This document shows, piece by piece, positions 1 through 64,000 of a stretch of DNA of 64,000 nt. The DNA lies in NCBI RefSeq assembly GCF_000374185.1, contig NZ_KB910518.1, forward strand, positions 1,172,546-1,236,545, in the 5' to 3' direction. Origin of the DNA: Paenibacillus sp. HW567. Its GTDB lineage: Bacteria > Bacillota > Bacilli > Paenibacillales > Paenibacillaceae. Each line of letters begins with the position of its first letter. Within the stretch, counting starts at the first letter, position 1. The notes under the pieces are model-generated. The model ran no database searches. It worked only from the letters and a program-made list of their open reading frames with translations, and had not been told where the DNA came from. The translations under genes and the position numbers were made by a program.

Positions 1-450
1 GTAGAAAGTGATAAACAAGGGAGTATACAAGCGATCTTAGAGGCGAGAGAGCAGCCAGATCTGCTGCAACCTTTGCTAGAATCATACCTGCAATCAAGAT
101 TCGCAGAGATACTCAAGCTGAGAGATACGGCCAAGTTTCCTCACGATAAGATCTTAATCGAAATGGGGCTTGATTCCATCATGGCTCTTCAGATTAAAAA
201 TGAGATGGAAAGAGCTTTTGGCGTCTTTATTCCTATTGCGGAATTCATTGGCGGAATGACGACACGGAAGGCCGCAAATGAACTTTCCCGGCTGTTGCAG
301 GAACAAGTAGCATCAGCGGCTGCTCCTAACGAACCATTAAATCAAATGGATATTTTGGATTCGTTGGAATCCGGCGTGGTTCAAATCGAAGAATTGTCCG
401 ACGAAGAGATAGATCGTTTGCTGCTATTGCTTGCCGATGACCCTCGTTAA
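1..450 (+). CDS. C-terminal part of a type I polyketide synthase, ACP domain (partial at 5' end)
   Basis: The reading frame is open from the first base, so this is the 3' end of a longer gene; 149 residues are visible. They form one acyl carrier domain. The phosphopantetheine site is the GLDSIMALQIKN stretch around visible residue 52, whose serine would carry the growing chain. The following 35 residues end in LSDEEIDRLL, a tail common at the C-terminus of modular PKS proteins. The DSI form of the site, rather than GGHS, points to a PKS carrier instead of a peptidyl carrier. The next gene starts 36 bases downstream with an NRPS condensation domain, so this carrier most likely hands its acyl chain to that protein. 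Upstream domains cannot be judged. Confidence 0.88.
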   Translation, partial: VESDKQGSIQAILEAREQPDLLQPLLESYLQSRFAEILKLRDTAKFPHDKILIEMGLDSIMALQIKNEMERAFGVFIPIAEFIGGMTTRKAANELSRLLQEQVASAAAPNEPLNQMDILDSLESGVVQIEELSDEEIDRLLLLLADDPR

Positions 451-486
451 TCCAGCAACTATATATATCTTTGATAGGTAGGGTGA

Positions 487-3400
487 ATGATGAACCAGAA
501 GACAGAATTAGCCGGACTGCCCCGTACACAAAAGGAAGAGCTGCTTCGTTTGCTGCTGCAACGACGCTCCGAGCTACAGTCGTCGAGAATCTCTTATGGG
601 GAAAAAGCGCTTTGGCTTCTCCATAGCAAAGACCCGTACAACTTTGCTTATCACTTGCATGGAGCATGGGATATCGCCAAGCCGGTAAGCGTGGAAAGGC
701 TTATGAGCGCCGCCAAGCGTTTGTATTCCATGCATGAATCTTTGAGGGCAACATACCTGGAAGAGGATGGAGAGATTCAGCGGAAGATTGCTCCGGCGGG
801 AGAACCAGATTTCAGCGTTCATTATTTGGATGTATGGAATGACGAGGCAAAGGCCTGCTTTAGTAGTCATCTACGGGAACCTTTTTCTTTGAATGAAGGT
901 CCGTTAATCCGTTTTAGATTGTATGTTCCTCAAGGTTCTACCGTCAGATTGCTGATATCCATGCATCATATAATTACCGATGCATGGTCGCTTACCATCA
1001 TGCTGCGCCACTTCTTCGCTTTGTACCTTGAAGGTTTGCCCGATGTTGAAATATTCTCACTTCCTCCGGGGAAGGATCAAGCTGGATATCCGGCTTTTGT
1101 AAAATGGCAGGAACAATATTTGGCGAGTAATCGTGCCGAAAGGGACCGCATCTATTGGGAGAACGAATTTTCTGCGCCGTTGCCATTCCCGCCGCTGCTG
1201 CATCAGTGTCCAGACGAAGATGACCGTGAGAAATCCTCCAACCATTTTCGGTTCAGTGAATCGTTGTCCGCCGATGTTGTTTCGTTAAGCAGGTCCGGCG
1301 GTGTGACAGTAAATATGTTTCTTTTGGCCGCTTTTACCGCGATGCTTCATTGCTGCAGCGGAAGAAAGGAAGTTGTTGTGGGAACTTTTACGACTGGCAG
1401 AAACGACCCGTCGTTCGAGAATACTCTAGGCTATTTTGTAAATACCCTTGCACTTCGGCTGTCCGTGGATGAGTCGATGTCTTTTATCGACCTTCTTGAT
1501 GCTGTGAAATATAAATTGCTGAGTTCTATGGAACATCAGGACTATCCGTTTCCGCTTGTCGTTCAGGGGATGCAGAAACGGGAAGATTCCCTGGACGCGG
1601 TTTCACTAATTCAAACGGCTTTTGTAATGGAACGGGCTCAAGATCGCTCTTTACAATCGCCTTTGTTCACCGGAGGAGAAAACGACGAGATCCAATGGGG
1701 GGCGCTACGCATGAATCCGGTTCCGCTGCCCGTGCTTGGAACTCCCTTTGAATTTACTCTCATGATGGAAGAAACGGAGTGCTTTATAGGAGGAACTGTG
1801 GCGTATCAACCGGATCGCTACACTTCTTCATTTGTGCAAAGCTGGATTTCCTCATTTATCCGGTTCGTAGAACAAATTGTCTCTCATCCATCGGAAAAGC
1901 TAGAGGATGTCTGGGAACAACAAGAGCAGGCAAACGGTTTCTCAACACAAGCGGGGAAGCCGGATGAGCATATTTGCCTGCATCATCTGCTCGAATATCA
2001 GGCGCATTGCCGGCCGCAACATACGGCGCTTGCTTCTCCGTCCGGCTCTTTGACATACAGTGAGCTTGACCAACACGTTAATCAATTAGCCAATTATTTG
2101 CGAAAAATGGGAGTCCAAAGAGGCGATTTTGTCGGAGCAAGCTTAGGGCGTTCTCCAGATATGGTGATCGCCGCATTCGCTACACTCAAAGTTGGCGCCG
2201 CTTATGTCCCCATTGATCCGGGATATCCGATGCAGCGCAAATCTTATATGGCGAATCATATGGGGATCGCCTTCGTAATTACTACCTCGGATATGGAAGA
2301 ATTGGACGGAACAAATATTCAACATGTCTGCCTTGACCGGCTTGCGGAGGAAATTGCTGCTGAAAATATGGTATTCAGTGGGGAGCCAGCCATCAACGAT
2401 GACTTGGCTTATGTCATTTTTACTTCCGGCTCGACTGGAGAACCCAAGGCTGTGTTGGTTGAGCATCGGGGAATTTGGAATATGGCGCAGGCTCAGCGTC
2501 AGCATTTTGGTTTACAAGAATCGAGCAGAATTATGCAGTTTGCTTCGCCTAGCTTTGATGCCTGGGTCTTTGAGGTTGTCATGGCCTTTCGTAGTGGGGG
2601 AAGCTTGCGAATTCCAAGTGCTGACGCCTTGCTTCCAGGCCCGGAAATGCTTCTCTGGATGGAGAAAGAAGGAATATCACATATTGTCATGCCTCCATCT
2701 GTATTAAATTTGCTTCCGTACAGAGAATTGGAAAGTCTAGAGGTTATTATTTCGGCCGGTGAAGCCTGCACCAGCGAATTGGTGCGGCGTTGGGCTCCGG
2801 GACGGCGGTTCTATAATGCATATGGGCCATCCGAAGCAACGGTATGGGCCACCGTTAAGGAATGCTTTTCACATGAACCGTTAATCTCTATTGGGGAACC
2901 CATCTCCAATGTGGATCTGCATATATTGAATGAGCGTATGGAGCAGCTTCCTCCAGGGGAATTCGGTGAATTGTATATTAGCGGAATCGGGATTGCTCGC
3001 GGCTACCATAATGATTCCCGCAGAACCGCAGAGAAATTCGGCTGGTATGTCGAAATTGATTCAAGAGCAGCGGATAACAATGGAGAAACAATGTTGCGGC
3101 GCCAACGCATCTATCAGACAGGTGATTTGGTCAAACAACAGGCAGACGGAGGCCTGGTATTTGTTGGACGTAAGGACGATCAAATCAAAATTCATGGCTT
3201 GCGTGTCAATCTGGGTGAAATTGAGCATCATTTGGCTGCTTGTGAAGGAGTTCTGGGTAGTACTGTTCTTGCCGTGCCCGATTTCCATTCATCCGATTCG
3301 AGATTAGTCGCGTTTATATTACTGAGGGACCCAAATGCTTCCGACGAAGAGCGGATAAGAAGAGCCTTGGAGCATTGGCTCCCGCCGTCGCTTGTTCCTT

Positions 3401-6400
3401 CCCGGTTTATCATGCTGAAACAGCTTCCTTTGACGCCAAACGGCAAAGTGGACCGGAAAGCGTTACTGGCTTTGATTGACGATTGGGATGGTCGCTCTAA
3501 CCTTCCATCCTATTCGGGCTTGAGCTTGACGGAAGACCTGCTGCTGGGGATATGGAGAGATTTGCTTCAGCGGCCCGACATAGCCTGTACTGATTCATTT
3601 TTTGAGGCAGGCGGACATTCGCTGCTTGCGGTCCGGCTTTCATCTCGCATCCGTTCTGTTTTCGGAGTGAATATACCTGTTAACCGCATTTTTGAACGGC
3701 CGATTTTACAAGAAATGGCTACTGAAATAGAGGCGTTAACCACTTGCGGATTAATGGAGGATGCCGATAGGATCGAAATCGTGAAACCGGAAGATAAAAT
3801 CCGGCTACCCCTTACCAACGTGCAGCAAAAAATTTGGTTTATGCAGGCGCTGGATGAAGGAGGAAACGCTTATCTGATGCCCGGCGTGTTATCTTTCCGC
3901 GGTATGTTGGATGTTCCCGCCCTGGAATTGGCGATCAATGCTTTGATTGGACGGCATGATTCACTGCGCATGCACATTTCCGGCCGGGAGAACGGTATCC
4001 CCTATATTTCCGTAGGCGAACCGCAAGAGTACCCATTGAAAATAAACACTTGTGCAGAAGAAGAGGCAGACCAAAACATTCAGGCGGAATGCAAAATTCC
4101 TATCAAGCTTACAGATGAAAGATTATTTCGCTACAGATTGTGGAAAGCAGGGGAGCGCTATTATTTGACGCTTGTTGTCCATCATTTCATTATGGACGGG
4201 TGGTCAATGAGTCTTTTGCTTAATGAATTGGGGGAACTGTACGATGCGTATGTGGAACGGCGGGAAGCCCGCTTGTTTCCTCTTGCTTTAGGTTACGCCG
4301 ACTATGCTGTTTGGGAGCGCAAGAGGAAAGATTCGGAAAGATATCGCAGGCAGTTGTCTTATTGGGAGGGGATTTTCAAGGATTCCATTCCCTCAACGGA
4401 GTTGCCCGCCGATTTTCCTCGGCAGCCGGCGTTGACTTATCCGGGAAACAGCGTCAAGCTGCTGCTTCCCTTGGAATTGCGGGAGGGGCTACATAGATTA
4501 ACCCGGTGTAATGGCTGTACTTTATTTATGACGCTTTTGGCTATTTTTGATGTTTTGCTATACAGGTTAAGCGGTCAATCTGATATTGTCGTCGGCGCGC
4601 CGGCAGCCGGGAGAACAATCAAACCTCTTGAGCCTATTGTCGGATTGTTCGTAAACACTTTGCTGCTGAGAAACAGGATCACCCAAGAGATGTCTTTTAC
4701 TGATTTGCTGCAGTCGGTAAGGGAGACGGCGATTGGAGCATTTGCCCATCAGGATGTCTCTTTGGAGGAATGGGTGGAAGAGGTTAATCCGAATCGGGAT
4801 ACCGGTCTATCTTCCTTGTTCCGGGTTATGTTCAATATGCTGAATATGCCTCCTATTCATCTGCGCATGAAGGGGGTGGAGGCTGAAATCATTGAGTTAA
4901 AGGATTACGCCTCCAAATACGAACTCACTTTCTACGCGCAGGAAGTTGATGAAGGTATCATGATTGAAGCTGTGTATGCGGCAAACCTGTTCACCCAAGA
5001 ACGGGTGAGCGAAATGCTGGCACAGTATGAACGCCTATGTGTTCAGGTGCTTGCCGAACCTGAAGGGGAAATTAAACATTTTTCACTATTAACACCAGAG
5101 TCGGCCGGACGGTTGCCGGACTTGGGCCGGCCTTTGTTGCAAGGTAGTACGGAATGTTTGCCTGTGCACATATTGTTTTCAAGTGTTGCCGCGCAGTATT
5201 CGGATAAAGGAGCGATTGTTAATCCAGACGGAACGGGGTTGACCTACGGCCAAACCGACGATCAAAGCAATTGGCTGGCCAAGCGGTTGATGTCGAAAAT
5301 AAACTGGGAACGTCCGGTTATCGCCATTTTGGGCGAACGCAGCGCTTCGCTTGTCGTTTCTATTCTGGCAGTGCAAAAGGCGGGGGGAATATTTATGCTT
5401 CTGGACCCCCGCGATCCCCTTGAACGTTCCATTGCCATGCTGCATGCCGCATCGGCCAAGGGATTACTTATTGCGAGGGGGAAAAGGGATTTTTCCACAG
5501 ACAAAACAATGGCTTTGGCGCGAGAGGTTCAGTTTGTGCTGGAATATGGACAGGAGCAGGGGGACAAGGCCGAGAACAATGAGTTCTCACCCATTTTCCC
5601 ATTGTCGACAGACCCTGCCTATATTCTTTTTACTTCTGGAACAACTGCTCTGCCTAAAGCTGTCTTATGCAGCCATGAGCCGCTTGCGCGTTTTGTGACA
5701 TGGTATTTAAACACATTTCAGGTAAACAGCGGGGACCGGTTCAGCATGTTCTCTGGAATAGGGCATGACCCGCTGTTGAGGGATATCTTTGTGCCGCTGT
5801 GCGCCGGAGCCGCCATATGTATACCTGATGAAAGATATATGGTTTTTCCTGATTATGTAAATGAGTGGATGCGAAGCAACAGGATATCTGTTACGCATCT
5901 GACTCCGGCGATGGCTATGGTCATTGCGGGCGGAAGCAGAAGAACTGCGGAGCTGATACAGCAAACGAATTGGCGATATGCTTTTTTTAGCGGAGATACT
6001 CTTCTGGCTTCCCATGTAGACGGTATTCGGCGAATTGCGCCCAATGTTAGATGCTTTAACGGCTACGGAGCGACGGAGACGCCGCAATTGATGAGCATTT
6101 TTCAAGTGGGAGAGGACGGGAATGACCGAATTGCTATCGGTTCAGGACGTGAAGGGGTGGAACTGCTCATCATGGGACCGGAAGGGGAAATGAGAGGAAT
6201 AGGCGAAGCCGGAGAGATCGTCGTCCGTTCCCCTTATCTGGCTCTCGGATATTTGAATGACCAGCGTGACGAAGAAAACCCGTTCTGCTTGAATCCTGCC
6301 GCACTTTTGCCGGGTGATCGCCTATACAAAACAGGGGATATGGGGCGTTACAACCCTGACGGCACCATTGAATTTCTCGGCAGGAGGGCTGGAATTGTAA

Positions 6401-7050
6401 AAATTCGCGGACACCGCGTCCAACTGGCTGAAATCAGGAGTGCAATCATGGATTTTCCAGTTATCAGCAACTGTGCGATGGTTTGGGAACAAGAGCGGTT
6501 GATTGCCTATGTTGTGCCTGCGGAGCAGCCTTTTACTCCTGCAAAACTGCAAGTATTTCTAAGGGATAAGCTGCCTGATTATATGCTGCCGTATTCTTAT
6601 GATGAGGTGGAGCGGATTCCGCTTACGCCGAACGGGAAAATTGATTACGTGCTGCTGAAAGAAACCGCCGCCCGCACTGCCTATGCCCCAAGGCTTGAAA
6701 AGCGTACTCCCGAAACGAAACTGCAACAGGAAATATCCGTTATATGGAAACGCCTCTTGGGAAAGAAGGATGTGGGAATAATGGACCACTTTTTTGAAAT
6801 CGGGGGTCATTCTCTTTTGCTGATTCAGGTCCACCAGCAATTAGAGTCTCTGCTGGACAGAGCGATTCCCATAGTTGCATTGTTCCGTTATCCGACCATT
6901 GCCGACCTGGCGGCTTTTCTTGAAGATACGCCAACAACAAGCGGTATAGCGGCAGCAATTACTGAGACAACTGTGGAGCAACGTCGAGATAAGCGCTTTA
7001 GTGCTATAAAAGCTCAAAAAGCCAAACGAAAGGGGACAACGGAGCTATGA
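487..7050 (+). CDS. two-module non-ribosomal peptide synthetase (C-A-PCP-C-A-PCP)
   Basis: This 2187-residue cytoplasmic synthetase adds two residues to the chain from the upstream PKS. Domains in order: condensation (HHIITDAWS near residue 160), adenylation 1 (FTSGSTGEPKA near 644, FDAWVFE near 690), carrier 1 (GGHSLL near 1042), condensation 2 (HHFIMDGWS near 1232), adenylation 2 (FTSGTTALPKA near 1715, GHDPLLRDIF near 1759), carrier 2 (GGHSLL near 2106). There is no epimerase, methyltransferase or thioesterase. Placing the ten pocket positions by eye on GrsA gives D-A-F-V-I-A-A-V-W-K for domain 1, a hydrophobic pocket, and D-P-R-H-F-S-G-Q-L-K for domain 2, which resembles the Lys2 aminoadipate pocket (D-P-R-H-F start). 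Both assignments are inferences. Two ATGs stand in tandem at 487 and 490 after a GGTAGGGTG site. The stop overlaps the next start. Confidence 0.95.
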   Translation: MMNQKTELAGLPRTQKEELLRLLLQRRSELQSSRISYGEKALWLLHSKDPYNFAYHLHGAWDIAKPVSVERLMSAAKRLYSMHESLRATYLEEDGEIQRKIAPAGEPDFSVHYLDVWNDEAKACFSSHLREPFSLNEGPLIRFRLYVPQGSTVRLLISMHHIITDAWSLTIMLRHFFALYLEGLPDVEIFSLPPGKDQAGYPAFVKWQEQYLASNRAERDRIYWENEFSAPLPFPPLLHQCPDEDDREKSSNHFRFSESLSADVVSLSRSGGVTVNMFLLAAFTAMLHCCSGRKEVVVGTFTTGRNDPSFENTLGYFVNTLALRLSVDESMSFIDLLDAVKYKLLSSMEHQDYPFPLVVQGMQKREDSLDAVSLIQTAFVMERAQDRSLQSPLFTGGENDEIQWGALRMNPVPLPVLGTPFEFTLMMEETECFIGGTVAYQPDRYTSSFVQSWISSFIRFVEQIVSHPSEKLEDVWEQQEQANGFSTQAGKPDEHICLHHLLEYQAHCRPQHTALASPSGSLTYSELDQHVNQLANYLRKMGVQRGDFVGASLGRSPDMVIAAFATLKVGAAYVPIDPGYPMQRKSYMANHMGIAFVITTSDMEELDGTNIQHVCLDRLAEEIAAENMVFSGEPAINDDLAYVIFTSGSTGEPKAVLVEHRGIWNMAQAQRQHFGLQESSRIMQFASPSFDAWVFEVVMAFRSGGSLRIPSADALLPGPEMLLWMEKEGISHIVMPPSVLNLLPYRELESLEVIISAGEACTSELVRRWAPGRRFYNAYGPSEATVWATVKECFSHEPLISIGEPISNVDLHILNERMEQLPPGEFGELYISGIGIARGYHNDSRRTAEKFGWYVEIDSRAADNNGETMLRRQRIYQTGDLVKQQADGGLVFVGRKDDQIKIHGLRVNLGEIEHHLAACEGVLGSTVLAVPDFHSSDSRLVAFILLRDPNASDEERIRRALEHWLPPSLVPSRFIMLKQLPLTPNGKVDRKALLALIDDWDGRSNLPSYSGLSLTEDLLLGIWRDLLQRPDIACTDSFFEAGGHSLLAVRLSSRIRSVFGVNIPVNRIFERPILQEMATEIEALTTCGLMEDADRIEIVKPEDKIRLPLTNVQQKIWFMQALDEGGNAYLMPGVLSFRGMLDVPALELAINALIGRHDSLRMHISGRENGIPYISVGEPQEYPLKINTCAEEEADQNIQAECKIPIKLTDERLFRYRLWKAGERYYLTLVVHHFIMDGWSMSLLLNELGELYDAYVERREARLFPLALGYADYAVWERKRKDSERYRRQLSYWEGIFKDSIPSTELPADFPRQPALTYPGNSVKLLLPLELREGLHRLTRCNGCTLFMTLLAIFDVLLYRLSGQSDIVVGAPAAGRTIKPLEPIVGLFVNTLLLRNRITQEMSFTDLLQSVRETAIGAFAHQDVSLEEWVEEVNPNRDTGLSSLFRVMFNMLNMPPIHLRMKGVEAEIIELKDYASKYELTFYAQEVDEGIMIEAVYAANLFTQERVSEMLAQYERLCVQVLAEPEGEIKHFSLLTPESAGRLPDLGRPLLQGSTECLPVHILFSSVAAQYSDKGAIVNPDGTGLTYGQTDDQSNWLAKRLMSKINWERPVIAILGERSASLVVSILAVQKAGGIFMLLDPRDPLERSIAMLHAASAKGLLIARGKRDFSTDKTMALAREVQFVLEYGQEQGDKAENNEFSPIFPLSTDPAYILFTSGTTALPKAVLCSHEPLARFVTWYLNTFQVNSGDRFSMFSGIGHDPLLRDIFVPLCAGAAICIPDERYMVFPDYVNEWMRSNRISVTHLTPAMAMVIAGGSRRTAELIQQTNWRYAFFSGDTLLASHVDGIRRIAPNVRCFNGYGATETPQLMSIFQVGEDGNDRIAIGSGREGVELLIMGPEGEMRGIGEAGEIVVRSPYLALGYLNDQRDEENPFCLNPAALLPGDRLYKTGDMGRYNPDGTIEFLGRRAGIVKIRGHRVQLAEIRSAIMDFPVISNCAMVWEQERLIAYVVPAEQPFTPAKLQVFLRDKLPDYMLPYSYDEVERIPLTPNGKIDYVLLKETAARTAYAPRLEKRTPETKLQQEISVIWKRLLGKKDVGIMDHFFEIGGHSLLLIQVHQQLESLLDRAIPIVALFRYPTIADLAAFLEDTPTTSGIAAAITETTVEQRRDKRFSAIKAQKAKRKGTTEL

Positions 7051-10025
7051 GTGGTGAAGAATTGGAAAATAGCATTGCCATCATAGGCATGAGTGCAAGG
7101 TTTCCCGGTGCGGAGAATATAAGCGAATACTGGAACAATATCCGCGAAGGGCGGGAATCCTCAACCCAACTGACGGATGAAATGCTACGGCAGGTTGGCG
7201 TAGATGAAAAGCGGATTGCTGATCCTCATTATGTAAAAACTGCTTTTGGGATCAAAGAGGTCGACTTGTTTGATTATATTTTTTTCGACATGAACAAACG
7301 GGAAGCAGATATGCTTGACCCCCAACATCGTTTTTTGCTGATGTGCGCATACGAAGCACTGGAAGACGGAGGATATGTGCCGGATTGTTATAAGGGTATC
7401 ATCAGTCTTTTTGCTGGTTGCGGGTTCAACAGCTATTTGTTCCATGAAATTATGGCGCAGCAGAAGGAAGTTGCCGAAGAGGATCTCCAGCTTCTTTTGC
7501 AAACAAACAGCAGCGATTATTTATGTACGCGTATTTCTTACAAGCTTAATCTTCGAGGCACGAGCGTCAATATTCAAAGCGCCTGCTCGACCTCCATGGT
7601 TGCGGTTCATCAGGCTTGCCAAAATTTGTTGATGTATCAATCGGATATGGCTTTGGCAGGGGGAGTTTCACTCCGGCTGCCCGCCGGCGAAGGCTACCTT
7701 TATCAGGAGGGAGGTATCTTCTCGCCGGACGGTCATTGCCGGGCTTTTGACGCGGACGCTAAAGGGACGGTATTTGGCAGCGGCGCCGGCGTAGTTCTAC
7801 TTAAGAGAATGGAAGACGCTTTGACTGACCAAGATCATATTTATGCCGTTATACGGGGTAGCGCGGTTAACAATGACGGCTCTGCCAAGGTTGGATATAC
7901 GGCTCCAAGCGTTCAGGGACAACGGGATGTTATCGCCGAGGCCGTCATGATGGCGGGCATTAACCCTAATACGATAGGTTACGTGGAAGCCCATGGCACT
8001 GGTACCCCGCTTGGCGATCCAATCGAAATAGCCGCTTTGGAAGAGGCATTTGGAGCAATGGAAAGCCAAAGTTGCGCAATCGGTTCGGTGAAGACCAACA
8101 TCGGCCATCTAAACGCCGCATCAGGCATTGCCGGATTAATTAAGACGGTCTGTATGTTGAAGTATGGGGAAATACCGCCAAGCTTGAACTTTCATGTTCC
8201 AAATCCAGCAATTGATTTCGCGGTGAGTCCGTTCTATGTAAATACGAAATTAAGGAAATGGGAACGAAGAGCGACGCCCCGCCGAGCAGGTGTCAGCTCA
8301 TTCGGAATCGGCGGGACGAATGCACATGTCATTTTAGAGGAAGCTCCGGCTCCAAAACGTGATCAGCTTAAATTCGCTTTGGAGCATCCGCAGGCCGGGC
8401 AGGAACAAGTTATCCTTGTTTCGGCGCGAACTTCCGCTGCGTCTGAACAACTGGCTCATTCATTGGAGTGTTTTTTCAGTGAACACCCTGAGGCCGATAA
8501 GGCCGCTGCCGCTTTCACCCTTCAGACTGGCCGGGCCCAATTCGCTTATCGGCGGGCTGCTATGTTTGATCAGCAGGGTCGATTGCAGCAGGTCGGCGAG
8601 CGAAAGGCTTCTGTACCCGGACCAGGCGTTATTTTTATGTTTCCCGGACAAGGCAGCCAATACCCAGGGCTGGCCGCCGGTTTATATTCTACTGTTCCTT
8701 CATTTCGTAAATATATGGAAGAATGTTTAAGCTTGCTTGGCGGGCAGGACAGAGAGATTTTTAAAATGCTTTTGATGGGAAAGGATGAGAAGGGTTCCGC
8801 CGCTGAAGAGGTAAAACGGACGGCAGTTGCGCAGCCGTTAATTTTTATGGTGGAATATGCGCTAGCCAGAAGTTTAATGGAATGGGGCGTCAAGCCGGTT
8901 GCGATGATAGGGCACAGCTTGGGAGAATATACGGCCGCTTGTCTGTCGGGAGCGATCAGCCTGCAAGAAGCGCTAACATTGATCATGGAGCGGGGCGCTT
9001 TGATGGAACAGACCGCCGCAGGCGGCATGATGGCAGTATTTTCTTCATGGGAGGAAGTTAAACCGCTTCTTGATGAAGAATTGTCCATATCCGCAGTAAA
9101 CTCCGGCAACTCCTGTACTGTGGCGGGCAAAAAGGAAGCTTTGCTCAGTCTGGCCGCCCGCTTGAAGGGGCTTGAAATAGAACACCGGTTCTTAGACGTG
9201 AACCATGGCTTTCACAGTGGGCTGATGGATACTATCCTGGAACGGTTTGGCGAGGCCATTGAGCGCTGCTCCTGGAAAACTCACGGTATTCCTTTCATCT
9301 CTAATGTCACCGGCGATTTCATTACGGACAAGCAGGTTCAAGACACAGATTACTGGCTGGGACATTCGCGGAATCCGGTGCAATTTGCGAAAGGTGTGGA
9401 TACTTTGCTCAGAGGTGAGCCTTGTCTATGGCTTGAGGTCGGCCCCGGCAAGGCATTGGGACAGTTTGTCCTGCAGCAATCGGACGGTTCTCATCCGTCT
9501 GGGGTGTACAACCTGCTCCGGCGCCGGGATGAGGCAAGATCGGATCGCGAAGTGCTGCTGAAAGGACTCGCTCAATGCTGGCTGGCCGGCAGCGACATCC
9601 GCTGGGAACAACTGCATGAGCCGGAAACGGGGAGAATCTCCCTTCCCACCTATCCGTTCGAAGGAAAAAGATGCTGGTTCAGCGATTCAGACGACGTTAA
9701 GGAAGAAGCCAATGACAAGTCTGATTGGAGCGTTGAACTCCGCGCTCACCTTTCGACCGCATATGTCGCTCCGGAAAACGGCATTCAGGAAAAGCTGGTT
9801 CAAATTTGGCAGCAGGTTCTTGGAACACAGCCAATAGGGATTCGGGATGATTTTTTTGAATTGGGAGGACATTCCCTTCTGGCAACCCAGCTCATTTCCA
9901 GATTGCGTAATTTGTTTCCAAACATCCAACTTCAGTTTGACCAGTTGTTTGTGTATACCACCATCCAGGAAATCGCGGAGCAAATCGAATTGCAAATGAT
10001 AGAATTTATAGAGAATCAAGCTTGA
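7047..10025 (+). CDS. type I polyketide synthase module (KS-AT-ACP)
   Basis: This 992-residue module adds one two-carbon unit. The ketosynthase has its catalytic Cys in SACSTS (near residue 180) and both His motifs, HGTGTP near 315 and NIGHLNAASG near 352. The acyltransferase has GHSLGEY (near 622) and HGFHS (near 721); the FHS form is typical of malonyl-CoA selectivity, with Gly replacing the usual Ala. The carrier ends the protein (ELGGHSLL near 943) and looks like a peptidyl carrier, as is common at PKS-NRPS junctions. No ketoreductase, dehydratase or enoylreductase is present, so the beta-keto group should survive. The start codon overlaps the stop of the upstream NRPS (ATGA), indicating translational coupling and a PCP-to-KS hand-over. 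Confidence 0.96.
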   Translation: MSGEELENSIAIIGMSARFPGAENISEYWNNIREGRESSTQLTDEMLRQVGVDEKRIADPHYVKTAFGIKEVDLFDYIFFDMNKREADMLDPQHRFLLMCAYEALEDGGYVPDCYKGIISLFAGCGFNSYLFHEIMAQQKEVAEEDLQLLLQTNSSDYLCTRISYKLNLRGTSVNIQSACSTSMVAVHQACQNLLMYQSDMALAGGVSLRLPAGEGYLYQEGGIFSPDGHCRAFDADAKGTVFGSGAGVVLLKRMEDALTDQDHIYAVIRGSAVNNDGSAKVGYTAPSVQGQRDVIAEAVMMAGINPNTIGYVEAHGTGTPLGDPIEIAALEEAFGAMESQSCAIGSVKTNIGHLNAASGIAGLIKTVCMLKYGEIPPSLNFHVPNPAIDFAVSPFYVNTKLRKWERRATPRRAGVSSFGIGGTNAHVILEEAPAPKRDQLKFALEHPQAGQEQVILVSARTSAASEQLAHSLECFFSEHPEADKAAAAFTLQTGRAQFAYRRAAMFDQQGRLQQVGERKASVPGPGVIFMFPGQGSQYPGLAAGLYSTVPSFRKYMEECLSLLGGQDREIFKMLLMGKDEKGSAAEEVKRTAVAQPLIFMVEYALARSLMEWGVKPVAMIGHSLGEYTAACLSGAISLQEALTLIMERGALMEQTAAGGMMAVFSSWEEVKPLLDEELSISAVNSGNSCTVAGKKEALLSLAARLKGLEIEHRFLDVNHGFHSGLMDTILERFGEAIERCSWKTHGIPFISNVTGDFITDKQVQDTDYWLGHSRNPVQFAKGVDTLLRGEPCLWLEVGPGKALGQFVLQQSDGSHPSGVYNLLRRRDEARSDREVLLKGLAQCWLAGSDIRWEQLHEPETGRISLPTYPFEGKRCWFSDSDDVKEEANDKSDWSVELRAHLSTAYVAPENGIQEKLVQIWQQVLGTQPIGIRDDFFELGGHSLLATQLISRLRNLFPNIQLQFDQLFVYTTIQEIAEQIELQMIEFIENQA

Positions 10026-10047
10026 CAATAGTTATGGGGGAGTGAAG

Positions 10048-13000
10048 ATGAAAAATAATAACGAGTTGGAAAAACGGCGCTCGAAATTATCTGCTGAACA
10101 GCGCCGCCTGCTGGAGCAATGGAAGTTATCGGAGGCGGTTCCCGAATATACCATAACCTCCGGTAAGGGCAAATATGCAGGAACGGTTTCCCCGGCTCAA
10201 ATGAGACTTTGGTTTATGGACCAACTGCTTGAGGATAAGGCTGCCTATAACATGTACGCAGCAGTTCGTTTGAGAGGAGACATACAGACCGATACGATTG
10301 AATCGGCATTTCGGCATGTTGCGAATCGGCACGAGAATTTGCGCTCTAATTTTCTTGAGCAAGAAGGCCGCCCCATTGTTATTCTAGATATTCATAATCC
10401 GGTACATACGCGGCTTTATGATGATGTAAGTCCGCATGATATTCGCACCGCAGAGGAAGAGGCGCAGCGGCTGCTGCAATCCTTTATCTCTCAACCCTTT
10501 GACCTGAGCGGGGAACCTTTATTCCGAACCATGCTGATCCGCCTTGCCCCTAAAGAACACATTTTAGCGGTATGCATGCACCACATTATATCGGATGGCT
10601 GGTCGATGGGGATTTTGCTTAAAGAATGGACTACCGTCTATAATGCCCTGCTCCAAAATTCCGAGCCCAATTTACCGGAAATTCCGGTAAGCTATGCCGA
10701 CTTTGCCCATTGGCAGATAGACAAGCTGGAGTCGGGTGGATGGAGCGGCCATCTGCATTACTGGAAAACCCTTCTCTCCGGTGCTAGCAGCGCGGCTCTT
10801 ACCCCTGACAACAGACATCCGGAACGTATGGAGCACAATGGCAATGAGGTTCGGTTTGTCTTGCCGGGAGAGCTCTATAGACGGCTTGCCGAGTTCAGTG
10901 TGGGTTCAGGTCTTACTTTGTTTACTGTCCTGTTTTCTATATTCAATGTATTACTATACCGTTATACAAAAGAAACTTCAATTGTAACCGGAACGCCGAT
11001 TGCCAATCGGAATTATACCGAAATTGAAGAGATTATCGGGTATTTTGTCAATTTGCTGCCGCTACGGGTTGAGCTCGATCCGCAGATGAGTTTCCGGGAG
11101 CTTGCGGGTCGTGTGATGCAATCTTCTCAGGAAGCTTACAGCCATCAAGACTTTCCATTTGATCGGGTGATTGAGGAGCTTCAGCCGGAGCGAACCGACC
11201 AGCTTATTCCGCTTATTCGCAATCTGTTCGTATTCCAGAACCAAATGGTTCCTCCTTTGCGGCTGAACGGTATAGATACGGAATACTTGGAGTTATATAA
11301 CCATACATCAAAATCTGATCTGCTGCTGTCCATGATAGTCCGGGATGGCAGCATAGACGCTAGGTTGGAGTATGACGGACGGTTGTTTGTACCGCAGACT
11401 ATGCAGAGTTTTGCCAAACATTTTGTGCGCCTGGCTGAATCGGCAATGGAGCAACCGGATCTGCCTATTTGCCATCTTGAACTCCTGGATAAGGCCGAAC
11501 AACAGCCACAGTTCTCTCACCTAGTTGTTCAGAATACAGAGCATTTTGTTATACACCAAAAATTTGAGCAAATTGCCGCCAAATTCAGCAACCGGATTGC
11601 ACTTCAATGGGATTCAGAAGCCTGGACATATGGACAATTGGAGCAAAGGGCTAACCAAATAGCCCGTTACATCAATGGATTGGGAGTACGTCCCGGGGAA
11701 TTTGTCGGCCTGTTTATGGAACGTTCGCCTCAAGTTGTAGCTTCCATTTTAGGCATTCTCAAAGCGGGTTGCGCCTACGTTCCAATGGACCCGGCTTATC
11801 CCGAAGAGAGAATTCGCTTTATGCTGAACGACGCAGGTTGCCGTGTTATTTTGGTGGATAACCTGACCGAAGCCCGCTTGACGGCCAATTCAGATTGTTT
11901 GATTGTGAATCTGTCTTCGGCGGAAGACGCCATTACGCGATTGCCGGTCGCCTCCGTGCGGTATGACAGCAAAAGTACAGATTTGGTATATATGATCTAC
12001 ACTTCGGGATCCACCGGGGTTCCTAAAGGTGTGCTGATTGATCACGGTAATGTAAGCCGCTTATTTACTTCGACAAACGGACAATTCCATTTTGATGAAA
12101 ATGACGTGTGGTCACTGTTTCATTCCTATGCATTTGATTTTTCCGTCTGGGAAATATGGGGAGCGTTACTTCATGGAGGAAAGCTAGTTATCGTTCCAGG
12201 CCATGTAACCCGTTCCTTCGAGCTGTTCTATGAACTTATAGTCAAGGAAAAAATAACCGTGCTAAATCAAACTCCTTCCGCGTTCAAGCAGCTGTCCCAT
12301 ACGGAGGAACTGCTATGTTCGGATGACGGCGGGTCCGGTTTAAATCACCTCCGTTATGTTATTTTTGGCGGCGAAGCGCTAGAGCTGTCCTCTCTGGAAA
12401 CATGGTTGAAGCGTCATGGCGATGAATGTCCGAGGTTGATCAATATGTACGGCATTACGGAAATTACGGTTCATGCAACTTATCGCCGTATCCGAATAGA
12501 GGATCTGCAAGGCGCGTATGGTCATGTTATCGGAAATCCCTTGCGGGATATGCGAGCCTATGTGCTTGACGAATGGATGCAGATGGTTCCTGTTGGTGTA
12601 GCGGGAGAATTGTACATCGGAGGACCGGGGGTGTCGCGCGGTTACTGGAACCGTGAAGCGCTGAATCAAGGGAAGTTTATCCAAGATCCCTTTATAGCAG
12701 GTTCTATGCCACAGGAGAATTTCTGCAGGCTGTACCGTTCCGGAGATTTGGCTCGTTGGACACACGAAAATGAACTGGAATACGTGGGACGAATAGACAA
12801 TCAGGTTAAGGTCCGCGGATTCCGCATTGAGCTTGGTGAAGTGGAGACGGCTATACAGCAGAATGAAAATGTATCGCAAAATGTCGCTGTTGTGGAACAC
12901 AATCAATTTGGAGATCCGAGAATCGTGTCGTATTTCATTCCTTACGAGTACAAGTTATTGGAACTTCGCCGGGAATTGCAGAAGAAAGAACAAGTGACCA

Positions 13001-15801
13001 ACCGTTGGGAGCTGGTTTTTGACGGATATTATCAAGAGGAAAATTTTCATGAGGATAAGTCGTTTCATATTGCCGGCTGGAACGATTCCTACTCAGGAGA
13101 AGCCATTCCCGAAGTGGAAATGGAAGAATGGACAAAGGAGACGGTGGCAAGAATCAGGAGCTATCGCCCGAGACGCATTCTTGAGGTCGGATGCGGAACC
13201 GGATTGTTGCTGTTCAGGCTCGCCGCAGACTGTGAATCGTACACAGCCATTGATTTTTCGGTGCAGGCCATCGAATACCTCCGCGCTCATTTGTCGCTGC
13301 TTGGTCCAAATGCAAGCAAGGTAAAACTCTATAAAGCCAATGCCCATGACCTTGACGAACTGAATTTGGACGATATTGATATGGTCATTATCAATTCAGT
13401 TGCCCAGTACTTTCCCGATGTACAGTATTTGAATCTGGTTCTGGAAAAAGCGGCGAAAAGGCTCGGGAAAAGAGGTTGCATTTTCCTTGGGGATGTATGC
13501 GGGATGATGTTTGGGGAGATTCACCAATCGTCCGTTGCCATGAGCAAAGCAGAGCTGGACATGACCGTGGCCGACTTCAAACGCCTGGTACGGCATAGAT
13601 TGGACAGGCATAACGAACTGATGCTGGACGTATCGTATTTTACTGGACTTAGCAATACCGTTGGGGGGCTTGAATATGCTGAGTTGTTGTATAAGAGAGG
13701 CAAATTTCATCATGAAATGAACAAATATCGTTTCGATGCTGTGCTTCATAAAGGGGCTAAACCCGTGTGGGAGATTGCCGGAGAATACGACTGGAGGCAG
13801 TTGCGGGAAAAGGGAACGGATATAGTAGGGCTGTGCTTGCAGCATGAAAAGGAATGTTTTGTGATTCGAAACTTTCCTAATTCACGAATTATGACGGAAT
13901 GGAATTTTGTGCAGTGGTACAATACCGCCTATCCGCAGACCGCTATATCCGCTTATCCGGTTAAAGAGCGGCTGGAGGCGACTGGCCTTCATCAGACGCA
14001 GCTCGCCTGGGAATCGGATACTCACCTTATGGAGTGGGTGATTACGGATACGGCATCCAGAGGCTGTATTGACGCTGTCTTTTATCCGGTCAGTGGAGAG
14101 AAGCTGCTTCCTTGTTTGACACTGATCGCCGAGGCTGCCTGCGTGTTGCCCGGGGCTAACCTTCCGCTTCGGGCCAAACTGGAGGCCACAATTGAGCAGA
14201 ATATCAAAGCTTCGTTAAAGGGCCTGATTCCGGAATATATGATTCCTTCCGAATTTGTGGCTCTGGAGAGCTTTCCGTTGACTGTTAACGGGAAGATTGA
14301 CCGGAGCCAGCTTCGGTTGTTCAAACCGTACAAGGCCAAAGTTACCTCATTTGTCGAGGCTACCCGCCAAGAAGGTACAGAGATGGAGGAAATGGTCTGC
14401 AGATTATGGATGGATTTACTGGATACGGGATATGTCGGCCTTGATGAATCTTTTTTTGAAGCTGGAGGCCATTCCTTGCTTGTTGTTCAATTGATGTTTC
14501 AGATTAAAAAAGCTTTCAAAGTCCATATTCCTTTGCTGCAGCTTATGCAGGAGCCGACCGTCAGAGGGATTGCGGCTGTGATTGAGCGTGCGCTTTCGGA
14601 GCAGCCTGCAACCGTGTTTGATTTCTCCGCTGATGTTGCCCTGTCTCCAGACATTACCGCAGGCGGACTTCCTTCTGCAGCCCGCATAACAGGCTCCGCC
14701 GTTCTTCTGACGGGAGCAACGGGATTTTTTGGAGCTTTTCTGCTTCGCGAGCTATTGGAGAAAGGAGACAAGCCTGTCTATTGTCTCGTCCGGTCCTCAG
14801 GCAAGAGAGAAGGCTTACAACGTATTGTTGCCGCATTGAATCGGTATGGATGCTGGAAGGACGAGTGGGAAGAACGCATTATCGCCATCAAGGGTGACTT
14901 GGCTCTTCCCGGACTAGGGCTTGATTCTGCGGTTTATAAGGAGCTGAGCATTGCGGTCACTGAAATCTATCATAATGGCGCCGTAGTCAATTTTGCCCAG
15001 CCCTACGCATCCCTTGCTGCCGCTAATGTCGGAGGTTGTGAAGAGGTGCTTAGATTAGCTGCAACCGAAACTATAAAACCGGTTCATTTCATTTCGACGT
15101 TGTATGTTTTTTCCTTGGAAGATATAAAAAGTAAAAAAATCATTCTCGAGAACGATGTGCCGGTCTACTTACAGAGCTTACAATTGGGATATACGCAAAG
15201 CAAATGGGCGGCTGAACAACTGATGAGGGAAGCTCGTCTACGAGGCATCCCGGTCAATGTATTCCGGCTCGGGCGCATCGCCGGTGATAGCCTAACAGGG
15301 GCTTGCCAGGAGAATGACTTTTTTTGGAGATCCGTCCGCTTATGTCTTCATCTCGGCATATTTCCTGACATAGATTTTGCTTTCAATCTGATCCCTGCCG
15401 ATTTTGCGGCACAAGCAGTGATTCATCTGGCGAAGCAGGGAATGGAGAACCAGACGTATCACCTGTTAAGCCGGAATGATTATACCTTTTTTCAAGTTCT
15501 GGATGTGTTGAATAGCCGAGGCTACAGTTTTGAACTTTTACCTTGGGAACAGTGGAAATGCCGCGTGGAAGAACAAATTGAACACGGTGGCGGCTATGAG
15601 GACGCATCGGTGATGCCTTTTATTGGCGAAATGGCGGCAACGTCGGAATATCCGCAGTTCGATGCTGCCTTTACGAAATCGGCAATGGACCTGTTGTCGT
15701 TGCCCTCTGCGTTCGTTACAAATGAACTGCTGGCTTTATATATCGACTATTTTATCAACCGCGGTTTCTTCATGCCGCTGGTAAAATCTGATATGGGGTG
15801 A
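10048..15801 (+). CDS. terminal NRPS: C-A-(N-methyltransferase)-PCP-thioester reductase
   Basis: Domains of this 1917-residue protein are: condensation (HHIISDGWS near residue 178), adenylation (YTSGSTGVPKG near 651, FDFSVWE near 697), a SAM methyltransferase inserted in the adenylation domain after ELGEVE (ILEVGCGTG near 1045), carrier (GGHSLL near 1474), and an NAD(P)H thioester reductase (TGATGFFG near 1555, YTQSK near 1716). The ten-residue pocket reads D-F-W-N-I-G-M-V-H-K, the classical threonine code. The insertion point is the usual one for N-methyltransferases, so the last residue should be N-methyl-threonine. The chain should leave reductively as an aldehyde or alcohol, since no thioesterase domain is fused. 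A GTG at 10042 is possible, but ATG 10048 sits 6 bases after GGGGGA and is preferred. Confidence 0.96.
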   Translation: MKNNNELEKRRSKLSAEQRRLLEQWKLSEAVPEYTITSGKGKYAGTVSPAQMRLWFMDQLLEDKAAYNMYAAVRLRGDIQTDTIESAFRHVANRHENLRSNFLEQEGRPIVILDIHNPVHTRLYDDVSPHDIRTAEEEAQRLLQSFISQPFDLSGEPLFRTMLIRLAPKEHILAVCMHHIISDGWSMGILLKEWTTVYNALLQNSEPNLPEIPVSYADFAHWQIDKLESGGWSGHLHYWKTLLSGASSAALTPDNRHPERMEHNGNEVRFVLPGELYRRLAEFSVGSGLTLFTVLFSIFNVLLYRYTKETSIVTGTPIANRNYTEIEEIIGYFVNLLPLRVELDPQMSFRELAGRVMQSSQEAYSHQDFPFDRVIEELQPERTDQLIPLIRNLFVFQNQMVPPLRLNGIDTEYLELYNHTSKSDLLLSMIVRDGSIDARLEYDGRLFVPQTMQSFAKHFVRLAESAMEQPDLPICHLELLDKAEQQPQFSHLVVQNTEHFVIHQKFEQIAAKFSNRIALQWDSEAWTYGQLEQRANQIARYINGLGVRPGEFVGLFMERSPQVVASILGILKAGCAYVPMDPAYPEERIRFMLNDAGCRVILVDNLTEARLTANSDCLIVNLSSAEDAITRLPVASVRYDSKSTDLVYMIYTSGSTGVPKGVLIDHGNVSRLFTSTNGQFHFDENDVWSLFHSYAFDFSVWEIWGALLHGGKLVIVPGHVTRSFELFYELIVKEKITVLNQTPSAFKQLSHTEELLCSDDGGSGLNHLRYVIFGGEALELSSLETWLKRHGDECPRLINMYGITEITVHATYRRIRIEDLQGAYGHVIGNPLRDMRAYVLDEWMQMVPVGVAGELYIGGPGVSRGYWNREALNQGKFIQDPFIAGSMPQENFCRLYRSGDLARWTHENELEYVGRIDNQVKVRGFRIELGEVETAIQQNENVSQNVAVVEHNQFGDPRIVSYFIPYEYKLLELRRELQKKEQVTNRWELVFDGYYQEENFHEDKSFHIAGWNDSYSGEAIPEVEMEEWTKETVARIRSYRPRRILEVGCGTGLLLFRLAADCESYTAIDFSVQAIEYLRAHLSLLGPNASKVKLYKANAHDLDELNLDDIDMVIINSVAQYFPDVQYLNLVLEKAAKRLGKRGCIFLGDVCGMMFGEIHQSSVAMSKAELDMTVADFKRLVRHRLDRHNELMLDVSYFTGLSNTVGGLEYAELLYKRGKFHHEMNKYRFDAVLHKGAKPVWEIAGEYDWRQLREKGTDIVGLCLQHEKECFVIRNFPNSRIMTEWNFVQWYNTAYPQTAISAYPVKERLEATGLHQTQLAWESDTHLMEWVITDTASRGCIDAVFYPVSGEKLLPCLTLIAEAACVLPGANLPLRAKLEATIEQNIKASLKGLIPEYMIPSEFVALESFPLTVNGKIDRSQLRLFKPYKAKVTSFVEATRQEGTEMEEMVCRLWMDLLDTGYVGLDESFFEAGGHSLLVVQLMFQIKKAFKVHIPLLQLMQEPTVRGIAAVIERALSEQPATVFDFSADVALSPDITAGGLPSAARITGSAVLLTGATGFFGAFLLRELLEKGDKPVYCLVRSSGKREGLQRIVAALNRYGCWKDEWEERIIAIKGDLALPGLGLDSAVYKELSIAVTEIYHNGAVVNFAQPYASLAAANVGGCEEVLRLAATETIKPVHFISTLYVFSLEDIKSKKIILENDVPVYLQSLQLGYTQSKWAAEQLMREARLRGIPVNVFRLGRIAGDSLTGACQENDFFWRSVRLCLHLGIFPDIDFAFNLIPADFAAQAVIHLAKQGMENQTYHLLSRNDYTFFQVLDVLNSRGYSFELLPWEQWKCRVEEQIEHGGGYEDASVMPFIGEMAATSEYPQFDAAFTKSAMDLLSLPSAFVTNELLALYIDYFINRGFFMPLVKSDMG

Positions 15802-15806
15802 TTTTT

Positions 15807-16616
15807 ATGACTAAATTGGCAATGGATGAAGAGAAAATGAAACGTTTGATTGAACGGATGAAAGGCCAGATGGACATTAGCTGGGCCAAGGAAGAGGGAA
15901 TGCTTGAACGCTTTGGTGTGCAAGACGGGCACTCGATTCTTGAGGTGGGGAGCGGTCCAGGTTTTATTACCGATCAGTTGGCGCAGCTCTATCCCAGCAG
16001 TCAGATAACGTCTATCGAGATTGAACCATATTTCGCTGCATTTGCCAGTTCGCATCTCGCTCCAAAATGGGGTGAGCGGGTGAAAGTTCTAGTGGATGAC
16101 ATCGCCCAGCCGCAGAAGACAAGTATAGGCGCATACGACGTAGCAATTGTTCGCCTTGTGCTCCAGCATTTGTCTGATCCCGGGAAAGCGGTTGACCAGT
16201 TGTTCCGCTTGCTGAAGCCAGGAGGGAAACTCATCGTTCTGGATGTGGACGACACTGTATGGGGGATTATCGATCCTGTATTCCCTGAGCTGGGTTTTGT
16301 TATGAACCAGCACGCCAAAGAACAATCGACCGAGGGCGGAAATCGTTTTATCGGCCGCAAGTTATGGAGATTATTGCGCAGTTCGGGATTTGAGCGGCTT
16401 GATTTGCAAATGATTGCATCGCATAGCGACGAATTAGGAGTTCAAGCTTTTCTCCCCCAAACGGACCCGGATGAAATGAGGACCATGGTAAGCAGCGGCT
16501 TTATTACAGAAGCAGAATTGGAAGCTGTGCAAAGAGGGGTTCAAACCTTTTTGGAAACCCCGGATGCCTTTGTGATGCTGCTAATGCTGGCCGTTTACGG
16601 AGAAAAGCCCCTTTAA
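15807..16616 (+). CDS. class I SAM-dependent methyltransferase
   Basis: This 269-residue soluble enzyme has the Rossmann SAM-binding motif ILEVGSGPGF near residue 43, an acidic end to strand 2 (IEIEPYF) and the LLKPGGKL motif of strand 5, typical of class I methyltransferases acting on small molecules. It lies directly after the terminal NRPS, with the cluster's transport genes behind it, so O- or N-methylation of the product is the likely role; the substrate cannot be read from sequence. A GTG at 15798 is in frame, but ATG 15807 follows GGGGTG at about 7 bases and is preferred. The spacing from the NRPS stop (5 bases) indicates one transcript. Confidence 0.88.
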   Translation: MTKLAMDEEKMKRLIERMKGQMDISWAKEEGMLERFGVQDGHSILEVGSGPGFITDQLAQLYPSSQITSIEIEPYFAAFASSHLAPKWGERVKVLVDDIAQPQKTSIGAYDVAIVRLVLQHLSDPGKAVDQLFRLLKPGGKLIVLDVDDTVWGIIDPVFPELGFVMNQHAKEQSTEGGNRFIGRKLWRLLRSSGFERLDLQMIASHSDELGVQAFLPQTDPDEMRTMVSSGFITEAELEAVQRGVQTFLETPDAFVMLLMLAVYGEKPL

Positions 16617-16638
16617 TAAAATCCGGAGGATACCGTTC

Positions 16639-17829
16639 ATGGGAAAAATAACTGGTTTGAATTCGTCGCTGCGCTTATTGCTGGTTGTCGTATTGATCTA
16701 TAATTTGGCGATTTGGCTGGACCTTGTGACCACACTGAACTACTGGGGGTTTGCTCAAAACTCCACCCCTCTTGGACTTGGTGTTCTTGTCATGAGTTTT
16801 TCCGGTTCCATGGGGATAGCCGGCACGCTGCTGAACGGACATATCAGAAAAGGCTACCGCTTTATGCTGGTTATCGCTTCGGTGGGTTGTGCTGTGGGCA
16901 TCGCTGTTTATCCGTTATTCTCTTCGCTGGCTACCGGCATTATCCCGATCCTGCTCAAAGGTGGGCTTATTGGCTTGATGGCCGCCACACACAATGCATG
17001 CATGGAGCGTTTAAGCGAAGAAGACGAGTTTAAAAAAGTCGACAATACGTTCGAATGGTGGGCGGCTGTAATGAAATTTGCCGGCCCATTGGTGGCTGTA
17101 ATGGTGGTTTCAGATAAATCGTGGGCTTTTTCTATACACATGTCTTCAGCCTTATACGTGTTTGCTGCTGTGGCGGCCTTGTTCCTGCCGCGGATAATAG
17201 GTGAGGAAGCTTCAGCCCATAAGGAAAGCAAGGCAGAACAGAATTTGGAACCGTCCTATTTAGTATTGGGACTGGTGGTGCTGGGGGCGATGTCTTTTTT
17301 CGTTACAGTTGGCGATTCACAGCTTGTTGTTCTATTCAGGGATATATATATGTGGACAAATGCAGTACCTGTGGCTTTGGTAATGGCGTCAGCCGGTATA
17401 GGCACATTTCTTGTTCGTCTTTGGAAAGAGTCTCCGAATAGTTCATCATTATCTATTGTATGGGTCGGAATTTCCTGCGGGGCCCTTGCAGTTGTTTTTC
17501 TGATCTTAACCAGAGGGATTATGGCAGAGATCCCGTTAATCTGGCTGCTGCTGCTCTTTTTGGTAGCCGGGGGATTCTGGCAAACGGGATTTATGTCTTT
17601 TCTTCGCAAAATTGCTGATAATACAGCCTTTGCCGCTACATTCGGATTAGTGATGGCCTCGACCTATATTTTAGGTCCATTGTTTGGCGGAGCAGGGGTA
17701 TCCATGCTTGGGATCTATCAAGTATTCAGCATTGCTGGCTTGTGCCTGCTTGGATTTGCTGTCGTGTTTGGCGTAGTCTATGCATCGCGTCAAGCCCGTT
17801 CATCGAAGATAAAAGCGAAGAGGGGATGA
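16639..17829 (+). CDS. MFS-type transporter, first of a related pair
   Basis: This 396-residue polytopic membrane protein has about 10-12 hydrophobic segments spread over its length, in the pattern of the major facilitator superfamily. A good Shine-Dalgarno (CCGGAGGA) precedes ATG 16639. Near residue 225 it carries GDSQLVVLFRDI, which is closely matched by TDSQLVVLVREI at the same relative place in the next gene. The two are therefore likely paralogs, though this copy is more diverged: charged loops typical of MFS motif A are hard to find. Position inside the biosynthetic operon suggests export of the product or self-protection; direction and substrate are inferences. Confidence 0.8.
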   Translation: MGKITGLNSSLRLLLVVVLIYNLAIWLDLVTTLNYWGFAQNSTPLGLGVLVMSFSGSMGIAGTLLNGHIRKGYRFMLVIASVGCAVGIAVYPLFSSLATGIIPILLKGGLIGLMAATHNACMERLSEEDEFKKVDNTFEWWAAVMKFAGPLVAVMVVSDKSWAFSIHMSSALYVFAAVAALFLPRIIGEEASAHKESKAEQNLEPSYLVLGLVVLGAMSFFVTVGDSQLVVLFRDIYMWTNAVPVALVMASAGIGTFLVRLWKESPNSSSLSIVWVGISCGALAVVFLILTRGIMAEIPLIWLLLLFLVAGGFWQTGFMSFLRKIADNTAFAATFGLVMASTYILGPLFGGAGVSMLGIYQVFSIAGLCLLGFAVVFGVVYASRQARSSKIKAKRG

Positions 17830-17834
17830 CGATC

Positions 17835-19103
17835 ATGGATACGACCAATTCAAGTTTGTTTCGCAACAGAAATGCTCTTTATTTATTCACGTCCCAGATT
17901 TTTTCCTGTATCGGAGACGGAGTATGCTTGCTAGCGATTCTGACCTTGTTTGGAATGCAAAAAGAAGCTTCACCTATGGAGATGGCTTTTGTTACCTTGT
18001 CGCTCGGTTTGCCGTTTGTATTGTTTGGTCCGCTGACCGGTGTGCTTGCTGATAAATTCGATCGCAAGAAACTGATGATTTTATCCGATTTGTGTCGCTG
18101 CGCCATTATGCTTGTGGTAGTGTTCTGCACGGATAAGGTATGGCTGTTGTATGTTTTGTTTTTTTTGAAAGGCTCTTTTGAGTCGTTGTTTACTCCGGCT
18201 AAGAACGGAAAATTAAAGGAATATGTTCGGATGGAGCAGATGGAGCAGGCGGTAAGCATAACTACGGTCATTGATTTCGGCTCAAAAATCATCGGACCGG
18301 CTGTCGGGGGCATCCTTGTGGCGTCGCTTGGCGTAAACGTAGCTTTCTATATCAATGCGGCTACATTTCTGTTGTCTGCATTGTTCCTGTTCGGATTGGG
18401 GAAACGTACGACTCCTGAAGATACCATAAATGAAGTAGCCGGGAAAGAACCCTTTTTCTCTCTTTTCAAGGACGGACTGGCTTTTATCCGAAATAACATC
18501 GCGCTATTCTACGGTCTCATTGCTTTCAGTATTGCGATGTTCGTATTGACATTGACTGACAGCCAGTTGGTTGTGTTGGTACGTGAAATTCCTCACGTTC
18601 CCGCTTCGTTGTTTGGCATGGTCATGGGGGCTGTTGGACTTGGAACGCTGGTTGTCGCCGGGTTATTGTCGCAGCTAAAGATACGCAGCGCTATTTTATT
18701 CATGACTGCCGGATGTTTGGGGGTAGGGTTGTCCTTTTTCCTAATTACCCTGTTTACAGAACGTGCCCTAGGGGGCGTGTGGTTCTGGTATCTGCTGCTC
18801 GGTTTGCTGGGTGGAGCTTTTGCCGCCCTTGTTTTTGTACCTTTTCAAACTATGGCCCAAAAGATAACTCCTGAGTCTCTGACCAGCCGGGTTTTTGGGG
18901 TAATTGGCAGTTTGAGCACACTTGCCACTATTATCGGCCCACTTTTGGGTGGCATATTAATTCAGGCCTACGGTGTATTTACGATCTTCTATGTTTCCAG
19001 TGTACTTCTCGTCATCACAAGTATCGTCTTGCTGGGCATCTCATATGTTGAAAAGGGGAAACAAATGACCAGGCTGGAAGAGAAGGTGAGTGATAAAGGA
19101 TGA
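17835..19103 (+). CDS. MFS transporter, second of a related pair
   Basis: This 422-residue membrane protein has about twelve hydrophobic segments. After the second segment it shows the MFS motif A-like loop GVLADKFDRKKLM (near residue 73), and its first half (SLFRNRNALYLFTSQIFS) resembles macrolide-efflux-type MFS exporters of Firmicutes. The frame also has ATG 17826 overlapping the previous stop, but AGGGG lies directly against that codon; ATG 17835 is 9 bases away and is preferred. TDSQLVVLVREI near residue 240 matches the upstream MFS protein. The end overlaps the thioesterase start. Most likely role: efflux of the cluster product. Confidence 0.88.
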   Translation: MDTTNSSLFRNRNALYLFTSQIFSCIGDGVCLLAILTLFGMQKEASPMEMAFVTLSLGLPFVLFGPLTGVLADKFDRKKLMILSDLCRCAIMLVVVFCTDKVWLLYVLFFLKGSFESLFTPAKNGKLKEYVRMEQMEQAVSITTVIDFGSKIIGPAVGGILVASLGVNVAFYINAATFLLSALFLFGLGKRTTPEDTINEVAGKEPFFSLFKDGLAFIRNNIALFYGLIAFSIAMFVLTLTDSQLVVLVREIPHVPASLFGMVMGAVGLGTLVVAGLLSQLKIRSAILFMTAGCLGVGLSFFLITLFTERALGGVWFWYLLLGLLGGAFAALVFVPFQTMAQKITPESLTSRVFGVIGSLSTLATIIGPLLGGILIQAYGVFTIFYVSSVLLVITSIVLLGISYVEKGKQMTRLEEKVSDKG

Positions 19104-19810
19104 AGTTATTTTGTCTCCCCTATGCGGGGGGCTCCGCTTCTTCCATTTACTCGCAATGGAAAAAACCTCTTTCTAACCAAGGGATAGAAGTGGTGCCTAT
19201 TGAACTTCCTGGCAGGGGACGAAGAATGGGAGAAACATTGCTTACCGATCTGAACGAAATGGCGGTGGACGGCTGCAGCACCATTTGCAAGCTTGCCACT
19301 CATGAGCCGTACGGCATATTTGGTTACAGCATGGGCGCATTGCTGGCATACGAGATTTATTATCTGCTAAAGGGACGGGGAATCCCAGAACCCGTGCAAA
19401 TGTTTTTTGCCGCTAAATCCCCGCCCGATTATCCTGGCAACTACCTGATACATGATCTGCCGGATGAAGCTTTCAAGCAGGAAATCTACAAACTTGAGGG
19501 AACTCCAGCCTTGGCCTTGGACGATCCCAATTTGTCGGCTATATTACTCCCGGTGCTGCGCGCTGATTACATGGCCTTGGAGAATTACGTGTTTCAGCCG
19601 CGTAAGGAAAAATTGCAGGGCGTTGTTTCTGTTCTGTATGGCATCGACGATTCGATAACAAAATCCAACATTGACGGATGGAGCAGGCATACGTCGGCCC
19701 GATGCCAATTTCATGCTTTTCATGGAGGCCATTTCTTTATTAAAGATGCGCCTGCTATTCTGAATGCCGTCAGTACAATGTCTACAGCAAAAATGGAGGG
19801 GGATTCATGA
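19100..19810 (+). CDS. type II thioesterase (GrsT/SrfAD family)
   Basis: This 236-residue alpha/beta hydrolase starts with the family signature LFCLPYAGGSAS, has the nucleophile serine at about residue 77 in GYSMGA, an Asp in YGIDDSI, and the catalytic His in FHGGHFF near the end. Free thioesterases of this family act in trans on NRPS/PKS lines. They remove misprimed acyl groups from carrier domains rather than releasing the product. That fits here, because release is assigned to the reductase domain. The start (ATGA) overlaps the MFS stop and the end overlaps the ABC ATPase start, so it is translated as part of the same operon. Confidence 0.95.
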   Translation: MKLFCLPYAGGSASSIYSQWKKPLSNQGIEVVPIELPGRGRRMGETLLTDLNEMAVDGCSTICKLATHEPYGIFGYSMGALLAYEIYYLLKGRGIPEPVQMFFAAKSPPDYPGNYLIHDLPDEAFKQEIYKLEGTPALALDDPNLSAILLPVLRADYMALENYVFQPRKEKLQGVVSVLYGIDDSITKSNIDGWSRHTSARCQFHAFHGGHFFIKDAPAILNAVSTMSTAKMEGDS

Positions 19811-20514
19811 CGGAGATTTTACGTGTTGAAAATGCAAGTAAAGCTTATGGGGAAAAAGAAGGGCGGGCTTGGGCCCTTAGGCAGGTGAGTGCGGGAATAG
19901 AAGAAAAGGATTTTGTTGTTATCCTTGGTCCGAGCGGGTCGGGTAAGTCTACCTTGTTGAATTTGTTGTCGGGACTTGAGCGTGCGGATGAAGGGGCTGT
20001 TTTTTTTGCCGGGGACGATTTGAGCCGGTGTAATGATCAACAATTGCGCCGCTATCGCCGGCTACATACCGGATTTATTTTTCAAGAGTATCATCTGATT
20101 CCTAATCTGACCGTTCGCGAGAATATTGAGATTGGGCGTTATTTGAACAAAGAGGGACTGGAAATTGATGAGCTTGTGGAAGAGCTGGATATCGGCAGCA
20201 TGGAGAAGCGTTTTCCACACGAACTGTCGGGCGGACAGCAGCAGCGGGTTGCCATTGCCAGAGCTTTGATTAAAAAGCCGGATATCCTGTTCTGCGATGA
20301 AGCGACCGGAGCACTCGACGAGGGGAGCGGCAAACAGGTGTTAAAAATAATACAACGGCTACGTCGCAAGTATGGACTTACCGTTGTATTCGTCACGCAT
20401 AATACATCCATATCGCAGATGGCAAATCACATCATTATGCTGAACAGCGGAAAGCTGGTCAAAGAATTGCATTCTTTACAGCCGCTTGATGTGGGTGACA
20501 TCCATTGGAGCTAG
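19807..20514 (+). CDS. ABC transporter ATP-binding protein (MacB/LolD type)
   Basis: This 235-residue ATPase has the Walker A motif GPSGSGKST near residue 41, a Q-loop in FIFQEYHL, the ABC signature LSGGQQQRVAIARAL, Walker B ILFCDEATGALDE and the switch His in VFVTHN. The LSGGQQQR signature and GALD sequence are characteristic of the MacB/LolD/BceA group that pairs with FtsX-like permeases. The next gene is such a permease. Together they are likely to export the peptide-polyketide or confer self-resistance. The start overlaps the thioesterase stop by four bases. Confidence 0.96.
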   Translation: MTEILRVENASKAYGEKEGRAWALRQVSAGIEEKDFVVILGPSGSGKSTLLNLLSGLERADEGAVFFAGDDLSRCNDQQLRRYRRLHTGFIFQEYHLIPNLTVRENIEIGRYLNKEGLEIDELVEELDIGSMEKRFPHELSGGQQQRVAIARALIKKPDILFCDEATGALDEGSGKQVLKIIQRLRRKYGLTVVFVTHNTSISQMANHIIMLNSGKLVKELHSLQPLDVGDIHWS

Positions 20515-20541
20515 TTATCCGAGTTAAGGAAGTGAATGGTT

Positions 20542-22920
20542 ATGGGAAATGTGCTGAAGTGGGTATGGCGGGATGTGCTTAAAAACCGGCTGCAGACGAT
20601 TTTGATTATAATCCTTATTTTGGCTGCGGCTTTTATCTATTTTTTTATACGTTATGCATCGGATGGGATCGCCGCAGAATACAACAGCTTTATTGAAGAA
20701 CAGCATCAGGAGCAGTTTGAATTTACATTAAACCTGGCGGGCGCCTTAACCAAGGATCAGCAATGGGAGCTGTTGTCAGGAACTGGAGTCTCCCGGCAAG
20801 AGTTCGATTTGATGGGATTTAACAATATCCGCAAGAAATACCGGCTTGCTTTTGAGGCTGAGGAAAGTAAGGAAGCGGAGCGGTTGAGCAAGGAGTATCA
20901 CTTCACATATGAAAGGAACTCTTACAAGGAAATCCGGCAAGACGGTACAACCTTCCGATTGATTGCAAGTCCGAACTCGCAAAGCATCAATCAGGTGTAT
21001 ATGAGCGAAGGCCGTTTGCCTGGAAAATCCGGTGAAATTGCAGTCCCTGTCAATGCAGAGGAGCTGTTGTCCTCCCATATAGGCGGGACGATCAGCTTAG
21101 GCGGGAATAATTATACCGTTGTGGGCCATTTTATTGAACCGGGGCATTTAACACGAGTGTCTTCCGGGTCGGAGCAGCTTGTTTCCATTTTATCGTGGCC
21201 TGATGATTATAAACGTTCGGCATCTTCGGAGCAATATCTGTATACCGGCAGATTTTTGCCGATGGAGGGTTTATCGCTTTCCGATGAAACAGCTCGAATG
21301 AATGAAGATACTGGTTTTGACACCATCCTGCAGGTCAATGATAACCCGAATGCGTCTGAAATCATACAGGGTGTTACTTCGAATCAAGGCTTGTCCTATA
21401 CTTTTTTGGTTGTGCTGGGGGCCTTGTGCGGGGGGATCTATTACGTTTTTCTGGACCGCCGCTTGAACGCACTGAGACAATCCTGGGGAGTGCTTCAAGC
21501 CATGGGCTATTCACCGGGTCTTATCATTCGGGCATTTTTGCTGGTGCATACGAGCTTGTGCGCAGCAGGGATTCTCGCCGGCTGGGGACTGGCTTACATG
21601 GGAGCCGATCTGCTGATCGCGCAGTTTCAATCCCAGTATACATTGCCGTCATTTCCCAAAAGCGTTTCAACCGCTTCGCTGCTGATCGGGATAATCTTTA
21701 TTCTTGCCGCATTTGTCCTGCCTTTATATTTGAAGCTGCGCCTGTTTGCACGTCAAACATCGTTATCCATGCTGCAGCCGACATTGCAATCTTCTCCTAA
21801 GAAGGTTATGCAAAAGCTTGCCTCGTGGACGGAAAAATTTCCTTTCTTGTCCCGGATTAAATGGCGGATGGCGTTTCGGAGCTTTCGGGTAATTGTGCTG
21901 CTTGTCATAACCATTATGCTGTCCTCCATCTTGTTCCTGCTCGGCTTCTCGCTGAATCAGTCAAGTTCGGATTCTGTTCAGCGGCAGTTCTCCGGAATTC
22001 ATTACAGCTATGACTTGCGTTTTGATCAGGCCGGAATTGAAGAACAACGAGGAGATTCTGACAGCTACTACCGCCTCGGAAACAAACATTTTACTTGGGC
22101 AGATTCCGGCAGCGGCCGACAGGGCTTCCAAGGTGAACTGCTATCCTGGGACGGCGATGCCGGCTGGCTCACACTGTTGTCGAAGGACGGTCAATCTACT
22201 AACAGCGCTTTGGATCAGGGGGCGGTGGTCCATTATTCTAAAGCGAAATTATGGGGGCTGCGGGTAGGAACGGCAATTACAGTTCGGGTAGACAACTCAG
22301 TGCTGCAGGTTCCTGTCAGTGCTTTTAGCTATAATGGAAATCCGGACACAGTGTATTTGAAAAAAGACAAGCTGACGGCAATGCTCGGTATATCTCCACA
22401 TATTTATAATGGCAGATTCAGCAATACTTCAATTTCTGAAGGGGACAAAGGGGCAGGAATTGAAGTCATTTCCGTAAAGCAAATTCACGATGAAAAGTTA
22501 AGTCAAGCCTCGTCCTCGCAATTAAGCGCTGTTTTGAATCAGGTCATTGGCGTGCTTATTGCTATTCTGATGATAATGTTGATCGGTTTAATCGTTACCG
22601 AGGAAAGCAAACGCAGTATGGTTATCTTGCAGCGGATGGGGTATGAGCCTGCGGAGATCAAGAATATGCTGATCAATGTCTATGTGCCTATATTGTTGGT
22701 TGCTTATATAATCACACTGCCTTTGTCCTGGGAGGTCGTTACATCTATACTTCGAAGCGTATCCATCAGCACTAATGATTACATCCCTTTTATATATAAT
22801 ATTTGGATTCTCATAGGTGTTATTGCTCTAATCATTTTGATCTATTATGTGGTCATAACCATTTCTTCAAATTATGTGTTCAAGAAATCCTTTGGCAAAT
22901 CTAAAGCGTTGAAGTATTAA
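20542..22920 (+). CDS. ABC transporter permease, FtsX/MacB-like
   Basis: This 792-residue membrane protein has one N-terminal membrane segment (residues about 12-32), a large extracytoplasmic domain of roughly 230 residues, three segments (about 280-405), another segment near 450, a second extracytoplasmic domain, and three C-terminal segments. This is the duplicated FtsX layout of eight segments with two outside domains found in permeases of bacitracin- or lantibiotic-type exporters. It should pair with the ATPase encoded 27 bases upstream. ATG 20536 is possible, but AAGGAAG (20526-20532) fits ATG 20542 better (9 bases). The first 32 bases of this gene, with 8 bases of leader, recur downstream at 23213. 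Last gene of the cluster visible here. Confidence 0.9.
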   Translation: MGNVLKWVWRDVLKNRLQTILIIILILAAAFIYFFIRYASDGIAAEYNSFIEEQHQEQFEFTLNLAGALTKDQQWELLSGTGVSRQEFDLMGFNNIRKKYRLAFEAEESKEAERLSKEYHFTYERNSYKEIRQDGTTFRLIASPNSQSINQVYMSEGRLPGKSGEIAVPVNAEELLSSHIGGTISLGGNNYTVVGHFIEPGHLTRVSSGSEQLVSILSWPDDYKRSASSEQYLYTGRFLPMEGLSLSDETARMNEDTGFDTILQVNDNPNASEIIQGVTSNQGLSYTFLVVLGALCGGIYYVFLDRRLNALRQSWGVLQAMGYSPGLIIRAFLLVHTSLCAAGILAGWGLAYMGADLLIAQFQSQYTLPSFPKSVSTASLLIGIIFILAAFVLPLYLKLRLFARQTSLSMLQPTLQSSPKKVMQKLASWTEKFPFLSRIKWRMAFRSFRVIVLLVITIMLSSILFLLGFSLNQSSSDSVQRQFSGIHYSYDLRFDQAGIEEQRGDSDSYYRLGNKHFTWADSGSGRQGFQGELLSWDGDAGWLTLLSKDGQSTNSALDQGAVVHYSKAKLWGLRVGTAITVRVDNSVLQVPVSAFSYNGNPDTVYLKKDKLTAMLGISPHIYNGRFSNTSISEGDKGAGIEVISVKQIHDEKLSQASSSQLSAVLNQVIGVLIAILMIMLIGLIVTEESKRSMVILQRMGYEPAEIKNMLINVYVPILLVAYIITLPLSWEVVTSILRSVSISTNDYIPFIYNIWILIGVIALIILIYYVVITISSNYVFKKSFGKSKALKY

Positions 22921-22954
22921 ATGTGTATTCAATTATTTAGTTGCGTTCTGTAAT

Positions 22955-23003
22955 TCTCCTTTTCAGTGCTTGTCTAACCACAAGTTCTGGAGAGGAGTTT
23001 TTT
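22955..23003 (+). terminator. possible terminator of the biosynthetic operon
   Basis: A two-part hairpin (TCTCC at 22955 with GGAGA at 22989; CTTGT at 22969 with ACAAG at 22980) is followed by six T residues at 22998. The stem is interrupted by internal loops, so it is a weak candidate. Confidence 0.3.
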
Positions 23004-23212
23004 ATTATGGTTAGAATTAAACAAATTTAAGAACAACAATGTGCGACTTTTCTTCAAGAGATATAGCAATTCATTTGAAATGATGGGCTATCTTACATAT
23101 AACCTGTTTGAATATCTAGGATAAGTAGAACAAGAGAGGCTTGATTCCAATCCTTTAAATCACTAAGAAACGTGAAGATAAAAGAAGCGTTGTTAATATA
23201 GATCAAGATCCC

Positions 23213-23252
23213 GAATGGTTATGGGAAATGTGCTGAAGTGGGTTTGGCGGGA
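23213..23252 (+). repeat. 40-base direct copy of the start of the ABC permease gene
   Basis: Bases 23213-23252 match 20534-20573, the leader tail and first codons of the FtsX-like permease, with a single difference (A at 20565, T at 23244). The match stops abruptly on both sides. The copy has an ATG but no continuing frame, so it is a remnant rather than a gene. Confidence 0.9.
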
Positions 23253-23404
23253 CTCTAAGGCGCGGAGATGCCTCGGGTTCAATCCCGCGGAATAATCTTA
23301 CAAGGAGTGTAAGGCAACTGTAATCTAGATCAATAGTATCAGCCTATTTGCTCCAGTATACTAAGCCTATCCATCGGTGGGATTAGTTTGTAGGGGGAGT
23401 TGGC

Positions 23405-24910
23405 GTGAGGCTTTTTGAAATGCTGTTATTCTTTTCAAGTGCTTGTCTGTTGGGAATCCTGTTCATTTACAATCAACGTATCCGAAGATCAGCTTTGCTC
23501 CTGGCAAGCGGAGCCGGCTTCATTTTTTTAGTAATACATTTTCTTGTCGAAGGATACAGGGTTCAACTTTTATTTCTATATGGATTTACGCTCCTGATGC
23601 TTATGCGTTCGCTTATAGACGTTTTCAGAACGCAGAAAGCCGTTCGGACTGTCTCGCGAATCCGTAGGGTGCTGGGTCGCCTTTTTATCGTGATTGGGCT
23701 AATCGCAACGGCGTGCTTCCACTATGTGTTTCCCGTATTCGGCCTTCCGGCACCAACCGGTGAATTTAAGGTAGGAACGCAAACGTTTCATTTCGTGGAT
23801 ACACATAGGGAAGAGATTTTCGGCAAAGCCAGAGATGGCAAGAGGGAATTGATGGTTCAGGTATGGTATCCGGCTCAAGCTGGCACTGGCAAGCACGCTC
23901 CCTTTATTCCCGATACCCGGATTTTAAGTTATATGGGCGCGGACTATGGCCTTCCCGGTTTTACTTTTGGGCATCTGAAGTACGTATCCAGCCATGCTTA
24001 TTCGGGGGCCGAAGTCTCTTCGGCACAGCCTTCATACCCGCTGATTCTTGCGAATCCCGGCTTCGGCTCTTCCAGGTTCCTCCACACCACGCAAGCTGAG
24101 AATCTCGCGAGTCACGGATATATCGTGGCAGTGATCGACCACACCTACAATACATTCGCAACCGAGTTTCCGGACGGTCGAATCACGACCAGCAACACCA
24201 ATGACTTATTCTCGCCTGACCATGATTACCGGACGGAAAGCGGAAATCGCGACCAGCTCGGAAAAATTCTAACGGGCGATGTGTCGTTTGTGCTGGACCA
24301 ATTCGGGCTTATCCAATCGGGGCAGATTCCAAGTCATCTACAGGGGAGCGTTGATCTCGGTCATGTCGGGGTGTTCGGTCATTCCATCGGCGGAGCGACG
24401 GCCTATGACGCTTCTTATGATCCGCGAATTGCGGTTGGGATAGACTTGGATGGAGCGCTTTATCGACTGCGTGACAGAGAAGCTCTGCGAAAGCCGTTTT
24501 TGTTCATCAACTCGGAAAGCGAATTCGAAAAAATAAAAATGGTGAGGGATAACCGGGTCTACACGGATGCAGAGCTGAAACGTATGGGTTCAACAAGAGA
24601 GTGGACGGATCAAGTAAGGGAAGATAAAAAGCTGGAGCTTGAACAGATGCGCCAAACGGTCAAAGCAGGGGGGCAAGTCCTTTATATCGAAAATACGGAG
24701 CATTTGAATTTTTCGGACGTACAGTTCATTTCTCCCATTTTCAAAATGCTGGGGATTACAGGAAAGATTGCGCCCGAAAGAGCGAGCTCCGTTATCAATG
24801 CCTATATGCTGGATTTCTTCGATAAGTATCTGAAAAATCAAGGCGGAATCTTAATGAAAGGACCGGATAGCCGCTTTCCGGAGGTGAAGTTCGTAAACTT
24901 GATGATGTGA
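23405..24910 (+). CDS. membrane-anchored alpha/beta hydrolase, PAF-acetylhydrolase-like
   Basis: This 501-residue protein starts at GTG 23405 after GTAGGGGGA. Four hydrophobic segments fill roughly the first 120 residues. Behind them is an alpha/beta hydrolase with the nucleophile serine in GHSIGG (residue 327), preceded by a GFGSSR oxyanion-type loop and an IDHTYN stretch, and with a C-terminal His in NTEHLNF. This layout fits the platelet-activating-factor acetylhydrolase (isoform II) family, lipase-like enzymes that hydrolyse short acyl esters. The catalytic domain probably faces outward or the membrane surface. It is separated from the biosynthetic operon by the scar, so a link to the cluster is uncertain. 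Confidence 0.82.
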   Translation: MRLFEMLLFFSSACLLGILFIYNQRIRRSALLLASGAGFIFLVIHFLVEGYRVQLLFLYGFTLLMLMRSLIDVFRTQKAVRTVSRIRRVLGRLFIVIGLIATACFHYVFPVFGLPAPTGEFKVGTQTFHFVDTHREEIFGKARDGKRELMVQVWYPAQAGTGKHAPFIPDTRILSYMGADYGLPGFTFGHLKYVSSHAYSGAEVSSAQPSYPLILANPGFGSSRFLHTTQAENLASHGYIVAVIDHTYNTFATEFPDGRITTSNTNDLFSPDHDYRTESGNRDQLGKILTGDVSFVLDQFGLIQSGQIPSHLQGSVDLGHVGVFGHSIGGATAYDASYDPRIAVGIDLDGALYRLRDREALRKPFLFINSESEFEKIKMVRDNRVYTDAELKRMGSTREWTDQVREDKKLELEQMRQTVKAGGQVLYIENTEHLNFSDVQFISPIFKMLGITGKIAPERASSVINAYMLDFFDKYLKNQGGILMKGPDSRFPEVKFVNLMM

Positions 24911-24946
24911 GTATATTTTTAATCCATAAGTTTTCCTGAAATGTGT

Positions 24947-25027
24947 GAGTGCCGCGCGGCACTCGAGAAAATCGCTCCTCTGGGGATGGCTGGTTGTGAA
25001 TCCACCATATCCAAATGAGCGATTTTT
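24947..25027. terminator. bidirectional terminator region between convergent genes
   Basis: An 18-base perfect palindrome (24947-24964, GAGTGCCGC repeated inverted) is followed by a long-loop hairpin pairing GAAAATCGCTC (24967-24977) with GAGCGATTTTT (25017-25027), which ends in five T residues. It lies between the + strand hydrolase and the - strand GH8 gene and could serve both. Confidence 0.5.
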
Positions 25028-25035
25028 GTGTCAAT

Positions 25036-26148
25036 TTATGAATAAATCCGGTAGTTCCCGCTTAGAGCCAGCATACTGAAGAAGTAGAGGCAGTTGTCGT
25101 AATACCGGCGGACTCCGGTACGCAGCGGCGTATTCCAGAACAGCTTGACAAAATATCCGGCATCCGGTCCATCGGCAGCGAGCGAGGCCATGGCCAGTGT
25201 TGCCAGAAGGCCGACCGGATGCAGGGACGGCTCCTCGAAAGGCTGGCCGTCAATGGTGTAGCGCCGGTAATCGGCGACATCAATGTCCCGGAAGAAGGCC
25301 TGAATCCGGTTGGACTGCCCCACCTGCCAAGGATCGCAGCCGAACCATTCATAATCCAGCCCGATGTTGGCCGCGACCCGGTAGGCATCGCTGAAGAAGT
25401 GGCGGAAGTCTCCATGAGGCTGGGGTTCCACCGGGGTTCCGTCATAGTTGGCATATTCCGGTGAAAGGCCGGTTAACGGATGGCAAGCCTTTTGCAGATA
25501 CGCTCTGCTTCTGGCTGCGGCTTCCTTCCAGAAGGCCCTATCCTGTTCATCCGCCTGCAGGGCAAATAAATCATAGAAATGGGGCAGATGGTAGGAGGGA
25601 TCACTGAAAGGAGTTTCAGGAACGAATTTGATCAGCTTGGTCGCCGGGTCCCACATCGGATCGCCTTCTCCGTCTTCCCCTTTGTGCACACAGGCGCGGA
25701 GTATGATTCTGGCCTGCCCGGAATAATTGAACGGTTCTTCGCCGTCCCCCCAGCGCTTGGAGGCAAAGAACAGCGCCATTGCGAAAAATTCTTCCCCGTC
25801 CGGCGCCGGACCGGGGGACAGCCGTGTTCCGTCCAGCTTGCAGTGCCAGGCAAAATAGTCCTTGTAACGGCCTTCCGTATGCTGCATGTATACCTTGGCG
25901 AACTTCCAGAGCCGGTCGAATTCTTCCTTCTTGTCCATCTGAACAGCCATCATCATCCCGTAGGACATGCCCTCGGTCCGCACATCTGTATTGCCGGTAT
26001 CCACGATATATCCCTTATCGTCACCCATAGGGTGGTAGATTCGGACATCGGGCGCGCCGTAGAACAATTCGTTCCAGGTGTCGTCAAGCCTTTGCCGGAT
26101 CGCCTCTTTGGGCACTCCGTTCTCCAGGAACAGGTTTCTGTATTCCAT
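25036..26148 (-). CDS. GH8 reducing-end xylose-releasing exo-oligoxylanase
   Basis: This 370-residue (alpha/alpha)6-barrel enzyme has no signal peptide. The N-terminal region (LFYGAPDVRIYHPMGDDKGY then DTGNTDVRTEGMSYGMM) is characteristic of the GH8 Rex subgroup, with the acid Glu in VRTEGMSYG near residue 57. Rex enzymes clip xylose from the reducing end of xylo-oligosaccharides in the cytoplasm, which matches the importer and GH43 genes nearby. An ATG at 26181 is in frame, but TTGGAGGA stands 6 bases ahead of ATG 26148, and the extended -10 promoter near 26185 would exclude the longer form. It is transcribed divergently from the GH43 gene. Lysine-poor, G+C-rich codon use matches the neighbours. 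Confidence 0.92.
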   Translation of the reverse strand: MEYRNLFLENGVPKEAIRQRLDDTWNELFYGAPDVRIYHPMGDDKGYIVDTGNTDVRTEGMSYGMMMAVQMDKKEEFDRLWKFAKVYMQHTEGRYKDYFAWHCKLDGTRLSPGPAPDGEEFFAMALFFASKRWGDGEEPFNYSGQARIILRACVHKGEDGEGDPMWDPATKLIKFVPETPFSDPSYHLPHFYDLFALQADEQDRAFWKEAAARSRAYLQKACHPLTGLSPEYANYDGTPVEPQPHGDFRHFFSDAYRVAANIGLDYEWFGCDPWQVGQSNRIQAFFRDIDVADYRRYTIDGQPFEEPSLHPVGLLATLAMASLAADGPDAGYFVKLFWNTPLRTGVRRYYDNCLYFFSMLALSGNYRIYS

Positions 26149-26181
26149 AGCAATCCTCCAAGTAGATAGGGTTTTGCCCAA

Positions 26182-26190
26182 AGTATAACA
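26182..26190 (-). promoter_or_regulatory. extended -10 promoter of the GH8 gene
   Basis: On the - strand the sequence reads TGTTATACT, an extended -10 (TGn plus TATACT), about 34 bases before ATG 26148. No good -35 is visible, as is common for extended -10 promoters. Confidence 0.5.
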
Positions 26191-26208
26191 TAACCGGAAC
26201 TATAGAAA

Positions 26209-26222
26209 TTAAAGCGTTTTCC
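26209..26222. promoter_or_regulatory. cre-like site (CcpA) in the GH8/GH43 divergent region
   Basis: TTAAAGCGTTTTCC resembles the catabolite response element (TGWAANCGNTNWCA) with its central CG and A/T-rich arms. It lies just upstream of the GH8 promoter and between the two divergent genes. Carbon catabolite repression is a plausible inference. Confidence 0.45.
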
Positions 26223-26293
26223 TGAAAATCTATAGATGATTCAGGCCGGACGCACAATCTAAGAATAGATCAATGTTAGGTGTCTATATGTCA

Positions 26294-26323
26294 TGGACTT
26301 CGGTCAAGCCGCTTCACTATACT
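26294..26323 (+). promoter_or_regulatory. candidate sigma-A promoter of the GH43/GH31 genes
   Basis: TGGACT (26294) and TATACT (26318) are 18 bases apart. Transcription would begin near 26330, inside the longer reading frame and about 90 bases before the preferred GH43 start. Confidence 0.35.
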
Positions 26324-26418
26324 GTAAAGGACAAATTCGCATGACAGCGAAGGGGATATATTTTTCTGTATACAGGGATAAACAGACCAATTTTATTAAT
26401 GACAAGGATGAGATTGCG

Positions 26419-27846
26419 ATGGCAAAAAAACAAGGATTTAATCCGTATCTTCCGTCTTGGGAATATCTCCCCGACGGCGAGCCCTATGTTTTTGAAGGCA
26501 GAGTGTATGTGTATGGCTCGCATGACCGTTTTAACGGACACGTCTTTTGCTTAAACGACTATGTCTGCTGGTCGGCACCGGAGAATAACCTGGCGGATTG
26601 GCGGTATGAGGGGGTCATCTACAGGACTAAGGATGACCCGCTTAATCCGGAGGGCAGCATGTGCCTATATGCTCCCGATGTCACAGTGGGACCGGACGGG
26701 CGGTATTATCTCTATTATGTGCTTGATAAGGTTCCCGTCGTTTCGGTGGCTGTCTGCGCCACGCCGGGCGGCAAGTATGAATTCTACGGCTACGTCAGAT
26801 ATGCCGATGGAACACGTCTCGGGGAGAGGGAAGGGGATGAGCCGCAATTTGACCCGGGCGTGCTGACCGAAGGAGAGAACACCTACCTGTACACCGGATT
26901 CTGCGCGTTCGGAGACCGATCCAGACACGGTGCAATGGCGACGGTGCTTGGCCCGGATATGCTCACGATTGTCGAGGCGCCTGTGTTCGTCGCACCGAGC
27001 CAGCCTTACAGCAAGGGGAGCGGATTCGAGGGGTATGAGTTCTTTGAGGCTCCGTCTATCCGTAAAAGGGGAGATACCTATTACCTTATCTATTCCTCGA
27101 TCTCCATGCATGAGCTGTGTTATGCTACCAGCAAGCATCCGACCAGGAATTTTACATACCAGGGGGTTATTGTAAGCAATTGCGATCTCCATATGGATAC
27201 GTACAAGCCGGCGGATCAGCCGATGTATTATGGCGGCAATAATCATGGAAGCATCGTTGAAATCAATGGGAAAGGGTACATTTTTTATCACCGGCACACC
27301 AATGGAACGGCATTCTGCCGGCAGGGCTGTATTGAGCGGATTGAATTCCGGGAGGATGGCACTATTCCACAGGTGGAGATTACATCCTGCGGTCCGAACG
27401 GCGGGCCGCTCGAAGGCCGGGGAGAATATCCGGCATACCTGGCCTGTCAGTTGTTCTGCAAAGATCAGGAAATTTACACCGGAGGCTTCGGGCCTATGGG
27501 AGCATGGATGGACAGCCGGTTCCCGAAAATTACCCAGGACGGCAGGGACGGCGACGAGGAACTCGGCTATATTGCCAATATGACGGATTCGGCTACCGCC
27601 GGTTTTAAATATTTCGCGTGTGAGGGAGTCGCCAAAGTTAAAATCAAGGTGCGTGGATATTGCCATGGCGAGTTTGAAGTCAAAACGTCATGGGACGGAC
27701 CGGCACTTGGACGGATACCGGTAGGCTTTGCGAATGTCTGGACAGAATATGCTACGGAGGCGGCTATTCCGGACGGCGTACAAGCATTGTATTTTACGTA
27801 TACCGGCAACGGAAGCGCCAGTCTGGCCTCATTTACTTTGGAATAA
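26419..27846 (+). CDS. GH43 family glycoside hydrolase with C-terminal CBM6-like domain
   Basis: This 475-residue protein has no signal peptide. The N-terminal five-bladed-propeller domain shows YGSHDRF near residue 32, the YAPDVTV motif (a transition-state Asp) and FFEAPSI near 202, which holds the likely general-acid Glu. The last 120 residues form a beta-rich module like CBM6. Families with this layout are mostly alpha-L-arabinofuranosidases or beta-xylosidases, so removal of arabinose or xylose from imported oligosaccharides is likely; the exact linkage is not readable. The frame extends upstream to ATG 26293, but AAGGATGAG precedes ATG 26419, and the added N-terminus looks non-coding. 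A GH31 gene follows after 78 bases. Confidence 0.88.
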   Translation: MAKKQGFNPYLPSWEYLPDGEPYVFEGRVYVYGSHDRFNGHVFCLNDYVCWSAPENNLADWRYEGVIYRTKDDPLNPEGSMCLYAPDVTVGPDGRYYLYYVLDKVPVVSVAVCATPGGKYEFYGYVRYADGTRLGEREGDEPQFDPGVLTEGENTYLYTGFCAFGDRSRHGAMATVLGPDMLTIVEAPVFVAPSQPYSKGSGFEGYEFFEAPSIRKRGDTYYLIYSSISMHELCYATSKHPTRNFTYQGVIVSNCDLHMDTYKPADQPMYYGGNNHGSIVEINGKGYIFYHRHTNGTAFCRQGCIERIEFREDGTIPQVEITSCGPNGGPLEGRGEYPAYLACQLFCKDQEIYTGGFGPMGAWMDSRFPKITQDGRDGDEELGYIANMTDSATAGFKYFACEGVAKVKIKVRGYCHGEFEVKTSWDGPALGRIPVGFANVWTEYATEAAIPDGVQALYFTYTGNGSASLASFTLE

Positions 27847-27924
27847 CTGAGAGAGATGTGCAGTATGACCTTGAGGTATCGGTACGGTACTCGTACAAAT
27901 CCTGAGGAAGGGCAGGGATAAGCT

Positions 27925-30348
27925 GTGAAACTGAAGCATGTGCACTCTGGTTCGGATGGCGTGAGACTGGAGACTGCAGAAGGCATTATGCATATCGTCT
28001 TTTGCACACCGGGAATTGTCAGAATTCGTTATACCCTGGATTCGGAGCTAAGCGGGAAGCAGAGTCTTGTGGTGGTGAGCCGCCCAGAGGCAGAGGATGT
28101 TCCATGGACGGTTGCGGATCATCCCGGACACCTGGAAATTTCCACAGAGCTCCTGACTATTCAAGTAGACAAGTTAACCTGTGCATTCAGTTATCGGGAT
28201 GCGGCTGGCGAGCTGCTGACAAAGGAACCGTCCAGAGGCGGCAAAACGCTGGAGCGAACCGAGGTATACCATACGGTCTTCGATGCTGCGGCGGATAAGG
28301 TTGAAGCTGCTCAGGGGGCGGATGGCCTGCGTGCAAGCGTGGAAGGGATCAACCGCAAGCTCGACAGATTAGCCTATCATACGAAGCTGGAATTCGAATG
28401 GCAGGAGGGCGAGGCGCTCTATGGACTGGGCTCACATGAAGAGGGAATGATGAATCTTCGCGGCAATCATCAATATTTGTACCAGCAAAATATGAAAGCG
28501 GTTGTTCCGGTCCTTGTATCTACACGCGGTTACGGGATTTTGGTAGACTCGTATTCGTACATGACCTTCCATGATGATGCGTTTGGTTCATATCTCTGGA
28601 CAGACGTGGATGAGGAAATGGATTATTATGTTATTTACGGCCCGGAGCCTGATCAGATTATAGCTGGAATCCGGTACCTGACGGGAGAAGCGCCAATGCT
28701 TCCTAAGTGGTCTTACGGGTATGTACAATCCAAGGAACGATACATTTCACAAGAGGAATTGATTGCCACAGTACAAGAGCATCGCGACCGCTCGCTTCCC
28801 CTCGATTGCATTGTTCTGGACTGGCAATCGTGGCCGGGGAATTTGTGGGGACAAAAGACGTTTGATGCCGAACGTTTCCCGGACCCCTCAGAAATGATGC
28901 GCAGCTTGCATGCAATGAATGCCAAGCTTATGGTATCCATATGGCCGATTATGGGAGCCGGCGGTGATAACCACCAGGAGATGAGCGGGCACGGCTTCTT
29001 GCTTGGCAATCAGTCCACATATGACGCCTTCCGCAAGGAAGCGCGCGAGCTATACTGGAAGCAGGCCGGGACCGGACTGTTCTCCCACGGGGTTGACGCC
29101 TGGTGGTGCGATTGCACCGAGCCGTTTGAGGCTGACTGGAAGGGAGCGGTGAAGCCGGAACCGGAGCAGCGCATGCGGATTAACACGGCAGAATCCAAGC
29201 GTTATCTCGATCCGGGGCTTATTAATGCCTACTCGCTGCTCCATTCCAAGGGCATCTATGAGGGCCAGCGTTCAGCGACTTCAGACAAACGGGTAGTAAA
29301 TCTGACCCGGTCGGCTTTTGCAGGGCAGCACCGTTATGGCACGATCACATGGTCAGGAGATATATCCGCCAATTGGGAGACACTTACAAAGCAGATTGCG
29401 GACGGACTTAACTTCTGCTTAACGGGTTCTCCTTACTGGACACTGGATATCGGCGCTTTTTTCGTGAGCGGGCATAAGGAGCAATGGTTCTGGAACGGGG
29501 ATTATGATGAAGGAGTTGCTGATTTCGGGTATCGCGAGCTGTATGTCCGCTGGTTCCAGGTAGGGGCCTTTCTGCCAATGTTCCGTTCCCATGGAACAGA
29601 TACACCAAGGGAGGTGTGGCGGTTCGGTGAAGAGGGCGGGCTGATGTATGATACACTGGTCAAGTATCTGAAGCTACGGTACAGGCTGATGCCCTATATC
29701 TATTCTTTGGCCGGGGCCGTCACACATCATAGCTATACGATGCTTCGCGCACTGGCCTTCGATTACCGTAATGATCCGCTCGTCCATAATATTGACAATC
29801 AATTCATGTTCGGCCCGGCCTTTCTGGTTGCGCCAGTTACAACTGCAATGTATTATGGTCCCGGCTCCCGTGAGCTTCAAGGTATCGACAAGCTGCGCAG
29901 CGTCTACCTGCCTGCCGGTGAATGGTACGATTACTGGAGCGATGAACGGCTTGAGGGCGGCTTGACGATTGAGGCCAAAGCCGACCTGGAGACACTTCCT
30001 CTCTTTGTCCGTGCCGGTTCGATTATTCCGTTAGGCCCGGATATCCAATATGCGGATGAACAGCCGGAAGGGGTGATTGGGCTGAAGGTGTATGCCGGCA
30101 AGGATGCTACATTTACCCTGTATGAAGATGAAGGGGATAACTATAATTATGAGAGCGGTTCGTACTCCACAATAGAGCTGCGCTGGTGCGAAGAAGAACG
30201 TATCTTGACGATAGGAAAACGGAGCGGGTGTTACACTGGTATGCAGGCGGTCAGATCCTTTACTGTGGAGATCGCCGGTTATGCAGGCCGGTCCATGGTT
30301 TCTTATCAGGGTGACTCTGTAGCCGTAGATTGCCGCCGAATGCCATGA
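27925..30348 (+). CDS. GH31 family alpha-glycosidase (probable alpha-xylosidase)
   Basis: This 807-residue enzyme has no signal peptide, so it acts in the cytoplasm. It has the N-terminal beta-sandwich, a (beta/alpha)8 barrel with the nucleophile Asp396 in WWCDCTEP and the acid/base Asp479 in TWSGDIS, and a C-terminal beta domain. GH31 enzymes remove alpha-linked glucose, xylose or galactose by a retaining mechanism. The xylan-type neighbourhood favours alpha-xylosidase, but alpha-glucosidase cannot be excluded. The start is GTG 27925 after GGCAGGGA. It follows the GH43 gene in the same operon and is closed by the terminator at 30419. Confidence 0.88.
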   Translation: MKLKHVHSGSDGVRLETAEGIMHIVFCTPGIVRIRYTLDSELSGKQSLVVVSRPEAEDVPWTVADHPGHLEISTELLTIQVDKLTCAFSYRDAAGELLTKEPSRGGKTLERTEVYHTVFDAAADKVEAAQGADGLRASVEGINRKLDRLAYHTKLEFEWQEGEALYGLGSHEEGMMNLRGNHQYLYQQNMKAVVPVLVSTRGYGILVDSYSYMTFHDDAFGSYLWTDVDEEMDYYVIYGPEPDQIIAGIRYLTGEAPMLPKWSYGYVQSKERYISQEELIATVQEHRDRSLPLDCIVLDWQSWPGNLWGQKTFDAERFPDPSEMMRSLHAMNAKLMVSIWPIMGAGGDNHQEMSGHGFLLGNQSTYDAFRKEARELYWKQAGTGLFSHGVDAWWCDCTEPFEADWKGAVKPEPEQRMRINTAESKRYLDPGLINAYSLLHSKGIYEGQRSATSDKRVVNLTRSAFAGQHRYGTITWSGDISANWETLTKQIADGLNFCLTGSPYWTLDIGAFFVSGHKEQWFWNGDYDEGVADFGYRELYVRWFQVGAFLPMFRSHGTDTPREVWRFGEEGGLMYDTLVKYLKLRYRLMPYIYSLAGAVTHHSYTMLRALAFDYRNDPLVHNIDNQFMFGPAFLVAPVTTAMYYGPGSRELQGIDKLRSVYLPAGEWYDYWSDERLEGGLTIEAKADLETLPLFVRAGSIIPLGPDIQYADEQPEGVIGLKVYAGKDATFTLYEDEGDNYNYESGSYSTIELRWCEEERILTIGKRSGCYTGMQAVRSFTVEIAGYAGRSMVSYQGDSVAVDCRRMP

Positions 30349-30418
30349 GCCGTTGTTCAATTTGATCTGTCAGATCATAAACAGGAGGTTAGTCCGTTCT
30401 ATAAATTTGTACCAAGAG

Positions 30419-30448
30419 GGGTTGGCGTAATCACGCCAGCCCTTTATT
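30419..30448 (+). terminator. Rho-independent terminator after the GH31 gene
   Basis: A ten-pair stem (GGGTTGGCGT with ACGCCAGCCC, one G-T pair) with an AATC loop is followed by TTTATT. Confidence 0.7.
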
Positions 30449-30458
30449 GCCGGTAAGT

Positions 30459-30472
30459 AGCAAGCGTTTTCT
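30459..30472. promoter_or_regulatory. cre-like site upstream of the importer promoter
   Basis: AGCAAGCGTTTTCT fits the CcpA operator pattern apart from its ends. It lies about 40 bases ahead of the -35 box of the importer operon. Confidence 0.5.
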
Positions 30473-30513
30473 TTGTATCGCATTTTATGGGGGGTAGAAC
30501 TATACTTTATGAA

Positions 30514-30541
30514 TTGTAAGCGCATTCTCAAAAAGTATAAT
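30514..30541 (+). promoter_or_regulatory. sigma-A promoter of the importer operon with overlapping cre
   Basis: TTGTAA (30514) and TATAAT (30536) are spaced by 16 bases. The cre-like box TGTAAGCGCATTCT (30515-30528) covers the -35 element, which would let CcpA block RNA polymerase. Predicted start is near 30548, leaving a leader of about 60 bases. Confidence 0.6.
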
Positions 30542-30606
30542 TAAAAATGTCACCAGGTGATTATAGTAAATACAAGCAACTAGCCAAAAAGGGGAGGCCT
30601 GACAAA

Positions 30607-32274
30607 ATGCATAAAACGGCAAAACGTTCCGCCCAGGCAGTAGCAACCGGTGTATTAGCGCTTGCACTGGCACTGACCGGCTGCAGCTCGAACAACACGA
30701 ACAGCAAGACAGCCAATGGAGGAACCGCTAGTCCAGCGGCGAACGGGGACGACAATTCACCGGCAACATTCTCGGTATTTATGAGTGGTCCCGGGCAGCA
30801 GCCTACGGCGGACAACAAGATTCTGAAACTGATTAAAGAAAAGACCGGCGTCAGCTTCAATATGGAATTTCTGGTGGGTGACCTGCAGCAAAAGCTGGGG
30901 GTAATGATTGCCGGAGGCGACTACCCGGACATTATGTCGGGGGATGACAAATTAATCAATGCCAAAGCTTATATTCCCCTTGAGGACTTGATTGAGAAGT
31001 ACGCACCCAACCTGAAAAAGCATTATGCCGCAGTATGGAATCAGATCAAGGATGAGAGCGACGGCCACATTTACGTTCTGCCAAGCTATGGCGTATATCA
31101 AGGAAAAATTACTGAACCGACTTACCAGGGACCCGGCTTCTGGCTTCAAAAGGCAGTGCTTGAGGAGATGGGATATCCGACCCCAAAGACCTTGGACGAG
31201 TATTTCGATATCATCGCAAAATATAAAGAAAAGCACCCGGATATGATCGGATTTGAATCGCTCAACTTCGATTGGCGTGTATTCCCGCTCCAGAATGCTC
31301 CTGAGCATTTATCCGGCCATCCCAATGACGGAGCGGTTATTGTAGACAACAACAAAGCGCAAATTTTTGCTGATAAGGATATTGCCAAGACCTATTATAA
31401 GAAGCTCAATGAGATTAACGCTCAGGGTCTGATGGACAAAGAAGCCTTCGTACAGAACTATGACCAGTATCTGGCAAAGATCGCAAGCGGCAAGGTCATC
31501 GGTATGTTTGACCAGCACTGGAACTTCCAGGATGGCGAAACATCCTTGATCTCCCAAGGGAAAATTCAGAATACGTATATCGGCTTTCCGCTGCTCTATC
31601 CGGGCGCCCAGGAATGGTACCGTGACCGTGGAGCTGTCGGCACCAACCGCGGCTTCGGGATTTCGATCAATGCCAAGGACCCTGTGCGGATTATCAAATT
31701 CTGGGATCAGATGATTACGGAAGATTGGCAGAAAACGATCCAATGGGGAATCAAAGGCGAGGACTATGAGGTGAAGGATGACGGTACGTTCTACCGGACG
31801 CCGGAGCAACGGGCAAACGCAGATAAAACAAGCTGGCAGTTGGCTAACAAAATCACAACCATGCACGGTTATATGCCTAAGATTCAAGGTACCTACAGCG
31901 ACGGGAATTCAGCAGATCCCGGAACCCAGCCGCAGGAATTCTTCGACAGTCTGAAGCCTTACGATCAGAAAATCCTGAAGGCTTACAACAAGAAATCTTG
32001 GTCTGAGTTCTTCAAGGAACCGAAAGAAAATAATATCTACTTCCCAGCCTACTCCATCGTTCTTAAGGACGGTTCACCGGCTCAACTGGCGCAGTCCAAG
32101 CTCAATGACCTTCAAGTCAAGTATTTGCCGAAGGCCATAATGGCCAGTCCGGCCGAATTTGAAAGTGTCTGGACGGATTATGTCAACCAGATTCATAAAC
32201 TGGATATCAAGGCATATGAAGACCGGATGAATGAAGGCATCCAGCAGCGCATCAAAAACTGGAGCGTGAAGTAG
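30607..32274 (+). CDS. extracellular sugar-binding lipoprotein of an ABC importer
   Basis: This 555-residue lipoprotein has a basic N-terminus (MHKTAKRS), a hydrophobic stretch and the lipobox LTGC at residues 26-29, then a low-complexity Asn/Gly/Ala linker and a long type 1 solute-binding domain. Its length (over 500 residues) matches the LplA/YtcQ-like group that binds oligosaccharides, not mono- or disaccharides. It should capture xylan-derived oligosaccharides for the two permeases downstream. The frame extends to ATG 30547, but AGGGGAGG stands 9 bases before ATG 30607, and the longer form would disrupt the signal peptide. Two cre-like boxes upstream suggest glucose repression. Confidence 0.93.
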   Translation: MHKTAKRSAQAVATGVLALALALTGCSSNNTNSKTANGGTASPAANGDDNSPATFSVFMSGPGQQPTADNKILKLIKEKTGVSFNMEFLVGDLQQKLGVMIAGGDYPDIMSGDDKLINAKAYIPLEDLIEKYAPNLKKHYAAVWNQIKDESDGHIYVLPSYGVYQGKITEPTYQGPGFWLQKAVLEEMGYPTPKTLDEYFDIIAKYKEKHPDMIGFESLNFDWRVFPLQNAPEHLSGHPNDGAVIVDNNKAQIFADKDIAKTYYKKLNEINAQGLMDKEAFVQNYDQYLAKIASGKVIGMFDQHWNFQDGETSLISQGKIQNTYIGFPLLYPGAQEWYRDRGAVGTNRGFGISINAKDPVRIIKFWDQMITEDWQKTIQWGIKGEDYEVKDDGTFYRTPEQRANADKTSWQLANKITTMHGYMPKIQGTYSDGNSADPGTQPQEFFDSLKPYDQKILKAYNKKSWSEFFKEPKENNIYFPAYSIVLKDGSPAQLAQSKLNDLQVKYLPKAIMASPAEFESVWTDYVNQIHKLDIKAYEDRMNEGIQQRIKNWSVK

Positions 32275-32295
32275 TGTAATTCAAAGCTGGAAACA

Positions 32296-32320
32296 GAGCG
32301 GGAAATCGTATTTCCCGCTC
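32296..32320 (+). other. intercistronic stem-loop after the binding-protein gene
   Basis: An eleven-pair perfect stem (GAGCGGGAAAT with ATTTCCCGCTC) with a three-base loop lies between binding protein and permease genes. No U-run follows, so it is more likely an mRNA stabiliser or partial terminator that keeps the binding protein in excess. Confidence 0.65.
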
Positions 32321-32373
32321 TTCATGAATCTGGATAATGTGGAGAGAATGATTTTACAGGAGGGGAATACTAC

Positions 32374-33360
32374 ATGTCTGATACCGTACTGGACAAACAG
32401 GTCAAAACACAGAAGACCCGAAAACGCAAAGTCGATCCGGAAATCGGTGTGAGCCTTAGCTGGAAGACGCTGAAAATGCAGAAGCAGCTTATTTTTATGT
32501 CCGTGCCAATTGCCATTTATCTGATTATCTTCAATTATGCGCCCATTTGGGGCTGGCTGATGGCCTTTCAGAACTACCGTCCGGCGCTTCCCTTCGGCAA
32601 GCAGGAATGGGCAGGCTTACAGCAGTTCAAATTTCTATTTTCGGATGATACCTTTATGCTGGTGCTGCGCAATACGCTCGCCATGAGCTTTATTAACCTT
32701 GTGCTTGGGTTTGCTACGGCGATTGTCCTCGCTTTGCTGCTAAATGAGATCAGAGTCAAGCTTTTCAAACGTACGGTTCAAACGATTTCGTATTTACCAC
32801 ACTTCTTGTCCTGGGTCATCGCAGCGGGCATCGTTGCTACTTCGCTGTCGGTTGACGACGGAATTGTCAATGTAATTCTAATGAAGCTTCACCTAATTAA
32901 AGAACCGATAATGTGGCTTAGTGAAGGGAAATATTTCTGGGGCATTGTCGGGGCCTCGAACGTGTGGAAAGAGGTGGGCTGGAACACCATCATTTATCTG
33001 GCGGCCATTACCTCGATAGATCCTTCTCTCTATGAGGCAGCGTCCATGGACGGCGCCAAACGTTTTCAAAAAATGCGCTATGTCACTCTTCCGGGGATTA
33101 AAGCCACTTTCGTGATTTTGCTAATTATGAATATCGGACATATTCTGGATGCCGGCTTTGAAATCCAATATTTGCTTGGCAACGGGCTTGTTGTGGACTG
33201 GTCGCAGACCATTGATATCTTTGTACTGAAGTATGGTATCTCCATGGGGAACTACTCTCTGGCTACGGCGGCAGGGATCTTCAAAACCATCGTCAGTGTC
33301 GTTCTCGTATTCATTGCAAATTATATCGCAAAACGCCTCGGCGAAGAGCGGTTAGTATAG
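32374..33360 (+). CDS. ABC sugar importer permease (LplB-like)
   Basis: This 328-residue membrane protein has a charged N-terminus of about 40 residues and six membrane segments. The cytoplasmic EAA loop reads EAASMDGAKRFQKMRYVTLPG (positions about 223-243), the contact site for the ATPase subunit. It belongs to the CUT1 family of sugar permeases, first subunit. It pairs with the next gene and the lipoprotein upstream. Start ATG 32374 follows AGGAGGGG. No ATPase is encoded in the operon. Confidence 0.94.
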   Translation: MSDTVLDKQVKTQKTRKRKVDPEIGVSLSWKTLKMQKQLIFMSVPIAIYLIIFNYAPIWGWLMAFQNYRPALPFGKQEWAGLQQFKFLFSDDTFMLVLRNTLAMSFINLVLGFATAIVLALLLNEIRVKLFKRTVQTISYLPHFLSWVIAAGIVATSLSVDDGIVNVILMKLHLIKEPIMWLSEGKYFWGIVGASNVWKEVGWNTIIYLAAITSIDPSLYEAASMDGAKRFQKMRYVTLPGIKATFVILLIMNIGHILDAGFEIQYLLGNGLVVDWSQTIDIFVLKYGISMGNYSLATAAGIFKTIVSVVLVFIANYIAKRLGEERLV

Positions 33361-33373
33361 AGGAGGAAGCCAT

Positions 33374-34285
33374 ATGAAAGCTGTGACGAAAAGCTCAGAC
33401 CGCTTTGAGCCGATCATATTTCATACGATAAATACGATATTTATGCTCTTTGTGGTTGCCATCACGCTCTATCCATTTCTCCACACGCTGGCTGTTTCAT
33501 TAAATGACGGAAGCGACACTCTTGCTGGCGGAATTTATTTCTGGCCCCGTGCCTGGACCTTGGAGAATTATAGAGCCGTCTTTATTTCAGGAACGATCTA
33601 CCATGCCGCTTTTATCTCCGTGTCCCGTACGGTGCTCTCGACGGTGTTCGGCGTGTTTCTGACCACCATGCTGGCGTATACACTGGCGCAGCCGCAATAC
33701 ATTTTCCGTAAAAAAATCAGTATGCTGTTCATCCTGACCATGTATTTCAATGCCGGCCTGATTCCGAACTACTTCCTTATTAAAAATCTGGGTCTGCTTC
33801 ATAGCTTCATGGTCTATATCCTGCCAAGCCTGGTCAGCGCGTTCAACCTGATTATCATCCGGACGTATATCCGCTCCCTTCCAGGCAGCCTTACGGAATC
33901 GGCGAAGATCGACGGGGCGGGGGATTTCAAGATCTTCTGGAAAATCATCTTCCCGCTGTGTACTCCCGTACTGGCAACCGTGGCTTTGTTCATCGCCGTA
34001 GGCGCATGGAACTCCTGGTTTGACACGTTCCTGTATGCTTCCTCAGATATCAAGCTTAGCACGCTGCAATATGAAATGATGAAGCTGCTCGGGTCCACCA
34101 TGAGCACGAACAACGATCCTTCGTTGCTGGCGGGCAATCAGAACAATCAGGTGCAGGCAATGGTGACACCGGCTTCCATCCGTGCAGCCATCACCATTGT
34201 TACCGCCGTGCCAATTTTGTTCGTGTACCCTTTCTTGCAGAAATATTTCGTGGTAGGATTGAATTTAGGAAGTGTTAAAGAATAA
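33374..34285 (+). CDS. ABC sugar importer permease (LplC/YtcP-like)
   Basis: This 303-residue membrane protein has six segments. The EAA loop appears as ESAKIDGAGDFKIFWKIIFP near residue 175. The C-terminus (GLNLGSVKE) is the typical end of this permease subgroup. It is the second half of the CUT1 channel with the preceding gene, 13 bases upstream, and has a GAGGAGG site. Last gene of the importer operon, with a terminator-like hairpin behind it. Confidence 0.94.
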   Translation: MKAVTKSSDRFEPIIFHTINTIFMLFVVAITLYPFLHTLAVSLNDGSDTLAGGIYFWPRAWTLENYRAVFISGTIYHAAFISVSRTVLSTVFGVFLTTMLAYTLAQPQYIFRKKISMLFILTMYFNAGLIPNYFLIKNLGLLHSFMVYILPSLVSAFNLIIIRTYIRSLPGSLTESAKIDGAGDFKIFWKIIFPLCTPVLATVALFIAVGAWNSWFDTFLYASSDIKLSTLQYEMMKLLGSTMSTNNDPSLLAGNQNNQVQAMVTPASIRAAITIVTAVPILFVYPFLQKYFVVGLNLGSVKE

Positions 34286-34314
34286 CTGAAGTGTTATATA
34301 TAGATACTATGTAA

Positions 34315-34344
34315 AAACCGTTTCGGCATCGACCGGAGCGGTTT
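34315..34344 (+). terminator. hairpin between importer operon and regulator operon
   Basis: A twelve-pair stem (AAACCGTTTCGG with CCGGAGCGGTTT, three G-T pairs) has a six-base loop and is followed by the T/C-rich TCTCCCGTTCC. It is a moderate terminator candidate. Confidence 0.5.
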
Positions 34345-34394
34345 CTCCCGTTCCATAACTGTGAGCTTGCCGGAATCAAAATTTAGGAATAAAG

Positions 34395-35933
34395 ATGGTG
34401 ATGCCAATGCTTAAGGTACTGTTTGCCGACGATGAACCGCTGATGCTTGAAGGGCTGCGATTCTTGGTAGACTGGGAGAAGCTGGACTTTGAAGTGTGCG
34501 GAGAAGCCCTGGATGGCGAAGATGCGCTGCAGCTTATTCATAGCACACGGCCTGATTTGGTTATAACCGATGTACGGATGCCTGTGATTGACGGCCTTGG
34601 ACTCATTGGAAAATTTCATGAAAGCGATTTCCAGCCGAAATTCATCATTATAAGCGGTTATGCCGATTTTGGGTATGCCAAGGAAGCTCTTGGATATGGT
34701 GTGTCGAACTATTTGACCAAACCCTTGGATGAAAAAGAATTGACAGAGGCTCTGCAGACTGTAGCCGAACAAATCCACGCTGAGCGCAAGCTTGCTTCAA
34801 GACGGGAAATGCTCTCCGCCTTCATGCAGGCGGAAACCGTTTCACGCCTTCTGATGCGTCAGAATACTGCGGAAGAAGTGAGAGATGCGCTTAAGGCGCT
34901 TGATATCCATCCTGGCTCCCGGATATGCTGTGTACTGGCCCAAGGGGACTCGCCCGACAACTCATACTTGCGAAGCCAAGTGTATTCCAGGAATGTCAAG
35001 GAAATGTTCCGCAATCTAACGGTGTATCCTTTTATGGCCGGAAGCCATAAGATTGGTTACTTGCTGGTCTCCCCGCAGGAAGGCCCCGCGCTTGAACCGA
35101 GGCTGCTGGCAAGCTGGGTCAATGAAGTGCGGACTCAATACAATGGAGAGGTTCTATTCTCGGCAAGCCTTGAGCATCATGGGACAGAATTTCTGAATGC
35201 AGCTTATCATGAAGCGCTGGCCGCCGAACTATGCCGGCATGATCTGAACAGCCGCGAAATTGGCTTCTTTCAGAAGCAGGACAAGGATCAAATGGCAATG
35301 CTTCCGGCAGGGCTGAAGAAGTCGCTGCTCCAATCGGTGACCGAAGGGCAGTTTGACCTATTAAGCTCCCAATTAAGCGATATAATTAAAATTTTCTCGG
35401 CGGACACTACTTCAAGTGCATGGATTGATGCTTTTCTAAGCAGCATTAAAGCTGAATTGCTCCGTGAAATCGACGCCAGAGGAGGAGACTCGGCAATTTG
35501 GGCCGCTAAATGGTTTCCGCCCCGGGTAACCGCCTGTAGCTTACCGCTGCTTGAGCGGCAGACGGAGGAGGATCTGCACGAAGTTGCAGAATGGTTCGCC
35601 TCAGCGGACAACAATCAGGAGGACCTGCTTGTTACGGCGGCGATGGACTATGCCCGGGCGCATTATCAGGAGAAGCTGAAGCTGCAGGACATTGCAAAGC
35701 AGTTGCATGTGAATGCTGCTTACCTGGGACAACGAATCAGAAAAAGCTATGGCATCTCCTTCAATGATTTCCTCCATGAATATCGTATTGAAGAAGCCAA
35801 GAAACTGCTGCGCCGGACGGATATGTGTATTTCGGATATCTCGGGGCGTGTGGGATATTCAGACGCTGATTTGTTCGCTGCCAAGTTCAAAGAGCTGAAT
35901 GGTGTCTCGCCTTCGGTGTATAAGAAGGGTTAA
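34395..35933 (+). CDS. response regulator with AraC DNA-binding domain (YesN family), first of two
   Basis: This 512-residue protein has an N-terminal receiver domain with the acidic pair DDEP, the phosphoacceptor Asp in LVITDVRMP and the conserved Lys in YLTKPLDE. A long linker follows, then a C-terminal AraC-type pair of helix-turn-helix units (QDIAKQLHVNAAYLGQRIR and ISDISGRVGYSDADLFAAKF). YesN-type regulators switch on nearby sugar-utilisation genes. It lies between the importer and a YesM-type kinase and is probably phosphorylated by it. ATGs at 34395, 34401 and 34407 are all possible; 34395 is 6 bases after AGGA. The next gene starts 25 bases downstream. Confidence 0.93.
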   Translation: MVMPMLKVLFADDEPLMLEGLRFLVDWEKLDFEVCGEALDGEDALQLIHSTRPDLVITDVRMPVIDGLGLIGKFHESDFQPKFIIISGYADFGYAKEALGYGVSNYLTKPLDEKELTEALQTVAEQIHAERKLASRREMLSAFMQAETVSRLLMRQNTAEEVRDALKALDIHPGSRICCVLAQGDSPDNSYLRSQVYSRNVKEMFRNLTVYPFMAGSHKIGYLLVSPQEGPALEPRLLASWVNEVRTQYNGEVLFSASLEHHGTEFLNAAYHEALAAELCRHDLNSREIGFFQKQDKDQMAMLPAGLKKSLLQSVTEGQFDLLSSQLSDIIKIFSADTTSSAWIDAFLSSIKAELLREIDARGGDSAIWAAKWFPPRVTACSLPLLERQTEEDLHEVAEWFASADNNQEDLLVTAAMDYARAHYQEKLKLQDIAKQLHVNAAYLGQRIRKSYGISFNDFLHEYRIEEAKKLLRRTDMCISDISGRVGYSDADLFAAKFKELNGVSPSVYKKG

Positions 35934-35957
35934 TTCAAGGGGGAGGAGGGGAGCGGC

Positions 35958-37766
35958 ATGAAGGGTACACGCAAACCATCTGCCATCGTAAATGATATCC
36001 CGCTCAAATATAAATTTCTGTTTATCTATCTGCTATGCGTTCTTGTCCCCATACTCAGCATTAACGCTCTCTTCTATGTTCAGATCAGCCGTAATGTGGA
36101 TGCCCGTGAAAGGGAGAATCTTGAGATTTCTGCAGAGCGGGTGGTCTATGATTTCATGCAAATCGTGAATGAATGTGTGGCGATCAGCAATACGGTTGCC
36201 GCAGACCGTTCCTATAATGAAATTATGGATTATACTTATCCAGATAACGAGGCTTATTATGAGGCCTACAACAATGTTCTGAGGGATAAGCTGAGGCAAT
36301 ACAGCAATCTGCATTCCTACATTTACTGGATGGGGGTGTATACTACGAATCCGACTATCCAGAGCGGCGGCAGTTATTTTGTTTTGTCCGATAGCGACAA
36401 GGAGAGTGAATGGTACCGCAAAATTTCCAGTGGCACGGATAAGGTGCTGTTAACCTCATATCAGGGAATCAACCCGCTCAATCCGCCTCAGCAGGAGGTG
36501 TTTGTCAGCCTTATCCGCAAATTGGACAGCTTTACAGGACAGCCTTACCATAAATATCTGCGAATTGATCTGCGGTTAAGCAGTGTGCAGGAGCTGTTTC
36601 AGAAAGAACGCGACTATTTGCGGTTCAAGCTTCTGGATGATCAGAGCCGCATTGTGCTGGAATCGGATCATTCCTACTACTCACTGGATAAAAACGTCTT
36701 GTTAAACGTTGATACGGACGATAGCCAGTCGTCCAAGCAAATTGTCCGCACTTTGGGCAATGCAGGGTATACGAAGGACTGGAGGCTGATCGGAACCCCG
36801 GAGGGCCGAGAGGTTAATCATGAAATGAGCCGTGCGCTTCGAGTCTCGCTGATTTTTGCGCTGCTGACGATAATTATCCCTACTCTATTGATGATTGTAA
36901 TTTTACAATCGTATAATCTGAGGGTCAGATTGCTCTATAAGCATATGAAGCTTGTCAAATACGAACAGTTTGAGAGCATTGATATGTATGAGGGGAAGGA
37001 CGAGATCGGCGGTTTGATCCGCAGCTTCAATCTAATGACGGAGAAAATTCGCGACTTGATCAATGATGTGTATAAGCTGGAAATTCAGAAAAAGGACCTT
37101 GAGCTAGAACGGGTAAGAGCTGAATTGAACTATCTGGAAAGTCAGGTGGACCCGCATTTCCTCTTTAATACGTTGAACGCCATATTGGTCATTTGCAAGA
37201 AATACAAGTATGAAGAGGTCACCTATGTGATTCAGAATCTGGCCCTAATTCTGCGCAGACTACTAAGCTGGAAGGACGATCTGATCACCGTCGAGGAAGA
37301 AATATCTTTTGTTGAAATGTATCTGCAGATTGAAAAGTTTCGCTTTCAGAGCCGGTTCACTTACGATATTGATATTGACCCCGCCGTGCTGAATTGCAGG
37401 ATTCCCAAAATGAGCGTCCAGGCACTGGTGGAGAATTCCTGCAAGCATGGCCTGCAGTCGGTCAAAGGTCCAAGGAAGATTCACGTATATGCGACTAAGA
37501 ACGACGCTGGTCTAATGATTGTTGTGACTGACAACGGTAAGGGAATCGGGAAGGAGAAGCTGGAATGGATCGAGTCCCACCTGCAATCGGAGCAAGACTC
37601 CGGCAAAAATATCGGGCTCCGAAATGTCTATAAGCGCCTGATGATGTATTATGACGGCAGAGCCCGGTTCACCATAGAGAGCACTGAGTATGAACGGACG
37701 TCTATCATAATTCAAATCCCCATGGATCTGACAATGGTTCCCAAAGTGGAGGATTCACATGTATAA
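35958..37766 (+). CDS. sensor histidine kinase (YesM family)
   Basis: This 602-residue membrane kinase has a first membrane segment at about residues 20-40, an extracytoplasmic sensor of about 250 residues, a second segment near 300-320, a HAMP linker, the His_kinase domain with the phospho-acceptor in QVDPHFLFNTLN (near 400), and a HATPase domain with NSCKHG and DNGKGIG. The sensor probably detects an oligosaccharide or a loaded binding protein outside the cell. GGGAGGAGGGGAG precedes ATG 35958. The end overlaps the second regulator by 8 bases, and a first regulator lies just upstream, so this single kinase sits between two candidate partners. Confidence 0.94.
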   Translation: MKGTRKPSAIVNDIPLKYKFLFIYLLCVLVPILSINALFYVQISRNVDARERENLEISAERVVYDFMQIVNECVAISNTVAADRSYNEIMDYTYPDNEAYYEAYNNVLRDKLRQYSNLHSYIYWMGVYTTNPTIQSGGSYFVLSDSDKESEWYRKISSGTDKVLLTSYQGINPLNPPQQEVFVSLIRKLDSFTGQPYHKYLRIDLRLSSVQELFQKERDYLRFKLLDDQSRIVLESDHSYYSLDKNVLLNVDTDDSQSSKQIVRTLGNAGYTKDWRLIGTPEGREVNHEMSRALRVSLIFALLTIIIPTLLMIVILQSYNLRVRLLYKHMKLVKYEQFESIDMYEGKDEIGGLIRSFNLMTEKIRDLINDVYKLEIQKKDLELERVRAELNYLESQVDPHFLFNTLNAILVICKKYKYEEVTYVIQNLALILRRLLSWKDDLITVEEEISFVEMYLQIEKFRFQSRFTYDIDIDPAVLNCRIPKMSVQALVENSCKHGLQSVKGPRKIHVYATKNDAGLMIVVTDNGKGIGKEKLEWIESHLQSEQDSGKNIGLRNVYKRLMMYYDGRARFTIESTEYERTSIIIQIPMDLTMVPKVEDSHV

Positions 37767-39276
37767 AGTTGTTTTGGCAGACGATGAAACGATTTCATTA
37801 GAGGGATTAAGAACGTTGACGGATTGGGAGGAATTGGGCTTTGAGATCTGCGGAGCATGCGAGAACGGGGAAGAAGCGTTAAGCGCGGCTGCTGAGTGTT
37901 CGCCGGACCTTGTGATTACAGATATCCGCATGCCCGGTATGGATGGCCTTGAGCTAATCAAGCGCATCCGTCAGATGCATATGGAGCAGCCTGTCTTCAT
38001 TGTCCTCAGCGGTTACGACGAGTTCGAATACGCACGGACAGCACTCCGTTATGGTGTGAGACACTATTTGTTGAAGCCTGTCGTTGAAGCGGAGTGGGAG
38101 AAGGCGCTGGCCTCCATTACGGACGAGTTGGAAGCGCGCGTCAAGCAGAAGCTGCAGCAGGCCATGCTGGCGAACCGGCTTCTTCCCGTTGCCATTGCCC
38201 GTATGCTTGAAGGGCAATGGGCGGAGCCGGAAGAGGAGCTTGCCGAACAAATGGATCGTCTGGACGAGACAGTTTCGGGATGGACTTATATACATGTGGA
38301 TGGCCCCAAAAGCAACATCACGGAAATCTGCCGGGAGCTGGCCGGCTCGGTGGGCGCCTTGTTCATTGATTTATCCGGCGATCAGGCGGGGCTTGTTGTG
38401 GAGAGCTCAGCCCGGGCGGCGGAGCTCGCTGAGGGGATATATGCCGACTTGTCAAAAAACAGCCTGAAAGGGTATGTGAGTATCGGGCCGAGTGTGCATT
38501 CTCTTCGGGAGCTGCCCGTCTCCTATAGGGTGGCTGCGGGGGCCGCTGCGCGTCACTTGTTCTATTCGGAGGGAGGCGGCCCCATTGATACGGCCACGGA
38601 TGCCCGGAGCAAGCTTAGTTATACTCTTCCTGCCGCAGGTCTGACAGAGGAGCTGATGAATGCAGTAGAAAGATTGCAGGACCAGAAGGCCAGCGATAAA
38701 TTAAAGGAAATGTTCAGGATGTTCAGACAGGATAGGACGGCTCCTGAGGTTGTTCAGATGACCAGCATTGATATCGTGCTGAAAAGTATAGAGCTGGTGC
38801 AGGAGTTCGGAGGGACGGCTGAGCAGTGGAGCGACTCTTTTGATTTTTTTAGAACAGAGCCAAAGTCGCTTGCAGCTCTGGAAGACACACTTCAGGTAGT
38901 GTTGAATTCCTGTATGGAATATATCCGGCAGCACAAGGGCCGCAGCTCCGAGCATCCGCTTATACGGGTGGAATACTTCTTGAAGGACAATTATTCCAAG
39001 CCGTTGACGATAAAAGAGATTGCGGAGCAATTCTATATCAATCCGGTGTATTTGGGTCAGGCTTTTATCAAGAAGCATGGAATCAGCATTCTGGAGTATA
39101 TTCATGATTTGCGTATAGAAGCAGCCAAAAAGTGGCTGATCGAAACAAACGACACCGTTCGAAGCATTGCGGATAATGTAGGTTATATGCATTACCATCA
39201 TTTTCTGAGAGAGTTCGAGAAACGGAATGCGCTGAAGCCCGTCGCTTACCGCAACCAGGTACGAGGTGAAGGATGA
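37759..39276 (+). CDS. response regulator with AraC DNA-binding domain (YesN family), second of two
   Basis: This 505-residue protein has a receiver domain with DDET, the phosphoacceptor in LVITDIRMP and Lys in YLLKPVVE, then a linker and a C-terminal AraC domain (IKEIAEQFYINPVYLGQAF and VRSIADNVGYMHYHHF). The gene overlaps the kinase stop by 8 bases, the tightest coupling in this set, so it is the likeliest cognate partner. The linker region shows no detectable similarity by eye to the first regulator, so the two are not a recent duplication. Predicted to control the GH43 genes that follow and the importer upstream. Confidence 0.93.
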   Translation: MYKVVLADDETISLEGLRTLTDWEELGFEICGACENGEEALSAAAECSPDLVITDIRMPGMDGLELIKRIRQMHMEQPVFIVLSGYDEFEYARTALRYGVRHYLLKPVVEAEWEKALASITDELEARVKQKLQQAMLANRLLPVAIARMLEGQWAEPEEELAEQMDRLDETVSGWTYIHVDGPKSNITEICRELAGSVGALFIDLSGDQAGLVVESSARAAELAEGIYADLSKNSLKGYVSIGPSVHSLRELPVSYRVAAGAAARHLFYSEGGGPIDTATDARSKLSYTLPAAGLTEELMNAVERLQDQKASDKLKEMFRMFRQDRTAPEVVQMTSIDIVLKSIELVQEFGGTAEQWSDSFDFFRTEPKSLAALEDTLQVVLNSCMEYIRQHKGRSSEHPLIRVEYFLKDNYSKPLTIKEIAEQFYINPVYLGQAFIKKHGISILEYIHDLRIEAAKKWLIETNDTVRSIADNVGYMHYHHFLREFEKRNALKPVAYRNQVRGEG

Positions 39277-39444
39277 TGGGTATGTTTCTTTAATCTTGGT
39301 AATGGAAAACGCATACAAAAACGATATCATGAACTTGAACTGTCTGAATGATTGAATTGGAAAGCGCGAGACTGGAGGCTCTACAACGGCTATAACGAGA
39401 CCGATCCTGTCAAGCGCAACAAAATCATGGAGGGAATCAAATGA
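39277..39444 (+). pseudogene. possible 3' remnant of a lost gene ahead of the GH43 gene
   Basis: In the frame that follows the regulator stop, the bases read as a protein-like sequence containing NGKRIQKRYHELELSE, one TGA at 39349, then WKARDWRLYNGYNETDPVKR and a stop at 39442-39444. That stop overlaps the start of the GH43 gene as ATGA, the usual layout of two coupled genes. The sequence could be the tail of a deleted operon member. The family is not recognised, and chance cannot be ruled out over this length. Confidence 0.3.
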
Positions 39445-40877
39445 CAAATCAACTGACTCAGGCTGTTGGAAAGATCCCGGCAAACGGAAATCCGCTGGTT
39501 GCACACAGATACGGAGCTGATCCTTATGCACTGGTATTCGGGGACAGGGTCTATCTGTACATGACCAATGACGCGCTGGAGTACGACGGGAACGGCACGG
39601 TGAAGGAGAACACCTACAGCAGCATCAATAAGATTGCGGTAATTTCCTCCGGTGATCTGGTCAACTGGACCGATCACGGCGAGATCGCGGTGGCCGGACC
39701 TGAAGGGGCGGCCAAGTGGGCTACCCAATCATGGGCGCCGGCGGCAGCCCACAAAGTGATCGACGGTAAGAATAAGTTCTTCCTGTACTTTGCCAATAAT
39801 GCCAGCGGCATCGGCGTTCTGTCGAGTGACAGTCCGGTGGGGCCATGGATTGACCCTATAGGAGAGGCGCTGATTCTGCGCTCCACCCCGGGGGTCGAGG
39901 CTGTAACCTGGCTGTTCGATCCGGCGGTTCTGGTCGATGACGACGGCAAGGGCTACATTTATTTCGGAGGCGGAGTCCCGGAAGGACAGTTCGCGGAGCC
40001 TGGCACAGCAAGGGTCATGATGCTGGGGGATGATATGACCAGTGTAACGGGTACTGCTGAGGTTATCCCGGCCCCCTTCATGTTCGAGGATGCCGGGATA
40101 CATAAGCGGAACGGTGTCTACTACTATACGTACTGCTCGAACTTCTATGACGGGGAGCGTCCGGAAGGTTGTCCGCCTGCGGGAGAGATTGCGTATATGA
40201 CGAGCGGCAAGCCAATGGGCCCCTGGACATATCATGAGACGATTTTGAAGAATCCGGGCCATTTCTTCGGAGTATCCGGCAATAATCATCATGCAATTTT
40301 CCAATTTCATGATGCATGGTACATCGCTTATCATGCGCAGACCTTGTCCAAGGCACAGGGCATTGCGAACGGCTACCGTTCGACGCATCTCAACCGCCTC
40401 TCCCATCATGAGGATGGCACCATTCAGGATATTGAAGCCGACTACAAGGGCGTGCAGCAGACCAAAGCCCTGAATCCATATGAACGTGTACAGGCATCTA
40501 CGATGGGGTGGAGTGCGGGTGTGAAGACGGAATTCAAGGCAGCCCGGGAAGAATGGATTGTAACGGATATTGACAATGGCGACTGGATCGGGATGTCCGG
40601 AGTAGACTTCGGAAGCCATGGGGCTGAAGCATTCAGCGCTTCGGTTATGGTCCTTGAGGGCGGCGGTACCCTTGAGCTGCATCTGGATGAACCGGGCGGC
40701 ATACTGGTCGGCAAGCTGTCTATACCCGGGACGAATGGGCCGGATGCATGGGTGGAGCTGAAGACGGAGGTCAAGGGAGCAGAAGGAGTGCACCATCTGT
40801 ACCTGGTGTTTGCGGGCGAAAGCGGGACCGGCCTGTTCAAGCTGGAGTCCTGGCAATTTACGGAGCAGCGGGGCTAA
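39441..40877 (+). CDS. GH43 family hydrolase (arabinoxylan arabinofuranohydrolase-like) with C-terminal CBM6-like domain
   Basis: This 478-residue protein has no signal peptide. The opening NPLVAHRYGADPYALVFG places the catalytic base at Asp27, as in XynD-type arabinoxylan arabinofuranohydrolases. LFDPAVLVDDDG carries the second Asp, and FEDAGIHKRNG holds the probable general-acid Glu (near residue 216). About 120 C-terminal residues form a beta-sandwich of CBM6 type. The expected role is removal of arabinofuranosyl groups from xylo-oligosaccharides in the cytoplasm. GGAGGG stands 5 bases before ATG 39441. A second GH43 gene follows after 19 bases. Confidence 0.9.
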   Translation: MTNQLTQAVGKIPANGNPLVAHRYGADPYALVFGDRVYLYMTNDALEYDGNGTVKENTYSSINKIAVISSGDLVNWTDHGEIAVAGPEGAAKWATQSWAPAAAHKVIDGKNKFFLYFANNASGIGVLSSDSPVGPWIDPIGEALILRSTPGVEAVTWLFDPAVLVDDDGKGYIYFGGGVPEGQFAEPGTARVMMLGDDMTSVTGTAEVIPAPFMFEDAGIHKRNGVYYYTYCSNFYDGERPEGCPPAGEIAYMTSGKPMGPWTYHETILKNPGHFFGVSGNNHHAIFQFHDAWYIAYHAQTLSKAQGIANGYRSTHLNRLSHHEDGTIQDIEADYKGVQQTKALNPYERVQASTMGWSAGVKTEFKAAREEWIVTDIDNGDWIGMSGVDFGSHGAEAFSASVMVLEGGGTLELHLDEPGGILVGKLSIPGTNGPDAWVELKTEVKGAEGVHHLYLVFAGESGTGLFKLESWQFTEQRG

Positions 40878-40896
40878 GTCCAAGGAGGGCAATACA

Positions 40897-42411
40897 TTGA
40901 ATAACACCATCATTACCAATCCTATTATATGGGCAGATGTTCCGGATGTTGACGTTATCCGGGTTGGGCCTGTGTTCTATATGGTCAGCACCAGCATGCA
41001 TTGCATGCCGGGCTGTCCGATTATGAAATCGGTTAACCTGAACGATTGGGAAATCGTTAATTATGTATATGATACCTTTGAGGATAACGAGGCCCACCGG
41101 CTGCAGGACGGTAAAGGCATTTACGGCAAAGGCTCCTGGGCGGCATCCCTCCGTTACAGGGACGGGTTCTACTACGTCATCTTCTCATCCAATGACATGG
41201 ATCAATGCTATATCTACCGGACAGGGGATATTGAGCATGGGACATGGGAGCGTTCGGTAATTGCGGGGCTTCATCATGATCCGGGTCTGCTGCTGGATGA
41301 CGATAACCGCAGCTATGTGATCTACGGGAACGGCGATATCCGAATCAAGGAGCTGACGGAGGATCTGACGTCGGTGAAGCCCGGCGGAACCGACCAGTTG
41401 CTGCTTGAAGGCGAACGGGAAGAAATCGGGCTGCGGATTGAAGGCTGCCATGCGTATAAGCTGAATGGTTATTACTATTTATTCTTTATTGAATGGCCGA
41501 GAACCGGCAATCAGCGCAGACGCCAGCTATGCTACCGTTCTCGCGAGCTTCTGGGTCCCTATGAGCGGCGGATCATTCTGGATGATGCGCTGGGCTACCA
41601 TAATAACGGTGTCGCGCAAGGCGGCATTGTTGATACTCTGGGTGGCGATTGGTACACGGTGCTGTTCCAGGATCATAATGCCGTCGGACGGATTCCCTGC
41701 GTGTTCCCCGTGAGCTGGGAGAACGATTGGCCGGTTATCGGGGAGAACGGCACGGCGCCGCAGATCTTTGCGACGAAGCTTCCTGCTGCGGCGCCGAAGC
41801 CGCTTGTCATCAGCGATGAGTTCGATTATCCGGTCAATCGGCTGGCGTTGAACTGGCAGTGGAATCATAACCCTGACAACGGGTTATGGTCTGTCACTGA
41901 GCGGCCGGGGCATCTGCGGCTGCGCACCGGGCAAGCTGCGGACAGCATCCTGCAGGCGCGCAATACACTGACGCAGCGAACGGAAGGCCCGGCCTGCAGC
42001 GCGGAGACGGTGCTGGACCTCTCCGGCCTGCTGCCCGGCGACCGGGCGGGTATGGTTGCGCTTCAAAGCGGATTTGGCACAGTCGGAATCGCCGCCGGGG
42101 AGCAAGGCATGTTCCGCGTGATTATGTGTGTCAACGGCGGTGACGGCTGCGAGGAGATCGTGGAGAGTATAGCGTTCACGGGTGACCGGGTTTATTTTAG
42201 AATTGATTTCAATTTTGAGAACGGCCTGGATCGGGCCAATTTCTTCTATTCGGAGGACGGAACCGATTGGAAGCCGATTGGCCGGACGCTGTACATGGTA
42301 TATACACTGGATCATTTTATGGGCTACCGGGTGGGCTTGTTCAATTATGCAACCAGGCTGTCCGGCGGCTATGCCGATTTCGATTATTTCCATTATCATC
42401 GGCAGAATTAG
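40897..42411 (+). CDS. GH43 family beta-xylosidase-like hydrolase, two-domain type
   Basis: This 504-residue protein has no signal peptide. The propeller domain begins NPIIWADVPDVDVIRVG, with the catalytic base among the Asp residues near position 13-17. HHDPGLLLDDD holds the second Asp, and RIEGCHAYK near residue 183 carries the probable acid Glu. A C-terminal beta-sandwich of about 190 residues, as in many GH43 beta-xylosidases, completes it. It would release xylose or arabinose from short oligosaccharides. The start is TTG 40897, 7 bases after AAGGAGGG; the frame upstream of it runs into the preceding gene and is rejected. The convergent AraC gene ends only 17 bases away. Confidence 0.88.
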   Translation: MNNTIITNPIIWADVPDVDVIRVGPVFYMVSTSMHCMPGCPIMKSVNLNDWEIVNYVYDTFEDNEAHRLQDGKGIYGKGSWAASLRYRDGFYYVIFSSNDMDQCYIYRTGDIEHGTWERSVIAGLHHDPGLLLDDDNRSYVIYGNGDIRIKELTEDLTSVKPGGTDQLLLEGEREEIGLRIEGCHAYKLNGYYYLFFIEWPRTGNQRRRQLCYRSRELLGPYERRIILDDALGYHNNGVAQGGIVDTLGGDWYTVLFQDHNAVGRIPCVFPVSWENDWPVIGENGTAPQIFATKLPAAAPKPLVISDEFDYPVNRLALNWQWNHNPDNGLWSVTERPGHLRLRTGQAADSILQARNTLTQRTEGPACSAETVLDLSGLLPGDRAGMVALQSGFGTVGIAAGEQGMFRVIMCVNGGDGCEEIVESIAFTGDRVYFRIDFNFENGLDRANFFYSEDGTDWKPIGRTLYMVYTLDHFMGYRVGLFNYATRLSGGYADFDYFHYHRQN

Positions 42412-42428
42412 GTGTGGACCGCTTCATA

Positions 42429-43220
42429 TTAGTTGTCCGCCGGGGTTTCCGGTTCTTTGTAGGCAAGCTTGTCACGGTAGGCCCGGGGGGAATAGCCGGT
42501 AAGCTGCCGAAACTGCCGGCAGAAATGCTCCACATTGGCATAGCCGCAGAGCGCTGCAATTTCGGAAATTTTGTATGGGCCAAAGCCAAGCTTTTCTTTG
42601 GCCAGCCGAATCCGGCAATGAATGACATCCTCCATGCAGGAAATACCGAAGGTTGATTTATATATGGTTTGCAGATAACCTGCGCTTATGTGCAGATACT
42701 CGGCCATGGATGAAACAGTCCAAGGGTGGCCCGGGTTACTGTACAGAGTCTTGCGCAAATTCAGTAAATTATAATATTGCGGAATCAGCTTGTCCTGGGA
42801 CGCTTCGCACAGCTTGTTGAAGAAGATTCTGAACAGATAGTCGATGGTAAGCTCCCGGTAGTCGTTCTGAAAAGTGTTCTCCAGGGTCAACAATTGAAAT
42901 AACTGATGGCAATAGCCGGGGTCCGGCAGCGAGAAGGGCACACCAACAGGCAAAGCATTTTCTGTAATATAGGATTCGTCCGCATCGAAACGGACCCAGT
43001 CGTTAACGTATTTATTGGAACAAGCACGGTAAAAAATGGTGTGCTTAGGCGGATATAGAACAACAGAGTGTGCGGGATATTCCTTCAATTCTCCGTTAAC
43101 TTCAAACAATGCCGCAGTTTGTGTGAGTACCAGAAGCCAGGCATCCAGCCCTTCGGGTATGCTGTATACAAAGTCGTATGGATGAGCAGCATCATATTCT
43201 ACGTAGTGAATTGTGGGCAT
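42429..43220 (-). CDS. AraC family transcriptional regulator
   Basis: This 263-residue protein has an N-terminal cupin-like sensing domain (residues about 10-140, with ALFEVNGELKEYPAHSVVLYPP) and a C-terminal AraC domain with two helix-turn-helix units (VSSMAEYLHISAGYLQTIYK and ISEIAALCGYANVEHFCRQF). The sensing half probably binds a sugar. It is transcribed divergently from the esterase genes and convergently with the GH43 gene, so it likely controls the esterases, itself or the xylan genes. AGGGGGAG precedes ATG 43220. Confidence 0.92.
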   Translation of the reverse strand: MPTIHYVEYDAAHPYDFVYSIPEGLDAWLLVLTQTAALFEVNGELKEYPAHSVVLYPPKHTIFYRACSNKYVNDWVRFDADESYITENALPVGVPFSLPDPGYCHQLFQLLTLENTFQNDYRELTIDYLFRIFFNKLCEASQDKLIPQYYNLLNLRKTLYSNPGHPWTVSSMAEYLHISAGYLQTIYKSTFGISCMEDVIHCRIRLAKEKLGFGPYKISEIAALCGYANVEHFCRQFRQLTGYSPRAYRDKLAYKEPETPADN

Positions 43221-43268
43221 TGGCTCCCCCTTTATTTGGATAGATCAATTATTGGACAGGAAATATCA

Positions 43269-43297
43269 TTGTTTGGAATTCACTGGTTTTCTATAAT
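43269..43297 (+). promoter_or_regulatory. sigma-A promoter of the esterase operon
   Basis: TTGTTT (43269) and TATAAT (43292) are spaced by exactly 17 bases. Predicted start is near 43304, giving a leader of about 90 bases before the small frame at 43395. Confidence 0.65.
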
Positions 43298-43394
43298 TTA
43301 TATTGTAAACAAAGGGCATCTGGGAATATCTCTGAATTCTATCACTGATTTACGATTGTCTGGCCATTAGAAATTATCAATATGAAGGAGGGCT

Positions 43395-43498
43395 ATGTGC
43401 TTCATGATACCACAACAAAACAAAGATCGGAATTATATCCTTAGCTATACCCGGCTGCTGCAAGAAGCAGAAGTATATATTCTGAAAGGAGCAAAGCG

Positions 43499-43505
<7 letters not shown>
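43395..43505 (+). CDS. small open reading frame coupled to the carboxylesterase gene
   Basis: A 36-codon frame (33 codons if ATG 43404 is used) follows a strong GAAGGAGGG site at 43384-43392. It reads MIPQQNKDRNYILSYTRLLQ and continues to a TAA at 43503-43505, inside the start of the esterase gene, so the two would be translationally coupled. It has no membrane segment and no recognised domain. It could be a leader peptide, a real small protein, or a remnant. The esterase has its own AAAGGAG site, which also lies in this frame. Confidence 0.4.
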
Positions 43506-45831
<2,326 letters not shown>

Positions 45832-45878
45832 CCCAACGCCTGCTGATATCCCCTGCTTGTAGCTGCAACTGAATACGA

Positions 45879-45935
45879 TAAAAAAAGGGGGCGTTCCCAA
45901 CAGACCGGCTATGGCTGTTGGGAATGCCCCTTATT
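45879..45935. terminator. bidirectional Rho-independent terminator
   Basis: A sixteen-pair stem (from 45888, GGGGCGTTCCCAACAG, with CTGTTGGGAATGCCCC ending at 45930; one G-T pair) is flanked by a run of seven A before and TTATT after. On the - strand the A-run becomes a U-run, so it best serves the - strand importer, and partly the esterase operon. Confidence 0.8.
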
Positions 45936-45946
45936 CCTGCAATGAT

Positions 45947-47710
45947 TTATTTACTCGCGACCGCATCGGCACGCATTTTAATGATTTTTTGTGCTCTTTC
46001 CGTATCCGTCGCAAGGACATCATTCCAGCCGAGACCGACCACATCGGTCTTCAGCTTGGTCCAGAGCTGATCGAATTCGGCCTGATCCTTGGCAAATATC
46101 ATTTTCCAGGAGGTGTTCTTAACATAATCCGAAATCTGGCTTCGCTTATTCTTGATGTCCGACGAATCCGATCCTAGGCTTGTATTAATGTTGGGTACGA
46201 TATCTATCATATTGTTTTTCTGATAGTACTCTGTAGGTGTGACTGCATTATACGCCTTCTGCCATTCCGTAGTCAGAACAGTCTTGTTCGCCTCTATGGT
46301 TGAGCTCCAATAAGTGCTGTTGTAGAATTCCTTCGTTTCGGGATCTACTACAAAATCACTCATAATCATAGTGTTAAGCTTGCTCTGCCCGTCTTGATAT
46401 CCTCCGCCTCCATACTCCTCAGGAACGGGGGTATTGTTCTGGAAAGCGGTCTGGCCCACTTCAGTCAGCTTGAACTTGCCGTCTGCCGTTTTTTCATAAT
46501 TGAAGCCTTCGAATCCATTGGTGTAGTAGCGCAGACCTTCAGGGGAGGCCAGCCAGTCCATAAATTCAATGATTCTGTCAGGATTCTTCGCTTTCGAGCC
46601 GACAGCAAATACTCTTCCGTTCCCGAAGTAGGCATCACTGCTCTGAATAATATGGGTATCGGCAATCGGAATGGCAACATTGCCATCGCCTTTATTGCCT
46701 CTTTCAATGGTATTGTAGAAGCCCCTTTGCCATGAATACCATAAGAGCAGAACCTGTTTGCCGGTCAGCTTCTCAGAGACCTTATTCCAATCCTGGGATG
46801 GCGAGTCAGGGTCAACCAGCCCCATCTTATTGGCGTCATAATAGAACTTAAGGATTTTCTTGTACATACTGTTGTCGTCAATGAGCGGAACGATATCGCC
46901 TTTTGCATTCAATTGAATTGTTGTGGTCCCGGTGGGCTGCTCATAGCCATACCAGTTGCTTAACCAACGAACGTTCTCCATGCTTCCGTTGTCCCAATCC
47001 TTCCACAGAGTAATTGGAACGATTGGTTTTCCGTCCGGCGTTTTGGGATATTTCGCCTGCATTTGTTTCAGAGCGTTCATCAGATCCGTGAGATTGTTCA
47101 GTTTGGGGGAGCCTATCCCCTTGTAATAATCCCAAGGCAGCATTGGACTGGAGTAAGGGATTTCTTCCGAGAAGGTTGTTGGGGAGGTGTCCGATACAAA
47201 GGTCGGCAGCCCATAAATTTTGCCTTCAGGATTTGTAGCTTCGAATGCAGCATTGAAGGGTTTGAAGTGATTGTCAACATATTTGGAGAGGTATTCGGTA
47301 TTCTTGATCTTATCCGTAATATCCATAATTAGTCCTGCCGGAATCAATTCCTCCAACTGGCTGTTGTCGATAATCAGCAGGTCTCCCAGATCTCCCGATG
47401 CCGACCTTGTCTTGTATAACTGGTCACCGGCAACCTGCGGAGAAAGAATATTTAATGTGATATTGAATTTATCCTTAATTAGCTTTCCGTACCATCCGGT
47501 CTGTTCTCCCTGGTAATTCGCCGCATTGTCAAACACGGTAATTGTCAGAGGTTTGCTGTGATCAATCCCTGTCTCCGGATTGGATGACCCGGTTGCTGTA
47601 CCCGCGTTGCCTGAATTGCTGCTGCATCCGCTGATTGCGGCCGTTCCCAGAAGGATGGAGATCCCAAGCAACAGCATCGGATTGTTGGCCAGCTTTCTGT
47701 GTTTATTCAT
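45947..47710 (-). CDS. extracellular sugar-binding lipoprotein of a second ABC importer
   Basis: This 587-residue lipoprotein has a basic start (MNKHRK), a hydrophobic stretch and the lipobox ISGC at residues 26-29, then a Ser/Gly/Asn linker and a large solute-binding domain (TITVFDNAANYQGEQTGW onward). The size is typical for oligosaccharide-binding members. It is the last gene of the - strand operon, after two permeases, the reverse of the order in the other importers here. A GGGGGG site precedes the ATG. The terminator at 45879 follows. Ligand unknown; neighbouring enzymes suggest a plant-wall oligosaccharide. Confidence 0.93.
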   Translation of the reverse strand: MNKHRKLANNPMLLLGISILLGTAAISGCSSNSGNAGTATGSSNPETGIDHSKPLTITVFDNAANYQGEQTGWYGKLIKDKFNITLNILSPQVAGDQLYKTRSASGDLGDLLIIDNSQLEELIPAGLIMDITDKIKNTEYLSKYVDNHFKPFNAAFEATNPEGKIYGLPTFVSDTSPTTFSEEIPYSSPMLPWDYYKGIGSPKLNNLTDLMNALKQMQAKYPKTPDGKPIVPITLWKDWDNGSMENVRWLSNWYGYEQPTGTTTIQLNAKGDIVPLIDDNSMYKKILKFYYDANKMGLVDPDSPSQDWNKVSEKLTGKQVLLLWYSWQRGFYNTIERGNKGDGNVAIPIADTHIIQSSDAYFGNGRVFAVGSKAKNPDRIIEFMDWLASPEGLRYYTNGFEGFNYEKTADGKFKLTEVGQTAFQNNTPVPEEYGGGGYQDGQSKLNTMIMSDFVVDPETKEFYNSTYWSSTIEANKTVLTTEWQKAYNAVTPTEYYQKNNMIDIVPNINTSLGSDSSDIKNKRSQISDYVKNTSWKMIFAKDQAEFDQLWTKLKTDVVGLGWNDVLATDTERAQKIIKMRADAVASK

Positions 47711-47751
47711 TTACAGCCCCCCAAATGATTAATTTATCATAATAGTGCAAA

Positions 47752-48720
47752 TTAACCTTTGACTGCACCAATTATAATTCCTTTTACAAAAAACCTTTGA
47801 AAAATCGGATAAACCAGCAGAATAGGCGCAACTACGATAATCGTAACTGTCATGCGGATGGACGTGGTGGTTTGCTTGGTGGCCAGACTTGCCATAGCTG
47901 TTGATCCGGCATTTTGCAGATTGACCATGGTGGATAAGGAGCTAGCCTGATTGATGTAGTTATACAGAATAAACTGCAAACTGTATAATTTGCTGTCGGT
48001 CACCAGCAGCAGCGTATCCTGAAAGGAATTCCACTGGTTGACCGCCGAGAATATGGCGACTGTCGCGAGTATCGGTTTGCTGATGGGCAGGATAACCTTG
48101 TAAAAGATCGTGATCGTGCCGGCTCCGTCAATACTTGCCGCCTGCTGCAGTTCCTTCGGCGTGGATTCCACAAACGTCTTCACAAGAATGATGAAAAATG
48201 GAGCTACGATGGATGGCAGGATGTACGCCAGGAAGTTGTTGGTCAGATGCAGGGAGCGCATAGTCAGATACCAGGGGATAATTCCGGCACTGAAAAACAT
48301 CGTAATAATGGTGAAGCGATACCAGAATTTTTTGCCCCACATATCCTCCTGAGCAAACATAAATCCCAAAAAGGCAGAGGCTCCAACCGTCAAAATCGTT
48401 CCTATAACCGTTCTCCCCAATGAAACGACAAATGCATTCCACAGTCCCGGTATTTTAAAGACATCAATGTAGTTCTGGAAATGGATTTGCTTCGGCAAGA
48501 ATACAATTTCACCTTTGGCGCTGAGATCGTTGGCGCTTATGGTGTTGATAATGATCGAGTAAAACGGATAGATACAAATAAATGCAAAGAGTGAGAACAG
48601 GATATAGTTCGTTACAGAAATCACTTTGTCGGTTGTACTGACCTGCATTTTAATTTTTTTGGAGAAGCGGCTGTTATGTTCTTTAGCATTCGGCGCAAGC
48701 CCTGTTTGGTTGTCACTCAT
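47752..48720 (-). CDS. ABC sugar importer permease, second subunit
   Basis: This 322-residue protein has a 35-residue cytoplasmic N-terminus and six membrane segments. The EAA loop is QQAASIDGAGTITIFYKVI near residue 195, and the C-terminus GIIIGAVKG is typical of the second CUT1 permease. It overlaps the upstream permease gene by four bases (ATGA). It forms the channel with that protein and is fed by the lipoprotein encoded 41 bases downstream. Confidence 0.94.
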   Translation of the reverse strand: MSDNQTGLAPNAKEHNSRFSKKIKMQVSTTDKVISVTNYILFSLFAFICIYPFYSIIINTISANDLSAKGEIVFLPKQIHFQNYIDVFKIPGLWNAFVVSLGRTVIGTILTVGASAFLGFMFAQEDMWGKKFWYRFTIITMFFSAGIIPWYLTMRSLHLTNNFLAYILPSIVAPFFIILVKTFVESTPKELQQAASIDGAGTITIFYKVILPISKPILATVAIFSAVNQWNSFQDTLLLVTDSKLYSLQFILYNYINQASSLSTMVNLQNAGSTAMASLATKQTTTSIRMTVTIIVVAPILLVYPIFQRFFVKGIIIGAVKG

Positions 48721-49634
48721 ACGATGCCCTCTCCCCTTAACATTTTGGACAGCCCGTTTACAAAAAAGAGAAGCACAACACTGATCAGGCTTTTCAGCAT
48801 ACTGATGGCAACGGAAACGGAATAGCTGCCGCCGCCCATGGCCAGATTGTATACATATAAATCCAGTACTTGTATGGTGTCCTTATTAAATGCATTCTGA
48901 AAAACGAAATATTGCTCCAGTCCATTATTGAGGAAGCTGGCAATCTGGAGCATCAGGAGAACAAAATAAGTCGGCAGCATACTTGGCAAAACCACATGAC
49001 GTATGACCTGCATTCTTGTTGCGCCGTCTACATAAGCTGCTTCATACAGGGATTCATCAATTCCCATAATCGCCGCAATATACAGAATGGCCGACCAGCC
49101 CAATGTTTTCCATGTAGCCCAAAACCACATCGTAACCCAGACATGGTCCGAGTTTTGGAGGAAGAGTACAGGTGAATCAATAAGACCCATTTGGCTCAAA
49201 AAGCCGTTAACTGCCCCTTCACTTGAGAACATAGAGAACGCCAGGGAGTATACCAATACCCAACTGATAAAGTTTGGCAGCGTGGTTACCGTCTGTATAA
49301 ATTTGCGGAAACGCACGGCCTTGATCTCCGTCAGGAAGATGGCAAAAAACATAGGAAGCCAGGAGAACAATATACCCAGTCCGCTCATACCAAACGTGTT
49401 TTTGATGACTTGAAGCAATTGATCCACTTTCACCTGATTCTCTATCAGGGAATGAAACCATTTGAAGCCGACGAACGGCGCCTGTGACAATGGAATCGGC
49501 GGCATATAGTCAAAGAATGCGTAAACCCATCCGTAGAGCGGATAGTAGGCAAAGACGGCAAGTAAAACCATGAAGGGCGAAATATAAAGAAACTTTTTGA
49601 TCGAATTGCTTTTCATGCTGTGAGTGCGCATCAT
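48717..49634 (-). CDS. ABC sugar importer permease, first subunit
   Basis: This 305-residue protein has six membrane segments (first at about 15-35) and an EAA loop EAAYVDGATRMQVIRHVVLP near residue 205. It belongs to the LplB-like CUT1 permeases. It is the first gene of the operon, with GAAGAGGAG 5 bases before ATG 49634 and the promoter at 49682-49710. No ATPase gene accompanies it, so a general sugar ATPase encoded elsewhere must be shared. Confidence 0.93.
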   Translation of the reverse strand: MMRTHSMKSNSIKKFLYISPFMVLLAVFAYYPLYGWVYAFFDYMPPIPLSQAPFVGFKWFHSLIENQVKVDQLLQVIKNTFGMSGLGILFSWLPMFFAIFLTEIKAVRFRKFIQTVTTLPNFISWVLVYSLAFSMFSSEGAVNGFLSQMGLIDSPVLFLQNSDHVWVTMWFWATWKTLGWSAILYIAAIMGIDESLYEAAYVDGATRMQVIRHVVLPSMLPTYFVLLMLQIASFLNNGLEQYFVFQNAFNKDTIQVLDLYVYNLAMGGGSYSVSVAISMLKSLISVVLLFFVNGLSKMLRGEGIV

Positions 49635-49654
49635 TTCACTCCTCTTCGTTTAAT

Positions 49655-49668
49655 TGTTAGCGCTTTCA
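49655..49668. promoter_or_regulatory. cre site (CcpA) downstream of the importer promoter
   Basis: TGTTAGCGCTTTCA matches the cre consensus TGWAANCGNTNWCA in all but one fixed position. It lies just after the predicted transcription start of the - strand importer operon, a position suited to a roadblock. Confidence 0.65.
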
Positions 49669-49681
49669 TATCTATGCAACT

Positions 49682-49710
49682 ATAATAAGTTATCGTTTTC
49701 ATTGAAACAA
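49682..49710 (-). promoter_or_regulatory. sigma-A promoter of the - strand importer operon
   Basis: On the - strand TTGTTT (49710-49705) and TATTAT (49687-49682) are 17 bases apart. A second, weaker cre-like sequence (AGTTATCGTTTTCA, 49688-49701) lies in the spacer. Confidence 0.65.
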
Positions 49711-49795
49711 TGACCGATCCTCACCAGTTATTGATCTATTATTAGATGGTTGGAGACCCATCCGTTCAATCAAATATCTGTAATAAATGTGGATA

Positions 49796-49824
49796 TTGTT
49801 TTTGCCTCGGGCAAACTTTATTAT
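49796..49824 (+). promoter_or_regulatory. sigma-A promoter of the NarL-type kinase operon
   Basis: TTGTTT (49796) and TATTAT (49819) are 17 bases apart. The predicted start near 49831 lies inside the longest reading frame and supports the kinase start at 49887. Confidence 0.55.
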
Positions 49825-49886
49825 TGGTAAATAATAAATTTTTTAAAAGCACCGTTATGCTTTTTATGGGTGAAGGGGAGAATAAG

Positions 49887-51050
49887 ATGGTTTTTATCGA
49901 AGAAAAAATTTATAAAAGCCTGGCGCGTGTAGTTGGAACCCTATTTCTGATCATTGCCTACTATCATGAGTTTGCCGGTCAGCATAAGATCAGCTTTATG
50001 GCAGGGTTCTTTGTGTTACTATTGTACATTGTTTTAATCTGGGCGGACTCTAACTGGTGGAATGAAACTAAGTACTTTTTAATTTCAATGTTGATTATTA
50101 TAGTGTCTTTATGCCTTCACTTCGTGTATGGATCAATCCATTCGAGTCTCTTGTGGCCGCTTTTTATAATAATTTCGATGATTAGAAAAGAATATGGCAG
50201 GGTGTCCATAACCATTGGGCTAATTACACTCATTGCCATTCTAATCACGTATTCTTTTAGCTGGAATACTTTACTGGCTCTGCTTGGCCTGTTTCTCATT
50301 ATTCGCAGCTTAAAGATTCGCAGGCAAGCACATCAGTTGACAAAAATACATTTGGAGGAGCTGGATCAAGCCCACAAGGAATTGAAAGCTGCGCACGCTG
50401 AACTTCAGGAGGCAAGTGTTCATTCCGTACGATATGCTGCCTTGGAGGAGCGGACAAGACTGTCCAGAGAGATCCATGATGGTTTAGGTCATCAATTAAC
50501 CTCTCTGATTGTACAATTGCAAGCATTGGAAATTATACAAGTTGCTCAACCCGATAAGGCGGCAGAGCTAATTAAGCAAACGATTGAAATTGCTCGTCAA
50601 GCGATGGCGGAAGTACGCATTGCAGTAAAAGAGTGGGCAGATGATGAGATGGGTCTGGGGCTTGTTGCACTGAAGGGGCTTGCTTCACAAATAGAGGCAA
50701 GAGCCGCCATCAAAATTAATTTTAAGCAAGAGTCGAATATCACGGAATGGCCTATTCAGACAAGTATAGTTCTGTATCGAGTGCTGCAGGAGGCCTTGAC
50801 TAATATTTTGCGGCATGCCCGGGCAACCACAGCTCTCGTCAGCATTAAAGAAATTAATGAAAAAATTTACTTAACAATCTCAGACAACGGGCAGTATACA
50901 GGACAGACGCCGCTTACTTCAGGTTATGGATTGAAGGGGATTGTAGATCGGTGTAAGGAATATGGCGGTCATTGCTCTTTTTCTCTAATTGAACCTCATG
51001 GCTTTTGCATTGAGGCTGTAATTCCCATTGAGAAGCAAGCCGATTGCTAA
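49887..51050 (+). CDS. NarL-family sensor histidine kinase
   Basis: This 387-residue kinase has four to five membrane segments in the first 140 residues and no large outside domain, so it probably senses within the membrane. A coiled-coil stretch (EELDQAHKELKAAHAELQEA) leads to the HisKA_3 region with the phospho-His in LSREIHDGLGHQL (near residue 199), then an HATPase_c domain with EALTNILRHA and SGYGLKGI. The frame is open upstream to 49746, but AAGGGGAG sits 6 bases before ATG 49887 and the promoter lies within the longer form. The response regulator follows after 20 bases. The DesK/LiaS-like layout suggests envelope or drug stress; this is inference. Confidence 0.9.
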   Translation: MVFIEEKIYKSLARVVGTLFLIIAYYHEFAGQHKISFMAGFFVLLLYIVLIWADSNWWNETKYFLISMLIIIVSLCLHFVYGSIHSSLLWPLFIIISMIRKEYGRVSITIGLITLIAILITYSFSWNTLLALLGLFLIIRSLKIRRQAHQLTKIHLEELDQAHKELKAAHAELQEASVHSVRYAALEERTRLSREIHDGLGHQLTSLIVQLQALEIIQVAQPDKAAELIKQTIEIARQAMAEVRIAVKEWADDEMGLGLVALKGLASQIEARAAIKINFKQESNITEWPIQTSIVLYRVLQEALTNILRHARATTALVSIKEINEKIYLTISDNGQYTGQTPLTSGYGLKGIVDRCKEYGGHCSFSLIEPHGFCIEAVIPIEKQADC

Positions 51051-51070
51051 TAGTAAAGGAGCAGGATGGT

Positions 51071-51748
51071 ATGGAGAATACAAGCAAGCTCAGAATTGTC
51101 CTGGCGGATGATCAGCCAATTGTCCGCCAAGGGCTTAAGTATATTATAGATTCTCAAGCGGATATGAAATGTGTCGGAGAGGCTAATGATGGAATTTCTG
51201 CTTTTCAACTCACACTGGAATGTAGACCGGACATCGTTCTAATGGATATTCAAATGCCGAATGATTCCGGACTGGAAGCAACCCGAAAGATTCTTGGTAA
51301 ACTCCCCGAGACTAAAATAATTTTACTTACAACCTTTGATGTCCAGGAGTATATTATCGAAGGTATACGTGCGGGGGCTGCGGGGTATTTGCTCAAGGAT
51401 ACGGATATGAAAGAGCTTCTTGATGGAATACGCTGGGTAAGTCAAGGGCAGGCTATTTACAAAACACCGACCGCCAGCCAAGCGCTTGCAAAGGCTGTGG
51501 CGCATAAAGAAAAAAACTTCCAGGCTATGCCTTCATTCAATTCCGAATTATCCGACTTTCTTACGGATCGAGAATTGAATGTACTTCAGCAAATGGCTTA
51601 TGGACGCAGAAATGCAGAAATATCTGAAATTCTCCATATCTCGCTAGGTACGGTAAAAACCCATATACATCGCATCCTTCAGAAGCTTGAGGTTGAAGAC
51701 CGGACTCAAGCCGTTGTCATAGCCATTCGAGCGGGCTTGGTAGAATAA
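51071..51748 (+). CDS. NarL/LuxR-family response regulator
   Basis: This 225-residue protein has a receiver domain with DDQP, the phosphoacceptor Asp in IVLMDIQMP and Lys in YLLKDTDM. The C-terminal LuxR-type helix-turn-helix is LTDRELNVLQQMAYGRRNAE followed by LHISLGTVKTHIHRILQKL. It is the cognate partner of the kinase upstream. A TTG at 51044 in the same frame overlaps the kinase end; ATG 51071 follows AAAGGAGCAGG and is preferred. Probable targets are the two small membrane protein genes that follow, by position only. Confidence 0.94.
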   Translation: MENTSKLRIVLADDQPIVRQGLKYIIDSQADMKCVGEANDGISAFQLTLECRPDIVLMDIQMPNDSGLEATRKILGKLPETKIILLTTFDVQEYIIEGIRAGAAGYLLKDTDMKELLDGIRWVSQGQAIYKTPTASQALAKAVAHKEKNFQAMPSFNSELSDFLTDRELNVLQQMAYGRRNAEISEILHISLGTVKTHIHRILQKLEVEDRTQAVVIAIRAGLVE

Positions 51749-51752
51749 AGTG

Positions 51753-51785
51753 ATGTATATCTCCAGATAGAGGGGAGACATGTAT
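51753..51785 (+). other. imperfect hairpin between the regulator and the membrane protein genes
   Basis: ATGTATATCTCC pairs with GGAGACATGTAT across a nine-base loop, with one mismatch and two G-T pairs. No T-run follows. It may be a regulator-binding site or RNA structure; nothing decides between these. Confidence 0.3.
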
Positions 51786-51872
51786 AAATCAATCGCTGAG
51801 TAGACGAATAGTACTCCAAGATTCTTTATCATTGAACTATAAGTTAAAGATATCAAGGAGGAAATTTGAGAC

Positions 51873-52409
51873 ATGACCACACAAGTCTGGATACAGATAG
51901 CCGTGATTTTCGGAGTGCTGCTGTACACCCAAGTAGGGACCAAAAAAATAAATCTCTTTCGCTTTGTTTTACCTGTTGCAATAGCTGGAATATATGGGGT
52001 GAAGTATATGACCTCAATTCCGACTGATGGGAATAATGGCACTGTGCTCGTCCTTTGTGCTTTGCTGGGAGCCGTATTTGGCGGATTATTGATTGCCGCG
52101 ACAGCCATCCATCAGGATGGTTTGGGACAATTCTTTACAAAAGCCGGAGCTCCATATGCCATCATCCTTGTTCTCAGCTTATGTACCCGCTTGGGTTTTG
52201 TATATTATGCACAGCATTATCCTGAATCCATGGGCAAATTTATGTACAATAATCACATAGATCCCGGCATAATCAGCACTGCTTTTATTGTAATGATGCT
52301 GGTTATGCTGCTGGTAAGGCTTGCTGGTCTTTTGATCCGTCTGAATCTGTTGAAGAAACGAAATATGTCAGCAATAAAAGTGAACTCATTTATGGACGGT
52401 GATCATTGA
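51873..52409 (+). CDS. small membrane protein of unknown function
   Basis: This 178-residue protein has about five hydrophobic segments: 8-20, 28-45, 58-80, 93-110 and 137-160. No catalytic or metal-binding motif is visible. AAGGAGG stands 9 bases before ATG 51873. The following gene starts as this one stops, and the two share size and topology, so they may work as a pair. The next protein resembles the CcdC/DUF1453 group; this one does so less clearly. Placement behind a NarL-type two-component system suggests it is a target of that system. Function unknown. Confidence 0.75.
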   Translation: MTTQVWIQIAVIFGVLLYTQVGTKKINLFRFVLPVAIAGIYGVKYMTSIPTDGNNGTVLVLCALLGAVFGGLLIAATAIHQDGLGQFFTKAGAPYAIILVLSLCTRLGFVYYAQHYPESMGKFMYNNHIDPGIISTAFIVMMLVMLLVRLAGLLIRLNLLKKRNMSAIKVNSFMDGDH

Positions 52410-52906
52410 TGTCAGCAAATATACTTATTACCCTACTAATTGCGGGGGTTGTTATATATGCGATTTTACGTCAGCTTAGGCCCCAAGAGGCGAAGAGATT
52501 TCCTTTAGTCATTATGCCTTTTCTTGCATTTTATCAGGCCTATAAAAGTCTGCCTGTTGCTGGAGTACCGCAATATCAAATCGTCGAGTTTCTTCTGATT
52601 GGAGCAGCCGCATTAATTGCAGGCATAATCCAAGCCGCAAATACTCGGGTGTACCATCAGGACAACAAACTGTATTTGCAGGGTAACACCATCACATTGA
52701 TTGCATGGCTTGCACTGATCGCTATCCGTTTCGGTGTGAATTATATATTCAAGAGCTATAATACTGCTGATACTCATTATGTCATGTGGATTTTATGGGC
52801 AGCTATGGGTATATCCTTTGGTGTGAGAAGCTTAATATTATACAAGCGTTTTCCACATATTGGCGAGTTTCTTAGTCAAAATTCAAGAAGAAGCCGCAGG
52901 CGATGA
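52409..52906 (+). CDS. membrane protein, CcdC/DUF1453-like
   Basis: This 165-residue protein has four or five hydrophobic segments: 3-20, 32-45, 58-75, 96-112 and 125-145. The basic tail ends in SRRSRRR. The pattern of short segments with ILRQLRPQEAKRF after the first, and NTITLIAWLALIAIRFG in the fourth, resembles the DUF1453/CcdC membrane protein group, whose role is not settled. A TTG one codon earlier is possible. It starts exactly at the stop of the previous gene, indicating coupling. Confidence 0.72.
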   Translation: MSANILITLLIAGVVIYAILRQLRPQEAKRFPLVIMPFLAFYQAYKSLPVAGVPQYQIVEFLLIGAAALIAGIIQAANTRVYHQDNKLYLQGNTITLIAWLALIAIRFGVNYIFKSYNTADTHYVMWILWAAMGISFGVRSLILYKRFPHIGEFLSQNSRRSRRR

Positions 52907-53064
52907 ACTTGGAATCTCATAAGCCGGGTGCCCATGCAGCTCCGTGCAGGTAAAAATGTGAGGGAAAAGAGTAAAAAAAAGACATGTCCAGCCAGGTGAC
53001 GGGAAACCGTTCGGGAGATTATCATTATAGATATTCTACCATCTCTGCCATCGGAGGTAATCGC

Positions 53065-54864
53065 TTGGTTCGAACCCGCCGCTTTGTTAGTGTGAAGAAC
53101 AAAATAATGTTCTTTTTTCTGCTGGCCATTCTTATACCGGTCGTAATCATGTTTATCAATTCCTACATCTCTTCTCAGCAAATGCTTGAGCGTAAATATA
53201 CGGATTTGCTGGCGGATATTACGAGGCAATCGGATATTCGCATCGAAGAATTCCTGGAGGATACGAAGCAGATTTCCCTCATCTCCAGCTATGGGGTCAA
53301 CAGCTACATTTCCGCCGTTTCGCAGGAGAATTATCCGGTACAAAACTATTTGCACGACAGCTCCGTTACTAACGAGCTGCAAGCCACACAATTGCTGATG
53401 AATTACATTACCATGAAGGATCGCGCCATCTCGATTTATGTTTACAATTTGAATAAAGGCAGCGACCTCTATATTGCTCCGAACAAGCCTATTGACTATA
53501 CCTACCATCCCAGAAATGAGGACTGGTTTAACGATTTCCTGCGGTCAGACGATATTACGCGAGATTTGCCGACAAGACGTGATAAGCAGACCAAGGGGGA
53601 GGACAATTGGGCCATATACAATTTGCGCAAGATTTTTGACATGGAGAACGGCAAACTGCTCGGCATCATGGTTGTGAGCGTGGACATTGATTTCATCAAC
53701 CGTCTGAACAAACGGATGCAGGCAGGAAACCGCTCTGCCTTTACGGTCGTGGATGACGGCGACAGGATTATTTTCAATAGCAATTACACTCTGATCGGCA
53801 AGCCATTCAAATCGCTGTTTCCGATCGGTGAGCATGTGCTGTCTGCCGATTCCAACCGTCAAATTGTCCACGCATCAGGTAAGGATTATATTTTGATTCA
53901 GGCGCCGTTTGAGCAGCATAACTGGAAGACCTATATGTATATGCCGGTTGAAGAACTCGCTGTTGAAGGCGACATTCTTAAGCGGAACCTGTGGACGATC
54001 GTAGTTGTGCTTGTTGTGTTTGCCTTGGTCAGCTCTGTGTATATGTCAAGCCTCATCACCCGACCGATCAAGCAATTGATACGCAATATGACGCTCGTTG
54101 AGCAGGGGAAATTCGACAACCTGCCGGAGGTCAGGTCCAATGACGAGATTGGTGTGATGGCAAGCAGATTCGAGCAAATGTCGGCTGAATTGAAGCAGCT
54201 TGTAGAACGGATCTACGATGAGCAGGAGCAAAAGGTTGAAGCTGAAATCCGGGCCTTGCAGGCGCAGATTAGTCCCCATTTCCTGTACAATACGCTGAAT
54301 TCAGTCAAATGGATCGCAACCATGCAACAATCGGAGAAGATTGTGGAGATGACGGAGGCGCTGATCTCTATGCTCCGATATACCGCTAGGACAGACAACA
54401 GGCTTGTTCCTATTCGTGAAGAGCTTGAGCACATTGCTCATTACATCGTCATCCAAAAGGTCCGCTATTTCAACCGCATCGACTTCCGCTGTGAAATAGA
54501 GGAATCGCTGGAGGAGCAGGAGATTCCCAAGCTGAGCATCCAGCCGCTGGTGGAGAATGCCATCTTTCATGGCATTGCGGACCAGGAGGAGGGTCTTCTA
54601 GCCATCGAAGTCAGACACATCGGGAATTCGGAGCTTGCCATCACTGTACAAGATAACGGCGCCGGCATGGACGAGGCAACGGCAGACCAACTGAAAGGCA
54701 GGCTTGGCGGGGCGGAAGGCGGCGGCATCGGCATTATCAATGTACATCAGCGAATTCGCCGCATGTATGGCGAGCCTTACGGGGTATCGTTCGAGAGCAG
54801 CCTGGGGCAAGGCGCGATATTCGTGATTCGGATTCCCATAAGCGACAGGAAGGAGACATTATGA
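53065..54864 (+). CDS. sensor histidine kinase (YesM family) with Cache-type sensor
   Basis: This kinase has about 599 residues from the preferred TTG start. A basic tip (VRTRRFVSVKNK) leads into a membrane segment, an extracytoplasmic Cache-like sensor of about 250 residues, a second segment, HAMP, the His_kinase motif QISPHFLYNTLNSVKW and an HATPase domain with ENAIFHG, DNGAGMD and GGIGI. ATG 52984 is in frame but has no nearby ribosome site, while GGAGGT (53053-53058) stands 6 bases before TTG 53065 and gives the usual short N-terminus. The gene overlaps its regulator by four bases. It most likely controls the alpha-galactosidase and importer operon downstream. Confidence 0.9.
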   Translation: MVRTRRFVSVKNKIMFFFLLAILIPVVIMFINSYISSQQMLERKYTDLLADITRQSDIRIEEFLEDTKQISLISSYGVNSYISAVSQENYPVQNYLHDSSVTNELQATQLLMNYITMKDRAISIYVYNLNKGSDLYIAPNKPIDYTYHPRNEDWFNDFLRSDDITRDLPTRRDKQTKGEDNWAIYNLRKIFDMENGKLLGIMVVSVDIDFINRLNKRMQAGNRSAFTVVDDGDRIIFNSNYTLIGKPFKSLFPIGEHVLSADSNRQIVHASGKDYILIQAPFEQHNWKTYMYMPVEELAVEGDILKRNLWTIVVVLVVFALVSSVYMSSLITRPIKQLIRNMTLVEQGKFDNLPEVRSNDEIGVMASRFEQMSAELKQLVERIYDEQEQKVEAEIRALQAQISPHFLYNTLNSVKWIATMQQSEKIVEMTEALISMLRYTARTDNRLVPIREELEHIAHYIVIQKVRYFNRIDFRCEIEESLEEQEIPKLSIQPLVENAIFHGIADQEEGLLAIEVRHIGNSELAITVQDNGAGMDEATADQLKGRLGGAEGGGIGIINVHQRIRRMYGEPYGVSFESSLGQGAIFVIRIPISDRKETL

Positions 54865-56453
54865 GCATGTTAGGTGTTCTAATCGTTGATGATGAGCTGC
54901 TGATGCGCATTGGTCTCAAGTCAATCATTCAGTGGGAAGATGAAGGCTTTACAGTTCTGGGTGAAGCGGCGAATGGACGGGAGGCTCTGGAACTGGCCGG
55001 AACATATCTGCCCGACCTGATTATTACAGACATCAAGATGCCGGTAATGGATGGTCTTGAGCTGATCCGGGAAGCCCGGCGGATGGACATGGGCGGACAG
55101 TTCGTAATCCTCAGTTGCCTTGAGGAATTCCGATATGCACAGGAGGCGGTTCGGCTCGGAGCGACGGACTATCTGATTAAGAGTGATATGAAGCCGGCGC
55201 AGCTTAGGCGCGTGCTTGATATTGTCAGGAAGCGGGCGGTTCACCTCTCCCGCAGCAGGTCCGGCGAAATGCCTCCAGGCTCCTACAAGGAGAGTATCGA
55301 GTATTTGAAGGAAACGCTCTTCAAGGAGCTGATCAGCGGCTTTAAAAGCGCGGGGGATGTGCTTACCAGCCGCGAATCTTTGCGTATCAGCTTGACGGAT
55401 GAGCCAATGGTTCTCATGAAATTGCGGATTAATCATTTCGAACAGTTGAGACGTAAATATGTGGAGCAGGATGAAAAGCTGTTGCGCTATTCTGTCGCCA
55501 ATATTCTTGAAGAGATTCTTCCGCGCAAGCGTGCGAAGGAGATTATTGTTATGAACTCCGCTGAGTATGTGCTGCTGCTGGACCTTGGGCAGGAGGGACG
55601 GATTGTCCGCGGGGACATTGAGCGGGCGGTCGCCAAGATTCAAACTGCAATGAAGGATTTTCTGAAGCTGACAATGTCGATTGGCGTGAGCGGGCCGGCG
55701 CCCGGCTTCGACGGGCTGAAGCGGGCATATCAGGAGGCGGATACAGCGCTTGACGCGTTGTTCTTTGAGAGTGGAACCGGCCTCTCATTCTATGATAAGA
55801 CAAGGAGCCGGCAGAGAAGCGGAGACCAACTGTCCATCGACAGGTCAGCAATGCGGAAGTTCAGGCAGGATACGGAGAGCGGGAGCGAAGGGGCAATTGC
55901 GTTTTTGAACAGTCTGAAAGATAAAATCCTGCTGGAAGGCTGCACGAAGCAGACTGCGCGTTCGATCTATATCCGGATGCTTACGGCGATTCTGTCGTGC
56001 TTCCCCGCGCTTCCCGAACCCAATGAAGCCGGACTTACGGTATACGAAAGCATCCTCCATGAGGAGAGTCTTGAGGGGCTTCACCAGACAGTTGCCGATT
56101 ATCTGAAGCGGTGCAGGGCACAGATGTCGGGGCGGGAATCCTCTCGGAGCTATGCGGAGCAAGCGAGTGAATTAATTATGCAGTTGTATGCGGAGGATAT
56201 CTCTCTGCAATCGGTTGCGGACCGGATTAACGTGAATGCCTCTTATCTCAGCCGGGTATTCAAGCAGGAGACAGGTGAGAATTTCGTCAGTTTCCTGACC
56301 CGGCTCCGTATGGAGAAGGCCAAGCACATGCTCAAGGAAAAGAACGTCAAAGTATATGAGGTTGCAGAGCGCGTAGGATATCCGAATACTGCTTATTTCA
56401 GCAAGCTGTTCAAGAAGCTTTGCGGAATGAGTCCTGAGGAATATAGGGGCTAG
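54861..56453 (+). CDS. response regulator with AraC DNA-binding domain (YesN family)
   Basis: This 530-residue protein has a receiver domain with DDEL, the phosphoacceptor Asp in LIITDIKMP and Lys in YLIKSDMK. A middle region of about 280 residues contains a degenerate GGDEF-like fold feature (LLRYSVANILEEILP), and the C-terminal AraC domain has LQSVADRINVNASYLSRVFK and VYEVAERVGYPNTAYFSKLF. It is the partner of the kinase whose stop it overlaps (ATGA) and is followed by a strong terminator. It probably activates the importer and alpha-galactosidase genes downstream. Confidence 0.94.
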   Translation: MSMLGVLIVDDELLMRIGLKSIIQWEDEGFTVLGEAANGREALELAGTYLPDLIITDIKMPVMDGLELIREARRMDMGGQFVILSCLEEFRYAQEAVRLGATDYLIKSDMKPAQLRRVLDIVRKRAVHLSRSRSGEMPPGSYKESIEYLKETLFKELISGFKSAGDVLTSRESLRISLTDEPMVLMKLRINHFEQLRRKYVEQDEKLLRYSVANILEEILPRKRAKEIIVMNSAEYVLLLDLGQEGRIVRGDIERAVAKIQTAMKDFLKLTMSIGVSGPAPGFDGLKRAYQEADTALDALFFESGTGLSFYDKTRSRQRSGDQLSIDRSAMRKFRQDTESGSEGAIAFLNSLKDKILLEGCTKQTARSIYIRMLTAILSCFPALPEPNEAGLTVYESILHEESLEGLHQTVADYLKRCRAQMSGRESSRSYAEQASELIMQLYAEDISLQSVADRINVNASYLSRVFKQETGENFVSFLTRLRMEKAKHMLKEKNVKVYEVAERVGYPNTAYFSKLFKKLCGMSPEEYRG

Positions 56454-56486
56454 AGTACAATTGTCAAAAAAAGAACAGACGCTGTA

Positions 56487-56520
56487 AAAGAAGTGCATCC
56501 GGTGCGGTTGCACTTTTTTT
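56487..56520 (+). terminator. Rho-independent terminator after the two-component genes
   Basis: AAGTGCA (56491) pairs with TGCACTT (56509) around an eleven-base loop and runs into nine T residues ending near 56521. Confidence 0.8.
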
Positions 56521-56605
56521 GTGCCGCCGCCGATTCAGTCAAAAAAGGGAAATGTTCCGTAAAAAACAACCATTTTGATGGCTGCGCTCTTCACCTAATA
56601 TTGGA

Positions 56606-56630
56606 GATGCAGCAGATGCAGCAGATGCAG
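56606..56630 (+). repeat. short tandem repeat in the leader of the importer operon
   Basis: The nine-base unit GATGCAGCA occurs twice completely and once over seven bases, 33 bases before the binding-protein start. Confidence 0.85.
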
Positions 56631-56662
56631 TACATCCTAAATGGAAGTTGGGGGTAATTCTA

Positions 56663-57967
56663 GTGAAGAAAAAAAGCTTAGCGGCAGTATTGTCCGTCGT
56701 ATTTGCGGCGGTCGCCCTGACAGCTTGCGGTAACGGCAACAGCAACAACGCGGCTTCGCCAACGGAGGCCGCATCGAATGCCGCAGCGGCTACCCAGGCT
56801 GCGAGCGGGGAGAAGGTATCGCTGACCTACGCGATCTGGGATTCAAATCAGGAGAAGGGAATTCGGACCATTGCCGATGAATTCGAGAGCAAGAATCCAA
56901 ACATCAAGATTAATATTGAAGTGACAGGCTGGTCGGATTATTGGACGATGCTGGAAGCGGGAGCCACCGGAGGCTCGCTGCCGGATGTGTTCTGGATGCA
57001 TTCCAACGAAATCTACAAGTATGCGAGCAACGGTATGCTGCTTGACCTCACGGATCGTATAAGCCAGAGCGCTGACGTCAAGCTGGACAATTACCCGGAA
57101 GGCCTTAACCAGATATATAATCTGCAGGGCAAGCAATATGCGATTCCGAAGGATTTCGACACCATCGGGCTGTGGTATAACAAAACGTTGTTTGACAAGG
57201 CCGGCCTTAAATATCCGGATGAGAACTGGACCTGGGATGATCTGCACAAGGCAGCCAAGACGCTCACGAAGGACGGGGTATACGGCTTTCTTGCGCCGCT
57301 GCATAACCAGGAAGGGTATTACAACTTTGTCTACCAGAACGGCGGCACTATTATTACAGCGGACAAAAAATCGGGTTATGACGATCCCAAGACGATTGAA
57401 GCCCTTAAGTTCTATATCAACTTTGTGCGCGAGGGACTGTCGCCTGAGGTATACGGAGATGCCGAGCGCGCCGATCTTCTGAAGAACGGTAAGGTGGCGA
57501 TGGGCCTGTTCGGCTCCTGGAACCTGTCGGGCTTCACAGAAAATGAGTATATCGCTAAAAATTTCGATGTGGCCGTGTTGCCTAAAAAGGCTAAACAAGC
57601 CTCGATCTATAACGGCCTCGGCAATGCAATTGATGCCAAGACCAAGCATCCGGACGAAGCATGGAAGTTCGTGGAATATCTTAGCTCCAAGGAGGGCCAG
57701 GAGCGTCAGGCGGAGCTGGGTGTTGCAATATCTGCGTATAAAGGCGCGGCTGATCTCTGGATCAACTCGAACAAGACCTTTAACATCAAAGCATTCGTCG
57801 ATATGGTGAGCTATGGCGTAATCCGTCCGTACTCCAATACGACGGCTGTCTGGGAGGATAAGGCTTATGAAGCGCTCAAGCCGGCCTTCTCAGGTAAGCT
57901 GCCGGTCGAGGAAGCGGCCAAAAATGCAGCGGACGTGATGAATGCAAGTCTTGCGGAAGAGAAATAA
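56663..57967 (+). CDS. extracellular sugar-binding lipoprotein of a third ABC importer
   Basis: This 434-residue lipoprotein has start MKKKSL, a hydrophobic stretch and the lipobox LTAC at about residues 19-22, then an Asn/Ala/Thr linker and a type 1 solute-binding domain (LTYAIWDSNQEKGIRTIADE onward, with GYYNFVYQNGG later). Its size fits the CUT1 UgpB/MalE-like group that binds di- to oligosaccharides. The start is GTG 56663, 8 bases after GGGGG; a TTG at 56648 is less likely because it would separate the basic tip from the start. With the GH27 enzyme in the same operon, an alpha-galactoside is a likely ligand. Confidence 0.92.
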   Translation: MKKKSLAAVLSVVFAAVALTACGNGNSNNAASPTEAASNAAAATQAASGEKVSLTYAIWDSNQEKGIRTIADEFESKNPNIKINIEVTGWSDYWTMLEAGATGGSLPDVFWMHSNEIYKYASNGMLLDLTDRISQSADVKLDNYPEGLNQIYNLQGKQYAIPKDFDTIGLWYNKTLFDKAGLKYPDENWTWDDLHKAAKTLTKDGVYGFLAPLHNQEGYYNFVYQNGGTIITADKKSGYDDPKTIEALKFYINFVREGLSPEVYGDAERADLLKNGKVAMGLFGSWNLSGFTENEYIAKNFDVAVLPKKAKQASIYNGLGNAIDAKTKHPDEAWKFVEYLSSKEGQERQAELGVAISAYKGAADLWINSNKTFNIKAFVDMVSYGVIRPYSNTTAVWEDKAYEALKPAFSGKLPVEEAAKNAADVMNASLAEEK

Positions 57968-57985
57968 GCACGAGCCATACACCCG

Positions 57986-58005
57986 CGGCAACCGTGAGGT
58001 TGCCG
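57986..58005 (+). other. intercistronic stem-loop after the binding-protein gene
   Basis: CGGCAACC pairs perfectly with GGTTGCCG over a GTGA loop of the stable GNRA type. No T-run follows. It occupies the same place as the stem-loop at 32296 in the first importer operon. Confidence 0.65.
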
Positions 58006-58029
58006 TGAGTTTGATAGGAGAGGTAGCAG

Positions 58030-58941
58030 ATGAATCATACCGTTAAGAGAAAAATCGGGGCCAAGATCTGGAATGAATGGTTCTGGGGCTGGTTCCTGAT
58101 CGCGCCAACGATGATCGGGCTTGTTGTCCTTAACTTCATTCCGATTATACAGACCGCTTACCTTAGCTTTTTCAAGAGTGGAGATTTCGGTAAAGGTAAC
58201 ATCTATGTCGGGTGGAAAAACTACGGCAAGCTGATTCATGATTCGCAGGTATGGCACGCTGTCTGCAATACACTGCTCTACACACTGCTGGTTGTGCCCG
58301 CAAGCATTGCCATCGCAATGCTTGTTGCCGTCTTGCTGAACGGCAAGCTCTCGGGCCGCTCGCTGTATCGCACCATCTATTTCATCCCGATGGTCGCCGC
58401 GCCTGCGGCAGTCACCATGGTATGGCGATGGATGTACAATCAGCATTACGGCTTGATTAATTACGGGCTATCCAAGCTGGGTCTTCCGGCTGTCAACTGG
58501 ACGACGGACCCGCATGTAGCGCTTTTTTCCATCGCTATTATCGGCATCTGGAGTGTTATCGGCTATAATATGGTGCTGCTTCTCGCCGGTCTTCAGGAGA
58601 TTCCGAAGGACTTCTACGAAGCCTCGGATATTGACGGGGCCAGCAGAATGCGCCAATTTTTCATGATTACTCTGCCGCTTGTATCGCCCACGCTATTTTT
58701 TGTTGTGGTAACCTCGGTCATTCAGGCCATGCAAGTATTTGACGTCATCTATATGATGATAGATGTGGCCAATCCGGCCTATGACAATACCGTATCGCTA
58801 GTGTATCTCTTCTATAACAACTCATTCAAGTATTCGAATAAGGGCTATGGCTCAGCGATTGTAATGGTGTTATTGGCACTAATCATGATCATTACCTTCT
58901 TTCAGACGAGAATGCAAAAAAAATGGGTCAACTACATGTAG
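58030..58941 (+). CDS. ABC sugar importer permease, first subunit (MalF/UgpA-like)
   Basis: This 303-residue protein has six membrane segments, the first at about 22-42. The EAA loop reads YEASDIDGASRMRQFFMITLP near residue 197. It belongs to the CUT1 permease family, channel half one. The GATAGGAGAGG site precedes ATG 58030. It probably carries alpha-galactosides together with the next gene and the lipoprotein upstream. No ATPase is encoded nearby. Confidence 0.94.
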   Translation: MNHTVKRKIGAKIWNEWFWGWFLIAPTMIGLVVLNFIPIIQTAYLSFFKSGDFGKGNIYVGWKNYGKLIHDSQVWHAVCNTLLYTLLVVPASIAIAMLVAVLLNGKLSGRSLYRTIYFIPMVAAPAAVTMVWRWMYNQHYGLINYGLSKLGLPAVNWTTDPHVALFSIAIIGIWSVIGYNMVLLLAGLQEIPKDFYEASDIDGASRMRQFFMITLPLVSPTLFFVVVTSVIQAMQVFDVIYMMIDVANPAYDNTVSLVYLFYNNSFKYSNKGYGSAIVMVLLALIMIITFFQTRMQKKWVNYM

Positions 58942-58952
58942 GAGGCGGCAAC

Positions 58953-59783
58953 ATGGTCAATCATAAACGCTTTAACCTTATCTTAGCCCACACTGTGCTG
59001 CTCCTGGGAGCCGCTGCGATGATTCTGCCGTTCGTCTGGATGGTGCTGACCTCGTTCAAGACGGTTACCGAGTCCACCTCAATGAATCCCTTTGTATTTT
59101 TTCCCAAGACCTGGAGAGGCGTAAATTATGCGGAGGTGTGGCGTCAGAATAACTTTTTGATCCTGTATTGGAACACGTTTGCGATGATGGCTTTGCGTGT
59201 GCTGTGTGCCGTGATGTTCAGCGCAATGGCTGCGTATGCTTTTGCAAGGCTGACATTTCCGGGACGCAATTTCTTTTTCAGTCTCGTTTTGTTCCAGATG
59301 ATGGTGCCGACCCAGATTTTCATCATACCGCAATATTTGATGGTTGATGCGCTTGGACTGCGCAATACCATTTTTGCCTTGCTGTTCCCGGGACTTGTAA
59401 GCGCCTTTGGAACCTTTTTGCTCAGACAATTTTTTATGGGACTGCCCAAGGAGCTGGAAGAAGCTGCAAAAATTGACGGCTGCAATATCGGACAGACATT
59501 TGCAAGAATTATGCTGCCGCTTGTCCGGTCCGGTCTGGTTGCCCTCGGAATTTTCACGGCCCTCTTTTCCTTCAAGGACCTGATGTGGCCGATGATTGTC
59601 AACACCAGCTCGAACGCAGCGACCCTCTCTTCGGCTCTGGCGAAGATTCAAAGCGCCTTTTCCGTGGACTATCCAGAGCTGATGGCGGCTTCCGTGCTCG
59701 CAATTTGGCCGATGCTGCTGATATACGTCCTGTTCCAGAGACAATTTATCGAGGGCATCGCAACATCGGGCGGCAAGCTCTGA
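58953..59783 (+). CDS. ABC sugar importer permease, second subunit (MalG/UgpE-like)
   Basis: This 276-residue protein has six membrane segments and the EAA loop EEAAKIDGCNIGQTFARIML near residue 179. The C-terminus RQFIEGIATSGGKL is typical for the second CUT1 permease. ATG 58923 overlaps the preceding gene, but GGAGG at 58941 is 7 bases before ATG 58953, which gives a usual short N-terminus. It pairs with the previous protein. Confidence 0.93.
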   Translation: MVNHKRFNLILAHTVLLLGAAAMILPFVWMVLTSFKTVTESTSMNPFVFFPKTWRGVNYAEVWRQNNFLILYWNTFAMMALRVLCAVMFSAMAAYAFARLTFPGRNFFFSLVLFQMMVPTQIFIIPQYLMVDALGLRNTIFALLFPGLVSAFGTFLLRQFFMGLPKELEEAAKIDGCNIGQTFARIMLPLVRSGLVALGIFTALFSFKDLMWPMIVNTSSNAATLSSALAKIQSAFSVDYPELMAASVLAIWPMLLIYVLFQRQFIEGIATSGGKL

Positions 59784-59878
59784 TTGCCCGTTGACGGAGA
59801 TAAGCTCAATCCGTCAGAATATAAGGATGAGGAATTATTGTCTCCAGAATGGTTGGAGAATTGGAAAGGGGAAGCGTC

Positions 59879-61174
59879 ATGATTACGAGGAGACTCGGGA
59901 TTTGGGGCAGTGCTATGCTGCTGCTGCTAGCGATTGCCGCCTGTAATACCCAGAGCCGTACGGACGCCTCTCTTCTGACCGGCGAAGAGAAGGGGGAGAA
60001 CGACCAAATCACGCTGCGATACTCCAGTTATCTGCTGGATACGGCGCAGGCGGGTAAGGTGTATTTCGATGCGATTGCCGAATTCGAAAAGCTTCATCCC
60101 CATATTAAAATAGAGTCAGACTTCATTCAGAACAATAATTATACGGCCGGGATCAAAATCAGGCTGCTTGGCGGCGAGCAGATGGATGTGTTCGATACGT
60201 GGTCGCCCAGCCTATTCGAGGAATTCCGTGCCTTGCGGAGCGATATGTACCTGGACTTGACGGGATCGCCTTTTCTCAAGGAATTCTATCCCAACTCGTT
60301 GTTGCCGGTTACGGTCGGGGGGCGGGTGTACGGTGCACCGGAGGTGATGCACAGTGACGGATTGCTCTACAACAAAACCTTGTTTGACCGCCTGGGACTG
60401 GAGGTTCCGCGAACCTGGGACGAATTCCTTATACTCTGCCGGAAGCTGAAGCAGGCCGGAGTCATACCAGTGGCGATGGATGCCGAGTGGTCCACGGCCC
60501 AGTTCTTCTGGGGTTCCATTATGTCAGATAACGGGGCGGATGCCGCCTGGACCAAAAAGCTGGAGAACGGACAAATTCGGATTGATAATCCGGTGTTTGT
60601 CGATGCGATTCAAAAGCACCGGGACATTATTGATCGGGGGTTTGTGCCGCCGAATTGGAAGAACCTGAAGCATGAGCAGGCTAAGGATTTGGTCGGCACG
60701 GGCCAAGCGGCAATGATTATTACTGGTACTTGGGACATTCCGAGCATCAGGGAGCGGAATATTGCACAGGATATCCGGTTTATGATGGTGCCGGGCAGTG
60801 TGAAGACTGTGCCTAACATCAATGTCGGAACATATCGGGTTATCAATTCCAAAACGGAGCATCCGGAGGAGGCCAAGCTGTTTGTGGCGTTTATGAACGG
60901 CAGGGCTACACAGGAAAAGCTGGCGGCAGGTGCGTTGGCCGTGCCTTCTGTGATCTCGGCGCCGATGGATCGAACCGGTTCCGTGTCCTCCATCGCAGCG
61001 GCGGTAACCCGAGAAGATGCAACGCTCTATTGGCCGCATACCGTGACTACCGAATCGCTTCAGGTGAAGATTCAGGAGGGAGTCAATCAATATCTGGCAG
61101 GTCAGCCGCTTGCAACGGCTCTGGCCAATATCCAGCGAGCTATTGATGAGGCCGCTGCCAAGCGGGGGAAATAA
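59879..61174 (+). CDS. second sugar-binding lipoprotein in the alpha-galactosidase operon
   Basis: This 431-residue lipoprotein has start MITRRLG, a hydrophobic stretch and the lipobox IAAC near residues 20-23, then a solute-binding domain (LRYSSYLLDTAQAGKVYFDA, later YGAPEVMHSDGLLYNKTLFD). It belongs to the same broad family as the lipoprotein at 56663 but is clearly diverged. ATG 59849 is possible but would put a charged stretch before the signal; AAAGGGGAAG precedes ATG 59879. It could be an alternative receptor for the same permeases, with another ligand, or a sensor partner for the kinase upstream. Confidence 0.92.
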   Translation: MITRRLGIWGSAMLLLLAIAACNTQSRTDASLLTGEEKGENDQITLRYSSYLLDTAQAGKVYFDAIAEFEKLHPHIKIESDFIQNNNYTAGIKIRLLGGEQMDVFDTWSPSLFEEFRALRSDMYLDLTGSPFLKEFYPNSLLPVTVGGRVYGAPEVMHSDGLLYNKTLFDRLGLEVPRTWDEFLILCRKLKQAGVIPVAMDAEWSTAQFFWGSIMSDNGADAAWTKKLENGQIRIDNPVFVDAIQKHRDIIDRGFVPPNWKNLKHEQAKDLVGTGQAAMIITGTWDIPSIRERNIAQDIRFMMVPGSVKTVPNINVGTYRVINSKTEHPEEAKLFVAFMNGRATQEKLAAGALAVPSVISAPMDRTGSVSSIAAAVTREDATLYWPHTVTTESLQVKIQEGVNQYLAGQPLATALANIQRAIDEAAAKRGK

Positions 61175-61353
61175 TCTGAGTGACAATGCGGAAAATGCCG
61201 GTGGTCGTTCTTCAAGAGAAAAGCAACAAACGTCTATATGAAAGCAACGTCAAGCTATAGCCCGAAGGAGCCGGGTATGATTAAATACATAAAGAATATA
61301 GCAGTTGTTCATGCACCTAATCTCTGGATGACACGAAAGGATGAATCATAATT

Positions 61354-62514
61354 ATGAACGAACAACGACTCGGCTTGACTCCGGCTATGGGATGGAATTC
61401 ATGGAACACCTTTACCTGGGACATTAATGAGCAGCTTATCCGGGAAGCCGCCGATGCCATTGCCTCAGAGGGGTACAAGGCTGCGGGGTATGAGTACATT
61501 GTTATTGATGACTGCTGGAGCTTGAAGGAAAGGGACGGGGTGGGCAAATTAGTCGTCGATCCAATCAAGTTCCCGAACGGAATGAAGGCGCTTGCAGACT
61601 ACATTCACTCAAAGGGGCTCAAATTCGGAATGTACTCCTGTGTAGGAACACATACCTGCGCAGGGTATCCGGGCAGCTTCGAGCATGAATTTCAGGATGC
61701 GGAATTACTGGCAGAATGGGGCGTCGATTTTTTAAAGTATGATTACTGCTTTAAGCCCAGACATATGTCGGGGGAGCTGCTGTACAAACGAATGAGCCTG
61801 GCGCTAAAAAACTGCGGCAGAGACATTCTGTTCTCAGCATGTAATTGGGGCGAGGACAATGTATATCATTGGATTCGTGAATCCGGGGCGCATATGTACC
61901 GGTCCACGGAAGATATTCAGGACAGTTGGGACTCGATCAAGAAGCTTGCCTTATCACAGCTTGATAAAGCCTGTTATACAGGCGCATATTGCCATAATGA
62001 TATGGATATGCTGGTGGTCGGCATGTACGGGGGCAGCAACAGCGACTTTATCGGCAGCCAAATCGGCGGTTGCAGTGATGTGGAGTACAAGACTCATTTT
62101 TCTTTATGGAGCATGATGGGGTCTCCGCTCATGATTGGCAGCGACATCCGCAAAGCCAGCCGGGAGACGAAGAATATACTGCAGAACCGGGATCTGATTG
62201 CCATTAATCAGGATGTGGAAGGCCGCGGCGCTTACCGCATCAAGCCCGAACCGCAGTGGTTCCATACGGATGATGTCTTTATGCTCGTGAAGGTGTTAGC
62301 GGGCGGAGACCTTGCTATCGGCTTCTTCAATCTAAGTGATGGTCAACGGGAAATGTCCCTGCAATTCTGGGATATGGGAATCCCTTATGCTTCAGGTAAA
62401 TCGCTGTCGCTCTATGACTGCTGGGAGCAGCAGGAAATCGGCGTTTATAGAGAAAGATACGCTCCTGTAGTTCCCGCCCATGATTGCCTGATTGTTCGGG
62501 CTAAGCTGGTCTAA
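61354..62514 (+). CDS. GH27 alpha-galactosidase
   Basis: This 386-residue enzyme has no signal peptide and starts with the family signature LGLTPAMGWNSWN. The barrel carries YIVIDDCW near residue 51, the nucleophile Asp130 in LKYDYC and the probable acid/base Asp187 in RSTEDIQDSW, then a C-terminal beta domain. It removes terminal alpha-galactose by a retaining mechanism, here from imported oligosaccharides in the cytoplasm; GH27 also includes enzymes acting on alpha-galactosaminides and beta-arabinopyranosides. It lies 179 bases after the second lipoprotein gene with no terminator visible between, so it may be cotranscribed. Confidence 0.94.
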   Translation: MNEQRLGLTPAMGWNSWNTFTWDINEQLIREAADAIASEGYKAAGYEYIVIDDCWSLKERDGVGKLVVDPIKFPNGMKALADYIHSKGLKFGMYSCVGTHTCAGYPGSFEHEFQDAELLAEWGVDFLKYDYCFKPRHMSGELLYKRMSLALKNCGRDILFSACNWGEDNVYHWIRESGAHMYRSTEDIQDSWDSIKKLALSQLDKACYTGAYCHNDMDMLVVGMYGGSNSDFIGSQIGGCSDVEYKTHFSLWSMMGSPLMIGSDIRKASRETKNILQNRDLIAINQDVEGRGAYRIKPEPQWFHTDDVFMLVKVLAGGDLAIGFFNLSDGQREMSLQFWDMGIPYASGKSLSLYDCWEQQEIGVYRERYAPVVPAHDCLIVRAKLV

Positions 62515-62522
62515 AGATCAGT

Positions 62523-62726
62523 ATGAACATGAATAGAACATGCAGAACCTGCGGAGTTCCCTTAATGACGGACGATGTGGCGATTTACCTGAAGCTTGTG
62601 ACGCGCAACGCTCAAGATTTCCTATGCATAGACTGTCTTGGCGAGAAGCTGAAATGCGGCCGGGGCCCCATTGAGCAATTGATTAAATATTTCCGGGAAT
62701 CCGGGAATTGCGTGCTGTTTCGCTAA
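62523..62726 (+). CDS. 67-residue protein with a four-cysteine zinc-ribbon-like motif
   Basis: The protein has CRTC near residue 7 and CIDC near residue 36, 29 residues apart, the spacing of a small zinc ribbon, plus two further Cys (45, 63). It lacks a signal peptide and membrane segment. The gene starts 8 bases after the GH27 stop and is almost certainly on the same message. There is no strong ribosome site, so reinitiation after the GH27 stop is likely. No family name can be given. Confidence 0.7.
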   Translation: MNMNRTCRTCGVPLMTDDVAIYLKLVTRNAQDFLCIDCLGEKLKCGRGPIEQLIKYFRESGNCVLFR

Positions 62727-62749
62727 CCTGCCTGCCGCAGGGTGCTCCA

Positions 62750-63568
62750 TTATAGAATCAAGGGGGTCTTTGCTGTGCCGTGTACCGTTCTATATTGCGT
62801 TGGGGTATACGAGGTTGCTTTTTTGAATGCTTTTGAAAAATATAGCGGGTCCCTATAGCCAACTGAATAAGCCAATGACTTGATGGACAACTGAGATTGT
62901 TCCAGTAACTCGCAGGCACGCCGAATTCTGAAGGCGGTAATATAACCGGAAATGGATATGCCGTTCTCTTCCTTGAATAACCGAAACAAATAGCTGCGCT
63001 CAATCTTCACAAATTCCACTACATCCAGAACAGATAAGGAAGGCTTCCAAAAGTGGCTTTCGATATATTCCTTTGCGGATAATGCGTAGTCTTTTGTGAG
63101 AAAGGCTCTGTCACTAGGGTAGTACTCCATGTAATAGGATAGTAAAAGATGCAGTCCTGCATCTGAACGCTCTTGCTCGAACGGTTCTATTCCCGCGGTC
63201 TTGACCTTATGGAACAATGGCTTGAGATCTTGCGGAGAGGCCGCCACGACCGGATGATCAGGCGCAATATGAATCATCGACATGAGGCGCGATGCCTCTG
63301 CCCCGCTAAATTCAATCCAGAAATACTCCCACGGGTCCTGCGGGTCAGGATAATAATACACTTCCATATGAGGGAAAATAATAAAGCTTTCTCCCGTCTT
63401 CAACGGGAAGGTGGCCTGGCCTGTCTTCAGATAGCCCTTTCCGCTTGCAATATAATGCAGGGCATAAACATCGCGGACACCCGGTCCCCATTGATGTGAA
63501 TTTGGAGGCTTGTAACCGTTCCCTCTACAAATTGAACGTCCGCTGAAATCATAATACATTGAATTCAT
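62750..63568 (-). CDS. AraC family transcriptional regulator
   Basis: This 272-residue protein has an N-terminal cupin sensing domain (HYIASGKGYLKTGQATFPLK near residue 40, with an acidic tail EVYYYPDPQDPWEYFWIEF) and a C-terminal AraC domain (VLDVVEFVKIERSYLFRLFK and IKSLAYSVGYRDPLYFSKAF). MelR/MsmR-type regulators of this layout control alpha-galactoside genes, which fits the GH27 operon converging on it. GTG 63577 is possible; ATG 63568 follows AGAGGTG at 6 bases and is preferred. Confidence 0.92.
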   Translation of the reverse strand: MNSMYYDFSGRSICRGNGYKPPNSHQWGPGVRDVYALHYIASGKGYLKTGQATFPLKTGESFIIFPHMEVYYYPDPQDPWEYFWIEFSGAEASRLMSMIHIAPDHPVVAASPQDLKPLFHKVKTAGIEPFEQERSDAGLHLLLSYYMEYYPSDRAFLTKDYALSAKEYIESHFWKPSLSVLDVVEFVKIERSYLFRLFKEENGISISGYITAFRIRRACELLEQSQLSIKSLAYSVGYRDPLYFSKAFKKATSYTPTQYRTVHGTAKTPLIL

Positions 63569-63611
63569 AGTCAGCACCTCTGTAATGCGTATTTATTGGA
63601 TAGACACTATC

Positions 63612-63649
63612 GCGCAAGTCTTTCTTTATGAGAGACTTGCGCTTTTTTT
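63612..63649 (+). terminator. strong hairpin with T-run between the two AraC genes
   Basis: GCGCAAGTCT (63612) pairs with AGACTTGCGC (63633) and is followed by seven T residues on the + strand. No + strand gene ends here; on the - strand the stem overlaps the last codons of the truncated AraC gene and lacks a U-run. Confidence 0.55.
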
Positions 63650-64000
63650 GGCGAATTTCCCGGGTGAGATTCCGGCGATCTTGGTGAAACTCCGAATAAA
63701 GTTGGCATAATCGCTGAATCCGGATTGATAGCAGGCTTCAGTGATGCTGAGGCCCTCGCAGAGATAGGATTTAGCCAAGGAGACCCGGCGGTCCAATATA
63801 TACGAACGAAGCGTTAGCCCTGTATGCTTTTTGAACTGGCGGCTGATATATGTGCTGTTCAGATAAAATGCAGCGGCCAGTTGTTCAAGCGAGATGTCCT
63901 GCGCGAGATGAGCTTCGATATAATCCATAGTTTTGCGGACCAGCTCCGGCATGATATCGGTAGGGATAAAGCTGGCATTCTGAAAGATAGTGTTGGTTAA
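63626..64000 (-). CDS. AraC family regulator, C-terminal part (partial at window end)
   Basis: The frame is open to the last base, so the 5' end lies outside the window; 124 residues are visible. They hold the linker and the full AraC DNA-binding domain: LEQLAAAFYLNSTYISRQFK as the first helix-turn-helix and ITEACYQSGFSDYANFIRSF as the second. An internal ATG at 63952 is not the start, because the upstream residues (TNTIFQNASFIPTDI) continue the linker. It is followed on the - strand by the other AraC gene, with a hairpin between. Sensor domain and ligand unknown. Confidence 0.9.
   Translation of the reverse strand, partial: LTNTIFQNASFIPTDIMPELVRKTMDYIEAHLAQDISLEQLAAAFYLNSTYISRQFKKHTGLTLRSYILDRRVSLAKSYLCEGLSITEACYQSGFSDYANFIRSFTKIAGISPGKFAKKSASLS

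Follow-up and report, generated by a model that had tools for sequence, protein, structure and literature searches.

A 40-base copy of an ABC permease start in a probable decayed accessory-DNA edge beside an NRPS/PKS cluster of Paenibacillus sp. HW567

Genomic islands associated with tRNA genes and carrying tyrosine recombinases are a known kind of system, in which 3' fragments of a tRNA gene beside an integrase are the usual sign of recombination within that gene. Templated (filler) insertions, for their part, occur at end-joining junctions. PMC2884548 presents illegitimate recombination as the source of much of the small-scale diversity of bacterial genomes, and lists B. subtilis as one of the few prokaryotes that have dedicated end joining.

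Here we analyze a 484-base scar (22921-23404) in a stretch of 64,000 nucleotides of the Paenibacillus sp. HW567 genome (hereafter the window; G000:C1:1172546-1236545), from a genome assembled as a single 6.84 Mb contig with an estimated completeness of 100. In our favored reading, to which we assign a probability of roughly 0.6, the scar is the decayed and rearranged right edge of accessory DNA at tRNA-Leu(UAA), and the 40-base copy that it contains is filler left by illegitimate joining.

Gene setting and composition of the scar

Upstream of the scar lies an NRPS/PKS cluster, with matches to condensation and AMP-binding domains at 487-7050 and 10042-15801 and to ketosynthase and acyltransferase domains at 7047-10025. 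The cluster continues with a methyltransferase, two MFS proteins, a thioesterase, an ABC ATPase, and an FtsX-type ABC permease (20536-22920). On the 3' side of the scar, a PAF-acetylhydrolase-II-like lipase gene (23405-24910, + strand) is followed by glycoside hydrolases of families 43 and 31. Further along the window, we observed a 21-base inverted repeat (95%) at 29129-29149 and 33871-33891, with 4.7 kb between its arms.

The DNA of the ATPase-permease pair was matched in 40 of 100 same-genus genomes, the own one included (E 1e-10, best three candidates scored per genome), and each match listed outside the own genome is a short stretch inside the ATPase gene only. At E 1e-40, the permease was found in 20 of 394 genomes of the family, again including the own one. 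Among the sampled genomes, its nearest counterparts (40-42% identical) occur in seven genomes of one other genus of the family, and not in the own genus. A search of genome contigs with a peptide pattern gave 13 matching stretches, none of which encodes a close relative of the permease. This kinship outside the genus may be a hint of horizontal transfer of the cluster.

The scar itself is a mosaic. The preliminary description had called it gene-free and degenerate; there is indeed no ORF of at least 100 aa between 22920 and 23405, while the second term needs refining, as most of the left half is a recognizable integrase pseudogene. At the right end lies the lipase promoter region (23297-23404, + strand), whose similarity with relatives starts at 23291-23297. 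Using 23205-23330 as a query, 5 of 100 genomes match at E 0.01; apart from the own genome, these are four relatives, in each of which the match begins no earlier than 23291 or 23294. Further upstream of the lipase, G028 and G034 have about 65 bases in common before they diverge, G006 and G002 are alike, and G097 and G098 are unlike these (all by eye). The lipase unit thus sits in varying surroundings, so that the scar is a joint with a variable segment on either side, and not one of an island with a fixed backbone. An operator-like palindrome, CTTACA-N5-TGTAAG (window 23297-23313), precedes the lipase gene and is kept with a spacer of 4-5 bases in G028, G034, G006, G002, and G098.

Integrase relics, tRNA-Leu(UAA), and the leader hairpin

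Three blocks of alignment to a tyrosine recombinase (integrase) gene of relatives make up 22951-23209. The first block (22951-23039, + strand) comprises a leader hairpin (22956-22997, then a T run) and the first integrase codons, and is 78-96% identical to the corresponding places in relatives. The two further blocks (23039-23209, + strand) display 72-77% identity to L003/L081, L004/L080, and L073. Relative to L081, the pseudogene has two internal deletions of about 92 and 65 bases, and its 3' end is missing; it reads as hairpin and T run, start codon, seven-codon frame, and stop. The match at the protein level has an E value of 3.6e-4.

A second relic of the same integrase lies at G000:C1:1163608-1163918, on the + strand like the scar relic, with stops inside and 83% identity to the integrase of a relative (G001) over 284 bases. 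The tyrosine recombinase belonging to an element end is present as a pseudogene only, both in the scar and at C1:1163608. A search of the own genome gave no intact copy, its other two matches being recombinases of 32 and 28% identity. The genome's own tRNA-Leu(UAA) gene, at C1:1159006, is located 4.5 kb before the left relic and is not adjacent to it; relic and tRNA gene are 32 and 36 kb upstream of the scar, on the other side of the cluster. The 6 kb before this tRNA gene are collinear with G001, in which the same integrase begins about 0.2 kb behind an intact tRNA-Leu(UAA). The G001 integrase gene is itself split, its two pieces carrying the Phage_int_SAM_5 and Phage_integrase domains. In G012, the integrase follows a 59-base 3' fragment identical to the tRNA-Leu of the own genome. 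Upstream of the window, L073:10969-11097 contains a 42-codon frame for a small Cys-containing peptide, the last codons of which overlap the left relic (from 11069). Within L073, no repeats with a length of 24 bases or more were detected.

The integrase relics on both sides, the tRNA-Leu(UAA) gene upstream, and the end of the lipase-side similarity at 23291-23297 bear out the earlier suggestion of a past rearrangement at the cluster edge, which we regard as well supported. The mobile-element debris found in the scar is a tyrosine recombinase. No IS fragment was recognized in the searches made with the scar: across 60 genomes, it matched only the leader and integrase, the lipase promoter, and its own source, and it had no match in plasmid and phage records. 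An intact island would carry a 3' piece of tRNA-Leu at its end; a search of the scar for such a piece gave none, and hence no direct repeat of the tRNA 3' part was seen at this end. For this reason, we speak of an edge relic and not of an island proper. No empty site was seen, with one genome per species and distant nearest relatives.

The leader of the scar was found at 17 or more places in 11 of 59 relatives (best ten candidates scored per genome), several of them in the same genome in some cases. An intact tRNA-Leu(UAA) directly precedes it at two of 17 such loci (G001 and G035), and a 3' fragment of this tRNA, starting from base 28-34, at four. Since 11 of the 17 have neither the tRNA nor its fragment within the fetched stretch, and integrase sequence is recognizable at only two, the leader by itself is no marker of an island.

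Region 22945-23020 folds at -24.3 kcal/mol (z -4.58), and a terminator scan did not flag the hairpin. In the alignment, 90.1% of cells are paired, compared to at most 63.2% when the pairing is slid, and the pairing is thus kept. There is no excess of covariation (143 of 500 shuffles reach the score), and the one pair changed on both sides is equaled in 234 of 500 shuffles. In relatives (L080, L081, L151-L165), the 42-base hairpin with its T run stands before integrases, behind stop codons, or before genes resembling a MarR/MATE pair (by eye); at several of the leader-only loci, it lies 6-36 bases behind a stop codon. The hairpin is perhaps a travelling terminator and, as the leader-only places in relatives show, it also travels or survives alone.

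The copied permease start and its flanks

The 40-base repeat with one mismatch given in the preliminary description was recovered by repeat search, genome search, and alignment. The copy (23213-23252, + strand) matches its source (20534-20573, + strand) at 39 of 40 positions, ungapped and in the same orientation, with a spacing of 2,679 bases. The source comprises the last two bases before the ATG and the first codons of the permease gene. Against all 6.84 Mb of the genome, the scar gave only two matches at E 0.001, namely itself and this source. Because the latter has an E value of 6e-12, a chance origin is excluded; an estimate with uniform bases gives about 1e-15. Across the 64 kb window, the repeat search reported no further direct-repeat family with a length of 28 bases or more. 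The copy ends abruptly: immediately outside the 40 bases, on either side, its flanking sequence departs from that of the source. The sole mismatch, A20565/T23244, falls on a third codon position in the permease (GTA/GTT, synonymous, by reading the sequence), and such a single difference says little.

The copy was not seen in 99 same-genus relatives (at most the eight best candidates scored per genome). Its retention under another gene order, which would speak against a rearrangement scar, was not seen among them. An exact 24-base pattern of the copy had no match in viral contigs, nor did an exact 27-base pattern in genome contigs. Restriction to the own genome is also what would be seen if an assembly artefact had pasted 40 bases at the junction. 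However, the assembly is a single 6.84 Mb contig of estimated completeness 100, and the one-base difference from the source is unexpected of a simple assembly duplicate, making this explanation quite improbable.

The N-terminus of the permease aligns with that of relatives (MRNVLKFVRRDMVKNQLQ in L140, MGNVLKWVWRDVLKNRLQ here). Because it is conserved in them, the permease start is the original, and the direction of copying was from the permease to the scar. Among seven permease loci of the other genus, none has its own first 40 bases repeated within the fetched stretch. The preliminary description had taken the copy as a sign of insertion of the cluster. This part of the claim does not stand: since the template lies inside the cluster, the cluster was already present, and the copy was made when or after it was in place. 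On the question of cluster insertion, the integrase relics are the better evidence.

The two direct repeats frame the whole body of the permease gene, and this arrangement allows two further readings. In the first, site-specific recombination would have integrated 20534-23212 as an element with the 40 bases as its att core, the repeats enclosing the permease body together with the integrase relic. Yet the permease aligns with its relatives across the repeat boundary from the N-terminus, so it was not assembled there, and in relatives the piece beside the integrase is tRNA-Leu 3' sequence; we give this reading hardly any credence. In the second, which we consider far-fetched, the copy would be a built-in switch for shutting down export of the cluster's product: recombination or slippage between the repeats would delete the permease in one step and leave a 26-codon stub.

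Filler from illegitimate joining also has to be weighed against a remnant of duplication. The common orientation, the distance of 2,679 bases, the start almost at the gene start, and the single mismatch would suit a copy that is the last remnant of a larger, mostly deleted tandem duplication of the permease region. If so, both ends of the duplicate must have been lost, as the integrase relic lies left of the copy. No further trace of it was detected: even at E 1, a search with the scar gave no match within the window beyond the scar itself and the 40 bases, and none in the 20 kb upstream beyond the integrase relic (in two pieces) and one 14-base stretch. We therefore consider such a duplication unlikely.

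Within the copy begins a 26-codon frame (23215-23295), which stays open past the copy junction. A functional copy could yield an RNA that acts as a decoy for the permease translation start, or encode a short peptide from this frame. The copy does span the start-codon region, the mismatch is synonymous, and a promoter-like match (9/12) lies upstream on the + strand at 22988-23017. Against this, five promoter-like matches compare with a mean of 2.7 in shuffles (sd 1.5), 23200-23300 folds no better than shuffles (z -0.21), no Shine-Dalgarno-like sequence precedes the ATG of the copy (by eye), and the copy was not seen in any of the 99 relatives. A role of this kind is thus barely plausible. A known RNA at the copy was rejected on the same fold z score and on three Rfam matches per scan, all far below gathering scores. 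Nothing found indicates a function, and the copy is probably not a working part.

The copy is set apart from the integrase relic by three bases (CCC, 23210-23212, + strand, by alignment) and from the lipase side by 44 bases (23253-23296, + strand). In the own genome, nothing else matched the query 23240-23310 significantly (best E 0.79). The 44 bases had no match in the 99 relatives or, queried as 23246-23300, in plasmid and phage records, and an exact 19-base pattern of them gave no match in viral contigs. When 23261-23290 was compared with 56 distinct tRNAs of the own genome, the best score (35) was obtained with the 3' half of tRNA-Asp. In a first run, none of 500 shuffles and none of 500 random 45-mers of the window reached this score; larger runs gave 8 such cases among 5000 shuffles and 32 among 19999 random 45-mers, some of the 32 being pieces of the real tRNA-Leu gene. 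Rfam covariance models and ARAGORN detected no tRNA in the 44-base region. A derivation of 23261-23290 from the tRNA-Asp 3' half is thus suggestive only.

Two other candidates for these bases were rejected. Taken as a whole tRNA-Asp, the copy and the 44 bases score 41 over the full length versus 35 for the 3' part alone; with the copied 40 bases shuffled, 153 of 2000 trials reached that score, so that extending the tRNA into the copy brings no significant gain. As diverged native pre-lipase sequence, the 44 bases score 24 against 14 upstream regions, a value that 397 of 1000 shuffles attain as well.

Proposed joining at a decaying edge, and known systems

Illegitimate joining with a templated patch at a decaying edge is the most economical account. 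Accessory DNA would have accumulated downstream of tRNA-Leu(UAA), where a tRNA-Leu-associated tyrosine recombinase would have left its wrecks in the scar and on the far side of the cluster. Between the integrase relic and the lipase side, a break or a stalled fork would have undergone repair, with DNA synthesis copying 40 bases from the permease start 2.7 kb off and pasting them in the same orientation. The mosaic, both relics, the tie to tRNA-Leu in some of the relatives, and the copy with its direction are observed directly; we infer the arrival of the cluster through a tRNA-Leu integrase element, as well as the repair mechanism and the order of events. The joint has the hallmarks of filler: unrelated segments meet there, and between them lies a nearly exact, sharply bounded copy of a template close by. 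The host encodes Ku, and an ATP-dependent DNA ligase domain lies 8 kb from it; such components are usual for end joining, and their presence does not prove that the insert is their work. Two features count against the filler reading and are unexplained by it: the start of the copy two bases before a start codon, which for a random patch would be a coincidence, and the 3 and 44 bases flanking the copy.

The value of the locus is that the joint can be read: a cluster edge built from accessory DNA near tRNA-Leu, flanking integrase wrecks, and a patch traceable to its template. Events of this kind are already known, and readable joints of this sort help to order the steps of cluster acquisition.

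As in tRNA-associated islands, the integrase stands beside tRNA-Leu(UAA) or its 3' fragment in some relatives, with accessory genes around. Unlike in such islands, only integrase wrecks are present here, the tRNA gene is 4.5 kb from the nearer wreck, and the scar has no tRNA fragment. The patch resembles templated filler insertions in being short, near-exact, taken from a nearby locus, and abruptly ended; it differs in being known from sequence alone and in starting almost at a start codon. It also resembles the small variable segments described in PMC2884548, which are short and unexplained by transposition or site-specific recombination. Those segments, as presented there, come from comparing strains of E. 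coli, S. aureus, and S. pyogenes, whereas here a single genome is concerned and the template is identified.
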